Source: Phytopythium helicoides | Lineage: Eukaryota; Oomycota; Peronosporomycetes; Pythiales; Pythiaceae | Assembly (NCBI GenBank): GCA_024867545.1 | Contig: JANFNE010000032.1 | Span: 434,001-498,000, forward strand | Direction of reading: 5' to 3' | Length of the DNA stretch: 64,000 nucleotides | Shown here: piece after piece, positions 1 to 64,000 of the stretch | How positions within the stretch are numbered: position 1 is the stretch's first letter | Layout of the letters: each line of letters begins with the position of its first letter | Notes under the pieces: generated by a model | Told to the model about the DNA's origin: nothing | Seen by the model: the letters and a program-made list of their open reading frames with translations, nothing else | Database searches by the model: none | Position numbers and translations under genes: made by a program

Positions 1-803
1 ATCTGCTGAAGGTTCTCGCCCATGTACGTGTCGGGGCCGTACCACACCGTGATGTCGGGCACCTGCGCGAACGACTGGAGCACCGTCTGGACGACGTTGG
101 AGGACGTGCACGTAATTGTCGGCACGAGGTCATGCGCAAAGGCCTTGCTGCGCAGCGACGTGTTGATGTAGACGACGTGGAGGCTGTTGGGGGTCTTGGA
201 CGCCTTCTGCAGGTACGCAATGTACGCCTGCTTCTCGGCCGACTCGGCCAGGCTGCAGCCGATCTTCTGCTCGGCCAGGCGGTACACCGGGATGTGCGGG
301 AAGCCGTTCGAGTCGAGGTTGGCGCGCACGCTCTCCGACATGAAGTCGACGCCGAGCACGGCAACCGACTGGATGCCCTTCTGCGCCATCTTGGCAGCCG
401 CCTCGCCCATGGCCAGCGAATCAGCGATGAACGTGTGCGGCCAGGACAGCGACGAAAGCACGCCTTGCAGCTCGGGGTCCATGTAGAAGTGCGCGACGAT
501 GCCCATCTTCTTTTCATGCAGCAGCGCGTCGAGCTCCTTGACCACTTGCGGGTCCGGCTGCAGGTAGTTGGCCTGCGCCTCGGCGAACGAGCCCTGCGCC
601 GACACCTCCTTCTCCGAGATCTGCGCGTTGCCCACCCAAATCAGAAAAAACGCACTTTCTCCAAAGGGAAACCAGCGGGGGAAACGCACCAGGATTGACG
701 GGAACGGCCGATCCCACGACGCTGCGAGCGACGCAGCGGCCGTCGAGCGCTGGCGGCAGGCGAGAGCGGCGAGCGGGCGGAGGCGGCGAGTAGCGAGCAG
801 CAT
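1..803 (-). CDS. nadA: Quinolinate synthase (NadA), mitochondrial, 3' part off the left edge
   Basis: NadA condenses iminoaspartate with dihydroxyacetone phosphate to give quinolinate, the precursor of NAD, using a 4Fe-4S cluster. The minus-strand frame shows family blocks: GIVAHFYMDPELQGVL, DSLAMGEAAAKMA, GVDFMSESVRA, IGCSLAES (the Cys is the expected first cluster ligand), SLHVVYINTSL, PTITCTSSNVVQT and VWYGPDTYMGEN. They run in the order seen in plant quinolinate synthases. The best start is the ATG at 803. It gives an Arg/Ser/Ala-rich, acid-poor leader (MLLATRRLRPLAALACRQR) typical of a mitochondrial presequence. A probable 69-nt phase-0 intron (GTGCGT...CGCAG) lies at 621-689. It contains no stop, so retention cannot be excluded. 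The remaining cluster ligands lie outside the window. No plant-like SufE domain is seen upstream. Confidence 0.9.
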   Translation of the reverse strand, partial: MLLATRRLRPLAALACRQRSTAAASLAASWDRPFPSILVRFPRWFPFGESAFFLIWVGNAQISEKEVSAQGSFAEAQANYLQPDPQVVKELDALLHEKKMGIVAHFYMDPELQGVLSSLSWPHTFIADSLAMGEAAAKMAQKGIQSVAVLGVDFMSESVRANLDSNGFPHIPVYRLAEQKIGCSLAESAEKQAYIAYLQKASKTPNSLHVVYINTSLRSKAFAHDLVPTITCTSSNVVQTVLQSFAQVPDITVWYGPDTYMGENLQQ

Positions 804-1078
804 CTTGGCGCTTGGCGGCGGCCTTTCTCGGAGAAGAAGCGGAGACTTGCGCGGGAGCCGGCGAGTTGGCGAATGACGAGGAGGGGAAACCTGGTGGCGG
901 GAGCGACGCCGCAGCCGGTTGAACCTACGCGAGTGCGAATCACGAAACGCGGTGGGGTGCGTCACCACCAGAATGGCTTCACTTCAACTCTGAATGTAAA
1001 CATTTGATCGCGTTACCAGCCGAATGGAGACTGCACCGCATTTTGGAACGGTGAAAACAGCTGGTACAAGAGGTCGAC

Positions 1079-1315
1079 GCACGCAAGGAAACGTTGCGCG
1101 AAGGTTGCGGGAGAAGCGTGTCGCGTTCGGTTCGTATCGCGAGGTGGAGGCGACGCGAGTGGGCAAGGATGTATGCAGCAATGTCCGTAAATCGAGGCTG
1201 ATTTTGTGATTGCTGTCCTATGACGAGCGGAGCTTCCGAAGTTGAGACGACGCTTGCCAAGCGGTCGCTATTTGATCTACTGTTGCTGATACGTCTGGAT
1301 CCTGCGGTAGATGGC
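1079..1315. repeat. Diverged direct repeat, copy 1
   Basis: This segment shares long runs with 3341-3565 in the same orientation. Shared runs include 'gttgcgcgaaggttgcggga', 'cgttcggttcgtat', 'aatgtccgtaaatcgaggct' and 'gagcttccgaagttga', separated by substitutions and small indels. Read on the minus strand, both copies keep a similar stretch (STSRYEPN, SRNLRATF), so it may be the remnant of a repeated coding element. No terminal repeats or target-site duplication could be made out. Confidence 0.7.
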
Positions 1316-1891
1316 TCTCATTACTATAATTATAACGACGGAGCTACAATAGCTACTGAAGCAACTATAACTGCATAAAGCACAGATGTAGTCTACGGTG
1401 CCGACTGATGCGGAATTTATTCAGCGGGCTTGTGAACAGTGCAACTAAGTCCAATTTTCTGTTACATGTGAGTGGGCTTATTCGGTCTGAAGCGACTTCT
1501 CGGCTGGGCTGGGTATGTGAGGGTATTGATGTTTTGTTGGAATATTGACCAACTAATTATATCGAACTTGTGGATATTGGGTGATTGACTTTGCTGAACG
1601 AACCGGTCTTCCACGTCTCGTCAGTCGCGTATTCCGCATATACCCTTCTGAAGTTAGTATATGTCGAAGTGCTCACGGCAGGACTCAAGGAGGTTCTCTG
1701 GTAGCTCCGTAGGACACGAGTGGAGGCAGTCCGGAATCGTTTACGTCAAATATAAAACGCCTAAAACACACACATCGTTGGTGAATGGGCGAAGCCAACG
1801 CGTTTACAACGCATTGGACGCTGCACTTGAAAAGTCCCGAAATTATAGCCACCCGAAAGTGGGTTACCAGACGAAAGGATCGCGCAAATCA

Positions 1892-2474
1892 TCAAGCGAG
1901 GCATTGAGCGATGAAGGCAGCTACAGCGCGCAAGCGGAGCTCGTGTTTGTATTGATGCCATGACAGAGGTGAAAAGAGAATAAAGAAGACGGGCAGCTCA
2001 ACGGCGGAGCCACTGTTCTGGTTGGTAAACTCGTAAACCACCATATACGCGTCTATTCGGCTTAACGAGCACAGAACCGTTGAGTTAATGTGGAATCCTC
2101 TCTCATGAATTGGAGATGTGTCTGTCATTGCCGATGGAAATCGGAGCCAAAACGGATGCTGTCATCGCACTAGCTTCTGCGTAACTAATGGAGTAAACGC
2201 GACGCAAATGCTGGTGGAAGCGACGTACAAAATTTGGGACCACGGCATTCTTTGTGTTCATCTCCATCAGCGCCGCTGCACACATCAACCATCCCACCGT
2301 ATGGTGACCGTTTGCACGATTGACACCTTCACGCCACGAACTATACAGGAGAACCAATTCTTGAAACTCTTCAGAGCCGAGGTTGGTGTTCGTATTGGAG
2401 ACAGAGCTCAAGCACCGGTAGAAGAAAGTCCCAGTAAGTGGCTCCACGGGAACCCCTAGCTCGCAGAGCCGCAC
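1892..2474 (-). pseudogene. Possible decayed repeat-derived ORF
   Basis: Two overlapping minus-strand frames (about 2103-2474 and 1892-2128) could be pieces of one frame-shifted coding sequence. The first reads as an ordinary-looking protein (for example VVPNFVRRFHQHLRRVYS) and then stops. I do not recognise a family. It lies between the two repeat copies, so a degenerate transposon or repeated gene fragment is the simplest guess. It could equally be chance. Confidence 0.2.
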
Positions 2475-3340
2475 GGCGTGGACGTTTGCTAAATGTACGC
2501 CTCGAACACTGCCTGATTCAAGTCAGCTAGCAACGGCTCCCATGGTAGTGGCATCGCCGCCGACTTGCAGAGCGCGTGGAGTGAGGTCTTGACAGTAACA
2601 AAAGAGACCACTTCGTTCGCGGCGAGTTACAAATCCCTGTTGACCCCCGGCGTCCCCTTTAGCTGAACATTTAGTGGAGCAGGAGGATTTGGTTTCCTCG
2701 TTGGTTGACTTGCACTCGAAGCTTGCTCAGCTCCCACCGCTGTCCCTGGTTGTTTACACTGCACGCCGCACGTGCTAGCTTGAGGCAGGAGAATTCCTCC
2801 ACCAGCTAGCCTTGGGCTCGTCTCGTCGTAGCGAGGCCCGCGATCATGCTGCTTTTAAACTGCGTGCGGTTGGCTGTCATGGTAGCAAAGCTAAAAGTGA
2901 TCACAGCAACAGTATCTGCAACATTCGTCATAATGCCTCACTACCATACTAGTGCTATGTGAAGGCTGGGATAGTAAATTTATGTTCGGAATTAAAGTGG
3001 CATTAGGTGATCCTGATATACTTTCTAGGCTTTCTCCGAAGCGATTCAATATCGGTATACCGATATGCCAAACTGGGACCTGCTCCACTACCACGCAATT
3101 AACCCGATTGGAATGGCCACAGCAGCCTAACGGCTCCTGCTATCCCAGAACAATGCATGTCAAAGGCGACTTGATGTGATAAGCGACGCGCGCTGTTTGA
3201 ATCATTTTGGGGTTAATACCATTGATAATGACAGTTAGATTAGGATATACTAGTCAATATCAATTGAAAGTCACGAAGGGAGACCAATTTAGCGTGGGCC
3301 ACGTAAATGATCTCTTCTCATCTCTCTTCAGAAGTCCGAC

Positions 3341-3565
3341 ACGCAACGAAAGGTTGCGCGAAGGTTGCGGGAACTGCATGTCACGTTCGGTTCGTATCTC
3401 GAGGTGGAGGTGACGTGAGTTGGACATGATGGATGCGGTAATGTCCGTAAATCGAGGCTGATTTTGTATTGAATGACGAGCTTCCGAAGTTGAAGCGGTG
3501 TTCTCCAAGTGGCAACTATACGATTCACCATTGCTGATAGCGTCGAGGTTCCGTGGCAGATATTG
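3341..3565. repeat. Diverged direct repeat, copy 2
   Basis: Partner of 1079-1315, same orientation, starting at 'cacgcaacgaaaggttgcgcg'. It ends under 200 bp upstream of the SLC44 start at 3749, so it may sit in that gene's promoter region. Confidence 0.7.
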
Positions 3566-3748
3566 CTCAGCAGGCTGTCATCGCATTCAATTCCTTCATC
3601 TCTCTTTTTCTGGCCGCCCTGAATGCTATCTATATCTTTTCAGCCAGAAGCAGCAAGTGAGAACGGCACGGATTTCGGGTTTGGCTCCGTGACGCGATAG
3701 CTCAAGGAATCTCGTTCTCGCTTGCCAGTGTAGGCCTTCGTCACGACC

Positions 3749-5515
3749 ATGTTTGTGACTGCCGTCGAGCCACAGGACTATGAGAAGGGGAAACCCTCCG
3801 TAGATGGAGCTGCAGTGCGCAGTCTCCGACCGCAGCCACCAACACCAGCATACAATGATCAAACCTTTTCGGTAATTTTTGGATTGCACCTTGCCGGAGT
3901 TGCTGTGCTAGCTTTCTGGAAGGGCATACCGACGATTCAGGCGTCAATCCGCGACCACCAAGCCTCCCCAAACCAGGAATCGGATGACAACTTGGGTTTT
4001 TCGCTAGCTGCGATTGCCCTGCTCGCTATTGGAGCGGGTGCGCTCTCCTTTGTATGGTTGCGATTGTTGCTTGCATTCCCAGAGTCGATGATCCGCATCG
4101 CTCTTTGGGCCAACGTTGTCCTCACGGTCGTGTTTGCAATCGCATCATTTGCTGCAAGTCCATTTGCCGCTATTCTATTTATCATTTTCGCGGCTTTCAG
4201 CGTGTGCTACATTTTCGCGGTTCGCAACCGAATTGGCTTTGCGTCAGCCAACTTGAAGGTAGCGTGTGCCGCAGTTCACGAGCACACTGCAGTGTTTCTA
4301 CTTGCCATTGTGCTTCTAGTCGCGCAGCTTGGGTGGCTGATTCTTTGGGCTTTGAGTGCTGTCGGAGTCTATCAACTTATCTTGGACGCCAATCCTAACT
4401 GCGAAACAGAAGATCAGTCTGACTCAAATAGTCGCCAACAACTATGTGGTGGGGCTGGCGCTTATGTTGCTCTGTTCTTCTTACTCGTTAGCGTTTACTG
4501 GGGCCAACAAGTCTTGCAGAATATCTTGACGAGTTCAACAGCAGGTGCTGTTGGGACCTGGTGGTATCATCCGCAGGCCAAGAATGCTACGCTTGGCGCT
4601 GTTCGTCGAACCATGACAACTTCGTTTGGCTCGATTTGCTTTGGCTCCCTGTTGATTGCTATTCTCCGGGCAATGCGTGCGGTATGTGCAAAACTGATCT
4701 GCTGTGCAGCCCACAATGAGCTTACTTATTGTGTATAACCCCTCTCAGATGGCGAAAATGGCCATGAAGAAAGCCCAGGAGGATGGAAATGGGGCTCTTG
4801 CCTGCTTTGCATGCGTCATCGAGTGTATTCTCGACATGCTTGCAAGCATCATGGAGTACATCAACCAGTGGGCATATGTCTACGTCGGTATCTACGGGTT
4901 CGATTTTCGCACAAGTGGCAAGGCGGTTATGGATCTATTTCGCAACCGTGGGTGGACGGCTGTGATCAACGATGACCTCACTTCAACAGCCTTGGGCTTT
5001 GGTGCTTTCGGTGTGGGTATGTTCGACAACGCTTGGATGACAATGGAATAGGAAACTCACGGACTATGCTATTACCCGTGCATGCTAGGCATCGTCATGT
5101 GCTGCGTCGGACTTTTGGTAGCTCATTTTGCTCCGGCGTCATGGTTTTCGAGTCTAGGATCGCCCTATGGTACGCCTACATTTCCCGTTGGAAGCTGTGA
5201 TGGTGGTATTAACCCCATTCTCCTGCAACCTTGCAATAGCTGTTCTTGGGCTGACCGGGTTCATTGCGGGCGTGAGCATGGGAATGACACTGGCACAGGT
5301 TGTTGTCGCATCGCTCCACACAGTCTTCGTTTGTTTTGCTGAGGTAGGCAGCAGCAGTTTGCTTTCATTGTTTGCAGTACGACCAACCCACGATCTTGCC
5401 ACAGGACCCAAATGCACTCAGTCAAAATCATCCTCGCGAGTATCAAGCTCTAGTCGATGGTTGGCGCAGATTTCATGGTGACGCACTTTCCTCGGCTTTT
5501 GGCATGGGAGTTTGA
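3749..5515 (+). CDS. Choline transporter-like protein (SLC44/CTL family), copy A
   Basis: Polytopic membrane protein of the CTL/SLC44 (Pns1) family; members are linked to choline or other solute transport at the plasma or organelle membrane. Five exons are inferred: 3749-4681, 4749-5016, 5089-5169, 5240-5343 and 5405-5515, about 498 aa. A short hydrophilic N-terminus is followed by about ten hydrophobic segments. The family-typical stretch YVGIYGFDFRTSGKAVMDLF lies in exon 2, and the blocks LCGGAGAYVALFFLLVSVYWG and DDLTSTALGFG are also present. The frame is intact. Introns start GTATGT, GTATGT, GTACGC and GTAGGC. It is a paralogue of the gene at 9914-11703, with identical intron positions, and is AT-richer than that copy. 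The substrate is unknown. Confidence 0.88.
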
Positions 5516-5617
5516 TCTAGGCTGGCAGAGGTTAGCAAGAAGAGAACCGAATGAATGATACATTTTGATAAATGCTGTGTTGGATTGTTGGATTCCCGCA
5601 AGCAAAACTTTGGCTCT

Positions 5618-7760
5618 TCACAGCCACTTCTTGTAAAATTTCAAGTACACGATTTCCATCAGCGCAATGGCAACGACGACACCCCACCAGAAAAAGTATC
5701 CGTTGTGGTACTGGAGTTCGGGCATGTTCACAAAGTTCATGCCGTACAGACCAGTCAGGAACTGAGCGGGTAGGAACAGTGCCGCCACAAGTGTCAACAA
5801 GTAGCTCACATCGTTGTGCTGAGCTTCGCGCGCAGTATCGCACGCCTCAGATAGCACGCGGCAAGTATCCAAATGACGATCGCAGTCTTCATCGACAGCC
5901 TTCAGATGATCTTGCACGTCACGCAGGTACCGGACAATATCGTCACTGCCACTCGTGTCTCCCTCGCGGTGTGCTTTATCAGCAAGTGCAATGCGCAGCT
6001 GCTCAACAACTTCGTTTAGCGGCTTGCACAACAGCTTGAGCCCCTTCACTTGCTTGGCGCTTGCAGCTACTCGGCTCGCATCAAAGGTTCGCGGATCTAG
6101 CTGTAGGAGGCGCTCGAGCATTGCCAGCTTGGCTCCAAATGTGTGTGCGATCGGCGACAACTCATCTACGCATGCATCGAGCATCGTGTACACAAGGAAG
6201 CCAGTGCCATGCTGGCGCACCTTGGAGTACGAAGTGTCGAGGCGTGACTTGACCAGCTGCCACGCACCGTTTGAGACTTCTTCTTGAACGCTAATCAAGA
6301 CCGTCGGCAGAATATAAATGCTTAGCTGTTCGGGTTTTGTCATCACACGGCCCGGTGCAAGTTGGTCCAAGCGCTCTTCAAGCTCTTTCTTGCTCATCAA
6401 GTCGATGGGGGACGCGCGATCCGCACTCGAATACAAAGATGCACGATACATGCGTTGATACATTTTGAGGGTGTGGTGGTCGCATGCAGCATGCACACTC
6501 TGCAAGATGAGCGTCGCGTGTTCGTCGTATTCTTCGTATTTAGGACGCTCTCGATTCACATCAAGCGCATCTTCAACGGCGAGTGGATGCAAACGATAGC
6601 GCACCGATAGGCGCCGAAGTAACAGCAGGTCAATGCCCTCGACGTGAATCCATCTCACGGTTGCCCACGACGGCTTCTTGGAGTAAATGAACGTCTCAAT
6701 GTCGCGAATCGGGTACACGCTGCGCATGCGGTCCGGGGAGTACTCAATGGACCCCATGGATGCCTCCACGGGTTCATCGTCAGGGAACGATTGCGAAAAA
6801 GAGGCTCGACCGAAGGCTGTAGGGCGAAGACGGTGTTGCTGATGTCGCCGCAGCCCAGCCTTGTCAAGTCCAACTTCGCGGAGGAACGCGTCGTTGAAGA
6901 GCTGCGCGAGCTTGATCTCCTGGATGACGTGCAGGAATTCGTTGAACGAGATGCCCCCGCTGGCATCAAAGTCGACCCCTCGCACGAACGAGTCGAACTG
7001 CGAGTCACTTGACGTGGAGATCCCCATCGCCTCCAGTCCGCACCGAAAACTTGCATACGACACCATGCCGTTCGCTTCAAAGACACACGATATGAGAAAC
7101 CAATCACTCCCAGAAAGTCTCATACTACCAACTCACAATCCGGCGCAAAGAAATTGAACAGCTTGGCAAGGCGCGCGCGCGTGAGGTCGTAGTACGGGTC
7201 CATGAGCGACAAGTGGTCCGTGTCGTCGGCGGCGCCGCTCACAACCTCGTCAGACCAGTCGATCGAGCTCGAGCGGCGCGCCACGGGCTCAATGGGCCCC
7301 ACCGACACTCGCTTGCGCACTTTTCCCCCTCGCAGCATCTCCGCCGGCGGGTCCTTGACCGGGTAGTCTGCTCCAACACCGTCATCGTCAGCCCGCGCCT
7401 CCATATGCTCGACTACAACCAGCTGGCTGCACCTCCGAAGGACGGTGGGTCGTCCGTGAGCGGCCGCCGACTCGGCACTCGGTGCATCAGCTGCGCCGCT
7501 CCGTCGCCCTCCGTCGCGCTCACCAACTGCCGAGCCGACGCGCGGCGCTGCATGGCGGCGCTGTCCGCGTCCGATCCTGTCCACGTCTCGCTCGACTCGC
7601 TCGACTGCTGGCGGGCCGACGCGTCCACCGGCACGTGCAGCGCCACGCCGTCCACCGCGATGGGGATGCGCACGTCGCTCGGGGCCTCGCGGTCGTCGTC
7701 TGGCAGTCCGTGGTATGAGAAGCCTGGGTCGTCGCCTTCGTTCTGCAGGTGGCGGTCCAT
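5618..7760 (-). CDS. CorA-type divalent-cation channel with N-terminal EF-hand
   Basis: CorA proteins are pentameric Mg2+ (Co2+, Ni2+) channels. The C-terminus shows the hallmark YGMNF (GMN at about residues 631-633) followed by MPEL, between two hydrophobic helices (about 609-630 and 646-664). A long helical cytosolic region precedes it. Three exons are inferred (7433-7760, 7137-7367, 5618-7074) with phase-1 introns of 65 and 62 nt, giving about 671 aa. Unusually, a canonical EF-hand loop (DFDASGGISFNE, about 221-232) precedes the CorA domain. A second, weaker EF-like loop (DSNGMVSYASF) is formed across intron 2. This suggests Ca2+ control of ion flux, which is inference. The start at 7760 is the first ATG of the disordered N-terminus; an in-frame upstream extension to about 8000 is possible but looks like UTR. 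Confidence 0.88.
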
Positions 7761-8076
7761 GGCGGACGGAGGCGCAGGTGGAGGCAACTGCGTGCTCCGC
7801 GGCAACTTGAGAAGTGCCGCATGCTGATGACGTTTTCGAGGGAAGCGTTCCGTTTTTTCTCTTGGGCTTTGTATGGCGGGAAAGTGCAGGTTGGCGGGGT
7901 GAGCTGATATCACATTTGAGAGGGGCAACTGCAAGGTGGCGATAGGTACATGACGTGGACCACGTACACTCGAGTGGTGAAACAAAGTATGTAGGTTCAA
8001 AAATCCAGCACGATAGGATCATTCCTATCGCTCTGCTCGAGGAGACACTACATGTATGAGTCAATTTCGCAGTTCG

Positions 8077-9170
8077 TTAGAACTGTCGTTGGTGCTTATC
8101 CGCCGGATCTGTCGCGTCATCGGCTCTGAACCGCCATCCGGTTTTGCTCGCGTCGTTCTTCGGTAGTGAGCACCATACGTTCATTTCCCTGTACGCGTGC
8201 CAAGGAGGGGCACACTCCGTTTTCAAAAGTGTGCACAAGCTTGGTGCTGATCGACGCAATACGGAAGTGGTGTGTCGCTCACCACATGCCAACAGCCGAC
8301 TCGAGGAACAAGATGCACCGCCAATCTTTATTGTTGTAGAATGGACTACGGCATGAAGTGATATAAAGATAGTTGCACCATCGGCTTTGCAGTAGCCGTC
8401 GTAACTAATATGTCTAACTGCACTATTGTGACTGCAGGTTGCTGGCGCCGGCTTGAGCCAATCACCCCTCCTCTGTAGCTCGATTCCCCACACAAACACT
8501 GAGCCTCCCGCTATCAAATGCCAATCCATCAGAGCATGAATGTCGCTGACACAGCCAACATCGATGACTCTATCGTTCATGCCCTCGAACTGATAGCCGA
8601 TCGTGAGCTCTTCACCAGCCGGTTTTGGGAGTACAGCAAAAATCTCGCATCGCTCTTCTCCTCGCACGCTCCACTTCTCGATTCTGCAGTTTGGAGAGCT
8701 TGAACTGTTGACGAATCGCATCAGACCGCCAAAACGTGTCGCGTCGATGAAGTGGTCGCTGGAGACTTTCACCACATATGCATGCTTCTCGTGTCGATAA
8801 ATCTACAGTTGGCGAGATAGAAATGGAAGGCAGTCTCTTCGCAGTACACTACACAGTACCAGGTCGTGTTGCTGAGCTTCGTGACCGCTAATCACTTCAC
8901 CAACATACTCACCGGCAAGACGTTCTGGGGCCACGGCTTCCAATGTGATCAAACCGACACCTTTATTCCCGCGCTCAACAACAGCTGTCTGCAGTTACGA
9001 CCCAAGTTGCAATTACCGATTACAGCACAGCGAACCACACTAACAGTGACGCACTCATACCGCTTCTACAAGAGCACTGATTAGCGGATCAACAAACTAA
9101 CCACGTACTTGTGACGCACAAGATGATTGAGGCAATCGTCGCCACATCCTTCTCCAGTCAGCATGTCGAC
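8077..9170 (-). CDS. SET-domain protein with degenerate catalytic motifs (5' end unresolved)
   Basis: SET proteins are lysine methyltransferases. Pieces that fit: an AWS-like exon ending near 9120 (GCGDDCLNHL), a short exon ending at 9065 (KRYECVT), an exon 8860-8988 (KGVGLITLEAV, EYVGEVISGHE) and a last exon from 8802 (HAYVVKVSSDHFIDATRFGG, RFVNSSSSPNC, GEELTIGYQFE). The order is AWS to SET, as in H3K36-type enzymes. The AdoMet-binding NHSCxPN motif reads NSSSSPN, and the ELTYDY motif reads ELTIGY. No CxCxxxxC post-SET cluster is evident before the stop at 8077. No N-terminal exons with a clear ATG were found. It may be a non-catalytic SET protein or a decaying gene. The exon joins are tentative, apart from the 57-nt intron 8803-8859. 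Confidence 0.6.
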
Positions 9171-9913
9171 CTCGATGCTTCAAATTGGGATATCAACGTA
9201 CCGCACAGGCGCTTTATGTTTCAATTCATTCAGATGTTGCGATGAAAACCCTGTCAGGGGCAAGTTGGTCCTCATCAAAGCTATTTTTGTGTTCCAGACC
9301 ACGCTACGCGCAGCTGTTGAAGTGCTCTACCAAGACGACTGGATTCTTGAAGATGCTAGTGCGATTATCACCTACGTGGTAAGCAGTCCCAGACTGGCAG
9401 TCACGAATTGCGCCGTGGTGGTATGCAGTGGCACTCCTGTGAAACTGGTGCGGACGTCCGGTTCACATTGAAGCAGGTGCGACTGGAATCGCATAGCGTG
9501 GTCCACATAGATTCTCATCCGTGCCTTCCGAAACACGTACCCTTTGCAAGTCCAGTTTCCCATCCCTCATACCATCCGTGTTCCCCATCACCTCTGACAC
9601 TGCATATCCGCCTCTTCCCTCCTTTTCCGCCCTTCTGTCATCGAAGAAGGCGACTCGTCGCTGGGATCCCGAAGCCTCCGTTCCTGCGTGGGTGCTCCGC
9701 TCCTCCTGGGCCTCTGCCGCTACAAAAAGCGGCCGACCGAGCGCCCAAGAAGGTTCGAGAGCCGCCCGCCCCCCAGCGCGCGTCACCGTGGCGCCTCCAG
9801 GCCAGCAGAAGGCGCGCGGCGCCAGACACAAGCAAAAGCAGCAGAGCGTGCGCTACGAGCGCATCTTGGACGCCGAGCGCTCCGCCAGCGCGCCAGCGGA
9901 CGACGAGGGAGAC

Positions 9914-11703
9914 ATGTACGAGGCCGTGAGCGAGCGAGACCCCATGCTGGGCAAGAGCGCCAGCGGCGCCGCCGCCGTGCACAGCCTGCGCCTGCAGCCG
10001 CCGGCACCCAAGTGCAACGACGCGTTCTTCGCGCTGCTGTTCGGCGCGCACGTCGTGGTCATCGCGGCGCTGGCCTTCTGGAAGGGCGTGCCGGCCGTGC
10101 AAAAGTCCATCCACGACCACCAGGCCACCAATGACCCGGACGCCAACGACAGTCTGCGACCGGCGCTCGCCATGGCTGCGATCCTCGCGGCCGGCGCGGG
10201 AGTGTTCGCGCTGCTGTGGCTCCGCGTGCTGCTCGCATACGCCGAGTCCATGATCCGCATCGCGCTGTGGGCCAACGTCGGCTTCACGGTCGTCTTCGCG
10301 CTCACGACGTTCGCCGCTAGCCCATTCGCTGCGGTGCTTTTCCTCGTCCTGGCGGCCGTCAACGTGTGCTACATTTACGCCGTCCGCAACCGCATCGGCT
10401 TCGCGTCGGCTAACCTCAAGGCTGCGTGCGCCGCGGTGCGCGACCACATGGCTGTGTTCGCCGTCGCGATCGTGCTGCTCGTGCACCAGCTTGCGTGGAT
10501 GGTGCTGTGGACGCTCAGCGCGATCGGAGTCAACCAGCTCTTCCTGGATGCCAACCCCGACTGCAAGGACAACTTTGACGTGTCGGAGGGCCGTGAACAG
10601 CTTTGTGGCGGAGCAGGCGCGTACGTCTCGCTCTTTTTCCTGCTGATCAGCGTGTATTGGGGCCAGCAAGTGCTGCAGAACATCTTGACCTGCTCCACCG
10701 CTGGCGTCGTCGCGACCTGGTGGTACCAACCGCAGGCCAAGAGCGTCACGTTCGGTGCTGTCTACCGCTCCGTGACGACTTCTTTCGGATCGATCTGCTT
10801 TGGCTCGCTGCTCGTTGCAATCCTCCAGGCTTTGCGCTCGGTACGAATCCTCGCGCAGAACCGCTTGTGAACATGCTCGTCTAACCACTTCTTTTCTGTG
10901 GTGCTGTCATCAGATGGCAGATATGCTCAAGAACCAGGCGAGAGAGGACGAGAACGCTGCGCTCGCGTGCCTCGCTTGCGTCGCCGAGTGCATTCTCAGC
11001 ATGCTCGCAGGAATCATGGAGTACATCAACCGCTGGGCGTACATTTATGTTGGCATCTACGGCTATGACTTCCGCACGAGTGGCAAGGCGGTCATGGATC
11101 TGTTCCGCAACCGCGGTTGGACAGCTGTGATCAACGATGACCTCACTTCGACAGCTCTGGGCTTTGGTGCCCTCGGTGTTGGTAAGGGATTTGAGTTTGG
11201 CGGTTTACCTTTGTTTTATACTTGCGGCAATAACTCACGACTACTCTTGTAGGTGTCGTGACCTGCTGCGTTGGTCTTTTGGTGGCGCACTTTTCGCCTG
11301 TGTCGTGGTTCGCTGGTCTCGGGTCGGAGGGTGCGGCTTACGGTACGAAAAACGGAAACTGGTGGTAACCAGTTGAGACCTAGCTCTGACAATGAGATGT
11401 TGTGTGTGGTCAGCTGTGCTTGGCATGATCGGATTCATCGCGGGCACAAGCATGGCGATGATTCTAACCCAGGTGGTGGTTGCGTCGCTCCACACGATTT
11501 TTGTTTGCTTTGCCGAGGTTGGTGGCTGATTTCACGACTTTATGTGTGTGGGGTGCAATCGAGCTAACCGATGTTTGTGACCATGAACTCAGGATCCGAT
11601 CGCGTTCAGCCGCAACCATCCACTCGAGTACGAAGCGTTGGTTGAAGGGTGGCGCAAGTTCCATGGCGATGCGCTTGTGATGGCGTACGGCTCGGCTGTG
11701 TAA
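9914..11703 (+). CDS. Choline transporter-like protein (SLC44/CTL family), copy B
   Basis: Paralogue of 3749-5515 with the same five-exon structure: 9914-10840, 10914-11181, 11253-11342, 11414-11517 and 11593-11703, about 499 aa. Exons 2, 4 and 5 have the same lengths as in copy A. It shows the same multi-span membrane profile and conserved stretches (YVGIYGYDFRTSGKAVMD, INDDLTSTALGFG, LCGGAGAYVSLFFLL). The ATG at 9914 is preferred because it aligns with the start of copy A. The frame is open upstream to about 9521, but that part is low-complexity and reads like 5' UTR. This copy is markedly GC-richer than A, as expected of a well-expressed oomycete gene. Function is inferred from family: choline or related solute transport. 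Confidence 0.9.
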
Positions 11704-11938
11704 AGCGTCTACACAAAGCTGCAGCGGATCATTTGTCTACTCCAGGCTTTTTCTGCTTGGCTACTGATCAAGTGTCCGTGCTCGGTGGAAATAATCAAAC
11801 GAGTTCTTTGAGATGTGTTTGTTATTTCGTTGTTAGCTAGACGCTGGTGACTGCTCCCATTTTCGCGGCAGAGCCTCATACATTTCCATAACTTAATTGC
11901 CGCCTCTCGCCACGTTATGTCTCCTGTCAAAGACCACG

Positions 11939-13828
11939 TCACTGCTGCTGGTTGGATTGACGCTGCATATCAAAGCACTTGGCGCTGGGGGCTACGCTCA
12001 CCACGGCCACGTTGAGTCCGCAGCGCTGCGCACGCATGCGAGAATGAAAAGTCCACGAGCGCGACACAAAGTCGAAGCGGTGCACTTCGTTCAGGTACTC
12101 ATCCTTGCGGTGAGAGCCACCAACCGCAAAAACAAACGACTCGTCCAAAAACGAGAAGGCTGCATGGCCGCTGCGAGTGTCCACAAAAGGCTCTCGGCCG
12201 TGCCACGACACCTGAGCGCCTTCTTTTACCGGATCGGTCTCGTCCCCGCCCATGTCATCGTCGTCATCGTCAGCGTTGTTACAGTCGACCTCAGCGCTGG
12301 CTGATGGGCCCCCACCGAGTTCCAGCGCCTCGCTTGAGTCCATGCGGACACCATGGCGAGATTCTCCACCAAATACGAGGACCGTGTTCGAGCGAGCACA
12401 GGCGATCGCTGCTGGGCCATTTCTCGCAGTACTCATTGCTGGTGCGTCGTGCCACTTGTTCTCTTTCGGATCGTAAACCTCCACGCTCGATAAGTGCTGG
12501 CGGCCGTCGTAGCCACCGAGAGCAACCAGTTTTCCATGCATCACAACGACCGCGAGCCCAGAGCGAGCAGTATTGAGCGGTGCAACAGCCTCCCAGGCTT
12601 GCTTCTCGACGTCGAAGCGCTCGACCGCACGCAAGTGCAAGAGCCCGTTGAATCCACCGACAGCATACACAAATCCATCCAGAAACGCGGCTCCAAGATA
12701 GCTTCGCGCGGTAGGCATGCTTGGCATCTCGAACCAAACGTTGCACTCGGGATCGTACATTTCAACCGAGTCGAGGTGGCGCGAATTGCAGGCACCACCC
12801 ACTACGAAGATTTTTTGCGCGCTCGACACGGCTGCACCGCTGTACGAGCGCTTTTCGTGCATGTTCGCGACCGCAAACCACTTTCCCGAGTGGAAATCGA
12901 GCAGCTCGACTGACTTGAGTGCACACGGACCGTTGAAGCCGCCGATCGCAAAAATCGTTGGTGTGCGTTCGCTGCAGTTAGCATCTTCAAGATTTGGTTT
13001 TGCGGCAAGCGGCTGCGCTTGCTGAGCGAGGCTGTTGATCATGCCACTTGAAGTTTCTTCGACATCTCGGATCGCTGGACTGCTCTTCTGAGGCATTGCC
13101 AGCACCTCGCAGTAGTCGCCATCGCTCTTGCGCCTTGTAATCGTAGCCCGACTCGATGGCGCCGATGGATCGCCAACCGCATGCAAGACACTCGCATCTC
13201 CCGCAAGTAAGTTGCGCTGGAACGCAGGTGTGCGACGCACGTCCGCAGCGAACGCTCGCATGAACGCCCTCGCCGCTCGCGCAAGAAGTCGACAGGAGCG
13301 GCGATGCACGAGTGCGCGGCAGCAGACGAACACATCAACGCAGTTGTCGACGCCCAGCCGCTGCATGAGCTGTGCGCAGCACGCGTCCACGACATCCGGC
13401 ATCTCGAGTCGGTCAGCCGTCACCAATATCGGCAGCACGTTCTCGCCCGAGAGCGCGAGCTCGCCCAGGTACATGTACCTCAGCAGCGCCTTGAAAGCTC
13501 GCGGGTCGACGCCCGGCAACGGGACGCGCGTCTCGTGCGACTCGCGCATGCCGCTCGTGAAGAGCGCATGGAAGAAAGCGCTGGCCGTGGCCAGCACCAG
13601 TCGATGCGCCTGGATCTCAATCTCCCTGCTCGACGCCTCCAGCTCTTCCTCGTTCTCGTCCTCCTCGTCCTCCTCGTCCGCTAGGAACTCGGCGTTGAGC
13701 TGTCGGTCGTCGCCCGCCAGCACCAGCGTCACGTCCGTCAGCTGCTTGCGCTCCAGCAGCGCGAACAGCTGCGCGCGCTGCTGCGTCTGCGCCTCTCCGT
13801 CGCGCTGCAGCGTCGTCAGGAACGCCAT
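11939..13828 (-). CDS. BTB-BACK-Kelch protein (KLHL-type)
   Basis: Intronless 629-codon gene with the layout of KLHL substrate adaptors for Cullin-3 ubiquitin ligases. The BTB domain (about residues 20-150) shows LLERKQLTDVTLVL, IEIQAHRLVLATASAFFHAL and LRYMYLGELAL. It carries an acidic insertion (DEEDEEDENEEE, around 51-62) in the loop before the conserved AHR. A BACK-like helical segment follows (about 155-235). Five to six Kelch blades (about 286-600) show repeated GG...W signatures such as YAVGGFNG and VALGGYDGRQHL. The penultimate blade carries an acidic insertion (DDDDDDMGGDE). Cul3 adaptor activity is inferred from the domain set; the substrate is unknown. The start is the ATG at 13828; the cluster of Gln near it is not a signal peptide. 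Confidence 0.9.
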   Translation of the reverse strand: MAFLTTLQRDGEAQTQQRAQLFALLERKQLTDVTLVLAGDDRQLNAEFLADEEDEEDENEEELEASSREIEIQAHRLVLATASAFFHALFTSGMRESHETRVPLPGVDPRAFKALLRYMYLGELALSGENVLPILVTADRLEMPDVVDACCAQLMQRLGVDNCVDVFVCCRALVHRRSCRLLARAARAFMRAFAADVRRTPAFQRNLLAGDASVLHAVGDPSAPSSRATITRRKSDGDYCEVLAMPQKSSPAIRDVEETSSGMINSLAQQAQPLAAKPNLEDANCSERTPTIFAIGGFNGPCALKSVELLDFHSGKWFAVANMHEKRSYSGAAVSSAQKIFVVGGACNSRHLDSVEMYDPECNVWFEMPSMPTARSYLGAAFLDGFVYAVGGFNGLLHLRAVERFDVEKQAWEAVAPLNTARSGLAVVVMHGKLVALGGYDGRQHLSSVEVYDPKENKWHDAPAMSTARNGPAAIACARSNTVLVFGGESRHGVRMDSSEALELGGGPSASAEVDCNNADDDDDDMGGDETDPVKEGAQVSWHGREPFVDTRSGHAAFSFLDESFVFAVGGSHRKDEYLNEVHRFDFVSRSWTFHSRMRAQRCGLNVAVVSVAPSAKCFDMQRQSNQQQ

Positions 13829-14344
13829 GTCGCCCCCCTCGCCGCCGCTTGAGCCTCGCTCGCAGCCACTCGCAGCTGGCGTTGGACCTCTGGAGAGTTG
13901 AAGTGTGCGCAGCGAGCGAGCGCAGCCTCAACCAGCCAGCGGCGCAGCTCCACGCGACCTGCGAGGCAATCGGCGGCGCGCCGTACCGTAATCCCCTTGG
14001 CGCTGCTAGTGGCGCTTTTTGTATGCGCATCCGACGAGGAGCTACATTGGGAAAGGTGATGGGTGGTGATGTGTGGGACACACAAGCGCTGTTTCCGCGG
14101 GGTATTGTATATCATAGGTTTATTATTCACATATTATTATGTAAATGGATAATATAGTAGTATCATTTCAAAGAACTGTTCCGGTGTCGGAAGCGGTTCT
14201 CGAAGGCGTCTCTTCAAGCTGCGAGCGCAGAGACAAGACGGGATTGTGGCACCACTTCCGATGGAGCGCTCCACGCGTCGCGCCACATGCACATGTGGGA
14301 CCTACCGTAGCTTCTCGGCTTTTTGCTGTTCCTAGACGACCGAC
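13829..14344. promoter_or_regulatory. Divergent intergenic region, BTB-Kelch / ATG12
   Basis: Head-to-head start codons at 13828 (-) and 14345 (+) imply that both promoters lie here. The middle (about 14100-14170) is strongly AT-rich, while the sides are GC-rich 5' leader-like sequence. No known core element is claimed. Confidence 0.5.
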
Positions 14345-14914
14345 ATGGAGACGGAGGCGCCAGCTCCAGCTCCCGCGCGGCCTGACGGGCCCGCCAAAGG
14401 TGCTGCGGGCCTGAAAAGCTGCTCGCCAACTGTGCGGTGGGCTAACGTGGCCATGCAGTGACGCTGCAGTTCGTGGCGGTGGGCAACGCGCCGCTCATGA
14501 AGCGCACCAAGTTCACGGTCAGCGGCGGCGACCAGCTCAGCGTGGTGCGGCTCCTCTCGGCGTTGCGGCGTGGCTGCTGGCTCTGTGATGGTGCTGATGG
14601 ATGGATGGGAAGGTATACAAGTTCCTGCGCAAGCAGCTGCGGCTCAAGGACGGCGACGCGCTGGTAACTGTGCATGACGAGCTGCTGATCAACATGAAGT
14701 CGAGCTGACGGGGGTGGACCGCCAGTTTGTGTACTGCAACAGCTCGTTCGCGCCATCTCCGGACCAGAAGCTCAGCGCGCTCTTCGCGGTATGAGGATGT
14801 GGGGCTTGGTGAAGGATTGAGGCTGGGTGCTGACAGTATATGGGGGTTTTGCAGTGCTTCCAGGCAGGAGAAGTGCTCGTGCTCAACTACAGTCTGACCC
14901 AAGCCTGGGGGTAG
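14345..14914 (+). CDS. ATG12: Ubiquitin-like autophagy protein ATG12
   Basis: ATG12 is conjugated through its C-terminal Gly to ATG5, forming the E3-like complex that lipidates ATG8. Five small exons are inferred: 14345-14399, 14459-14544, 14613-14663, 14726-14788 and 14855-14914, 104 aa. They read into family blocks: VTLQFVAVGNAPLMKRTKF, VYKFLRKQLRLK, LFVYCNSSFAPSPDQKL and LVLNYSLTQAWG. The last residue is the required Gly, directly followed by TAG, so no processing by ATG4 is needed. The N-terminal tail before the ubiquitin fold is short (about 18 aa, Ala/Pro-rich). All four introns are 58-68 nt, GT-AG. No single ORF spans it, so it is easily missed. Confidence 0.93.
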
Positions 14915-14994
14915 CGACTGGAGATCGGGGATACCTGCAAGTGCGTGTGAGAGCCAATGAAGCGAATAGTATTGTGCAAGTTTAGCTCCTACGG

Positions 14995-16017
14995 TCAGCC
15001 GCTCCCGATCAGCGCGTCGACCTGCGCGCGAGAGAGTTGGTGGCGCTGCTGCAGCTGCTGCAGCTCGGAGCTGAGCTCGTCATCTTCCGAGTCGTCGTCA
15101 ATCACGCTGTTGATCGGCCGCGCTGCCTTGCTGGTGATTGCTGTTCGTGACGCTGGCTTAATTACCGGCTTTAGCTTTGGCTCAGGTGCAGTAGCAGTGT
15201 GTTGAGGCACTGGGACTGCATCTTCCTCCGGAGTTGCCGCACGATGCGCCTTCGGCTTTGGTACGCGCTTGGCAAACTCAAGAGCCTTGTCACGAGTTGA
15301 CTGAGGCTTCTTTGGCGATACTCCTTCGTTATTCTCTCCTTGCTTCTTGGTAGTCGTCTTGTTGATGTCGCGGAGGTTCTTGGAGAACGCCTTGATACGC
15401 TCCATATTGGCTCGCTTCTGCACGAGCTCGTCCGAATTGAGATCTGGCTGCAGCTTTCCTAGCTCATAGTAGCCTCCAGGCTTCTCCTTCTTGTACTGTG
15501 AGAGTTTGCATGGCTCATAGCTCACAGGACGAGCCTTGCGGCTGAACGCAAGTTGGTCCTGCTCGGTCTTGATGCGAGCTTCATTGCGGTCCTTAGGAGA
15601 TTGCTGACTCGACGATGGCCCGACTGAGCGGGGAGAACTCTTGTCTCGAGCAAGAGTAGGAGACGGCAACTTGGACGCTCGGGTCTCAGGTGTATAGCTA
15701 TAATCATCGCTGAGCTGTCCGGGCATGGTTGTTTGCCCGTAGCTGTAGTCTACCTCCTCTCGTCGATTGTTGTTGTCTCCTCGTCCACCACGAGCACTTT
15801 CATTCCCGCCCTTGGTAGCTCGAGAAAGCTCAATCTCTGGAGACCGAGCGCTGCCTGAATTGTTACTGCTATTGTTACCGATGGGCTTGCTCTTCACCGA
15901 TTGAGGCTTGCGCTTGGGCGGACCCACGCGAATTTCCTCGCTGCCGTCGGCCTTGCGAAGATGCCCCTGTGCCGTCACAGTCGCGATCTTGCCCTGGAAC
16001 CTGTCGAGGAAGCTCAT
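14995..16017 (-). CDS. Low-complexity protein with LGKLxPDL motif, function unknown
   Basis: Intronless, 340 codons from the ATG at 16017 (MSFLDRFQGKIATVTAQGH). The frame is open upstream to 16272 but overlaps the divergent neighbour. Most of the protein is polar and disordered (Ser/Asn/Lys-rich). One conserved-looking block near the middle reads QYKKEKPGGYYELGKLQPDL, followed by KRANMERIKAFSKNLRDIN. Similar 'LGxLxPDL...KR...KEFSxxLRxxN' segments occur, to my memory, in some ciliary/centrosomal proteins. A flagellar or microtubule role in zoospores is therefore possible, but this is weak inference. A short Glu/Gln coiled-coil tail (SELQQLQQRHQLS) ends it. Confidence 0.7.
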   Translation of the reverse strand: MSFLDRFQGKIATVTAQGHLRKADGSEEIRVGPPKRKPQSVKSKPIGNNSSNNSGSARSPEIELSRATKGGNESARGGRGDNNNRREEVDYSYGQTTMPGQLSDDYSYTPETRASKLPSPTLARDKSSPRSVGPSSSQQSPKDRNEARIKTEQDQLAFSRKARPVSYEPCKLSQYKKEKPGGYYELGKLQPDLNSDELVQKRANMERIKAFSKNLRDINKTTTKKQGENNEGVSPKKPQSTRDKALEFAKRVPKPKAHRAATPEEDAVPVPQHTATAPEPKLKPVIKPASRTAITSKAARPINSVIDDDSEDDELSSELQQLQQRHQLSRAQVDALIGSG

Positions 16018-16221
16018 GGCCGCACTCAAACGTGGCTCCAGGTCAAGGTCAAGCCTGGAGATGGTTGCAATGCCCCTGACGGCCAGGAATAGCCAACTGC
16101 GCAACTTGATCACGTTGAAGTTGTCGTAAATGCGCTTCAAGCACAAACCTCTGTCAATGAATACCCGCGAAAGTGGTGGCCGAGGCTTTGACGCACGACG
16201 ACACAGTCTCAGTTGGCGACG
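16018..16221. promoter_or_regulatory. Short bidirectional promoter region
   Basis: Only 204 bp separate the ATG at 16017 (-) and the ATG at 16222 (+), so the two genes very likely share a promoter. No specific element is claimed. Confidence 0.55.
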
Positions 16222-16767
16222 ATGGAGAGCGAGCAGCCCCCGAGCACCAGAGCGAGCGCTAGCGACGCTCAAGCAGCAGCTTCAGAGCTTCGAGAGGCCG
16301 TGGAGATGCCAGTCGAGGGGCCAAGTAAGTCTCGAGACACAAGTTCGAAGCCCCGCGAGTCCGGTGAGCCGGCGATCAGCGCTCGAGTGGCGTCGATTCC
16401 AAGAAAGCGACCGCGATCGTCGGTGGATTCGACATCTCCAGCACTTGAGGCACCAAGGAAGCAGCAAAAACGAGCAGAAGTTGCGAACTCCAGTCAGAGT
16501 GAAAGTCCTGAGTTGGATGATCAGAAGCCCGTGACGTCTCCAATTCTGACACCGGAAGAGTCGACGGATTGGACGCTTGCGGACGCGAGTATGATCCCGC
16601 AGAATCTACGAGAGAAGGAGGAGCAAGAGGTGTTACGGCTGCTTCAACAAGAAGTGATCCAAGTTCCTGCGGAGGCGTTCGAGCTCGAGCCACCAGTTAG
16701 CAGCAGCAGCGAATTTAGCTATTGGCGAGCAGTCGATCGTTTCTACGACCTGGAAGAAGACGAGTAG
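16222..16767 (+). CDS. Hypothetical disordered, probably nuclear protein
   Basis: 181 codons from ATG at 16222 (MESEQPPSTRASASDAQAAA). The protein is rich in Ser, Pro and Glu, with a basic cluster (PRKRPRSSVDS) that could serve as a nuclear localisation signal. A C-terminal conserved-looking helix follows (NLREKEEQEVLRLLQQEV, then EFSYWRAVDRFYDLEEDE). I recognise no family. It is divergent with the 14995-16017 gene and convergent, about 107 bp apart, with the transporter at 16875. The codon pattern and clean ATG-to-TAG frame support a real gene. Confidence 0.65.
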   Translation: MESEQPPSTRASASDAQAAASELREAVEMPVEGPSKSRDTSSKPRESGEPAISARVASIPRKRPRSSVDSTSPALEAPRKQQKRAEVANSSQSESPELDDQKPVTSPILTPEESTDWTLADASMIPQNLREKEEQEVLRLLQQEVIQVPAEAFELEPPVSSSSEFSYWRAVDRFYDLEEDE

Positions 16768-16874
16768 AGGCGCTCTGCTGCTGGAATGAGGGCCAATGAA
16801 AGTGATCCAGCGAGCGAGATGTTCCAGGAAGGGTGAAATGCGTTTACTATTGCCGTACTAAATAGGAGGAGTTT

Positions 16875-18884
16875 TCAGTGGCATCCATGGCCGCCAAAAG
16901 CCCGAAGGCATGCTGTCGACGGGTTCACAACTTGTGAGTTGTACACTGTGGATACGGTCAACGACGCGCCGAGGATGCCGATGATCCACCACGAGTACCA
17001 TCGACTGTGTCTTCCGTATCGGAGTTCAGGCAGCTGCAGAGCTGTCAGGTGGAACTTGTCCTTGGGCAAGCACAGCACACCATTGATAGCTAGCAATCTG
17101 ATCGACAAGCACAGCACAAGTGCTGTGAAAACCATCGATTGCTCGTCGGCTTGGTAGTCGTACGTGTTGTTGCTGCCGGTGCTGTCGTATGATCCGCTCG
17201 ATACTTTTCCGACTGTCCGTGCAAGCAATACCTGCGAGCCGAAGAGGTAACCAACCATGTTGGAAAACGTGGCGGAAACAAGTCGCATGATGGTCGCCAC
17301 AGACACAAGAGTGCCAAGAACAGCGCCTTCAGCACCTTTTGGTGCAATCTCAACGATGCACATGATCTCCAACGCCAACACCGTTCCTCGAAGAAATCCC
17401 CTTAGCGACTTCACCAAAATGTACGTAAAGGAGAAACCTGTGGAACCACGTCGCAGTGCAGGCTCGAAAATGATCACGGAGTAACAGACTAGCTGAGGAA
17501 GCAGGTACACGAGAAGTAGTGCAAAGCTCGCAAGCAGCTTCCAACTTCGGTTCAGAAACACGAAACGAAAGACGAGAATGGCTACAACGTACATGAACTC
17601 AGCAACCAAGTCTGTCTCTGCATCGGTGACGCCAGTGACACCGCTCCAGTCGTCAAGCACTAAGTGTGCGTACCGCATCGCAAACTCACTAAAAAAGATG
17701 AAGAGGCAGAGGAAGCGAAACGAGTTCCAGGCGGCTCGAGTCTGTAGCGTGTGCCACAGAATCATCCAGTGACCCCAAATCTTCCACGCGAAGCCGTGCA
17801 TGCTGCTCTTGATGTCAGCAGCGGACCATGAACAAGATTTGTCTGACGCGGAAGCTGGCAGATGGGGAGGAGGTGGCGACTCCAAAGAGTCAAAGCTCGC
17901 GCACATATCCACTGACGAGCATGGCAGTGTCGCCATCACACTCGGTGTCTCCTCTAGTACGCGCTGCGAAATCCTTTCATCGCAGAGTTTGGCGTCTTCC
18001 GTGGCGCATTGTTGTGAAATTCGATCATTGAAGGCCCAAATGAGTACTGGAATCGGTACGACTGCATACAGGAAGAGTCCGTGAACGAGTTGCGAGAGCG
18101 ACACGCCGAGTTCTGACTGCCACATGACGAGATAGAGCACTGTTTGGCCCGCAGTCTCGCAGGAGAACTGGAGTAACAAGAAAGAGCCGACGATGAAGCC
18201 GCGAGTCGCGATGGGCTCGCACTTGGCGAGTGACACGATGTAAGCCTCGGCAACGATGACGCTCATGATCTCTCCGAAACACGCGACGCCGAGTAGGAAG
18301 ATGTGGGTGTTCACGACATGTGGGGACGGAGTTGAGTCGAAGTGGTGCAGCACCACCATACCACACAGTCCGAATGTGACCAAGACCCAGCCTATCACGA
18401 GATATGCCTTCCAACGCGAGCCTCGGATGGGCAACACGTCCAAGCAAAAGCCGATCAGCAGGCTGCAGGACCACGGGAGCATGAGCAGAATCTCGGCAGC
18501 GTCCTTCTGGTACTCGAGCATGTCGAACTCAGTCTTCATGAGCGTAAGGACACCTCGCTTGAGCCACGATGTGAGCAGGCTCGCCATGGCGACCGACACG
18601 ATGAGTCCGGCGTGGCGTTTGTGCCAGAGCTGTAGGAGATCGTTTGGAAGCTCAACAAGTGACGACGACTCGGAAGGGGATACCGGCCAGTTATATCTGC
18701 AGTCCATGACATGAGGTGAAGAGCAGACGCTAGATGGTTCGCTCTGCAGCATCACGTCCTCTCCACATGACGAGCTGGAGCTGCTACCTCTTGTGACTGA
18801 CCTCCCCAGCGTACTGCGATCATCGAACCACTGGCAGTCGAGTGACGGCCTGTGCATCTCGTCTACGGGTTCCGATCGTTGCAT
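16875..18884 (-). CDS. BT1/folate-biopterin transporter (FBT) family protein, copy 1
   Basis: Intronless, 669 codons from ATG at 18884. A disordered Ser-rich N-terminus of about 85 aa is followed by about twelve hydrophobic segments in MFS-like layout with a long central loop. The family mark after the third segment is LDVLPIRGSRWKAY (around residue 155), the counterpart of the SD.(F/Y)PI.G.RRK loop of BT1 proteins. Other blocks: SVAMASLLTSWLKRGVLTLM, AAEILLMLPWSCSLLIGF and DWSGVTGVTDAETDLVAEF. It is a close paralogue of the gene at 22519-24699 in opposite orientation. The family includes folate and pterin carriers; the substrate here is unknown and could be another small solute. Confidence 0.82.
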   Translation of the reverse strand: MQRSEPVDEMHRPSLDCQWFDDRSTLGRSVTRGSSSSSSCGEDVMLQSEPSSVCSSPHVMDCRYNWPVSPSESSSLVELPNDLLQLWHKRHAGLIVSVAMASLLTSWLKRGVLTLMKTEFDMLEYQKDAAEILLMLPWSCSLLIGFCLDVLPIRGSRWKAYLVIGWVLVTFGLCGMVVLHHFDSTPSPHVVNTHIFLLGVACFGEIMSVIVAEAYIVSLAKCEPIATRGFIVGSFLLLQFSCETAGQTVLYLVMWQSELGVSLSQLVHGLFLYAVVPIPVLIWAFNDRISQQCATEDAKLCDERISQRVLEETPSVMATLPCSSVDMCASFDSLESPPPPHLPASASDKSCSWSAADIKSSMHGFAWKIWGHWMILWHTLQTRAAWNSFRFLCLFIFFSEFAMRYAHLVLDDWSGVTGVTDAETDLVAEFMYVVAILVFRFVFLNRSWKLLASFALLLVYLLPQLVCYSVIIFEPALRRGSTGFSFTYILVKSLRGFLRGTVLALEIMCIVEIAPKGAEGAVLGTLVSVATIMRLVSATFSNMVGYLFGSQVLLARTVGKVSSGSYDSTGSNNTYDYQADEQSMVFTALVLCLSIRLLAINGVLCLPKDKFHLTALQLPELRYGRHSRWYSWWIIGILGASLTVSTVYNSQVVNPSTACLRAFGGHGCH

Positions 18885-19430
18885 CCGTTCGCGAAATGAC
18901 CAGCCACAGGTTGGTTAGCCTGGAGCCTCAACGAAAGTCGCGAGGTAGTAAGCGAAAGAGCTGGGTATGGAGTCGGTCGCTTCGAAAGGAGCGTCCGGCC
19001 ACATGGGCCAGTTCCGGGAGGGACCAGACGTCTGGGCTGAATCTCAGCGTGCGATGGAAGACGCGGCGTCGTCGCTAACCAAGGGCCGTGGATGGATGGA
19101 AGGAAGCACCAACTCGAGGCGTCTGCCGTTACGCTCGTGTTGCAATGGACATCACGTCCCTTTTGCATTCCATTCTCCATCGTTCCACCTTCTTGTCTTA
19201 CGTGGCAGGATATCTTGCAGTGAATGCAAGAGGTCGGAACTGCAAGCCAGAGCGTGGAGGCGATCCGCTTGGGCTCTCATGCGCCTGTCGCGATGATTTT
19301 GGCCGCCTATGGGCAAGTTTGCCATGACCACAGACATTACGAGCGGCTATGGAGCCCTCGAGTGATCAGTCGATCATCGAAAAGGGATATCTACAGACTC
19401 GTTATTGCATTTGTGTTGACTGTTTGCTAG
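18885..19430. other. Intergenic region without recognised gene
   Basis: About 546 bp between the 5' end of the BT1-family gene and the 3' end of the RRM/CCCH gene, both on the minus strand. Short overlapping ORFs only. It should contain the promoter of the transporter. Confidence 0.5.
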
Positions 19431-20849
19431 TTATGCCTCGAGGTCGACCTTCTCCTGCGTCTTCAGCCGCGACAGCGCCTGCTTCTTTGCCGACCGTTTG
19501 GCACGCCGATCTTCCTTGACCTTTTCCCGAGCAACCCGCAGAGCGTCCTTGTCCACAGGCTTCCGCGAGCGCTTGGGTTCGTCCTCGTCCGAAAGACCGT
19601 CGAACGCAGCGCCCATGTCGATACGCTCCTTCTTGAACTTCTTGGTGGGCGGACCCTCAATGTGTTGCTTCTTCTGTTGCTGCGGCTTCTTCTCAGTTGG
19701 CATCTCCTTCTTGGCAGGCGACGTCGACTGGGTTTGTTGCTGCTTGGCCATGAAGCCCGAGACGTGTGCGGCAAGTCCAGTCAGCGGGGCGGCCTTCTGT
19801 GCGCTTTGACCAGCGTTGTTCTGCTTCACCACGGCCGCCTTCGACTGCTTCGGTTCTTGCTTCGGCTGCTGCTTCGGCTGCTGCTTCGGCTGCTGCTTCG
19901 GCTGCTGCTTCGGCTGCTGCTTCGGCTGCTGCTTCAACTGCTTCTGCTTCTGCTGCGGCTTTGGTTGTTGCTGCTGCTGCTGCTTGGGTGCCGGAGCAAC
20001 CTCCTCCTCTTCCTCCTCCTCTTCCATTTCTTCGTCGTTGTCATACTCCGACTCAGTCTCGCTATCGCTCTGCGGGTCGTCACGCTTGCGCTTCTTCCCC
20101 GTCTCAGCATCGGTCGCGACGACCTCAAAGCTTCCGACCTTCTTGGCCGGTGCAGCCTCCTTCTTCTGCTCCTGTTTGGTCTCCGGCAACTTCTCGTGCA
20201 GGAAGAGGCACTTCTTGCCTCGGTGGCAGCGTCCCGACTGGAACGCGTAGCACACTCGCTTGGGCTTTTCGCCCTCAGTGGCACCCTTCTTGTCGTCATT
20301 GCCCGCCGACTTGGTCTTCTTCTTCTTCTTGTCACCAGCAGCAGCATCATTGTCCGCGTCTTCGTCCGCGTCCTCCTTGCTCGGGTGGAAGAACTTGCAC
20401 TTGTCGCCGCGCTTGCACTCCCCGGTCTGCACGAACTCGAAGCAGGAGCCGAACTCTCCGTCCTGGATCTCGTGCGAGAACGGGCAGCTGTCGCCCTTGG
20501 TGCACTTGCCCTTGCGCAGCAGCCAGCAGGGTCGGCGGCTCGGGTCCTTGTCATTGGCGCCGTCCTGCTGCTTCTGCTGCTGGAACTTGTCCTTGGGCAC
20601 GAGCTGGCGCACGTTGAGCACGCGGCCGTCCACCTTCTTCTTGTTCATGCCCTTAATGGCGGCGTTCATGGCCGACGACGCCGTGAACGTGACGAACCCG
20701 AAGCCACGCGACGCGCTCGTGGCCGCGTCCAGCACCACCTTGGCCTCCGCGACCGTGCCGAAGCTGCTGAAGAGCTCCGAGAGCCCCGCGTCGTCCATGG
20801 ACTTGGGGATGCCCACCACGATCACCTTCTGGCTGTCGTTGGACCTCAT
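19431..20849 (-). CDS. RRM plus triple CCCH zinc-finger RNA-binding protein
   Basis: Intronless, 472 codons from ATG at 20849 (MRSNDSQKVIVVGIPKSMDD). The N-terminal RRM (about 8-80) has RNP2 VIVVGI and RNP1 RGFGFVTF. Three CCCH fingers follow: CWLLRKGKCTKGDSCPFSH, CFEFVQTGECKRGDKCKFFH and CYAFQSGRCHRGKKCLFLH. The rest is low-complexity: acidic and basic runs, a Gln/Pro/Lys repeat (PKQQ units) and a basic C-terminal tail resembling those of nucleolar proteins (KVKEDRRAKRSAKKQAL). A role in RNA binding, perhaps ribosome biogenesis or mRNA processing, is inferred; I cannot name an orthologue. The open frame extends upstream to 21005, but the first ATG followed by the RRM is preferred. Confidence 0.85.
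   Translation of the reverse strand: MRSNDSQKVIVVGIPKSMDDAGLSELFSSFGTVAEAKVVLDAATSASRGFGFVTFTASSAMNAAIKGMNKKKVDGRVLNVRQLVPKDKFQQQKQQDGANDKDPSRRPCWLLRKGKCTKGDSCPFSHEIQDGEFGSCFEFVQTGECKRGDKCKFFHPSKEDADEDADNDAAAGDKKKKKTKSAGNDDKKGATEGEKPKRVCYAFQSGRCHRGKKCLFLHEKLPETKQEQKKEAAPAKKVGSFEVVATDAETGKKRKRDDPQSDSETESEYDNDEEMEEEEEEEEVAPAPKQQQQQQPKPQQKQKQLKQQPKQQPKQQPKQQPKQQPKQQPKQEPKQSKAAVVKQNNAGQSAQKAAPLTGLAAHVSGFMAKQQQTQSTSPAKKEMPTEKKPQQQKKQHIEGPPTKKFKKERIDMGAAFDGLSDEDEPKRSRKPVDKDALRVAREKVKEDRRAKRSAKKQALSRLKTQEKVDLEA
19856..19932 (-). repeat. 12-bp coding tandem repeat (PKQQ units)
   Basis: The plus strand shows about six consecutive near-perfect copies of ttcggctgctgc inside the RRM/CCCH gene, encoding Lys-Gln-Gln-Pro units. 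An imperfect Gln-rich tract continues to about 19985. In-frame unit length means copy-number change would not break the frame. Confidence 0.9.
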
Positions 20850-21105
20850 TGCGCTGCTGGTGGCGGCGACAGCGACCGCAGCAATGACCGGAGCTGCTCG
20901 AGTCGGCGCTTGTGTCGCTTGGTGCTCGCCAGTCAACAGGAGGTGCCTAGAATAAAGAAATGTGACCTGAAATAGCGTTCCAAACAGCCTCAATATGCCT
21001 AACATAGGGACAGAAGTGACGCTTTGAGACGTAAATAGTGTTTAAAGTAGCGATTGACCCTAAAAAAATACGCTCTGGAGCAACTTCAGCAGAGGAAACC
21101 TCGAG
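20850..21105. promoter_or_regulatory. Divergent promoter region, RRM/CCCH and ECO1
   Basis: 256 bp between start codons at 20849 (-) and 21106 (+). It probably serves both genes. No defined motif is claimed. Confidence 0.45.
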
Positions 21106-22188
21106 ATGGACGTCAACAAGGCGCTCATGCGAGGCGCGCGCGGCGCGGCGCCAATTACGGGGAAACGGCGGCGGACGCGCGGCCCACAGGGCGACCGAGC
21201 CAACGTACTCTCGAGCAGCTCGGTGGGCGCGAAAGCGCGGCGCTCGGCGGCGTTTTCCTCGCCCGGAACGAGCAGTTGCAAGTCGCAGAGCACGCTGCGG
21301 TTCTCGTCGGAGGTGAAGGAGGGCGCGGAGCCCAGGGCGGCGCCGCAGCAGACGTACATTGACGTAGGGCAGCGCGGCTTTGGCGCCAGAGAGACCTGTC
21401 GCGCCTGCGGGCTCATGTACACGGCAGGCGAGGAGGTGCGGCTGGGTTCGTCGCAGCTGGGGGACGTGGAGGTGCTGACTGCTGCTGGCTTTGGCGTGGA
21501 CAGGAGGACGAGAAGGAGCACGCGGCGTTCTGCAAGAAGGTGCAGAGGGGGATCGTGCTAGCCAAGTGGAAGAGCGAGCGGCTGCACAAGCAGTTTCCCG
21601 ACGAGGACGGTGCGATCTCCATCCAAGTCTGGTCATTAGCCGCCACGCCGCTAACGACGTAGAGGGTTGTTTGCTCTTGGACAAGCAGCACGGATCGTTG
21701 AGATCCGCGCGGAGGACCCTGCCGCGCACGTCAAGAAGCTGCTGGAGGTCAAGGAGCTGCTGGACGATGCGCTGGGGTTCGTCGAGCAAGACGAGTTCCT
21801 GCGGCGCGGCGTGTTCCTGTACGTGGCGGACAAGCGAGTCGTGGGCTGCGTGACGGTCGAGAGCATCTCTCGAGCGACCCCCGTGGCCGCCAACGACGGT
21901 GCCTCCGTGGCTTCAGTGGCCAGAAGCACTGGACCAACTGAAGCCAAGGCTGAAACGGACACCTCGAAGCCAGCGCTCATGGGCGTCTGCCAGATCTGGG
22001 TGCACCCGTCGTTCCGGCGGCAAAAAATTGCCACGAGGCTGCTGGACGTCGCGAGGGACAAGTTCATCTACGGGCTGCGCGTTCCATCGAGCGGCTTGGC
22101 GTTCGCGCAGCCCTCGATCGACGGGCTGTCGCTCGCCAGGGCCTACGCGTCACCCCACCAAGTGCTGGTCTACGACAAGGCGCTCTAG
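21106..22188 (+). CDS. ECO1: Cohesin acetyltransferase ECO1/CTF7 (ESCO)
   Basis: Eco1 acetylates the cohesin subunit Smc3 in S phase to establish sister-chromatid cohesion. Three exons (21106-21435, 21504-21609, 21665-22188) give 319 aa. The zinc finger is preceded by the family lead-in TYIDVGQRGFG and reads C98-x2-C101-x14-H116-x3-C120. It is formed only when the 68-nt intron 21436-21503 is removed. After the finger comes the usual GIVLAKWKSERL. The C-terminal acetyltransferase domain has the Eco1-specific core QIWVHPSFRRQKIATRLLD, then RDKFIYG and LAFAQPSIDGLSLARAY. The N-terminus is a basic disordered tail, as expected. The fourth zinc ligand is Cys instead of the usual His. Confidence 0.92.
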
Positions 22189-22518
22189 CCACAGGACTTT
22201 ATGTCCATGAAGGACAGGAGCCGGGATCATCCATAGACACGAGGTGATTTCCTTCGTGACGTGGCGCAGTGCAGACAGTCGCACTGCGGGGCCAGAAGGT
22301 GAGCCGGGTGGTCATGGAGTGGGCACGACTTGAACCGGCGGGACCCAGTGTCGACAGTCGAATCTTGCGAGAACGATAGGCGGCGCGAGAGAGAAATCAT
22401 TCGAGGGGATGGACACGGCGCTCCATCCTTTGCGCAGCTCACCCAAGAGCGCTGGAGGACTTTCGATGGGACGCACTACGCGACTCGCCAACACGCCAAA
22501 CAACGCTTCGGTCGCGCC

Positions 22519-24699
22519 ATGCGCGCGGCGTCCGCGTCCTCAGCGGCGTCCTCAGCGCGCTCCAGCCCGCCGCTGCTGTTCGATGAGGCGAGCGAGCACA
22601 AGGAGGACGAGGACGAGGACGGGCAACAGGACCACAGCCGCGTGCGCAAGACGGTGCGGTGGACCCTTCCATCGCCCCCGGAATCTCCAGGCGGAGCGTT
22701 CGTCGACTTGCCCAGCCCAAGAGAAGAAGATGCCACGGTGCAGGAGGAGCCCTCGATTTGGCACAGGCGATACGCTGGGCTCATCGTGTCGGTCGCCATG
22801 GCGAGCCTGCTCACGTCGTGGCTCAAGCGAGGCGTGCTCACGCTTATGAAGCGCGAGCTGCACCTGCGCGCGTACCAGCAGGACGCGGCCGAGATCCTAC
22901 TCATGCTACCGTGGTCCTGCAGCTTCCTGATCGGCTTCTTGTCGGATGTGTTTCCCATCCGCGGGTCCAGGTGGAAGGCGTACATGGTCGTCGGGTGGGT
23001 ATTTGCGAGCACAGGGCTGCTTGGCATGTCGGTGCTGGAACACGCAAAAGGGAGCGGTCCCGCCACCGACCACGTGGTGTCGCTCTATGTCTTCCTGCTG
23101 GGACTCACATGCTTCGGGGAAATCATGACGATCATCATCGCAGAGGCGTTCGTGGTCGCGCTGTCGAAGCGACAGCAGCTGGCGACCCGTGGACAGATCG
23201 TTGCCGCGTTCCTACTATTGCAGCTCTTGTGCGAAGCCATTGGGCAGCTTGGAGTGTACGAGCTGCTGTGGGCTCACCGTGTGGATTCGTTCACGCTGCG
23301 AGTCATGACTCACGCGCTGTTTGTGTACTCGCTGGTGCCCATTCCTGTGCTTCTGTGGTGGTTTAATGACCACTTGGAGGATGAAAGCTTCGATATCTCA
23401 TCCATCGAGGCAGCCGAAGAAACTGTCAAGGTGCTTTCAATATGCGAGTCTCCGATTCACACCAACCGGACTGCCTCGACCGAGATGTCAACCATGCGCT
23501 CGCCAGACACACAGTGGACAGCCCGGTATGCAGTTGGAGGAGACGACATAGCCACCACCCAACGCACGATGCGATCACCTTTTGGCTCTGGCACCACAAT
23601 GTCACTCACGACCAATGGTAGCAATCTCCCATCGTCCATTTCACTCAGGGTCGAAAGTGACGACGAGTTTGACACTGACGTCTCAATTATGAACAACGAC
23701 ACTGACATCTCTCTTACCGACTCAACTTCCAAGCCCGTGAAGCTCATCAAGCAATTCGTTTTACACGTGAAGGACCATTGGCTGGTGCTGTGGAGAACAC
23801 TTCAGACTCGCGCAACCTGGAATGTTTTTCGGTTCCTCTGTCTCTACATTTTCTTCAGCGAGTTTGCGCTCAAGTACGCGCACCTCGTACTTGACGACTG
23901 GAGCGATGTCACTGGCATCACAGATGCCGAGACAGACATGGCTGCTGAGTTCATGTACGTCGTAGCCATCCTCGTCTTTCGCTTCGTCTTCCTGAACCGC
24001 AACTGGAAGGTGCTCGCGTGCATCGCATTGTTCCTCGTGTACCTGCTTCCTCAGCTGGTCTACTATACGCTGGTCATCTTCGTACCAGCGCTGCGAGGTG
24101 GTGCAACCGGCAGCACGTTGATCTACTCGCTGGTGAAGTCTATGCGAGGGTTTCTTCGAGGGACTGTTTTGGTGCTAGAGATCATGGGGATTGTTGAAAT
24201 TGCTCCTCGAGGGGCGGAAGGTGTTGTGCTCGGCACTCTGGCGTCGGTGGCGACCATCATGCGACTAGTGGCAGCCACATTCTCCAACATGGTCGGATAC
24301 TTGTTCGGCTCACAGGTGCTGTTGGCGCGGACGGTCGGGAAGGTTTCGAGTGGATCGACCAACGTCAGCGGCAGTGGCAGCAATGCCGAGACCTACACGT
24401 ACGACTACGAAGCCGACGAGCCGTGGATTGTGTTCACGGCACTAATGCTTTGCCTGGGCATCCGACTTCTTGCCGGTACTGGCGTGCTGTGCCTGCCCAA
24501 GGACAAGTGGACCCTGAGCGCAATGGCTGGCAACGGCTTCGAGTTGTCGGGAGTTAAGCCGCCCACATCACGCTTGTATCCATGGTTGGTCCTCGTCATC
24601 CTCGCTGCATCGATTATCGTCGCCACTACGTTCAATTCCTTTGCCGTATCGCCCGGAACGTGGTGTCTCCGTGCGTTCGGTGGCAAAGGGTGCAACTAG
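22519..24699 (+). CDS. BT1/folate-biopterin transporter (FBT) family protein, copy 2
   Basis: Intronless, 726 codons. The frame is open upstream to about 22330, but the first in-frame ATG is at 22519 (MRAASASSAASSARSSP). A disordered acidic/Ser-rich N-terminus leads into about twelve membrane segments. The BT1-type loop is SDVFPIRGSRWKAYM. A long hydrophilic central loop (about residues 290-415, Ser/Thr-rich) separates the two halves. Blocks shared with copy 1 include SVAMASLLTSWLKRGVLTLM, DWSDVTGITDAETDMAAEF and FSNMVGYLFGSQVLLARTVG. It lies downstream of ECO1 on the same strand, 330 bp apart. Transport substrate unknown. Confidence 0.83.
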   Translation: MRAASASSAASSARSSPPLLFDEASEHKEDEDEDGQQDHSRVRKTVRWTLPSPPESPGGAFVDLPSPREEDATVQEEPSIWHRRYAGLIVSVAMASLLTSWLKRGVLTLMKRELHLRAYQQDAAEILLMLPWSCSFLIGFLSDVFPIRGSRWKAYMVVGWVFASTGLLGMSVLEHAKGSGPATDHVVSLYVFLLGLTCFGEIMTIIIAEAFVVALSKRQQLATRGQIVAAFLLLQLLCEAIGQLGVYELLWAHRVDSFTLRVMTHALFVYSLVPIPVLLWWFNDHLEDESFDISSIEAAEETVKVLSICESPIHTNRTASTEMSTMRSPDTQWTARYAVGGDDIATTQRTMRSPFGSGTTMSLTTNGSNLPSSISLRVESDDEFDTDVSIMNNDTDISLTDSTSKPVKLIKQFVLHVKDHWLVLWRTLQTRATWNVFRFLCLYIFFSEFALKYAHLVLDDWSDVTGITDAETDMAAEFMYVVAILVFRFVFLNRNWKVLACIALFLVYLLPQLVYYTLVIFVPALRGGATGSTLIYSLVKSMRGFLRGTVLVLEIMGIVEIAPRGAEGVVLGTLASVATIMRLVAATFSNMVGYLFGSQVLLARTVGKVSSGSTNVSGSGSNAETYTYDYEADEPWIVFTALMLCLGIRLLAGTGVLCLPKDKWTLSAMAGNGFELSGVKPPTSRLYPWLVLVILAASIIVATTFNSFAVSPGTWCLRAFGGKGCN

Positions 24700-25350
24700 C
24701 CGTCGAGTTGTCAAGCAAACTCGTGCATTCCAAGCACTGTAATTCTAGCTAATTTATGAATAATGACCATCTCGATGATGATGAGTTCGATAGAAGCCTG
24801 TCGCGAAATCTTGGGCTTGTTGATCTCTGCGCGAGCGGATAGCTCAGATATTCCTGGTAGCTAATGAAATGGTCGCGACAAATTCTGATGACCGCGAATC
24901 AACTCTGCGCGCACCGAATTCTTTCAGTCTCGCGGGAAAGCACGTTGGGTGTCAGCGGGAATGTGAGACGGCCGTGATGCAACTGTACCAGTCGCTCAAC
25001 GACTCGTTGCGTGTTGAGTTGAAGCCAATCGCCCACGAAGAACCCAGTGGTCTACAGTATTTCAACGAGTCATTGGCTTCATCTCAACGCGCCACATTGA
25101 CTTGCGACTACTGACAGATCGAGCATCGTTTCTGCGCATGCTGCGCATGATGTGATGTCAGCCGCTATGGAGTGGCTGCATGCCAGATCCAAAAGAGATA
25201 TATGATGGTTGAGTCTGCCACGCTCATCACGTCAACGGCGACTATGCCAAATGTCGTAGACCACGTGCCTTTTGCATCCCGTGACTCGTCCTACGGGCTC
25301 ACATCCGCTTTCAGCCCTCTCAGCACCACCATCCAGTGATCCGAGCAAGC
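24700..25350. promoter_or_regulatory. Upstream region of the fatty acid synthase gene
   Basis: 651 bp without a supported gene; one small ORF (24869-25114) has no recognisable features. A short near-repeat 'catgctgcgcatgatgtgat' lies at about 25137-25156. The region should hold the FAS promoter. Confidence 0.4.
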
Positions 25351-28300
25351 ATGGCACTGCAGATTCGGCAAGTAGCAGAGCCTTCGATACACCAAACCAT
25401 GGGAAACCCGTCAGCGATGACCACTTTCCTTGCTACGCTGCACGGTGACAGCTACTCGTTCATCGCTCAGTTCGGAGGTCAGGGCTTGGAGTATTGGGAC
25501 GAGCTTAAGTTCCTGTACCACAAGAACAATTCAACCGCCGCACGAAAACTCATTGCGCTTGCTGCTGATGCGCTCTTCGATGAGTCTACGAGCGACGAAT
25601 GCAAGCGATCGTCTGCTTTTGAGCAAGAGCTCAATCTCTCCGAGTGGCTTGATGCGGACTGTAGCAAACTATTCAGCATCGACTGGGAGCGAGCAACCAT
25701 CAGTTACCCGCTGATTGCGCTCACGCAAATGGCCAACTACGTCGCCTTCCTCGAGATGTCGGGTGCCGATCATGCTAGCTTCGTTCAGCGCACGACAGCA
25801 GCGATTGGTCATAGCCAAGGAGTCGTGAGCTCAGTCGTGTTTGCTGCTACCAGGTCCACCGATGAGTTTATCCAACTGGGAGTGCACATGCTGCGCTATA
25901 TGTTCTGGCACGGCTTGCGAGCACAGGAGACCTTCCTTGAACTCACAGCTAGCTCTTCTCAAAATCCATGCTACGATGGCGATGCAACGCCCGTGCTTTC
26001 GGTTCGAGGTTTATCCAAGACTCAAGTCGAGGGCGTAATCGAGTCAATCAACTGCAGTAACTCGGTGCAGATCTCGCTAGTCAATGCTCGCGATATGTTC
26101 TGCATCACGGGTCTTCCTTCAACACTTGCACAGCTGAAGAAGAAACTCAAGAACCTGATCGCACCTGCAGGTATCGACCAGACGCGTATTCGATACTCGG
26201 AACGTAGACCTGTTGGGTCAGTCTCCTTTGTTCGCCTGTCATGTCCGTTCCACTGTGGCATGTTGAGCGATGCCAAGAAACACATTTTAGCCGACGTGGA
26301 GCGAATTCACTTTGCGCTCTATGGCCAGCAACTTCAAGTCCCAGTGTACGCGACAACCTCGGAGGCTACCAATCTACAGACACTAGGCGAAACAAGCATC
26401 ATCGAGGCAATCGTTGACATGCAGCTCACTCAAGTAGCCGACTGGACTGCGACGTGGGCGAGATTAGCTCAGAATCACCCTACTGCAACTCATATGCTTG
26501 ACTTTGGACCTGCAATGGGAGTCACCAAGCTCAGCGCCGCCCCTGCGGAAGCTCTGGGGATCGAGGTTGTACACGGAGGTCCCATCCACGACGCGTCCAA
26601 CGAGGCAACCAAAGTCACGACAGTCATAGGACCGAAAAAGTTCCTTCGCGACAGTGGATCTCATCCAAAGAAGACACAGTCGTGGGGAGCACGATTCGGT
26701 CCACGCATCGACACTAATGGAAAACTTGTCAACAAATTCACGCGCATGCTCAAGAGACCACCAGTTCTCGTGTCGGGAATGACGCCAACAACGAGTCTCA
26801 ATGGTACTGACCTCGTCGCAGCCATCCAAAATGCCGGGTTCTATGGTGAGTTAGCGGCTGGCGGCCTGTCACGCCTCAACCTCTTCGAAGATACTGTGTT
26901 GAAGCTCGCATCCAAGATCCAGCCCGGTGTCGGTATCGCTATCAATATGCTGTACCTCAACGTCAAGCAGTGGAGTTTCCAGTTCCCAAAGGTGCTGAGC
27001 ATGCGCCGAGATGGAGTACCAATCGAGAGCATCACGATTGGTGCTGGCATCCCAACATTGGAGCGAGCAATCGAGATGATAGGAGAGCTCCAGTCAGTTG
27101 GCATCAATCTCATCGCGTTCAAGCCAGGCTCGATCGATGGTATTTACGCGACCCTCGAAATCGCGAAAGCAGCGCCGACGATGAACGTTATGATCCAGTG
27201 GACAGGTGGTCGAGCTGGAGGCCACCATAGCTTCGAGGACTTCCACGAACCCCTCGAGCAGACGTACGCTGCAATCCGTCGAACCGAAAACGTCATTCTC
27301 GTCGTGGGATCTGGTTTCGGAAATTGGGAAGACTCACACGCGTACCTAACGGGCGAGTGGAGCTTGGCACGCGGTCACGTTACCAAGATGCCAGTTGATG
27401 CCATTCTGCTCGGATCGCGAGTTATGGCCGCTAAGGAGGCAGCAACTGCACCAGAAGTCAAGCAATTGCTGGTTGATACGCCTGGCATCGGTCGCGATGA
27501 GGACTGGGAACAGACATACAACGGCGTTGTTGGTGGAATCAGCACAGTAAGCTCGGAGTTCGGGGAGCCCATTCATGGCGTTGCAAACCGGTGTGGACTT
27601 CTCTGGAAAGAGTTTGATGACAAATATTTCTCACTGCCTCGCGACCAAATCGAGCTGGCGCTTCGTCGGGACAAGGATTCAATCATTGCGCGACTGAACG
27701 CTGACAGCCACCGACCATACTTTGGTCGGAAAATGGATATGATCTCTGGGGAGTATCTTGCTGCAGACCTCGAAGAGATGACATATGCTGAGGTGCTACA
27801 GCGCATGGTGGAGCTCATGTTTGTCAACGCAAAAAATCGCCCGCGCAGATGGCTGCATGACAGTTTCCAAGACCGAGTCGCGAAGTTCCTGATCCGCGCG
27901 CAAGAGCGATTCTATAGAGACAAGCCTGGATATGTTTTCGAGCAGGTTAGATTGATCACTGAACCTGAGGCAGTGCTGGCGGAGTTTGCCGAAACATACC
28001 CCCAGATATCGACTACACTCATTTCGGTCGAGGACCGTGATTTCTTTGTGAGCTTATGTCGTCTGGGTGGTAAGCCCGTGAATTTTATCCCAGTTATCGA
28101 CGCAGAGTTCAAGGCTTGGTTCAAGAGGGACTCGCTCTGGTACTCCGAAGACTTGGATGCCGTGTTCAATCGAGACCCACAGCGCGTTTCTATTCTTCAA
28201 GGACCCGTGGCGGTTCGATACATTACAACAGTCGATGAGCCTGTGGGTGAGATCTTGTCCAATATCGCTAACGGCTTCATCAAGGTTGTTTCCGAGCGAG

Positions 28301-31300
28301 ATGGCAGCACGGTTGCTACAACAGAGCAATATCCAACATCAACATCAATTGCAGGAGTCAATGTGACAATGAACGAAGCTGGCGGCGTCCAGATTGTTGT
28401 GCCGAATGAAAAACCATTGCCTGAAGCGGATGAGTGGGTAGATGGTCTCGGCGGATTGGCTACAACAGATTGGCTTGCTACCATGATCAACTCTAAGTTT
28501 GTCGTCGAGAACGGCAAGTGGGTTTCCAATCCAGTGCGCGCACTACTTCGCCCTCAGAAGCACCAAACTGTCGTGGTTGATGTCAACGGTCTTCGCGTAC
28601 TTGATAGCTCTCTCGCCCTGACCAAGTCAGTTGTTGATATTCATCGTGATGATGCGACCAATTGCATCCAGGTCACAGTTTGTGAGGTACGCCCCGCAAC
28701 AACCAAGCTACGCGCGAGTGAAATTCCACTCACGCTCTCGTTCTATTACCACCCGGAACGGACGGTTCCGATTGCTACTGAGTCCAGTGATGCTCTCGCC
28801 GACAAGGTCAAAGACTTCTACGCGCGCTTCTGGATTGCGATGGAGGGTGATGAGGATTCCTCATGCACTACAGCATGCGATGCCAGCGTGCAGTCTACGT
28901 TTTCAGATGAGTTTGTTGTGTCCGCTAAAGACGTTGCAGCTTATAATGCATCCGTTGGACTGGATATCAGCATCGCGGGAGCTCCTGTCGATTTCTCCAC
29001 GATCATAGCTTGGCGTCCACTGATTCGTTCGGTTTTTGCCAAGGAAGTACGTGGCAACTTGCTCAATCTCGTGCACCTCAAGCATGCCTACAAGTTGGTG
29101 GTGCCAGACAACGGCGCAACGAACAAACGCAACAAGAGATTCTTCTTCCCAGGCGATGAACTAACAATCACATCTACCGTATCAACTCTTCGCATCATTG
29201 AAAGTGGCAAAGTTGTTTCAGCAGTCGCTGTTATCTCGCGCAAGACGGCCAACAATGAGCTGGAACCCCTTATCGAGCTGAGAAGCGAGTTCCTGATTCG
29301 TGGTGTCTTCACCGACTTTGAGTCTACGTTTGCGTCAGAGCGATCTACACACCGTTTCACGATATCAAGTAGAAGCGACCTGGAAGTTCTTGATAACAAG
29401 TCATGGCTCAAGTTTACTGAAGACATCAACATCGGGGACGAACTCGAGTTCCAGGTGACAACCACGAAGCGGTTCGCATCTCCAACATTGCTTCAATCGA
29501 TTGAGGTGTCCGGTGTGCTGATCCTCAAGGCATCTAAGTCGGAAATTCAAAGGGCAACAGTCGAGTTTTCTAGCACGACGGCAACGGAGAGTCCTGTGAC
29601 GACGTATCTGCGTCACATTGGTCAAGATCCGAGTGATACAAGCTCATCTGGAATGTTCTCATCCGGGGGATACAATATGCTTGAGACGCCTTTAATCATT
29701 TCTGTCCCAGAGAGCGCACTAGAATACGCCGTTGCATCCCATGACCTCAATCCGATCCATCGATCATCGTACGCAGCTGTGCTCGCACAGCTACCGGATG
29801 GTAAGCCGATTATGCACGGCTTGTGGACAGCAACCAGAGTGCATGCTCTAGTGGTCGAGACGCTTGGTGCTGGGCAAGATGCCAACATTCGAGATTTTGA
29901 CGTGAGCTTCGACGGTATGGTGTACCCTGGTGAGTCTTTGTTCCTGCAACTTCGACACATTGGTGTCCAAGGAGGCTATAAAATCGTTGCCATCGAGGTG
30001 GTAAATGCGGAGGGTGAGCGCGTCGTAACAGCGCATGCGCGTGTCAATGAGCCTCCAACAGCTTTCGTCTTCACTGGCCAAGGATCAGTAGTGGTCGGCA
30101 TGGGCATGGAGCATTACATGGAATCCTTGACAGCTCGCGAGATCTGGGACCGTGGCGACGCACATTTGCGCGAAAGCTTCGGCTTTTCGATCCTTGAGAT
30201 TGTGCGTAAGAACCCCAAGTCGATGACTGTGCATTTCAGAGGCAAGAAGGGTCGTGTGATTCGTGACAACTACATGCGGTTAATGTGTATAGACCCTACG
30301 ACCGGTGTTGCTGTCCCGCAGTTCCCGGAGATAAGCAAGCGCACATCAAGCTATGTGTTTTCGGCTCCCAACGGCCTACTTTTTGCAACGCAGTTTAGCC
30401 AACCCGCGCTCGTGTTGTTTGCAAGAGCTTCTTTCGCAGAGATCCAAGCCGCACAGCTGATTACAAAAGGTTCTGTCTTTGCTGGTCACTCCCTCGGTGA
30501 ATACGCAGGTCTCCTTTCGTTTGCCGAGGTGCTCGAGATCGACGACGCCGTCGAAATGGTCTTTCTTCGCGGACTGATTATGCAGAAGGCAGTGCAGCGT
30601 GACAGCACCGGACGGTCCGATTTCGGAATGGTTGCTGCTAACCCGCAACGCGTCGGCAACGATTTCACTCCTCAAGACCTGCTCACAGTGGTGAATGCAA
30701 TTCAGTCTTTGTCAGGAAAGCTACTTCAGGTCGTGAACTTCAATGTCCAGGATCAGCAATACGTTGTCGCTGGCGAGAATGTGAACCTCGAGGTGCTGGC
30801 TCTAGTGCTTTCTGAAGTCAACAAAAAGGGGAAAAAGGCGATTTTGGTTCTTGATAATATCATCGCCCCTTTACTGACGCAGACAACTATCCGCAAACAA
30901 CAGTGGGAGAAAGAAAGGAAGCCATTCGTGCTAACACGAGATGTGGCGACGACTCCACTCACTGGTATTGATGTTCCATTCCACTCCAAGATGCTAGTGA
31001 GAGGAGTGGCAACATTTCGACTGGTACTGCAGGAAAAGCTCAAGGCGGATGTGCTTGAACGTCAGTTACCGATGATGATAGGAAGATATATTCCCAACCT
31101 GACTGCTGAGCCGTTCTCGCTAGATCGGGAGTACTTTGAACGCGTGTATGACCTCACTGGAAGTGCACACATTGCTGCTGTGCTTGAGCCGAATCAATGG
31201 GAGCATCAAACGCGCGCTGAACTGGCTCACGTGCTCCTCGTTGAGCTGTTAGCTCACCAGTTTGCCTCGCCAGTTCAGTGGATTAAGACCCAGAAACTCA

Positions 31301-34300
31301 TCTTCACACTTCATGGCACTGGTGTGAGGCGCTTTGTCGAGATTGGCCCAGCACCGACGCTCACGAACATGGCGCAGCGGTCACTGGAATCGAGCAACTT
31401 CCCGCAAAATACAGCTCGCGAGATTCTGTGGTATCAACGCGATCGCGAGGTTGTGCACTACGAAAGAGAAAACATGTATCCATCGGCATACGAGTACGCA
31501 CGAGCTCAATTTGCGAATGACAAAGCAGATAGCGCGAAGTTTGAGTTGCTGGGGGATCAATCGGCTGGGACGCAAATATTTGTTCATCACGCAAACGTCC
31601 CAATTGTGCAAATGCAACGAGCTGCTCCACAGACATTGACATCTGCACCAGTCGCCGACGCCTCGGTCACAGCCATGCACGTGCTTCGAGTGCTGCTCTC
31701 TGTGCGTCTCAATAAACCGCTTGACGACGTAAAGGAGGATTCAAACATCAAATTTCTGTCAGCCGGAAAGTCCGCTGTGCAAAACGAGATCGTGGGCGAT
31801 TTGGAGAAGGAGTTTGGCGACGGCATTCCTGAAGGCGCCGCCGAAGTACCCCTCAACGAACTCGCTGGCAAACTCTCGAGTTATCAATCGCTTGGAAAGG
31901 TCTCCAGTGCGTTGATCTCTAAGATCGTGTCGAGCAAGATGCCTGGTGGCTTCAACATGTCAGGTGTCAAGGGGTATCTAAGCGGTCCAAAAGCGCTTGG
32001 ACCTGGTCGAACCGAGAGCGTGCTCTTGCACTCGCTGACGATAGCTCCGAACACTCGCTTCAAGAGTGAAAGTGATGCGCGAAAGTGGCTTGACGAGTGT
32101 GTTGACAAGTATGCGTCGTTCGCGGGTGTGTCGCTAGATTCGATCACCACTACCGCACCTCAGCCGGCAACAGGATCGTTTACACCAGCAACCACTTTGC
32201 GCGCAAATGTCGAAGACGCCCCTGTGAATGCAAAGCACGCACTCCTGGTATTGCTAGCAGCCAAATTCGGCAAACCATTGCGCGAGGTAAACGAGACGAC
32301 GTCCATCAAGGAGCTTGCAGCAGGAAAATCGGCCGTGCAAAACGAGATCGTGGGAGATGTCGAGAAAGAATTCGGCTCCACTCCAGATGATGCAGCCGAG
32401 ATGAAGCTGACGGAACTTGCATCTAGGTGGCCACACTACAATGCTCCAGGGAAAGTCACGAGCTCGCTCATTGCCAAACTGTTCGCGAGCAAGATGCCAG
32501 GCGGGTTTGGACTATCAGCTGTCAAGGATCACTTGGCCACGGAGCGATGTTTGCCTGCAGCTCGGATCGACAGTGTGCTGCTTCATTCGCTGTCGCAGAA
32601 CCTCAAGCAGCGCTTTTCGAGCGACCTGCAGGCGAAGGAGTGGCTCAATGGAGTTGTGGATGACTATGCCAACTTCTGTGGCATCACTGTTCCGTATCGC
32701 TCGAAGCTGAGTACAGACGCAGTTATGACCGTAGGAGTCTCCAGCAACGCGAGTGCATCAGTTGGATCATCGCTACCGTTTGATTTGGAGAAGCGACTCA
32801 AGGCTATGATTGCCGACCAAGTGGACGCTTTGAACGAGTTTTTGGAGGAAGATCGACTCGCCTGGCACCACAAGATTGACACCGAAGTGGAGCTCCGCGA
32901 GGAGCTCGAGGGTTCTGTAGCTCAGTTCATTGCTGAGCATGGCGAAGTCTACGTGGACGGTGTCCGAAGTGTCTTTGATGCGAAGAAGGAGCGCGAGTAT
33001 GCCAGCTACTGGAACTGGGTAGTCCAGGATGCTATCGAGATATTCAAGACAGGTGATGCTGTCGAAATGAAGACGCTTGATGACTGGCTACGCAACCAGA
33101 AGGCATCTCCATCTCTCTGTCCATCCGCAGCGTTCAGGCATTTGTTGAATCGTGCAACACCTGAACTACTCCAGTGCGTAACACACTTCGCCCAAAGAGC
33201 CAGACTTGATGGCAGCATGGAGCGTTCGCATTGTATCGAGCTTTTTGCAGCCCAAGTGGAGACGTGGTTGAGCAAGTCGCCAATCAGCATGCCACAGTTC
33301 GAGCCAACAAAGCCCCAGCTAACCATACAAACGGACGGTAAGCTCGAGTACGCCGAGGTGCCACGTCAGGGAATCTTCAATGCTGTTGACTACGTTGATG
33401 AACTTGCGCGTGGGCTCGAGTACAACACCACCGCAAAAAAAGTGGAGGCTGGTTTCAGTAGTGATGAATTGACCTTCAGTCGAGACGGCAGTGCAACGGA
33501 AGATGAAGACGGGGACACTGATGACGCCAACAGCGACAAGGACGACTCAGTAGAGGATCTCGTCAAGAAGAACAAGGTGAAGAGGTCAGAGAATCGTGCT
33601 CCAAACACCTCCATACCCAACAAAACCTCACTGACTACCACTGAATCGTCATTGCGCTCTGACCTTGACACCTCTCTCAAGCAAACCGTGCTGCCGTTCG
33701 TGTATATCCGCAAACTCTCAGAAGTTGACCCAACACTTCGACTTTACGACGTCGAGTCGACAGTCGAATTACTCTCGTGTATGCGCGAGATGGCGTCTGA
33801 TGGGATCTCATTCGCTGGCAAAGTGGCACTGATTACAGGTTGCGGCAGAAACTCAATTGGTACTGAGGTCGTCAAAGCGCTACTGGAAGGCGGCGCAACT
33901 GTCTTCGTAACGACCTCGAGCTTCAGTCACGCGACGACGAGCTCATTCCACGAAATGTACGAACACCACGGTAGTCGAGGCAGTCGACTCTTTGTGGTGC
34001 CATTCAACCAAGCGTCCAAGGTCGACGTGGAGAAGCTCGTGGCTCATATCTACGAAACCCACAACTTGGACCTGGACTTTGTCGTTCCCTTTGCGAGCTT
34101 GTCAGAGGCTGGACGAACGATCACAAACATCGACTCGCGCTCCGAGCTCGCCCATCGCATCATGCTCACCAATATAATTCGCTTGCTGGGAGAGATCGTG
34201 ACAGCAAAGAAGGCACGGGGACTCTTGACAAGCCCAGCGCTCGTAATCCTCCCCATGTCATCCAACCACGGCAACTTCGGTGGCGATGGTCTCTACGGCG

Positions 34301-37300
34301 AATCCAAACTCGGAGTCGAGAGTCTCATGGCCAAGTGGAGTTCCGAGAACTGGGAGGAGCAGCTGTCGGTCGTAGGGGCGATCGTCGGCTGGACACGTAG
34401 CACGGGTCTCATGTCTGGAAACAACGATGTGTCCGAAGGAATGGAAAGGCTTGGCTTGCGCACGTTCAGCACTGCTGAAATGGGGTTCAATCTCACAGCA
34501 CTACTCCACCCGACGATCGTTGACCGTGCTGCAGATGAGCCTATCTGGGCAGATGTCTCGGGTGGCATGACGCTGATCAAAGAAGTGGGGAAAACCGTCG
34601 AAGCAATTCGCAACGAGATCACGAATGAGGCGAAAATCCGAGCATCCGTTTTTGCGGCGAACCAACGCGACAACCCAACAGTACATGCGACTTCTTCTGC
34701 CACGTCGCTAAAACCGCGGGCCAACATGTCATGCTTCTTTGGTGGATCATTCCCGGACCTCTCAGCTGCTCGCAAGCTCGTGGAGCAAACGACGAGTTCA
34801 GATGCTGAAAAACTCCCCCACGAACTGCTTCGAGGCATGCTCGACTTGCGTCAGGTGGTGGTGGTCACCGGGTTCGGCGAAGTTGGACCTTGGGGTAGCT
34901 CTCGTACTCGTTGGGAGATGGAGTCGTTCGGACAGTTCTCGCTTGAGGGGTGCATCGAACTTGCATGGCTCACTGGCCACATCCAGTTTGAGAATGGCAG
35001 GTGGGTCGATGCCAAGACCAAGGAAGCTGTCGCGGATCACGAGATCAAGGCCAAGTACGAACCCGCACTGCTCGAACGCTCTGGTATCCGGATCATCGAG
35101 CCCGAGCTCTTCGATGGCTACGATCCGCACCATAAGACGGTACTTCACCAAGTCGCAATCGACAAGAAGATGGCGCCGATCGAAGTTGCTGACCGAGAGG
35201 AAGCGATGGAAGTCCGTCGCGAACTTGGTGTTGACAATGTCGATGTCTTCCAGAATGCAGCAACTAGTACGTGGATGATCCGACTACGCAAGGGAGCAGT
35301 CATCAACATCCCGCGCGCATTGGCATTCGATCGCTTCGTCGCAGGTCAGATCCCAACGGGTTGGAGTGCGGAGCGTCTCGGGATCCCAAAAGATCTCGCG
35401 GACTCGGTGGATCCCATCACGCTGTATGCTCTGGCGTCGACTATGGAGGCGTTCGTTGCTGCCGGGGTGACTGATCCGTACGAGTTCTACCAGTATGTTC
35501 ATGTGTCCCAGGTGGGAAATACTTCTGGTGGAGGAGTAGGAGGTACTCGAGGGTTTCAACGAATTTTTCGGGATCGATCTCAAGGAAAAGCAGTCGCGAG
35601 CGATACGCTTCAAGAGTGCTTCATCAATGTGGCTCCCGCATGGGTCAACATGCTCTTGCTCAGCTCGTCGGGTCCAATCAAGACCCCAGTTGGCACATGT
35701 GCAACCGCCGCCGAGTCCGTCGAGATTGGTGTCGAGACCATCAAGAGCGGTAAGGCTCGTATCGTCATCACTGGCGGCTACGATGACTTCAGTGAGGAAG
35801 TCGCATACGAGTTTGCCCAAATGAAGGCAACGAGCGACTCGGTCCAAGAAGTCGCCATGGGACGAGATCCAAAGGAGATGTGTCGACCCTGCACCACCAC
35901 GCGCGGCGGCTTCATGGAGTCGCACGGTGCCGGCATGCAATTGCTCATGGACGCACAACTCGCACTCGACATGGGTGTCCCCATATACGGCGTCATCGCA
36001 CTGACCAACACGGCAACGGACAAGAATGGTCGGTCGGTGCCGGCTCCTGGTCAGGGAATCCTCACTACCGCTCGCGAGTCGCACAGCTCCGACATGGACC
36101 CGCCCCCGATGCTTGACATCTCCTTCCGTCGCCGTCAGTTTGACGCGGAGGTTGCGTGGATCGAGGCGTGGTTTGAGCGCGAGAGAGCGCTGCTGCCACT
36201 GACTAAGTCCTCCCAGCAATATGTCAAGGCGCTCGCCCACATGGAGAAGATCAAGGCTCGCAAACTCAAGTCGGCGCAAGCCATGTGGAGCACCGATTTC
36301 TTCACGGACCGCGACGACGTCGCTCCCATCCGAGGCGCGCTCAGCGTGTGGAATCTCACGGTCGACGATGTGGGCGTCGCGAGCTTCCACGGCACCGGCA
36401 CCAAGGCCAACGACAAGAACGAGAGCGAGGTGACGCACCAGCAGATGCAGCACCTCGGCCGCTCCAAGGGGAACCCACTGGCCGTCGTCTGCCAGAAGCA
36501 CTTGACGGGTCATCCCAAGGGTCCAGCCGCTGCATGGATGCTCAACGGTTTGCTGCAGGTGCTCAACAGCGGTGTCATCCCCGGCAACCGCAATCTGGAC
36601 AACGTCGACCCAGCGCTGCGCCAGTTCGACCACCTCGTGTACCCGAGCCGCAGCTTCCAGACGGCTGGCGTGCGCGCTGCGCTGCTCAAGAGCTTCGGCT
36701 TCGGACAGGCCGGCGGCGAGGTGCTGCTCGTGCACGCCGACTGCCTGCTGTCGACGCTGGCACCAGCGCAGCTCGCCGTCTACGCCGCTCGGCGAGAGAG
36801 GCGCCGCGCGCGCATGAACGCGCACCTACAAGGCGCGCTGCTGGGCCGCCACGCGCTCATCCCGGTCAAGGACTCGGCGCCGTACTCGTCCGCGCAGCAG
36901 AGCCGCGTGTACCTGGACCCCACGGCCCGCGCCTCCTTTGACGCGCGAGTCGGCTCGTGGCGCTTCACGGACGACGAGAGCGATGAAAGCGCGCCTCGCG
37001 AGCTACAGCAGGAGCCTCCCTCCTGCCAGGAGACCTGCACGTCTGCCACCTCGTCGCTTGACGCGCTTCTGGAGCCCGCAGCCGACGCCGCCGCCGAGGC
37101 TTCGCGGGTGCTAGCAGCGTTGCAGAACGCGTCGCCGTCGCTGGGCCTTGGCGTGGGCGTCGACGTGGAGCCGGTGGCGACCTTCGCGCTCCTCGAGGGC
37201 CGCGAGCGCTTCCTCCAGCGCAACTTCTCGCCCGCCGAGCTGGCGCTGAGCCGCGCATCGCCGCTGCCCGCCGCGAGCCTCGCAGGTCGCTGGGCCGCCA

Positions 37301-37587
37301 AGGAAGCCGCGCTCAAGGCGCTCTCAGCCGCGGCGCCAGCGCTCGAGCGGCCCTGGGCGGGCGCCGCCGCGCCGCTGCGAGACGTCGAGGTGCTGCCGGC
37401 GCCGTCGGGCGCGCCAGTCGCTCGGCTGTCGGGACGCGCGCTCTCCGTCGCGCAGGCCGCGGGCGTTTCCAGTCTGCGCCTGTCGATCAGCCACGCGGGC
37501 GCGCTCGCCGTCGCGCAGGCCGTCGCCACCGCCGCGCCGACGACGGCGCCTCATGGGAGACCCGGCAACTGCATGACTTCCGGGTAG
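25351..37587 (+). CDS. FAS: Single-chain fungal-type type I fatty acid synthase (fused beta-alpha) with two ACP units
   Basis: Makes long-chain acyl-CoA from acetyl- and malonyl-CoA. An intronless frame of 4078 codons, about the summed length of yeast FAS1 and FAS2, carries all domains in fungal order. Acetyltransferase (GHSQG, ~152). FMN enoyl reductase (RPPVLVSGMTPTT ~467; TGGRAGGHHSFEDFHEP). Dehydratase hot-dog (ASHDLNPIHRS, ~1463). Malonyl/palmitoyl transferase (GHSLGEYAGL, ~1711). ACP unit 1 (AGKSAVQNEI, ~2137) and ACP unit 2 (~2324). Ketoreductase (KVALITGCGRNSIGTEVV, ~2823). Ketosynthase (Cys ~3450 in TPVGTCATAAES; His in FHGTGTKAND and HLTGHPKGP). C-terminal phosphopantetheinyl transferase (GVGVDVEPV ~3931; GRWAAKEAALKAL). 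The open frame begins a few codons upstream, but ATG at 25351 is first. Base composition becomes much GC-richer after about 36250. All key catalytic residues I could check are present. Confidence 0.95.
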   Translation: MALQIRQVAEPSIHQTMGNPSAMTTFLATLHGDSYSFIAQFGGQGLEYWDELKFLYHKNNSTAARKLIALAADALFDESTSDECKRSSAFEQELNLSEWLDADCSKLFSIDWERATISYPLIALTQMANYVAFLEMSGADHASFVQRTTAAIGHSQGVVSSVVFAATRSTDEFIQLGVHMLRYMFWHGLRAQETFLELTASSSQNPCYDGDATPVLSVRGLSKTQVEGVIESINCSNSVQISLVNARDMFCITGLPSTLAQLKKKLKNLIAPAGIDQTRIRYSERRPVGSVSFVRLSCPFHCGMLSDAKKHILADVERIHFALYGQQLQVPVYATTSEATNLQTLGETSIIEAIVDMQLTQVADWTATWARLAQNHPTATHMLDFGPAMGVTKLSAAPAEALGIEVVHGGPIHDASNEATKVTTVIGPKKFLRDSGSHPKKTQSWGARFGPRIDTNGKLVNKFTRMLKRPPVLVSGMTPTTSLNGTDLVAAIQNAGFYGELAAGGLSRLNLFEDTVLKLASKIQPGVGIAINMLYLNVKQWSFQFPKVLSMRRDGVPIESITIGAGIPTLERAIEMIGELQSVGINLIAFKPGSIDGIYATLEIAKAAPTMNVMIQWTGGRAGGHHSFEDFHEPLEQTYAAIRRTENVILVVGSGFGNWEDSHAYLTGEWSLARGHVTKMPVDAILLGSRVMAAKEAATAPEVKQLLVDTPGIGRDEDWEQTYNGVVGGISTVSSEFGEPIHGVANRCGLLWKEFDDKYFSLPRDQIELALRRDKDSIIARLNADSHRPYFGRKMDMISGEYLAADLEEMTYAEVLQRMVELMFVNAKNRPRRWLHDSFQDRVAKFLIRAQERFYRDKPGYVFEQVRLITEPEAVLAEFAETYPQISTTLISVEDRDFFVSLCRLGGKPVNFIPVIDAEFKAWFKRDSLWYSEDLDAVFNRDPQRVSILQGPVAVRYITTVDEPVGEILSNIANGFIKVVSERDGSTVATTEQYPTSTSIAGVNVTMNEAGGVQIVVPNEKPLPEADEWVDGLGGLATTDWLATMINSKFVVENGKWVSNPVRALLRPQKHQTVVVDVNGLRVLDSSLALTKSVVDIHRDDATNCIQVTVCEVRPATTKLRASEIPLTLSFYYHPERTVPIATESSDALADKVKDFYARFWIAMEGDEDSSCTTACDASVQSTFSDEFVVSAKDVAAYNASVGLDISIAGAPVDFSTIIAWRPLIRSVFAKEVRGNLLNLVHLKHAYKLVVPDNGATNKRNKRFFFPGDELTITSTVSTLRIIESGKVVSAVAVISRKTANNELEPLIELRSEFLIRGVFTDFESTFASERSTHRFTISSRSDLEVLDNKSWLKFTEDINIGDELEFQVTTTKRFASPTLLQSIEVSGVLILKASKSEIQRATVEFSSTTATESPVTTYLRHIGQDPSDTSSSGMFSSGGYNMLETPLIISVPESALEYAVASHDLNPIHRSSYAAVLAQLPDGKPIMHGLWTATRVHALVVETLGAGQDANIRDFDVSFDGMVYPGESLFLQLRHIGVQGGYKIVAIEVVNAEGERVVTAHARVNEPPTAFVFTGQGSVVVGMGMEHYMESLTAREIWDRGDAHLRESFGFSILEIVRKNPKSMTVHFRGKKGRVIRDNYMRLMCIDPTTGVAVPQFPEISKRTSSYVFSAPNGLLFATQFSQPALVLFARASFAEIQAAQLITKGSVFAGHSLGEYAGLLSFAEVLEIDDAVEMVFLRGLIMQKAVQRDSTGRSDFGMVAANPQRVGNDFTPQDLLTVVNAIQSLSGKLLQVVNFNVQDQQYVVAGENVNLEVLALVLSEVNKKGKKAILVLDNIIAPLLTQTTIRKQQWEKERKPFVLTRDVATTPLTGIDVPFHSKMLVRGVATFRLVLQEKLKADVLERQLPMMIGRYIPNLTAEPFSLDREYFERVYDLTGSAHIAAVLEPNQWEHQTRAELAHVLLVELLAHQFASPVQWIKTQKLIFTLHGTGVRRFVEIGPAPTLTNMAQRSLESSNFPQNTAREILWYQRDREVVHYERENMYPSAYEYARAQFANDKADSAKFELLGDQSAGTQIFVHHANVPIVQMQRAAPQTLTSAPVADASVTAMHVLRVLLSVRLNKPLDDVKEDSNIKFLSAGKSAVQNEIVGDLEKEFGDGIPEGAAEVPLNELAGKLSSYQSLGKVSSALISKIVSSKMPGGFNMSGVKGYLSGPKALGPGRTESVLLHSLTIAPNTRFKSESDARKWLDECVDKYASFAGVSLDSITTTAPQPATGSFTPATTLRANVEDAPVNAKHALLVLLAAKFGKPLREVNETTSIKELAAGKSAVQNEIVGDVEKEFGSTPDDAAEMKLTELASRWPHYNAPGKVTSSLIAKLFASKMPGGFGLSAVKDHLATERCLPAARIDSVLLHSLSQNLKQRFSSDLQAKEWLNGVVDDYANFCGITVPYRSKLSTDAVMTVGVSSNASASVGSSLPFDLEKRLKAMIADQVDALNEFLEEDRLAWHHKIDTEVELREELEGSVAQFIAEHGEVYVDGVRSVFDAKKEREYASYWNWVVQDAIEIFKTGDAVEMKTLDDWLRNQKASPSLCPSAAFRHLLNRATPELLQCVTHFAQRARLDGSMERSHCIELFAAQVETWLSKSPISMPQFEPTKPQLTIQTDGKLEYAEVPRQGIFNAVDYVDELARGLEYNTTAKKVEAGFSSDELTFSRDGSATEDEDGDTDDANSDKDDSVEDLVKKNKVKRSENRAPNTSIPNKTSLTTTESSLRSDLDTSLKQTVLPFVYIRKLSEVDPTLRLYDVESTVELLSCMREMASDGISFAGKVALITGCGRNSIGTEVVKALLEGGATVFVTTSSFSHATTSSFHEMYEHHGSRGSRLFVVPFNQASKVDVEKLVAHIYETHNLDLDFVVPFASLSEAGRTITNIDSRSELAHRIMLTNIIRLLGEIVTAKKARGLLTSPALVILPMSSNHGNFGGDGLYGESKLGVESLMAKWSSENWEEQLSVVGAIVGWTRSTGLMSGNNDVSEGMERLGLRTFSTAEMGFNLTALLHPTIVDRAADEPIWADVSGGMTLIKEVGKTVEAIRNEITNEAKIRASVFAANQRDNPTVHATSSATSLKPRANMSCFFGGSFPDLSAARKLVEQTTSSDAEKLPHELLRGMLDLRQVVVVTGFGEVGPWGSSRTRWEMESFGQFSLEGCIELAWLTGHIQFENGRWVDAKTKEAVADHEIKAKYEPALLERSGIRIIEPELFDGYDPHHKTVLHQVAIDKKMAPIEVADREEAMEVRRELGVDNVDVFQNAATSTWMIRLRKGAVINIPRALAFDRFVAGQIPTGWSAERLGIPKDLADSVDPITLYALASTMEAFVAAGVTDPYEFYQYVHVSQVGNTSGGGVGGTRGFQRIFRDRSQGKAVASDTLQECFINVAPAWVNMLLLSSSGPIKTPVGTCATAAESVEIGVETIKSGKARIVITGGYDDFSEEVAYEFAQMKATSDSVQEVAMGRDPKEMCRPCTTTRGGFMESHGAGMQLLMDAQLALDMGVPIYGVIALTNTATDKNGRSVPAPGQGILTTARESHSSDMDPPPMLDISFRRRQFDAEVAWIEAWFERERALLPLTKSSQQYVKALAHMEKIKARKLKSAQAMWSTDFFTDRDDVAPIRGALSVWNLTVDDVGVASFHGTGTKANDKNESEVTHQQMQHLGRSKGNPLAVVCQKHLTGHPKGPAAAWMLNGLLQVLNSGVIPGNRNLDNVDPALRQFDHLVYPSRSFQTAGVRAALLKSFGFGQAGGEVLLVHADCLLSTLAPAQLAVYAARRERRRARMNAHLQGALLGRHALIPVKDSAPYSSAQQSRVYLDPTARASFDARVGSWRFTDDESDESAPRELQQEPPSCQETCTSATSSLDALLEPAADAAAEASRVLAALQNASPSLGLGVGVDVEPVATFALLEGRERFLQRNFSPAELALSRASPLPAASLAGRWAAKEAALKALSAAAPALERPWAGAAAPLRDVEVLPAPSGAPVARLSGRALSVAQAAGVSSLRLSISHAGALAVAQAVATAAPTTAPHGRPGNCMTSG
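31660..32150 (+). other. ACP unit 1 of the FAS
   Basis: Fungal-type acyl carrier unit (about residues 2104-2267): the canonical core with the phosphopantetheine Ser in AGKSAVQNEIVGDLEKEF, plus the structural helices typical of fungal ACP (SSKMPGGFNMSGVKGYL, SVLLHSL, DARKWLDECVDKYASFAG). Confidence 0.85.
32215..32700 (+). other. ACP unit 2 of the FAS
   Basis: Second complete copy (about residues 2289-2450) with its own AGKSAVQNEIVGDVEKEF Ser site and structural helices (ASKMPGGFGLSAVKDHL, SVLLHSL, AKEWLNGVVDDYANFCG). A Ser/Thr/Pro/Ala linker of about 20 residues separates the units. Confidence 0.85.
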
Positions 37588-37796
37588 TCTTCAAACTACT
37601 ATCCCCACCCATTTTTCAGGACTAGAATGGACTACTAGGTAGTCATAAAGTGACTACTTGGTAGCCAAAGCGTACACGGTCTCAAAACACGGTGTGATGC
37701 GGAGCTGACTACCAGGTAGTTATTCGTCAAACAAAACACGGTGGGTTTTCCACACATTGACTACCTGGACATCATTTATATGACTATCAGGTAGTC
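37575..37796. repeat. Cluster of 15-bp palindromes (GACTAyyNGGTAGTC)
   Basis: Six variants of gactaccNggtagtc occur in 222 bp. Positions: 37575-37589 (spanning the FAS stop codon), 37630-37644, 37652-37666, 37707-37721, 37759-37773 and 37782-37796. Most are symmetrical inverted repeats, often extended to tgactacc..ggtagtca. They lie between the FAS stop and the SLC35B1-like gene. They could be operator-like binding sites, a foldback array or 3'-UTR hairpins. Confidence 0.85.
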
Positions 37797-37808
37797 AAAT
37801 GGTGTCCT

Positions 37809-37912
37809 AAAACAAGGTGTGCACAGTGGGACTTTTCGGCGCCTCTGATTGGTGCGCCACGGCATCGACCGGCTAATCAGAGGCGCCAAAAAGTCCCGCA
37901 CCGCACCGTGTT
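37809..37912. repeat. Foldback / inverted repeat with 23-bp arms
   Basis: The left arm gggacttttcggcgcctctg (37828-37850 in full) is the near-perfect reverse complement of 37875-37897, with one mismatch and a spacer of about 24 bp. The symmetry continues imperfectly outward to aaacaaggtg / caccgtgttt. Immediately after it, caaggtg...caccttg (about 37919-37940) forms a smaller hairpin. MITE-like or structural; no target duplication was identified. Confidence 0.8.
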
Positions 37913-37959
37913 TCGATACAAGGTGGAAAACGCACCTTGTTTTGTAAACTGCCATTTCG

Positions 37960-38003
37960 TCACTCTCTCGAGGGAGCGTGTCGCCACTCTCTCGAGGGAG
38001 CGT
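37960..38003. repeat. Two direct copies of cactctctcgagggagcgt
   Basis: Two identical 19-bp copies, 24 bp apart start to start, lie about 60 bp upstream of the ATG at 38064. Each is itself partly palindromic around ctctcgagggag. They sit in the probable promoter or leader of the SLC35B1-like gene. Confidence 0.85.
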
Positions 38004-38063
38004 CCGGCGCGCCCCTTGCCGCGTGGCCCCATTCGCCGATCCGCTTCCGAGCTGCTCGATCTG

Positions 38064-39050
38064 ATGGCCAAGCCGGTGCTGTACGCGAGCGGCGGCGCGC
38101 GCGACGCCAGCATCGTCAACCTGGGCGTGTGCATCGCGGGCATCTACACGTGCTACCTGTCGTATGGCATTTTCCAGGAGAAGATCTTCACGTACCGCTC
38201 GCCCGAGGGCGACAAGTTCACGGCCACGCTCTTCATGCTGTTTGTGCAGTGCGTGACCAACGCGCTCGTGGCGTACGGAGCCACGTTCGTGTGGCGGCCC
38301 GAGCGCGCGGTGCTGCCGCTGCAGCCCTTCGCCTTCACGTCGTTCGCGTACCTCGGCGCCATGCTCTGCAGCAACGAGGCGCTCAAGCACGTGAGCTTCC
38401 CCACGCAGGCGCTCGCCAAGTCGTGCAAGATGATCCCCGTCATGCTCATGGGCGTGCTCATCCGACGCAAAAAGTACTCGCTGCGGGACTACGTGTGCGT
38501 GCTCGTCATCACCGCGGGCATCGCCGTCTTCCAGCTTGGAAAGGCCAGCAGCAAGCACAGCGAGCGAGAGAACAGCACCTACGGACTGCTGCTGCTCTTC
38601 ACGTCGCTCACGCTCGACGGCATCTCGGGACCCAAGCAGGAGGAGATCTCGCACCTGCTGCGCCCATCGGTGCACCAGCAGATGCTCTACACGAACGTCT
38701 GGGCTGTCATCTACACGGGCATTGGCGCGCTCTTCACGGGCCAGGCCTTCGCCGGCTTCTGGTTCTGCGTCGAGAACCCCGCGATCCTCCAGTCCGTCTT
38801 CTACTTCTCCATCTGCAGCGCGCTCGGACAGAACTTCATCTACTTCACCATCCAGCAGTTCTCGGCGCTCACGTGCACCACCATCACGACCACGCGCAAG
38901 TTCTTCACCATCCTCTTCTCGGTCGTCTGGTACGGACACGAGCTCAGCAGCATGTCCTGGATCGGCGTCGCGCTCGTCTTCCTCGGCATCGGCTGGGAGC
39001 TCTCGAGCAAGTACCAAAAGTACCGCGGCCAGACTATGAAGATGCCCTAG
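38064..39050 (+). CDS. SLC35B1/HUT1-like nucleotide-sugar transporter (UAA family)
   Basis: 328 codons, intronless, with about eight to ten hydrophobic segments. Family-typical stretches are YLSYGIFQEKI, SNEALKHVSFPTQALAKSCK followed by MIPVMLMGVL, LTLDGISGPKQEEI and TTTRKFFTILFSVVWYGH. These match the UDP-galactose transporter homologue / SLC35B1 group, which acts in the ER membrane (UDP-sugar, UDP-GlcA or ATP/ADP exchange depending on the member). The frame is open upstream to about 37908 through the repeat region, but ATG at 38064 (MAKPVLYASGG) is the natural start. It is convergent with the kinesin-MAP65 gene, stops 158 bp apart. The C-terminus (KYQKYRGQTMKMP) lacks an obvious KKxx signal. 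Confidence 0.87.
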   Translation: MAKPVLYASGGARDASIVNLGVCIAGIYTCYLSYGIFQEKIFTYRSPEGDKFTATLFMLFVQCVTNALVAYGATFVWRPERAVLPLQPFAFTSFAYLGAMLCSNEALKHVSFPTQALAKSCKMIPVMLMGVLIRRKKYSLRDYVCVLVITAGIAVFQLGKASSKHSERENSTYGLLLLFTSLTLDGISGPKQEEISHLLRPSVHQQMLYTNVWAVIYTGIGALFTGQAFAGFWFCVENPAILQSVFYFSICSALGQNFIYFTIQQFSALTCTTITTTRKFFTILFSVVWYGHELSSMSWIGVALVFLGIGWELSSKYQKYRGQTMKMP

Positions 39051-39208
39051 CCAGTCTCTAGACCCACCCACTCAATACACACTACTAGCTCTTCAAACCA
39101 CCATCGATTGCTCTTGGCTGCTGCGTGTTGCTGACTGAGCTTCACTACGCGCTGGCCATTATCAAAATCCTACACAAAACGCTCTTCTTCCTGCCTGCCT
39201 AAAGCAGC

Positions 39209-42200
39209 TCACGGCAGCTTCTTGTCACGCGATGAGACCACTGACTGTGATCGAATGCGTGCGGTACGCGCACCAGTGCTGGACTGGTTCGAGGACTTGC
39301 TCGCGGCACTGCTATTGCTACAAAGACTGCTGGAACTGCCTGACGAAGCCAACTGCGTCTTTGAACCACGACGCGACGAGCTCCGCCCGCTGTCCACGAC
39401 CGTAAGGTCGAGATGCATCAGCTCGGTGTCCGTATTCACCATATCCAAGATCATGTTCTTCATGTCGTGACCCAGGATATTGAGGTCGTAGTTGCCGCTT
39501 TCGTTATCTGTCCACTTCTGCACTTCGACGCGCAGCGCGGCAAGACGCGCCGGGTACTTCTTGGACATCCCCTTGCGGAACTTTTCTTCTTCGAGGAGGC
39601 GCAACGAACTGCCAGAAAACCGAGTCTTGTCGCTTGCCTTTTCCTCAAACTCAGCGATCTGTTCTTTGATGTGGTTGATGCTGTGATACAGCGTCATGAT
39701 TGTGTGAAGCGACCGAAGCCTCACACCCGCCGATTTGACTGCCTCACTCACAACGGAGACGTGATCGATTGCTTCTCTGAGCTGCTTCAACTGCCGAGCG
39801 CCATATGAAGGTGCATAAATCGTGTGGAGCTCGTCGTAGTCCGGGTCAAATTCAGAAAGAAGAGAGTCGGCACATTCAGAACTTGAGGTTGAGCCTGTCG
39901 AGGCTGTGGTGGTTTCATCGGAATCGCTTCCCGTGCTTGAGTACACGTATTTCTCCAAGATTGCCCGCGACGGATTTTCCTCCCCGCAGTCTTCACGGCC
40001 AATAAAGAAAGTCACGCGCTGCGTTGCCGAGTCGATTCCGTACTTGTCAAACTCGCCGTTGATCGAGCTCAGCATAGTGCAAAGCGCTGCCTCCATGTCT
40101 TGCGTCAACTTCTCCAAGCGGTATTTTCCTCGCGCTAGTGCATCGTAAAAACAGCCAAAATCTTCTTCCGAGACAGGATCGACGGCAGGAAGAACAGGAA
40201 CCACTGTTTCAGGGTGATCGCTTCCTTCCTCAGTCTCCAATGTACGCCTTGCAGACTCTTTAGCTTCTTCCATAAGCTTATCAGCCTCTTGAACGGTCTC
40301 CATAAGGAATGACAACGCCTTTGACCGACCTTCGGATATCATGGCAAATGCATCCCGAACACCCGCCAGCGTTTCAATGCCCTTTGTACTGATATCTCTA
40401 ACTCCTCCGCCATTCTCCACAACCATTGCCGCAACGGCTTGAATGCGATCACCTTCAGTACTGGTATCAAACTCATCAGCGCTTGATCGCCCGGCAAAGA
40501 AACTACGAAGTACAGAGATGATGTTTCCCGGGCTCAGTCGAATCTCCTCTGCTATCGATCGGATAGAGCCCAGGAGGTGCTCAACCTCACTAACACGCTT
40601 CGTCTTTTCTCGCAGCAGTGCACTGAGTAGCAGCTCGTCTTGCCGGAGGCATTCCGTTGAAATTGCTTTATCATTCGATGCCACAAGGCTCTCGACGAGG
40701 GATTGGAGGACAGTGAGATCGGTTTTGGCTTGGCCTTTCAGCTCCTTCCACTTTCCTAGCTGGGTCATACTTCTTTGAACAGCACACAAGTCGACGTTTT
40801 GCAGGTGGTCTTGCGGCACGTGACGGAGTTCTGCTAAATCATTGAGCTTCAAGTCGTCGAGCAACTCCTGGACGCGGTCTAAACCAGCAGTGCGAGCATC
40901 GACGCGCAGCCACAGTTCATCAGTAAGGCGAGATCGAAGGCGCAGGAGATGCTTCTCTTGTTCTAGCAGCGTTCTTCCAGCGACGGAATGCAGCATTTCG
41001 AGATCGATTGGGCTCTCCACGTCGAGAGCTGTCTCAAGCAATTTCACTACGGTGTACGCATCTCCAATTCGTTTCTGAAGTGTTTCGCGGGCGGCTTCCA
41101 GACCTTCGAGCTCCTCGGAGCATTTTTTCAGCAACAACTCGTTGATGTCATTGAATTTGCTGGCCTGGTCCTCGGCGTTGAGACCTAACTCGGTCCAAAT
41201 TTCTTGGCATCTCTGAATCCATTCACAGACAGTCAGTCAGTCGACAGCGTGATTAGAAAGAGTATAGGCTGCAACTTACATCCATCAGGCGGATAGACTC
41301 TCGCTTCACTTCACTAGCCTTCAGCTCGTCCTCCAACTCTTTTACGCGCTTGTTCAATCGTGCCTCGGCTTCTTCTCGTTCTTTGAGCTGTGCGCTGAGA
41401 TGCAGCTCTCGTTGATGAAGGGTTTCGATCTTTTCATCTGCGGCAGCGTACTTTTTCGCCAACATGTCTTCTTGTGCTTGGCTCAGCTCATTATTCGAAC
41501 CTGCACTCGCATTGAAGGATGTGATCATATCGAGTGTATCAAGCAGCTCGCGTTCAAATTTCGCCGTGAGCGCGTTTACTCGTTCAAGTTCGCTGGAAAC
41601 TTCAACGTCGGTGCTCGTCACACAGGAATCTGCTGGCTCGTTTCCGTCGACACTTTCAGGCTCTTCAAAGAACGCCATATACACCCGTTTCTGCGAGTAG
41701 ATCTCTTCGATCAAGCGTTTGATGACACTTTTTGCAACATCAAGTGACGGCACCGAGTGGACCAACGAAGACATGCTCTGCTGGCTCTCTCGTCGTGCAC
41801 GTAGTGCAGCCGAGATATCCGCGATATTCTCTTCACAAGCCCGCAATTGTTGCTCGTTTGAGGTTAGGAATTGTTGCTCAGTTATCCCTTCGTCCTCACT
41901 GGCAATCCAACCTTGAATTATATTTTGTAGAAGCATTGATCGTCTGCGGATCTCTTTTGATAAGGAAGCGTTCAGGTCTTCTTTATCAAGCGAGTCCTGT
42001 GGCACATTCGCAATAAGCTCGGTGATTCAACAAATTATATCCATATCACGGAACTCACCCGCATCTGCTCCATGATGTCTTGAAACAGCGTGTATGAAGC
42101 AGACGACATCATCTCATCCTTTGAGAAGAGAGACGACATGAAAGCGATCTCGACCTCGTTCTTATCAAGATAGGATGCCATATCTTTCTCCTCTCCAACC

Positions 42201-44887
42201 AGAAGATCAGCCATCTCGACTAAGTAGCACAGGTTGAATCGATGCTAGGAACAACAGATCAAAGGTCAGTTACTGTAGTACCTCGTTGATCAAGGCCAAT
42301 GTTTTACCTTTAGCTCGCTGGAGCGGATTAGAATGTCAAGTGGACTGGCGAGAGTAGTCCCGGACGGACCCTCAGCCCGCTGACGTAACTTCTGAAGACG
42401 TTCATGCTTCCTCCGAAGGTCTTCGCGGCACTTCTCCAGGCGCTCTTCCAACTCGATCGTACGAGCTGCTCTTTGACACTCCAGCTCCTGAATATCCTGC
42501 TTGACAGCCTTGATCTTATCAGCACATCGCTTGCTTTCTCTCTGGCAGCTTTTCAGCCTTTCTGAGCTTGCATCCTTTGCTTCCATCTCTGCTTGAATAG
42601 CGTCCATTTTCTCTAGAGCTGCAACTAAACCTCGCTTCACAAGCTCTTTTCGGTGCAACTTGGCGTCAATGTCGCTGATCTTGGCGCCAAACTGCTGTCG
42701 ATAAGACGCTTCACTTGCTTGCATTTCTTTGGCCTCGAGCGTCAAGGTTATGATGTCCAGTGTCCGCGAGAGCTGGTATAGCGAGAATGGCGCCATCTGA
42801 ACTGGAGACTCGGTCGTACTTCCATCCTCGAATGTCTCCACTACCGTGTCGTCGCCGCTGTTGGAGTAATCGAAGTCTGACTCGCGAGAGGTCAAGTCTG
42901 TATCGTCGCCGGCATCTTCTGGGGTTTCTGGAGACTCGATCCGCGCTACATCTGCAAACTGAGAAGATAGACTTGCGAGTGCGCGCTGAACTTCAGGTGT
43001 GATGTAGTTACTTCCCCCAGATGACGACCCGGCACCAAGATTGGATACCGCAAGCTGCTCAAGCTTTTTGAGGTAGCCGAGCACAGTTGAGTCGGTGAGC
43101 ATGGCATCAACCATCGCTTCAGCGCGCGATCCGGTAGCTCCAGGTCGGACAAACCTCGCCTTGATGAGTTCTCTGCGGAGTAACTCGTTAAATGCTTTTA
43201 GATTTAACACCTCAGCCGATCGGCTGTCGATATTCTTGACAGCCTTGTTCTGAATGTTCTTGGCGCGGTTTGCGTATTGGAGTGTGTTGTACGTTTCTTG
43301 AGCATTGGAGCTGGCTGGTGACACACATGCACTAGCACAAGCAAAGACAATTATTGGTTAGGAACAATGCCTCGTCATGCCCAAATCATTGTGGTAACAT
43401 ACATGAAGAGCGTCCGGCTGTTGCCGCCCAAGGCGTCTTGGAGTAGTCGCGTCAGCTTGGATGACCGATACGGAACGTGCAAATGGGCAGCTCCTCGCCG
43501 ACGCTCATCTCCGAGTGCGTTGATAACATTTCCCAGCGCAAGCAGACCCACGTTGATTTGGATACCTTCTTTCATTCGGCTGCCTTCAGCCAGGGTCTTT
43601 TTTAGCCGCTCGCTCCCAGCCAGGTCGACGAATGTGAGCTTTGACACCACGGTGGCACTCGGCTCTGGTTCACGCGGGTTAGAGCTCCCCGATTCTGATC
43701 CAGAGTCACTAGCTCGCCGAGGTACAGACTGTCGTCCACGCACTATTCCCTTGGCTGTTGGGGACGCTTTCGGACTGCTTTTTTCATTCGGATTGACGCT
43801 GTGCACAACCTTGACGGTGTATACAGCATGAGAGCGACTCGAGCGCTCGTTCATTTCGGTCCGCCCAGTGATACGACGCAGAGAGCCGATGCGCATTTGC
43901 TCCATTGCGTCTGCTCGGGATCCGACCTTGACCTGAAGTTATCGACGTGTCAGGCTCAAAACGCGTCAACTAAGGGTCCACGTGAATGACCTTACCTCGG
44001 TGAGTCCGATCACATTAACTCCGGCTTTTGTCTCGCGCAGCTGCAGGCTGTCCATAGCACTGTTGTCTTGGTTTGATTTCGAGCTCTGCAGCAAGTCATG
44101 GATCTCTTCTCCGTAGATCTCGAGAAAAGATACGGATACTTGGTGATTGTCCTTGCTCGCCTTGTTAAGCCGGTCAAAGAGCTGAAACAGGAACCGCGGA
44201 ATGAGTCCGTCGTCCGGCTGCAGCGAGTCGGCCGCTTCTGGTCGAGATTTAGACGTGGCTGCAGACGTGGAACGCCCCAGCAAGTGGTTGGCTACCATGG
44301 CCGAAGACGGCATGCTGTTCCCCATTGTGTACGTCTTTCCCGACCCTGTCTGGCCGTACGCAATGACCGTGACGTTGAAGCCCTGCAGGAACGAGTCCAT
44401 CCACGGCTGCAGCGACTGCTCGTACAAGTCTACATGCATCATCCCAGGCGATCAGAGCAACAGCCAACACCTGCAACACCACTGCCGTCAACGCACCATT
44501 CTGTGTCGCCGCCTGTGGGAAGACGTGGTCGAACCTGCCGTTCATCCATCCATCCATCAGCTCCCCCCATCCACCCAAAGGAGCACACCCGCCCACGTAC
44601 GTGAAGCGCTTGTCGTCCTGCAGCTCGATGGACTCGCGCGACGGGTGGCGCAGACTCGCGCGGTCGTTAATCGCCAGCTCGCGCGGCAGCAGCGGCCGCA
44701 CGCGCACCGCCACGCGCACGCTGCCGTCTCCGCGCTGGTTCGTCGCGGTCCTCGGCGGCTGCTGCTGCGGCTCCTCGAGCTCTTCGAGCCCCGCGGGCGA
44801 CGCCACCGCAGCAGACGCAGCTGGAGGCGCTGGCGCAGGCAGCGAGGGCCGCGCGAGGCTCGGGATGCGGCTCGGCGCCTTCCTCAT
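39209..44887 (-). CDS. Kinesin-4-like motor fused to a MAP65/Ase1/PRC1 microtubule crosslinker
   Basis: Eight exons: 44589-44887, 44497-44534, 43996-44429, 43403-43932, 42308-43331, 42059-42244, 41280-42017, 39209-41212. Introns of 41-71 nt keep phase throughout, giving about 1750 aa. Motor (about 58-445): [14 protein letters not shown]-loop GQTGSGKT (138-145), FLEIYGEEIHDLL, NERSSRSHA (285-293), DLAGSE (360-365), [17 protein letters not shown] coiled coil of about 600 residues follows. The last exon starts exactly with the MAP65 opening, RCQEIWTELGLNAEDQ. It continues with LLKKCSEELEGLEAARETL and ends with the PRC1/Ase1 signature EKASDKTRFSGSSLRLLEEE plus KFRKGMSKKYPARLAAL. The join uses a perfect GTAAGT donor and TTCAG acceptor, both phase 0. 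The first intron boundary and the 41-nt intron are the least certain. Likely a spindle-midzone or phragmoplast-like overlap factor. Confidence 0.87.
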
Positions 44888-45311
44888 GGCGCCGGCATGT
44901 AGCGATGTGGCCTTTCTCCTGAGAGGAAACCAAAGGGAAACCCTTTGAACGTCACTCCGGATTGGGGGCGCTTCAGCCAATGACACGCGAGAACGCTGGA
45001 CGCAAAGCGTCCGGATTGGCTGATTTGCCTCTGGGTTTCAGCTGGCGCGAACCACTGGCGCCCAGTATACTAAACTATGGCGTCCCGTGAAACTCCCACC
45101 CACTACAAATATAAACTGTAGTCTAACATTTATTTTAACAGTTCAGAATGCATACAACCAATCGCAATCCTACTCACAAAACATTGGATCTCGCAGGTTG
45201 GCGCTTCAACATCGCCGATGCTTTTCAACGCAGGACGCGAATAGCTCGGCGGCCAACCGCCCGCACGCTCATTGCAGCTCGTCCAGCGCCTCGCAGCAGC
45301 TCCAGGCGGCC
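44888..45311. promoter_or_regulatory. Shared divergent promoter of two kinesin-4-like genes
   Basis: 424 bp between start codons at 44887 (-) and 45312 (+). The part near 45070-45180 is AT-rich (for example tataaactgtagtctaac). Joint cell-cycle regulation is plausible but not shown by the sequence. Confidence 0.5.
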
Positions 45312-48300
45312 ATGAGCGCGCCCCCGAGGCGCCGCAGCTCCACCGAGGACCGCAACCGGCCGTCGCGCGTGCGCGTGGCGGTGCGCGTGCGGCCTGTCAA
45401 GCCCGGCACGCCGCTGTGCCTCGAGGAGGAGCCTCCGGCGCTCTACTTTGGCCACGAGGGCATCAACAAGGACTTTGCGTTCGACCACGTCTTCCCGGGG
45501 ACGGCCACGCAGGAAGGTAGCGTGGAACGTTGTGGATGCAATAGCGACAGCGGGCAGATGGTGATAACGCGTGCCATCGCGACAGATGTGTACGTTGGCT
45601 CCATGCGGCCGTTCTTGACGCAGTTCCTCAACGGATTCAACGTCACGGTGCTTGCCTACGGGCAGACCGGCGCGGGAAAGACCTACACGGTCGGCCACAG
45701 GGCTTCCTTGAGCCCGTGTCCGTCGCCCGATCAGCCTCGGAGCGCCGACAAGCCGGCGTCTTCCTTCGCTGGTCCGGACGATGGACTCATACCACGCTTC
45801 CTTATTGATCTGTTTGACGCGCTACGCAACGAGCCGAGCGTCAAAAAGATCCACGTGTCGTTTCTTGAAATCTACTGCGACGAGATCCACGATCTGCTGA
45901 GCAGTGCACGGGGAGGAGTCGGTGCTCACCACGCTCGAGCCAGCATGGGCGGTGGTATAGGTCTCAGCTCTATCAAAGAACGTCCTTTGATCATTCGAGA
46001 CGCAGAGCATCGCGTTGTAGTGGAGAATCTGACGCAGGTGCAGGTGGAGACCGCAGCCAAGGCTCTCGAGCTTATGAACATTGGGCGTTCCCGCCAAGCC
46101 ACTGGGTCAAACGCACTGAACGACCAGTCAAGTCGCTCACACGCCATTTACACAGTCGAGGTCTCCCGCAAGTTCAAGGCCGACATCAAGAACGCCAAGT
46201 TGACGTTTGTGGACTTGGCTGGCAGCGAGCGACTGCAGAAAACCAACGTGCAGGGAATGTGCATGACCGAGAGCATCCAGATCAATGGTACGATCAGCTC
46301 CTTTGCGTCGCATGAGGTGAATTGACGTAGCTTACTTGTATGCGTTTCCTGCAGTTGGCTTACTTGCGCTGGGAAACGTCATCAATGTGCTCGGTGAAGG
46401 ACGACAAAAGCGCCGGCGAAGTATCGACTCGAGCGGTGCGAATGGTGACACCGTATCCTTTGTGCCGTATCGAGCGTCCAAACTTACTCGGCTGCTCCGT
46501 GAGGCACTTGGCGGAAACTCCATGTCTCTGTTCATGTCCGTACATTGTGTCGTTATTTTTCTTCATGAGGTATTGGATCATCTGACCAGCGCTTTTGCAT
46601 TCCTCTTGCAGTGCATGCGTGTCGCCAGCTACATCGAACAGCAGCGAAACACTTTGCACACTCCGATACGCCGATCGAGCGCGCGGTATCCAGAACAAAG
46701 CGCAGCAAAATGTTGAAGCCCTGACCCAAAGTGAAGCGGGATCGCCCGTCAACCCTGTGGTTAGTCCTCGTCGGACACTCGCGCGAACCGCGAGCGAGAT
46801 TGAAATCACTCGGCTTCAGGAGCAGGTCTTGATGCTCAAGCACCAGCTCGATATGGCAACCGCCGCAGCAGCAGAGGCAGTAATTCGCGCGACCACTCCC
46901 AAAAAACCTGATAGTCCATCAAAATGGACGACACCGTCCAAGCTAGTCCGGCCTTCGATTACGTCTCGCACCCCGAAAAGCTCAGGATCACCTGAGTCTG
47001 CGTCAGTCACTCGATCAAAGTCACAAGGGCAGGCTCCGAGTGTCAGACCGTCACCCCTCAGTCGTAGTAAGAGCCAGAGCGCTGCTGACAATGACGAAAA
47101 TATGAAGACAACACCAGTTGTCCAGAGACCATCAATGTTAGTCCGACCACGCATTCACTCAGTCGACCGAACAGCTAAACTAGAGTTACCAGTGAACGTT
47201 GACGACACTTCATCAGCTCCAGCACCAGCGCCACCTAAAAGAAAGTCATCAGCGTCAACTCTGGCATTCAAGCTATTCGCTGATCAGGTTAAATCAACCT
47301 ACACATCCAAAGAGAACGAGCCACTGAAGGAAGAGCAAGTTATGCTCGCTTGTCATGTCGACAATGTGGAGGAGTTTGCTACCCTGAAACTTACAGCACC
47401 GAAAAGCAAGTCAGAGCTTGATTTCTCGCCTGATTCGTGCAAAACTGGTGAGTGCACAACCGACACTGTCAAGCACCAAACTCGTGAAGACATCTGCATC
47501 GAAAAACTGCCCAAAATCAAGAATGGTCTCGGACAGAAGAGTCGCACCTGCAGTGACAGCTCTGATGAATCGGTCTCACAAGCGATAGCTCCGGGCTTTA
47601 TTGAAAAGACAAACACCTCGCCGACGCTTCTACGTCAACCGAGTGCAGTTGGTGACTTTGTTCGCCGGCAATCTCCTCCTTCGCGATTACAGACTCCGCG
47701 CGCCGGGATAAAGAGTGAAAATTCGGCACTGAAGTCGTTTCTTGCTACTGTAAAAGCACCAATTCCCGCGCCACCGCCATCACCCACTCCAAGTGCGCCA
47801 AGTCCAGAGCGGGTCTCTGTGCCAGCTCCTGAACGACGAATCTCGGCCCGAAGCAGCAAGCTCCTTTCCTTTCTTAAAAATGTTGGAGGATCTGGCCGTG
47901 CACTTGCGGCATCAGCTGATACTAACCCCGCTAAGGAAGTGGCTGCCACATCGAACAAATTTGAGAATAAGGCACCCGCTGACCAGGTCTCTGAAAGCGC
48001 TGACACAAATCTGCAATCTTCAAACGATGAGCATTCATTTGTAATAGTTGCTGAGGAGATCTCTCAGGTAGAAAAGACTCTGATCAACGCTCCAAGCCCA
48101 ATTATGAGGGCACATGCAGAAAAAAGAGTCGAGACCAATGAACAGTCGACTGCTAGCATATCAAGCCCAAATAAATCCAGTAATGCCCTAAGCCAGTCAC
48201 TTCCTGCTCGCGTGGAAATATTGGCTCGCAATGATGTCGCAGCAGAATCCAAGCTGCAAACTCCTGTCTCAATAATCCCGGATGATGCCAGTGTAGTTCA

Positions 48301-49291
48301 GACAGATCCGACGGTCGAATCGGAAGTTGTCGAGCTCTCTGTGACGAATTTTGTCTACCCTCGTGGCGCAATTTTTCCTGAAGAGCCTATGGATTGGGAA
48401 CTAATTGATATTCCAAAGGCAACCACCGATCAAAGCACCCAATGCGACGAATTGATGAGTATTCCCGAGGTACATCAGACACACAGCCTTGATGAGAAAA
48501 AAGCTTCCGACTTTGTTATTGATCGTTACGACTGGCGTGGGGCCATCCGTGACCACTACAAGCAGCGTCAAGGTTCATCCACTCGACGGCGTATAGGAGA
48601 TCGCGTGCGTCCCATCAAGTTTATTCCCCTCGACCAGGAAATAAAAGAAAACAACCAAAACGAAATGGCGTCGAGAGACGTTCCACAGAAGTGTCAGCTG
48701 GAACAACTTCTTGGGGATATGCGTGAGCTCGTATTGGGAAGTACGAGCGAAAAGATTGATGACGACGGGAATCAGAGCCACGACGAGCCACTCACAATCA
48801 CAACATTCACTGACCAGATGGCAATGTTACTTCAGTCGCAATCGCAATCGCAGCAACGCGTTGAAGTCTTGAAGCGCCAGGTCCGCCACCTTGCTAGGCT
48901 GCTTGGAGTCTATCCAGTTGGAAAGCACTTGCCAGCACTGCCTGCTTTAATTGGGATGAATTCTTTTGAAGCAATAGCAGCCTTGGCAGACGACCAACTT
49001 GGGAGTTTTACGCTTCGATACCAAGAATCGATTTTGCAAGCGGCGTTGGCAGAAGGTGAAGCGATTGTAGTCGAGCGTATCCGAGCCCGCGTCCAAAACT
49101 ATGAACAAGCTGCTCAAGCAAGCGGTGATGATCGACCACCTGTTGACGTTTTTCTAGCGTCGGACCAATATGCAGCCTGCCAATCTGCTCTCCCTCTTGG
49201 CCGCAAACAGCTCCTCCCGCTGGTGATGACTGGGTGGATCTCTGTTGTTCGTGCAGACTTGGACGCAGAGGTTGCTTGGCTCGCGCTTTGA
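45312..49291 (+). CDS. Kinesin-4-like motor protein with unique C-terminal domain
   Basis: Four exons (45312-45516, 45586-46287, 46355-46535, 46612-49291), about 1255 aa. The first 69-nt intron has no stop, so the frame reads through it, but splicing restores the family stretch [14 protein letters not shown]. Motor: [13 protein letters not shown]-loop GQTGAGKT (94-101), [71 protein letters not shown]. The third intron has an unusual GTCCGT donor. The stalk is long, Ser/Pro-rich and mostly disordered, with short coiled coils ([31 protein letters not shown]). The last ~110 residues form a compact helical region I do not recognise. It is head to head with the kinesin-MAP65 gene and shares the motor type, suggesting an old local duplication. 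No MAP65 part is present. Confidence 0.87.
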
Positions 49292-49657
49292 ATCGTCCGA
49301 AAGAAGGACACAACTACAAAATGCCTTGAAGCTAAATAACTCGACTACTAACGCTCTTCGAACTATAGCAAAGCACATCTGAAATAACCTTAAGATACCT
49401 GTGTGAGCGACGCAGCAGGCAAGCGGATGACGCAGTCGGCGGACCTTCCAACGCACTCACGGCCACCGAACGAAAGCTCTGCGCGGCTCACAGTTCACAG
49501 TCGTCCATCGTCGCGCCATCTCGCTTGCCTGCTTCGACGCTTGCACTGGTCACGTCGCCTCTATCTTCTAACTCCTTGATCCCTCTAATATGACCCTCCG
49601 TCATGCTACAAACGTACCTGTGAGTTACAGGCTTTGACCCTCATCTGGCTCTCTCGC
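49292..49657. other. Convergent intergenic region
   Basis: 366 bp between converging stop codons of the kinesin and the FAD oxidoreductase. No gene or structured element was recognised; presumably both 3' UTRs. Confidence 0.5.
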
Positions 49658-51520
49658 TCAACCGAAAAAGCCGAAGCGGTCGGGTGCAAACTTGCTCATG
49701 TCGAGCTGTGGCCTCAGCCCGCTGATTTCATCGGCAATCAACGCGGCCGAGCCGAAGGACAGCGTCCACCCCTTTGATCCGTGACCAGCGTTCACGTACA
49801 GGTTGCGGATCTTGGTGCGACCGATGAGCGGCACATCGTCAGCCGTCACTGGTCGCCAGCACGTGTGGGTCGTCATTTTGCTCACGTCCATGTATCCTTC
49901 GGGGAAAAGTGCCTTGGCTTGGCTTAGCAGCCAGTCGTAACGACTCTTGCTGTCCTTGTCCGACTTTTTGCTGCTAGCGAAGTCAACGCCGCCCGAGATG
50001 CGCAACACGCGGCCGAGCGGAGACACGAGTGCGTGGCCACCGGCATAAATGTTGTGGATGGGTGCACGGAAGCGGTCGTTCACAGGCACCGAAATCACGT
50101 AACCCTTGACCGGGTAGATCGCAAGTTTGATGCCTGCCCTTCGAGCAACCGCTGCGGTGGAGTTGCCGAGCGCGAGCACGAACTCATCACCTTCAATGAG
50201 CGACCCTCGACGAGTCTGCAAAGCGATGACCGACGTCTTGTCGGTCAGAATGTGGGCAATCTCGGTGTTGAAGCGGAACATGACGCCTTGGCGAAGACAA
50301 AGGCGGTAGAGCGATTGGCACATCTTGTGGACGTCGCCGTTGGTACCGAACGCCGACAAAACCGCCCCAGGTCGGTAGATGTTGGGCTTGAGCGCTGGCT
50401 CGAGGTTGGAAGCCTGGGTAGCCGTGAGCGGCTGCAGATCCATGCCTAGCTCTTCGAGGTGCGCGCTGCGGTCGGACTCGAGCGTCATCTCAAGATCCTG
50501 CGTGCTGGAGAAGACCTCCAGCGTGCCCTGTGCCGTCTGGTCCATGTCAATCTCGCCCTTCTTGGTCTGTGCCTGCAGCTCCCGCAGCTTGAGCATGCTG
50601 TAGAAGCCGAGTTCTCGGATGGTGCGGCCGTGCTCGTTCGATTTGGTCTTCTTCGAGTTCATCCAGAACTGGAGCCCCCACTTCCAGAACTTGGTGTCCC
50701 TCAGCGCCGACATCTCGACTTTCATGGGCTTTCCCCTGGCTGGCCACTTGGCCGGCGACGCCGACCCCGCAGCCCTCACCGGCGCTCTGGCCGGGGTGTT
50801 GGGCTCCGGAGGCAGCAGCGCGGACTCGTCGTCCTCTCCCGCGGCCCTTGCAGGTCGTGCGGACGTGGCGACATTGCTGTTGTTGGCTCTGAACCTGGCT
50901 GCGGCCGCGGGCTTCTTGCCCGAGGTGATATTGGCCGCCGAGTGTCGGATGCCCTTCTTGAGCAGGCCAATGTCGGACCAGGACGAGTACAGCGCGGGGT
51001 CTAGGAAGGCGCCGTTGCAGAAGCTGACCTGTGTGCCGACCGACCGCTCCTTCTCGACGCAGAGCACCTCGTGGCCCTGCTTGGCCAGGTAGTAGCACGT
51101 GGTGAGGCCAATGATGCCCGCGCCGCAAACAATGACGCGCTTGGTCTGGCGGCGCGAATTAATGCCCGGCGTGGGCTCCATCTTCATGTTCTCTGGCAGC
51201 AGCGGGATGCGCATGGGCGCCTTGGCGTGCTCAATGGGCGGCAGCAGGTCGTCCAGGCTCAGGCCGCTGTGTGGACGCGTGCGGACCGACACGACGTGGT
51301 CCCGAAGGTGCGCCGGCAGGTCCAGCTGCAGGTCGTCCACGCCCGTGATGCCCTGCGCGGACGACACCGACGTGGCCGACGAGTAGGGCGACGAGCCCGC
51401 AGAGCCCAAGCGGTCCACGCGCGGCCGCTTGGTGGCCGCCAGCAGCCGCCGCCGAGCGGCCGCGTCCAGGTCCATGACCGGGTGCTGCGCGTCCTCATCC
51501 ATGGCCGTGGTCGAGCCCAT
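49658..51520 (-). CDS. FAD-dependent D-amino-acid dehydrogenase-like oxidoreductase (DadA/DAO family)
   Basis: Oxidatively deaminates D-amino acids, or acts on related substrates, with FAD. Intronless, 620 codons from ATG at 51520 (MGSTTAMDEDAQHP). A disordered extension of about 120 aa precedes the FAD-binding Rossmann motif KRVIVCGAGIIGLTTCYYLA. Then comes the DadA-type stretch GTQVSFCNGAFLDPALYSSW, which in bacterial DadA is GGTSFANAG-like. The C-terminal FAD contact is NLYVNAGHGSKGWTLSFGSA. An Ala/Pro-rich low-complexity insert (about residues 205-260) interrupts the N-terminal half. The overall layout is closer to bacterial DadA than to peroxisomal D-amino-acid oxidase; no C-terminal SKL is present. 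The exact substrate is unknown. Confidence 0.85.
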   Translation of the reverse strand: MGSTTAMDEDAQHPVMDLDAAARRRLLAATKRPRVDRLGSAGSSPYSSATSVSSAQGITGVDDLQLDLPAHLRDHVVSVRTRPHSGLSLDDLLPPIEHAKAPMRIPLLPENMKMEPTPGINSRRQTKRVIVCGAGIIGLTTCYYLAKQGHEVLCVEKERSVGTQVSFCNGAFLDPALYSSWSDIGLLKKGIRHSAANITSGKKPAAAARFRANNSNVATSARPARAAGEDDESALLPPEPNTPARAPVRAAGSASPAKWPARGKPMKVEMSALRDTKFWKWGLQFWMNSKKTKSNEHGRTIRELGFYSMLKLRELQAQTKKGEIDMDQTAQGTLEVFSSTQDLEMTLESDRSAHLEELGMDLQPLTATQASNLEPALKPNIYRPGAVLSAFGTNGDVHKMCQSLYRLCLRQGVMFRFNTEIAHILTDKTSVIALQTRRGSLIEGDEFVLALGNSTAAVARRAGIKLAIYPVKGYVISVPVNDRFRAPIHNIYAGGHALVSPLGRVLRISGGVDFASSKKSDKDSKSRYDWLLSQAKALFPEGYMDVSKMTTHTCWRPVTADDVPLIGRTKIRNLYVNAGHGSKGWTLSFGSAALIADEISGLRPQLDMSKFAPDRFGFFG

Positions 51521-51668
51521 CCGGTAAACTACGGGACGCGGACGCACCAGTGCGGACGCCGGGGTGGACGCGGATGTGGATGCGGACGCCGGTGCGGACG
51601 CGGACGATCCGGTAAACTACGGGACGCGGATGCGGATGCGGATGCGGACGCGGACGCGGACGCCTTCG
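51519..51668. repeat. Hexamer microsatellite and 22-bp direct duplication
   Basis: Just upstream of the oxidoreductase start, 'atccggtaaactacgggacg' occurs twice (about 51519 and 51607). Both copies run into gcgg-type hexamers: ggatgc/ggacgc units repeat imperfectly from 51540 to 51668. Probably a slippage-expanded 5' leader or promoter tract. Confidence 0.85.
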
Positions 51669-53617
51669 AGTCGCCTTAGCGTGCGTGGGAACCGCGGCCA
51701 GTCGCAAAGTGTTGTTAGTGTCGGCGGCGTGGCCGGGGCCGGTAGTTTTCCGTCCTTTTTCTGCGGGTCCCGCGAAACTTACGGGCGACGGGACGACGCA
51801 TCTCCGTTATGTGGCGCGGAACGTAAAATATGGTGTGCGCCACCGACTGGATGGTGGCGGAAGCGATGGCGCCCGCCAATCACGCGCTGCGAAATGTAAT
51901 AGACAGTGGCGGTAGCCCGCTCGAGGTGGAGAACGAGGACGCTACGGGTACCGTAGTGATGGCCATCAAGCCGCTTCATGCTGGCGTAGGCACAACGGCA
52001 CGACGTCGCCATCCATCCGGCGCTGGCAGCGTGGGCCGATCGAAAAAAAGAGAGAACGGCTGAAGCCCACTGTGCGAACTCGAAGCGGCCGAATGGATCG
52101 GCGGGCACCTCCAGAAGTGACGCACGACGCTTCAACCGCGTGGTTTGGACCGGTGCTTTTCCACACAAACACATGCGGCCACCAGCGTTTTGGGGGCGGA
52201 TACCGACACCATGTCATGCACCCAATCACGGATTCCCACGTCCGCACATCATATCAAGTCAGCAGCTACCATGATACCTTGCTTCGCCCGCCGCGAGGGC
52301 TCCGCGCAGGAATGAACCCCTTAAGTGTCCGAAAGGTGCGCATGTAGAATCTCACCAAACCTTCAGTTTCTTTTGAGCAGACCCGTAAGAAACGCTCGGA
52401 TCGAGTGGCTCGCAGGCTTGTCCTCTGTGAGTCGCTCCCCACGGTTCTTCAGAATACAGTTGGTTGGCCCTGCTGCGCGCCGGCCAGCACCGCGCGCGCA
52501 GGCCGTCCACATACAAAACTCAAATGAAAAAAAAAACCTGCCGCCGGTTCTCGAAGCGGCCAGGAGCAGTCCGTGCCATCAACGAAGCGGCGAAGAGCGC
52601 GCGGTTGCGTCGAGCCAGCCGCCAGCCGGCCCTGCTTGCGGTCCGACGTCCGCTTTGACGCCGTCATTTTTAAATTTCCGATAAATTACCGGCCCCGTTG
52701 GACGGCGGCGTATCAGGCCGCCGACGTGGGCTCCGCTGCGGCCGCCGCGTCCAGCGTAGCGGCTGACGTGGCGAGCCTCATGACTCGGCGTGGCGCTCGC
52801 AGGAGGCATGCATCTATCCATCGTCGTGATGTCATGCTGGGGTTGGCACCGAAGCGACCGGAGAGGAGGAGCTGCTGCGTGCGTGCGTGGCGAGAACTGG
52901 AATCGAGCGGCCCATCACTTGGCATGGGTGCGGTGCTGGAATGTGAGCTCGACGGATGGCTGGCAGGCACCTGCCGGCTGATGAGCTGGCACAGCCGAAG
53001 AGATTGGGAATTTTCGGCGGCGAGGCGTCGCTGGACAGACGGCTGCTCGATCATCCAGGGCTGCAAAGGCGGCGGCGGCTGGCTGTCCATGCAGCGATGC
53101 CCTTCGGTCGAGGCGAGATGACCGCGATTGAAGGAAGGAATCTCTCTCTGATTCAGCGGCGGCTACTTCAGATTGTCGTGTTTGACGACGCTGCCACGTC
53201 TGAAAGCCACCCCTGGGTTGTCACACGAGGACCGCCGAGTCGCCAGGATCCCGTTCAACAGCACGTTCAACAGCAAGGTATCCTAGGCTGCCCCACTGCT
53301 GGCCGCCATCAGCAAAACACTCGACAAGAGATCGCTCGTCGCTATGAGACGCTTCACCAGAGAAAAAAAAAAGCTCAACAAGAACGCGCGCGAGCTTTCT
53401 GTCCAGGTTCCGTGCTCGTGCTGGCGCTCACGAAGCTGCAATGCCCAATCGATGCCTGCCAGGTCCTTGATGGGGATAGCCCCCAAGGATTCACACTTGT
53501 CCATGCCACTCTTCCGTCGACAGTTGAAGTTGAAGTGATCCCTTCACTGCATCCCCCGCTTCATCGCGCACCTCCATCCATTTCGCGACCGTTCACTTGG
53601 ATCGCATCGCATTAGGA
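51669..53617. other. Long intergenic region without supported gene
   Basis: About 1.95 kb between the 5' side of the oxidoreductase (-) and SEC10 (+). ORFs are short, overlap on both strands and lack family motifs. There is an A-run near 52526 and a GC-rich part near 52600-53100. It must contain the promoters of both flanking genes. Confidence 0.45.
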
Positions 53618-56539
53618 ATGGCGGCCACGGGGTTGTTCGGCCGCAGCGCCGAGCTGGAGCGGCTGCTGGCGTCCACGGGCGGCGTGCAGTACGATGCAGA
53701 GGCCATGGTGGACGAGCTGCTGGCGAGTGCGTGGCCCTCGGGAGGTGCGTCCGGCCCCGCAGCTCGCCACGCAGCGTTCTCGCAGCAGACGCGCGCCATG
53801 GACGCGCTGCACTCGGTGCTGGAGGACGCGATCACGAGGCTCAAGGCCCACCGAGGGGCAGTGGACGCGAGGATCGCAGCGCTCGAGGGAGAGAGCGCGG
53901 GAGCTGGCGCGGTCTACCACGACGCGCTGCGCAGCCCCGAGCAGCTCCTAGGGGTTCGATCAGCTTGGCCTTCTTTTGCAGGAGTGGAATTTGACAGGAG
54001 CTCGTGGGTTGGCAGCACATCTGCGGACAGATGGAGGATCTTGAAGAGCGCTTCTCCAAGGTGAGTGCGGCGGCTGTGCTGGTCGGAGACAAGCTTGCGA
54101 GGCTGGATGGTGAGCGAGCGCGAGTGCTCGAGACCGATGAGCTCATGGAGGCACTAGTGGCGCTCAATGAAACTGCGAGCGACGCCACAAGCAGCAGCCG
54201 CCTCGTGAGGACGCTGCGTGATCCGACCCAGCTGCATGAGGCTGCTAGGGTCATGAAGCGCATTCGTGGGTTCTCCAGCGAGCTGACGTCCCCGGCGCTC
54301 ACTCGAGCGGTAGCTGAGATCGAGAGGCTCAGCCAAAGCATCGAGAGCCAGCTGCTTGATGCTTTTTCGGACGCGCAGGAGCGAGCACGCCTTGACGAAA
54401 TGCGTGCATGTGCCGCCTCACTGATCGAGTTCAACGACAAGGACAAGGTGGCCGACCGGTTCGTCTGGAACGTGATCAAGGATCGGCTCGCCGGGTGCGT
54501 TTGCTGCTTGCTGTCGACAATTTGAGAAAAGCTAACAGATCTTGCTCTGTGGTGATATCGTCTGGACAAGCAGAAGGAACGCGGGAGGCGATCCACTGGT
54601 AGATCTTGAGTCTCTCTGCGAAACCATCCGGAGCGTGTGCCGCGACCAATTCGCTGTGATTGGAAGCGTGTTCCCAGCGAATGCGACTGGGGCTGTTCGA
54701 GAGTTATTGGTTGAGAGGCTTTTCAATGACCCGGTCTTTGGCGTTTTCGCATCCCTTGACCAAGTGTTGAGTGCAAGTGCTGCTGCAGCGTTGCAGCACG
54801 CCGACGTGCCCACATCTCCTTCTGCCTCTACATCAGCACGTCGGTCGCAAGCTGGAGAGGGGTATGTGGCGCTACTCTGCGGATCGTACAAGCGAACGTG
54901 TGCACTTGCAACTGCTATCGAGCAAATTGACGTCCACAAAGAGCGAAATGAAGAAGACCCAAGTGACAACCAAAGTGGAGACAGCAACGTCGACCGCGCG
55001 GGTGAGAAGGAGCGGATGCAAACGTTCCTGAGCCTACAGCTCCATTCTCTGTTCGGAGCTCATCGGCCGAAATACTTTCGCACTGAGCTTGAGCTCTTGC
55101 AGCTGTCGTGCCGTGATGTCGTGGCCGGTGTACGCTTCCCCCAGCAATTGACAGCGCGACAGAAGGCTGCGGCGATCAAAGCGGGCAAGAATGCTGCGTC
55201 TTCCTCGTCACCTTCTACATCCGTACCGTCATCCGTGTCGTCAACGCAGTTGGTCTCAACTGCATCAACCACAAGCGTGGAAGGTGGTGCAGTTGGCGCC
55301 GGTGGCGCTGTTTCGCTCATCGAGTGGTCTCAGGTCTACTTCGAGTCTCTAAAGGCTATTGTGGAAGATGCCGATGCACCAGATAGATTTCTGTCAGCAC
55401 TGAAAACAGCAATTGACCGATGCAACGTGGTACTCGAAAGCGAGAGCGAGCTGCGCGGAGAGCTTCTGACCAAACTCTTTGCCGTCTTCATCAATGGATA
55501 CGGAGATGAATACGTCGGGGTACGGACGCAGTTTCAGCTTGATTTGTTGAATCGTGCGATTGATGACAGTGCCCGTACAGAAAATTGCTGCGCTGGGAAA
55601 CGATTTGCTGCAAGACCCCTACACGTCACCAGAGGCTGCACGGCAGTTCTTTCAAGTACTTGAGGTATCAACGTGCATTGATCAGACCATAGTTTACTAG
55701 ACGATTTACGTTGCTGATTTTTGTAGATGGTACTTCGCCGGATTGACTTGCTGGACGAAGCCTTCGAGTCTGTGCTGGCACCTGCACAGGCCGATTCCCC
55801 AACTCAGCTCACGTAAGTTGACACTATCCAGTGCCTGTGTTTAGACCTCCAGCTAACACTGACTATTTCAAATGCAGCATTTGCTACGAGAGTAAACGAA
55901 AGCAGCTCGACAAGCTCGAGGCACTCGTAACGCGTGGGCTTGTTCTCGTGTTCACGGTGGTTGACAAGGATGTGGCCGCTCTGCTGACAGCACAGCAAGA
56001 AAAATCTGATTTCGTGGGCAGCGAAACCAACTTGTCGCTTGCAAGCTCTCGAGCCTGCCGACGTGTATCGGAATTCTTGCAGCCGCTACTATCTGCAGCT
56101 TGTGCTGTTCTGGTACTATACCTCTACTTGTATTGAGCGTGGTGATGAAGATGGTAGCTCATGCAAATGTTGCCAACAGGTGGACGAGAATCGCGAACGG
56201 TTCCTGGCTGTATCGGCAGCCCACTTCAAAGACGTCTACCTCCAGCATATCCTGCGCTTCAAGTTTGATGCAGATGGCGCGTGTATGCTGCTGCGAGATG
56301 TGTCAGCATTCCGTGGCGTGTTCCGCAAGGCTGCGGCTGGATCCCACGCGCTCCAGGCTGTGGATGACACTTTCGATGTGCTGCATGAAGTAGCCAACGC
56401 ATTTGCACTCCCACCAGAGAATGTCGGCGGGTTTGTGCGCGACGGGAAACTTGCGGCTCTCGGTCGGTCAACACTGCTTGAGCTCGTCAAGCGACGCGTT
56501 GACTACCGCGCGAACGCGGACAAAATCACCTTGTCCTAG
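53618..56539 (+). CDS. SEC10: Exocyst complex subunit SEC10 (EXOC5)
   Basis: Sec10 is one of eight subunits of the exocyst, which tethers secretory vesicles at the plasma membrane. Seven exons are inferred: 53618-53953, 53998-54494, 54574-55519, 55581-55664, 55727-55812, 55878-56112 and 56180-56539, about 847 aa, a normal length. Family stretches: the N-terminal coiled coil MEDLEERFSKVSAAAVLVGD; RLDEMRACAASLIEFNDKD; FAVIGSVFPANATGAVRELL; TRGLVLVFTVVDKDVAALL followed by QQEKSDF; and C-terminal TFDVLHEVANAFALPPENV with LVKRRVDYRA. Inserts of Ser/Thr-rich linker occur near 55200-55310. The intron at 55520-55580 is inferred because the frame shifts there; its exact borders and those of the 54495-54573 intron are less certain. 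Confidence 0.88.
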
Positions 56540-56577
56540 ACTATCAATTCATACATACATTTTACGTTTGTTCGTAC

Positions 56578-57778
56578 CTAGAGACTGCGCGAGTACAGCT
56601 CGTGCTTCACGGCGGCGCTGCGCTCTTCGAGGCGGCGCGAATTCGGTGGATCGACGCGCATGGTGTAGTTGTAGCGCCGACGGAAGTCCTTCTTTTCCGT
56701 AAGGGAACGCAGGGCGAAGTAATACTTGGCGTACACGGACGCGGAGATGTAGAGGTCCCACTGGATATGGTGCAGAAAGAGCCGCTCGAGGCGGTTAATA
56801 GCATGCAGCGAGTACTGCGGGTAGATCGAGCTGATCTCGACATTCCACGAGCTGAGGTCCTGCCACACCTGAGTACCGGCAATATGCTAGGTTAGTCGGC
56901 TGATCTTCACATATCGGCACACTATTCGCCAATCCTACCTTGGAAGCGAGCAGCAGTCCGCACAGCACGATGGGCTTCCACGTCGCCACAAGCAGCGGCA
57001 CACCGGCCTGCTCCATGAGACGTTCAATGTAGATGAGGCAGACAATGGAGCACTCGGCGCTGAGCTGCGCCTGGTTGAACAGATGCTTGCAGAACCGGAA
57101 GATCTCGTCGACGCTCGGCACGTGGCACTTGGACGAGACCTTGCGCAGCGTGAAGGTCGTCAGTGGGTGCACGCGGGGCACGCGCAGGAACGTGTACTGG
57201 TACTGCGGCGTCACAAAGTTGTCCTCTCGGAAGACTTCGTCGATCGGCAGCTCTCCATCTGCGTCCGCGCTGGTCGGGTGCGTATTGTTATCCACGACAT
57301 CGTGTCCGTCGTCCTCGTCCCCCTCTTCCGGCACGCGGTCCTCGTGGATGGTGCTGTCGACGACCCCCGCGGCCCCCGAGCGGCGCTGCTCGCGGTGGCG
57401 CTTCTCGCAGCGCCGCAGGTGCTGGTACAGCACGACGCTCACGCGGCGCAAAAAGTCGTCGTAGTTGGGCTGCGCGAGCGTGGAGCCCGCGCCAGCTCCA
57501 GGAGGGGGCGCTAACCCCGGAACGCGGTCGTCGGGCTTGCGGTAGCGTAGCGCGGCCGAGTCGGCGAGCTTGGGCGTGAAGACGGCGTGCGTGGGCTGGA
57601 AGGCCGGCTCCGGCGCCTCGAAGCGCACGCCGCGCTTGGCGCGCGCGAGCGACAGCTGCCTGGGCGCAGGCGCCGCGTCCTCATCCTCCACGGAGCTCGG
57701 CAGGAACGGCGAGAGCGACACGCTGAGCGCCGCCGCGGGGTCCGCCATGCGCGCGCCGCGGCCCGTCGCCACCACCAT
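56578..57778 (-). CDS. Cyclin Y-like protein
   Basis: Cyclin Y-type cyclins activate the PCTAIRE/PFTAIRE kinases CDK14-18 in animals. Two exons (56939-57778, 56578-56868) with a 70-nt phase-0 intron give about 376 aa. The cyclin box (about 205-340) shows SAECSIVCLIYIERLM, WKPIVLCGLLLASK and then, across the intron, VWQDLSSWNVEISSIYP, INRLERLFLHHIQWDL and SASVYAKYYFALRSLTEKKD. The last is characteristic of cyclin Y. The N-terminus is disordered, with a Ser/Pro-rich and an acidic part. ATG at 57778 or 57748 could be used. Its stop lies only 38 bp from the SEC10 stop (convergent), so 3' UTRs probably overlap. Confidence 0.9.
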
Positions 57779-57903
57779 CAAGCGGAGCTTTGGATATGGA
57801 CCAGCAGCGACCAAATCAGAAGACAGGCGGGGAAAAACGGAAAACAGATTCGTGGCGACTGGGTAGTCAATTGAATTACATTTGAGCGACCTGGTAGTCA
57901 GGA
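57779..57903. promoter_or_regulatory. Compact bidirectional promoter, cyclin Y and RRP1
   Basis: 125 bp separate the two start codons. It contains two half-perfect versions of the palindrome seen behind FAS: gactgggtagtc (57857-57868) and gacctggtagtc (57888-57899), the latter just before the RRP1 ATG. Confidence 0.6.
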
Positions 57904-59987
57904 ATGCTTCCGCCAGCCATTGCAGGCAAGCCGACGGACGCCGCCACTAGCGTATCGAGCGGCGAGATGGCGGAGGCGAGCGCGGTGGCGTCGCGCTTTG
58001 GGCAGCGCCTGGCGCACACGGAGAAGAAGTACCGAGACCAGGCGCTCAAGAAGCTGACCAAGTACCTGGCGCACAAGCGCGAGTGGACGGCGCTGGACTG
58101 GGACAAGCTGTGGAAGGCGCTCTTCTACTGCATGTGGATGAGCGACAAGCGTCCTGTGCAGCTCGAGCTCGCGCAGAACCTCGCGGCGCTCGTGCACGTG
58201 CTGCCCTCGCGCGCGCTCGCGCTAGAGTTTGTGCACAGCTTCTTCAGGACCATGCACCGCGAGTGGCACGGACTTGACGGCCTGCGCCTCGACAAGTTCT
58301 ACGACCTCGTGCGCCAGTTCGTGCGCCAGACGCTTGTGATGCTCGCAAAGCACAAGTTCGCGCGCGCGGCAGTTAGCGAGTTTGTGTCCATACTGTCCAC
58401 GGAAGTCGTCAGCCAGCGCCCCAACGGCCTGCGCATGCACCTCGCGGACTTGTACCTGGCCGAGATCAGCAACGCCGTGGGCGACTCGGTGCCCAGCGGC
58501 GCATTCCTGCTGCTGCTCGAGCCGTTCTTCACGCTGCTCAGCTCCGAGTACGACAAATCGGTCTTCCAGCGCGTGCGCGAGCTTGTCTTTCTGTGAGATG
58601 AACCTGCTGTTTGATGAATCTCAGATTCGTGGAGACTGATGCATTGAAACCATGACAGGCCCATGCTCAGCGAATATAAGTTCGGCAAGCAGGAGGAGAA
58701 GAGCGAGGATGGCGAGACGGATGAGGACAGTGGCGACGACACCACGAAGGTGTTCCCGAATGTTGATCTGGCGCGTGTGCAGCACCGGATTTTCGCGATT
58801 GCAGCTGCCGAGTACGTTGTTCCCTCTTGCCGAAAAGATGCTTCTAGCGACTCTAACAGATACATTTGAACATCAGGGATACGGCGGAGCGGAACCGCTC
58901 AGCGCTGTACAGTCTGTATGGCAAATTCGCGGCGGTGACTGAGGTGGACTCGCTCAAGGCTTCGCAGGAGGAGCCGGCTGCCCAGGATGAGGACATGCCA
59001 GACGCCGATGAGGTCGAGCCGAAAGAGCAGCCAGCTGAAGCTGCCGCGGACTCGGAACAAAAGAAGAAGAAGAAGAACAAGAAGAAGCGGAAGCAGGCGG
59101 ACGCTGAGGCTACGCCAATGCAGGAGGAGCAAGAAAAGCCAAAGGAGGAAGAGGCTCCGCCTGTCAAGAAGCAGAAGAAATCCAAGAAGGACAAGGAGAC
59201 GGTGGAGGAGCAGCCCAAGGTGGTGACACCCGAAAAGAAGCAGAAGAAGTCCAAGAAGGAGCTCAAGGAGGACGCCAAGGAGGTGAAGGAGATCCCGAAG
59301 GAGTCGCCGAAGAAGGTCAAGCAGGACGAGGAAGTGGCAGAAAAGCCCAAGAAGAAGAAGGCCAAGAAGCAGGAACAGGAGGTCGAGGTTGCTAAGAAGG
59401 AGGAGAAGAAGGCCAAGGTTGCTGAGGAGACCAAGACGGAGAAGAAGGCCAAGGATGTTAAGAAGGAGACAAAGTCAACTGACGAGCCCAAGAAGGCCAA
59501 GTCCGCAGAGGAGGGCAAGAAGGAGAAGAAGGCTGAAGAGCCCAAGGAAGAGAAGAAGGCCAAGCCTGCGATGATCATCAAGAGTGGTGTGAAGTTCCAG
59601 CGATGCGCTGGGTGCGGCGGTTTCGGCAAGAAGCTGCTGCGTCCGGGCAAGGACGTGTGCGGCCACTGTGAGCGCACTCGCAAGACGCAGAAGAAGGTGG
59701 CTGCCAAGAAGCGCAAGGCTGAAATCGATGCGAAGGTCGAGGCTGAGGACTCGAATACACCAGCCAAGAAGGTGACGTTTGGCAAGAACAAAGCGCTGCC
59801 GCACAGTTTGTCTGTGAAGCGTCTGAAGGCATCAGCGAAGAAGGACGCGGTGCCTAAGGACGCCGACATCAAGGGCGTGCTGAAGGCCTCCGCGACGACG
59901 ACTGAGGTGAAGAGTTCCACCAAGGGAAGCAAGGGCAAGAGCTCCGATGGCAAGAAGCGTCGTGCGAAGGCCAGCGACTTTTTCTAG
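57904..59987 (+). CDS. RRP1: Ribosomal RNA processing protein 1 (RRP1/Nop52)
   Basis: Nucleolar Nop52-family factor for 60S subunit maturation (27S pre-rRNA processing). Three exons (57904-58592, 58659-58811, 58877-59987), about 650 aa. The Nop52 domain occupies about residues 25-300. Its blocks include FGQRLAHTEKKYRDQALKKL, WDKLWKALFYCMWMSDKRPV followed by QLELAQNLA, RLDKFYDLVRQFVRQTLV and RVQHRIFAIAAAE. The C-terminal half is Lys/Glu-rich low complexity, as in many nucleolar proteins. Near residue 510 it carries a small Cys cluster (CAGCGGFGKKLLRPGKDVCG, then HCER) that could bind zinc and is not something I know from RRP1. An alternative start is the Met at about residue 22. Confidence 0.87.
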
Positions 59988-61209
59988 ATGCGAGCCATGG
60001 CAGAGCAGCGAAATACATGGGTTTTAGATCTTTCACTGCAACGCGTTCTACCCTTTCACTCTGAATACCTGCTCGCGCAAAGAAATTCGGTCTTGCAGGT
60101 CCAGCAAATCCCGCCGAGTACTGTATGTATCAAACTTGACATTTGTATGGGGCGAAGAGGCGAAATGGAGGTTGACCGAAAGCTTGAGCCACTTCAAGCC
60201 CATCTCCCGTGTCCGCTTCACGACCAGACGACGCGACATCTCATCGAAAACCTAACACCTCAAGTCCGCGCATCCCTCTGGAGGGCGGAACCAAATCTGC
60301 GTGGATTGGCTGTATATATAACACAATGTAGTATATGTGCTTTTAAACGATTCCATTGGCTTATAAATAACTGGAAAACAGTTTACTTGAGTTTTCTAAG
60401 CCAATCAAGTCGTGCCATGGTTTTGTATTGACTTGCGTTGGATCGCCCCAGTATGCTGACTGCCGGACTGCCTGTTGAGCTGACGGCTGGTCATCCGCCT
60501 GACTGCGCGCCAGCAATCCACCAGCGACGAGGCACGCTCTCCATCGTTCGCGAGCACGCGCCTGGTCGCCGCCTCTGCGTGCCATGGAGTGTCTTTACGT
60601 CTCCAGGGTTCGCGGCGCGCTCCATGGCTTCCGGTTCCCTCGGATCGTCCGAGCCACATCGCGTCTGGAGGATCTTCCTGCGAGTGAACGCCTCGTGCCA
60701 CTGTGCTCATGAGTCTAGCGTGGCGCCAATCTGAGAACGAAGGAGGGGACCAGGGCTGCAAGCTGACACATCCAAGCTGCTCGCGATGGCGGCGTAAGTC
60801 ACCGCGTTGACTGAGACAGCAGCCGGCGAGCGGATGGCGCGAAAGCGGTTGGTTTTCGCTGCAACTGCGCTGTCACTTCACTCCACCATACAAACTCCAA
60901 GTGATCGCGCGTCAGTGCGCTCGTGGCGCGTTCGACCTTTTTCTACGCGCTTTCGCCACCGGCTGTCAGCACATAGCGCGTCCATCGCCGCATTCCGACT
61001 CGGTGTGTGCGAGGAAGTCAGTGCAAAGCCAGAGATAACTTGGGTTCACTATACCGCGTCCGTAAAGTACGGTAGGGCGACGGCGTACGGTACCCCAACG
61101 AGGCGGAGCTGCTGGGCCAGCAGCTCCACAGCGCGGTGCTCATTCCAAGATCGGCGCACTCCAGGCCACTTGCTGCTCGTCTCCGTCTTGCGTCGAGCAG
61201 TCGAGAGCC
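59988..61209. other. Intergenic region without supported gene
   Basis: About 1.2 kb. Overlapping short ORFs only. AT-rich around 60300-60420 (tatatataacacaatgtag). It likely contains the promoter of the transporter at 61210. Confidence 0.45.
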
Positions 61210-62859
61210 ATGAAGACCGTGAACGGCGTGGTGCCGCAGCCGCCGACCAGCAAACTCGACTTCACGACCTACGAGTCCCCGCTCGACTTTGAGCGCGGCT
61301 CGTTCGAGGACAATGGCGGCCGCTTTGTGGCCGGCGACCAGTTCTACAACCACGAGATGTACGGCAGCCTGCGCAAGGGCGGAGCGGTCGACTGGTACTC
61401 GCTCGAGTGCCTCGGGCTCGCAGCAGCCACCTTCACCTCCATGCTCTCCTATCAGGCGCTCATCGTGCTCGTGCAGCCCATGTACAACTCCCAGCTCGGA
61501 CTCACGTCCTCGCAGGTCGTGGTCGTTGCACGACTCGTGCAGCTGCCCATGGCGCTCAGCTTTCTCGTTGGCCTGCTATCCGACTGCTACCCCATCATGG
61601 GCATGCGCCGCAAGGGCTACATGATCATTGGATGCATCCTCAACGCCGTCGCAGTGTTCTCTATCGCCGGACTCAGCGCCTACTTTGACGGACAGGGAGA
61701 AGATGTCACCCGCGAGACCTGGGAGGTCGTCATCGCGCTCATCCTTGTGTCGCTCGCCAGTATCGGCTGCATCATCACCTACGTCTGCGTGCACACGCGC
61801 GTGATTGAGTACTCGCAGCGCGAGTCGCTGCGCGATCGTGGCGCCATCCAGGCCTCGTACCTCATCTTCCGCCGCTACACGTCCGTGTTCACGTCCGTCA
61901 TGACGTTCCTCATGCTTGGCACGGGTGCCGAGCCCAACATTCCCGTTTGGTCGTGCCTCGTCATTCTCGGCATTGTGTCAATTTTGCCGCTGCCGGTCGT
62001 CATGCGCTACTGGAAGGAGGAGGTGTACTCGCTGAACACGTCCATGAAGATCCGCACGCAGATCCTGTGGAAGATCATGCAGCAGAAGGCTGTGTGGCGT
62101 ATCCTGGCGTTCATTTGGTTCTTCACGCTGTTCCTCGGCATCAAGTTCAGCAACTCGACGGCGGTCATTAGCAAGTGGGCAGGTGCATCCGGCGACAACT
62201 CGCTCGTGGTCAAGACCATCTCGGACGTGGTCATGATCTCCATCATGTTTGCCTGGCGCTACTTCTTCATGAACCGCCAGTGGCCAATCTTCTTCGGCAT
62301 GGCGCCGCTCTTCCAGATCGTGCCCCACCTCTTCGTAGCATTCATGACGGCGCTTGACGTTGTGCGCAACCGCTACTTCTACCGCGTCTTCTACTCGATG
62401 ACATACGTGGCCGACGGCATTGGTCTGTTGAACACGATCGTGCCCGTGACGGAGATCGTCCAGGAGGGCTCGGAGGGAGCGCTGATCGGCCTGACATTGA
62501 CGCTGCAGCGCTGCGTCAACATCTTCGTCGACACCAACTCATACGGCATCTTCAAGGGCACCAACTACTACAGCACCGAAGAAGTGGCCGCCGACACCTC
62601 GGGCGCTCACTGGGACGTGCTGTTGTCGCTATTCCTCAACTTCGGTCTCAACGCGCTCGCGTGGATCGGCCTCTTTTTCCTACCGTCGCAGAAGCTCGAT
62701 GCTCAGCAGCTGCGCATGTACGGCGGCTTCACCAAGGCTGCCAGTGGCTGTATCGTCGCCTTCTGTCTCGTGCTCTTCTTGTACTCGCTGATCGTGACCA
62801 TCATGTCGTTCGTGCCCAGCGCCGCGTGCTCAATCCTCGTTGGAGGCACCGACTGCTAA
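61210..62859 (+). CDS. BT1/folate-biopterin transporter (FBT) family protein, copy 3
   Basis: Intronless, 549 codons from ATG at 61210. A hydrophilic N-terminus (about 75 aa) is followed by twelve predicted membrane segments. The BT1 hallmark loop is SDCYPIMGMRRKGYM (residues 124-138). Also typical are FVAGDQFYNHEMYGSLRKGG before the first helix, and NTIVPVTEIVQEGSEGALIG with LQRCVNIFVDT in the second half. Length and layout match classical oomycete FBT proteins better than copies 1 and 2. It is in tandem with a second such gene starting at 63516. Family members carry folates, pterins or other small solutes; the substrate here is unknown. Confidence 0.9.
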   Translation: MKTVNGVVPQPPTSKLDFTTYESPLDFERGSFEDNGGRFVAGDQFYNHEMYGSLRKGGAVDWYSLECLGLAAATFTSMLSYQALIVLVQPMYNSQLGLTSSQVVVVARLVQLPMALSFLVGLLSDCYPIMGMRRKGYMIIGCILNAVAVFSIAGLSAYFDGQGEDVTRETWEVVIALILVSLASIGCIITYVCVHTRVIEYSQRESLRDRGAIQASYLIFRRYTSVFTSVMTFLMLGTGAEPNIPVWSCLVILGIVSILPLPVVMRYWKEEVYSLNTSMKIRTQILWKIMQQKAVWRILAFIWFFTLFLGIKFSNSTAVISKWAGASGDNSLVVKTISDVVMISIMFAWRYFFMNRQWPIFFGMAPLFQIVPHLFVAFMTALDVVRNRYFYRVFYSMTYVADGIGLLNTIVPVTEIVQEGSEGALIGLTLTLQRCVNIFVDTNSYGIFKGTNYYSTEEVAADTSGAHWDVLLSLFLNFGLNALAWIGLFFLPSQKLDAQQLRMYGGFTKAASGCIVAFCLVLFLYSLIVTIMSFVPSAACSILVGGTDC

Positions 62860-63515
62860 TCCAGCAAGTGGCACGTTGCTGAGCTAGTCCAGAAGTGAAT
62901 CGAAAAGTATTTTATGTATGAAAAATGGGATCTCCATGCGTGCTCTCTACAATCTTGCATCTGGCGAATGTTCCCATCGCGACCAGAACGTGTTGTTGCA
63001 TGCGGCACGCAACTTGCATGACGTCAGTCGAGGAGGGTGGTCATCACTTCTATGAAAGTCTCTTGTGCAAGGTGTCGAAAAAAAAGAGTATCCATGGGGA
63101 TCGGGAAATCATGGTAAGAACACTTGCCATGTGCTTCGGATTAGAACGTAGTGGAGTTGTACATCAGACAAAGGCGCGGGACGACGCGAACGCCAGCGTT
63201 GCTCACATCACTATTCCCATCTCTGCCGCTCTACTATCAATGCGTATGTACCCTTGGTGTATGCATTCGCAGCCGCGCTGGACGTCAACTGCTGCAGATG
63301 GTGACTTGCGACCAAGTTTCAGGCCAAGAGGATCACAGCCCAGCTGGTGATGTTGATTTCCACCTGGGAGAATGCGGTGAGAGAGGGTGAGGACCAGGTC
63401 GGGCTGCGTCCTGACCCCATGGGATGCATCTCTTCACAGTGCTCACTTCTGCCTGCGCTTCGTTGAGCGACTTCGTCAGCACTGGATGTGGCCAGACGCT
63501 ACGAACTACAACAAA
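62860..63515. other. Intergenic region between tandem transporters
   Basis: 656 bp with no supported gene. Presumed terminator of copy 3 and promoter of copy 4. Confidence 0.45.
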
Positions 63516-64000
63516 ATGAGCGGCGCACCAGGATTCAAGACCTTCCAGTCGCCGTCGGGGACGGAAAACGCTAGTGATCTGGGACATCAGCCCCACCTAC
63601 CGACAGGACCAAGCAGCAACGTCGAGACTCCCGACTCCCGGTTCATTGCCGGGCACCAGTTCTACAACCATGAGATGTATGGCAGTCTACGCAAGGGAGG
63701 CGCCGTCAATTTCTGGTCGATGGAGTGCCTCGGCCTGATTGCCGCCACTTTTTCCTCAGTTTTCTCGCTGACTACTCTAAACACCGTCTTCCAGCCACTG
63801 CTTCAAATGCAATTTGGTTTATCGACTGAAGAAAGTGTGGCAGCACAGCGGCTTACAACCATGCCTCTCGTGTTCAGCTTCTTCGTCGGCATGTTGTCTG
63901 ATTCCTACCCGATTATGGGGATGCGGCGCAAGGGCTACACAGTTGTGGGACTTATCGTGACGACACTGAGCTTTCTCGTGATGGCTGCCCTTAGCAGTGC
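63516..64000 (+). CDS. BT1/folate-biopterin transporter (FBT) family protein, copy 4, cut by right edge
   Basis: The frame opens at ATG 63516 (MSGAPGFKTFQSPSGTENAS) and is still open at the window end, about 161 codons. It repeats the copy-3 N-terminal signature (FIAGHQFYNHEMYGSLRKGG, then FWSMECLGL) and the BT1 loop SDSYPIMGMRRKGYT. The first three membrane segments are visible. A tandem duplicate of the gene at 61210; intact as far as it can be read. Confidence 0.88.
   Translation, partial: MSGAPGFKTFQSPSGTENASDLGHQPHLPTGPSSNVETPDSRFIAGHQFYNHEMYGSLRKGGAVNFWSMECLGLIAATFSSVFSLTTLNTVFQPLLQMQFGLSTEESVAAQRLTTMPLVFSFFVGMLSDSYPIMGMRRKGYTVVGLIVTTLSFLVMAALSS

Follow-up and report, generated by a model that had tools for sequence, protein, structure and literature searches.

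A predicted Phytopythium helicoides gene joining a kinesin-4-type motor to a MAP65/PRC1/Ase1 module

The window analysed here, a 64,000-nt stretch of contig JANFNE010000032.1 of the oomycete Phytopythium helicoides (assembly GCA_024867545.1) to which all coordinates refer, carries on its minus strand a gene that runs from an ATG at 44887 to a stop at 39209. Its eight exons, separated by seven GT-AG introns, join in phase throughout, bearing out the preliminary description on this point, and translation of the joined exons gives 1746 residues followed by a stop codon (Table 1). Every exon has its highest coding score in the chosen frame when compared with the five other frames. The introns measure 63-71 nt with the exception of intron 6, which is 41 nt long if the first usable acceptor is taken and 62 nt long if splicing uses a CAG of more typical form that lies 21 nt downstream. 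The longer form of this intron yields a protein of 1739 residues and leaves the kinesin/MAP65 junction unaffected. As a gene model, the observation is confirmed. A sister kinesin-4 gene is transcribed divergently from it, and a Pfam scan of the sister product gave no MAP65 match. By-eye comparison indicates that the intron 3' of exon 2 matches an intron of this neighbouring kinesin in position and phase. An Rfam scan of positions 38500-49500 returned no family at threshold.

Table 1. Features of the predicted fusion gene and its neighbour (window coordinates)
Feature	Position	Strand	Evidence or remark
Exon 1, start of kinesin motor	44601..44887	-	ATG 44887; in-frame coding score 0.03, barely above zero
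Exon 2, 38 nt, FDHVFPQAATQN	44497..44534	-	Joined translation
Exon 3, P-loop GQTGSGKT	43996..44429	-	Joined translation
Exon 4, switch I NERSSRSH and switch II DLAGSE	43403..43932	-	Joined translation
Exon 5, motor end and first part of linker	42308..43331	-	Joined translation
Exon 6, linker	42059..42244	-	Joined translation
Exon 7, linker	41280..42017	-	Joined translation; alternative start 41996 (CAG acceptor, 62-nt intron)
Critical intron between kinesin and MAP65 parts	41213..41279	-	GTAAGT donor, CAG acceptor, phase 0 on both sides, 67 nt
Exon 8, MAP65/PRC1/Ase1 module and Ser-rich basic tail	39209..41212	-	Pfam MAP65_ASE1, 51.2 bits; stop 39209
Kinesin motor domain, residues 62-456 (intron-spanning)	43253..44704	-	Pfam PF00225, 326.5 bits
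MAP65 N-terminal half, profile ~5-254	40235..41212	-	23 bits in genome search; 23.1 bits alone
Spectrin-type microtubule-binding segment, profile 338-411	39497..39715	-	36 bits in genome search; 37.4 bits alone
Sister kinesin-4, 1255 aa, 4 exons (context only, outside the fusion)	45312..49291	+	Kinesin tree

The N-terminal part of the protein matches the Pfam Kinesin profile over its full length (positions 1-327, E 2e-97), and the nucleotide motifs of exons 3 and 4 are intact as read in the translation. When the motor was compared with PDB chains, the best seven were four of KIF7, two of KIF4 and 7x4n, at 243.5-272.2 bits, followed by KIF3B at 216.5 bits. The entry 7x4n is named only 'kinesin-like protein', and we take it to be the kinesin-4 KLP-12. 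Furthermore, in a motor tree of 22 rows a clade of six with support 99/99 unites the fusion, its neighbour and two further genes from the same genome with KIF4 and KIF7; KIF4 and KIF7 are the only references in this tree, all remaining kinesins being motors from this genome. Besides the fusion, the neighbour and the two references, its rows comprise 17 long segments from the genome (one spanning two matches) and a motor at C37 assembled from three frames. The segments were drawn from 122 exon-level kinesin matches, with L014 and L020 (internal stops) and shorter or partial matches omitted. The row L024 sits on a very long branch. A gene at C25 lies nearer to KIF4 than the fusion motor does, scoring 350 bits against it. 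The clade and the PDB ranking agree with the preliminary description's assignment of the motor, which on sequence grounds is of the kinesin-4 type.

Exon 8 alone matches the Pfam MAP65_ASE1 profile (PF03999; curated cut-off 26.9 bits) with an E-value of 1.1e-13, and a PDB search with it returned PRC1 chains (three sequences) as the sole matches up to E 10. The spectrin-type segment exceeds the cut-off by itself, and in the PDB it finds human PRC1 chains (best E 3.5e-4) and nothing else below E 1. The N-terminal half by itself falls under the cut-off and over the matches listed elsewhere in the genome (at most 16.8 bits). The preliminary description had the module starting at its normal family beginning, which holds in so far as the 23-bit match starts at profile position 5-8; the match is sub-threshold, and a single-sequence PDB search with the first 200 residues of the module retrieved no PRC1 chain. 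Its statement that the C-terminal signature is kept proved mostly right, with changes at two basic positions. These positions belong to the set R377, R381 and K387, microtubule-contact residues of human PRC1, and the exon 8-PRC1 alignment places R, S and E at them in the fusion. Two single-sequence structure predictions (mean pLDDT 41.1 and 40.7) contain helices only, with no confident fold, and are untrustworthy; a scan of viral contigs with exon 8 found no relative.

The glutamate and serine at the K387 and R381 equivalents, together with the weak match of the N-terminal dimerisation half, would fit a divergent MAP65-like exon 8 that has lost crosslinking and serves an ordinary kinesin as a plain microtubule-binding tail. 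We regard such a loss as unlikely, as both halves of the MAP65 profile match in order and the assembly search found no other MAP65 match to do the job of a crosslinker. The DNA itself shows that the frame is joined, to which family the motor belongs and that MAP65 is matched, with no second such match found in the assembly, and the interpretation of the gene as a kinesin-4-MAP65/PRC1 fusion is supported at that level.

The lack of a second match comes from a search of the 49-Mb genome in six frames with MAP65_ASE1, which left eight candidates to be scored after the first pass, with listing to E 10. Six matches were listed. The best two (36 and 23 bits) both lie in exon 8 and follow the order of the profile, and the other four score 13.3-16.8 bits. 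As nothing else listed for the genome rises above 16.8 bits, this profile search revealed no stand-alone MAP65 in the assembly. Chance coiled-coil similarity was rejected as the source of the exon 8 match, given 36 and 23 bits in order against at most 16.8 bits elsewhere. Another kinesin-4-like motor is followed downstream by a 13.8-bit match (C37:393499), which was taken as background because the open frames surrounding the match look like coiled coil by eye.

The profile searches that had been proposed for the joined protein thus recover Kinesin on the motor and MAP65_ASE1 on the last exon, though not on the whole-length protein, for which a Pfam scan with E up to 0.1 gives no MAP65 match. 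The same module also goes unreported when exons 7 and 8 are searched together. Exon 7 encodes a linker that by eye is charged and helix-like, and a Pfam scan of it finds no family above cut-off. Because exon 8 alone passes and the addition of exon 7 abolishes the match, we infer that the composition filter of HMMER accounts for the miss. The case suggests that a coiled-coil-like stretch beside a domain can mask that domain in a standard Pfam scan, and attachment of the linker may have kept the MAP65 part out of annotation.

The joining of the two parts depends on the intron between exons 7 and 8, which is exactly as the preliminary description gave it. All three frames of this intron score below zero, and the coding score stays positive right up to it on both flanks. 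If the intron were retained, translation would stop after eight codons (at 41255-41253) and give a short kinesin ending in MDVSCSLYSF. This stop, and a methionine two residues upstream of the junction that could start a MAP65 protein, would suit two tandem genes, a kinesin-4 ending within the intron and a MAP65 gene with a tiny first exon or an internal promoter in exon 7. We consider this arrangement quite improbable, however: the parts lie only 67 nt apart, an ordinary intron length for this gene, both splice sites fit the consensus and preserve the phase, and coding potential persists to both intron edges. In addition, the first 72 residues of the MAP65 frame in exon 8 include no methionine, and a protein begun inside this exon would consequently be without the conserved beginning of the family.

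The same stop could instead let one gene make two products, with intron 7 retention or early polyadenylation giving free kinesin-4, splicing giving the fusion, and the ratio being tunable. In vitro the PRC1:KIF4A ratio sets the length of antiparallel overlaps, with PRC1 in excess (PMC6616649), and therefore a fixed 1:1 ratio would drop a control that cells may need. A dual output of this kind has perhaps one chance in five, as any stop-containing intron would look alike and other kinesin-4-like genes in the genome could provide free motor.

We consider it probable that this one gene encodes a covalent union of a kinesin-4 and a MAP65/PRC1 crosslinker, most likely as a pre-assembled equivalent of KIF4A-PRC1. 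In such a protein, translated from what would be a single mRNA, a stretch of about 600 residues would tether the N-terminal motor to the MAP65/PRC1/Ase1 module at the N-terminus of the latter. The MAP65 part would dimerise and use its spectrin-type segments to hold microtubules, preferably antiparallel ones. Within the overlaps the motors attached to it would move to the plus ends, limiting growth or sliding the microtubules. Its main site of action would be the spindle midzone, in keeping with a mitotic role. It is about an even bet that the fusion is the sole remaining MAP65 of this oomycete lineage, in which the partnership of kinesin-4 and PRC1 would have merged into one polypeptide; the motor:crosslinker ratio, on which midzone overlap length depends with the human proteins, would then be fixed by the genome, and recruitment would be bypassed.

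Literature searches returned no description of a kinesin-4/MAP65 fusion in the titles and abstract beginnings among the matches listed (e.g. the best 15 of 385). For Phytophthora sojae, 43 possible kinesins have been reported (PMC1434745); the word MAP65 is absent from the main text of that paper and from PMC5795050. Since the two partners make contact in animals, their natural fusion would provide an independent line of evidence for the importance of the kinesin-4/PRC1 pairing outside animals. Should these organisms have no stand-alone MAP65, their division machinery would hang on one unusual protein. By fixing motor and crosslinker at 1:1, the fusion would also offer a ready-made constant-ratio construct for testing the model in which the PRC1:KIF4A ratio determines antiparallel overlap length (PMC6616649).

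With the kinesin-4 family (KIF4, KIF7) the protein shares an N-terminal motor inside the KIF4/KIF7 clade, but this motor is divergent, has a long insert ahead of switch II and is followed by a tail that is a MAP65 module. With the MAP65/PRC1/Ase1 family it shares the above-cut-off profile match and the conserved spectrin-type segment, whereas its module continues the reading frame of a kinesin and has a weak N-terminal half and altered basic residues. In humans, KIF4A uses its C-terminal part to bind PRC1 at the N-terminal dimerisation domain, in the centre of the molecule (PMC6616649, PMC10620760), and the same two ends of the same two families are joined in the fusion. The MEE mutant of PRC1, in which M54, E57 and E58 are changed, was used to probe motor binding (PMC10620760). 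These residues align with L, A and R in the fusion, a comparison that is only a hint because the stretch scores -1.4 bits. Tagging PRC1 with GFP at its N-terminus, near the dimer interface, slightly reduced its localisation in human cells (PMC10620760), and a large N-terminal addition might therefore disturb the dimer. Human cells have motor and crosslinker as two separate proteins, which must meet midway along the dividing spindle; here both lie in one predicted protein, and their contact would be a peptide bond, formed without a docking step.

The minus-strand fusion gene, in which a kinesin-4-type motor is followed by a linker and a MAP65/PRC1/Ase1 module, could be traced as a gene model from ATG to stop codon with the structure claimed in the preliminary description, its exons joined in phase by GT-AG introns of 41 to 71 nt. 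With an intron 6 of 41 nt the predicted protein has 1746 residues; a more typical CAG acceptor, located 21 nt further downstream, would lengthen this intron to 62 nt and shorten the protein to 1739 residues. For codon scoring, the window's long open frame served as the training set. With exon 7 taken from 41996, all eight exons scored positive in the proposed frame (0.03, in exon 1, to 0.43), and in each exon this frame outscored the five others. The critical intron joining the kinesin and MAP65 parts has the splice signals and phase described for it and scores negative in all three frames, flanked by exons with positive scores (0.10 over the opening 60 nt of exon 8); left unspliced, it leads to a stop after eight codons. 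By eye, the long open frame used for training resembles a type I fatty acid synthase in a single chain that includes two repeats similar to carrier proteins, and the frame convergent with the fusion gene a nucleotide-sugar-transporter-type membrane protein.

Positions of the fusion gene, its parts and adjacent reading frames
Feature	Position	Strand	Description
Fusion gene	44887 (ATG) to 39209 (stop)	-	8 exons, 7 GT-AG introns, in phase
Critical intron (intron 7)	41279-41213	-	67 nt, phase 0, GTAAGT donor, CAG acceptor
Linker	41280-42017	-	exon 7 part of the linker; contains AFFEEPE
Neighbour, second kinesin-4	45312-49291	+	1255 residues; head to head with fusion
Long open frame	25285-37587	+	single frame, 4100 codons
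Convergent open frame	37761-39050	+	ends 158 nt from fusion stop

Residues 62-456 of the joined protein cover the whole Pfam kinesin profile (326.5 bits), and the P-loop, switch I and switch II motifs are all intact in the translation. The assignment of the motor to the kinesin-4 type was borne out by its best PDB matches, the top seven chains being four of KIF7, two of KIF4 and 7x4n (243.5-272.2 bits), followed by KIF3B in eighth place (216.5 bits), and by a tree of 22 motors, with KIF4 and KIF7 as sole named references, in which these two, the fusion, the divergent neighbouring kinesin and two further genes of the same genome form one group (99/99 support). Within this group the neighbour is the sister of the fusion (100/99), and other branches are poorly supported. 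A long Ser/Pro/Arg-rich insert with two SP sites lies ahead of switch II (about residues 295-345, exon 4).

Two of the three neighbour introns match fusion introns 2 and 4 in position and phase by eye, within TQ[N/E]-D and LF-I-ACVSP; the third neighbour intron and fusion introns 1 and 3 are unshared. The two genes look like an old inverted duplication. Pfam matches in the neighbour are confined to Kinesin and Microtub_bd, both within the motor, and its tail gave no Pfam match up to E 1, which suggests that the MAP65 part may have been acquired after the duplication or lost from the neighbour.

Searched alone, exon 8 matches MAP65_ASE1 significantly, as the preliminary description had anticipated (51.2 bits, E 1.1e-13, cut-off 26.9). 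Most of this score comes from the C-terminal spectrin-type segment (37.4 bits alone), which also matches human PRC1 chains in the PDB (best E 3.5e-4). Of the claimed parts, the motor and the MAP65 module thus have profile matches, but the N-terminal MAP65 half alone stays below the cut-off at 23.1 bits, and its first 200 residues matched no PRC1 chain in the PDB. At R377, R381 and K387, which we take to be microtubule-contact residues of PRC1, the alignment places R, S and E in exon 8, so microtubule affinity may differ from that of PRC1. MAP65_ASE1 was not reported for the whole 1746-residue protein (E up to 0.1) or for exons 7 and 8 joined (E up to 1). Because exon 8 alone passes easily whereas longer queries containing the linker do not, we infer that the coiled-coil-like linker sets off the HMMER composition filter. 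If so, routine annotation of orthologues would miss the MAP65 domain, and the fusion may have escaped annotation in this way.

The assembly (49 Mb, 100 contigs) holds 64 matches at E up to 0.001 to the elicitin family, which is typical of oomycetes, making the source very probably an oomycete. When all six frames of the genome were searched with MAP65_ASE1 (E up to 10; eight first-look candidates scored, six matches listed), the two best matches (36 and 23 bits) were the two halves of the MAP65 module in exon 8, in profile order, the remaining four reaching 13.3 to 16.8 bits, and an exon 8 protein search returned itself and one stray at 13.6 bits. With nothing but exon 8 listed above 16.8 bits, neither search found a stand-alone MAP65 in the assembly, a result that covers first-look candidates in an assembly of unstated completeness and that a gene of many small exons could escape. 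The genome retains at least one other kinesin-4, since a kinesin on another contig (C25) ranks KIF4 first in the PDB (350 bits); C25 is absent from the MAP65_ASE1 matches listed. Two pairs of near-identical motors on different contigs (L005/L006 and L017/L018 in the tree) are either recent duplicates or uncollapsed haplotypes. Judged by its sequence, the gene is best read as two known families newly combined in one reading frame, and the literature matches listed, from a search with most subscription papers outside it, contain no description of a kinesin-4/MAP65 fusion in the portions available.

In human cells, the PRC1 dimer is bound at its centre, on the N-terminal dimerisation domain, by the C-terminal part of KIF4A, and overlap length in vitro is controlled by the ratio of PRC1, which is in excess, to KIF4A (PMC6616649); motors dock via paired aromatic motifs on the PRC1 dimerisation and rod domain, a mutant at M54, E57 and E58 served to probe this docking, and an N-terminal GFP slightly lowered PRC1 localisation (PMC10620760). 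At one site in the linker, AFFEEPE, acidic residues come after a pair of aromatics, recalling the PRC1-docking motif of KIF4A; with three such aromatic pairs in the whole protein, the likeness may well be due to chance. Unlike PRC1, the fusion reads L, A and R at the three docking positions, in a stretch scoring -1.4 bits, which hints, at most, at a docking site that would no longer be needed. The GFP effect is a mild argument, by analogy, that a large N-terminal addition to the crosslinker would not be harmless. Since the fusion joins the same two ends that bind each other in the human complex, we propose that it is most probably a pre-assembled motor-crosslinker, in which motor and crosslinker, already covalently joined, would act together at antiparallel overlaps.
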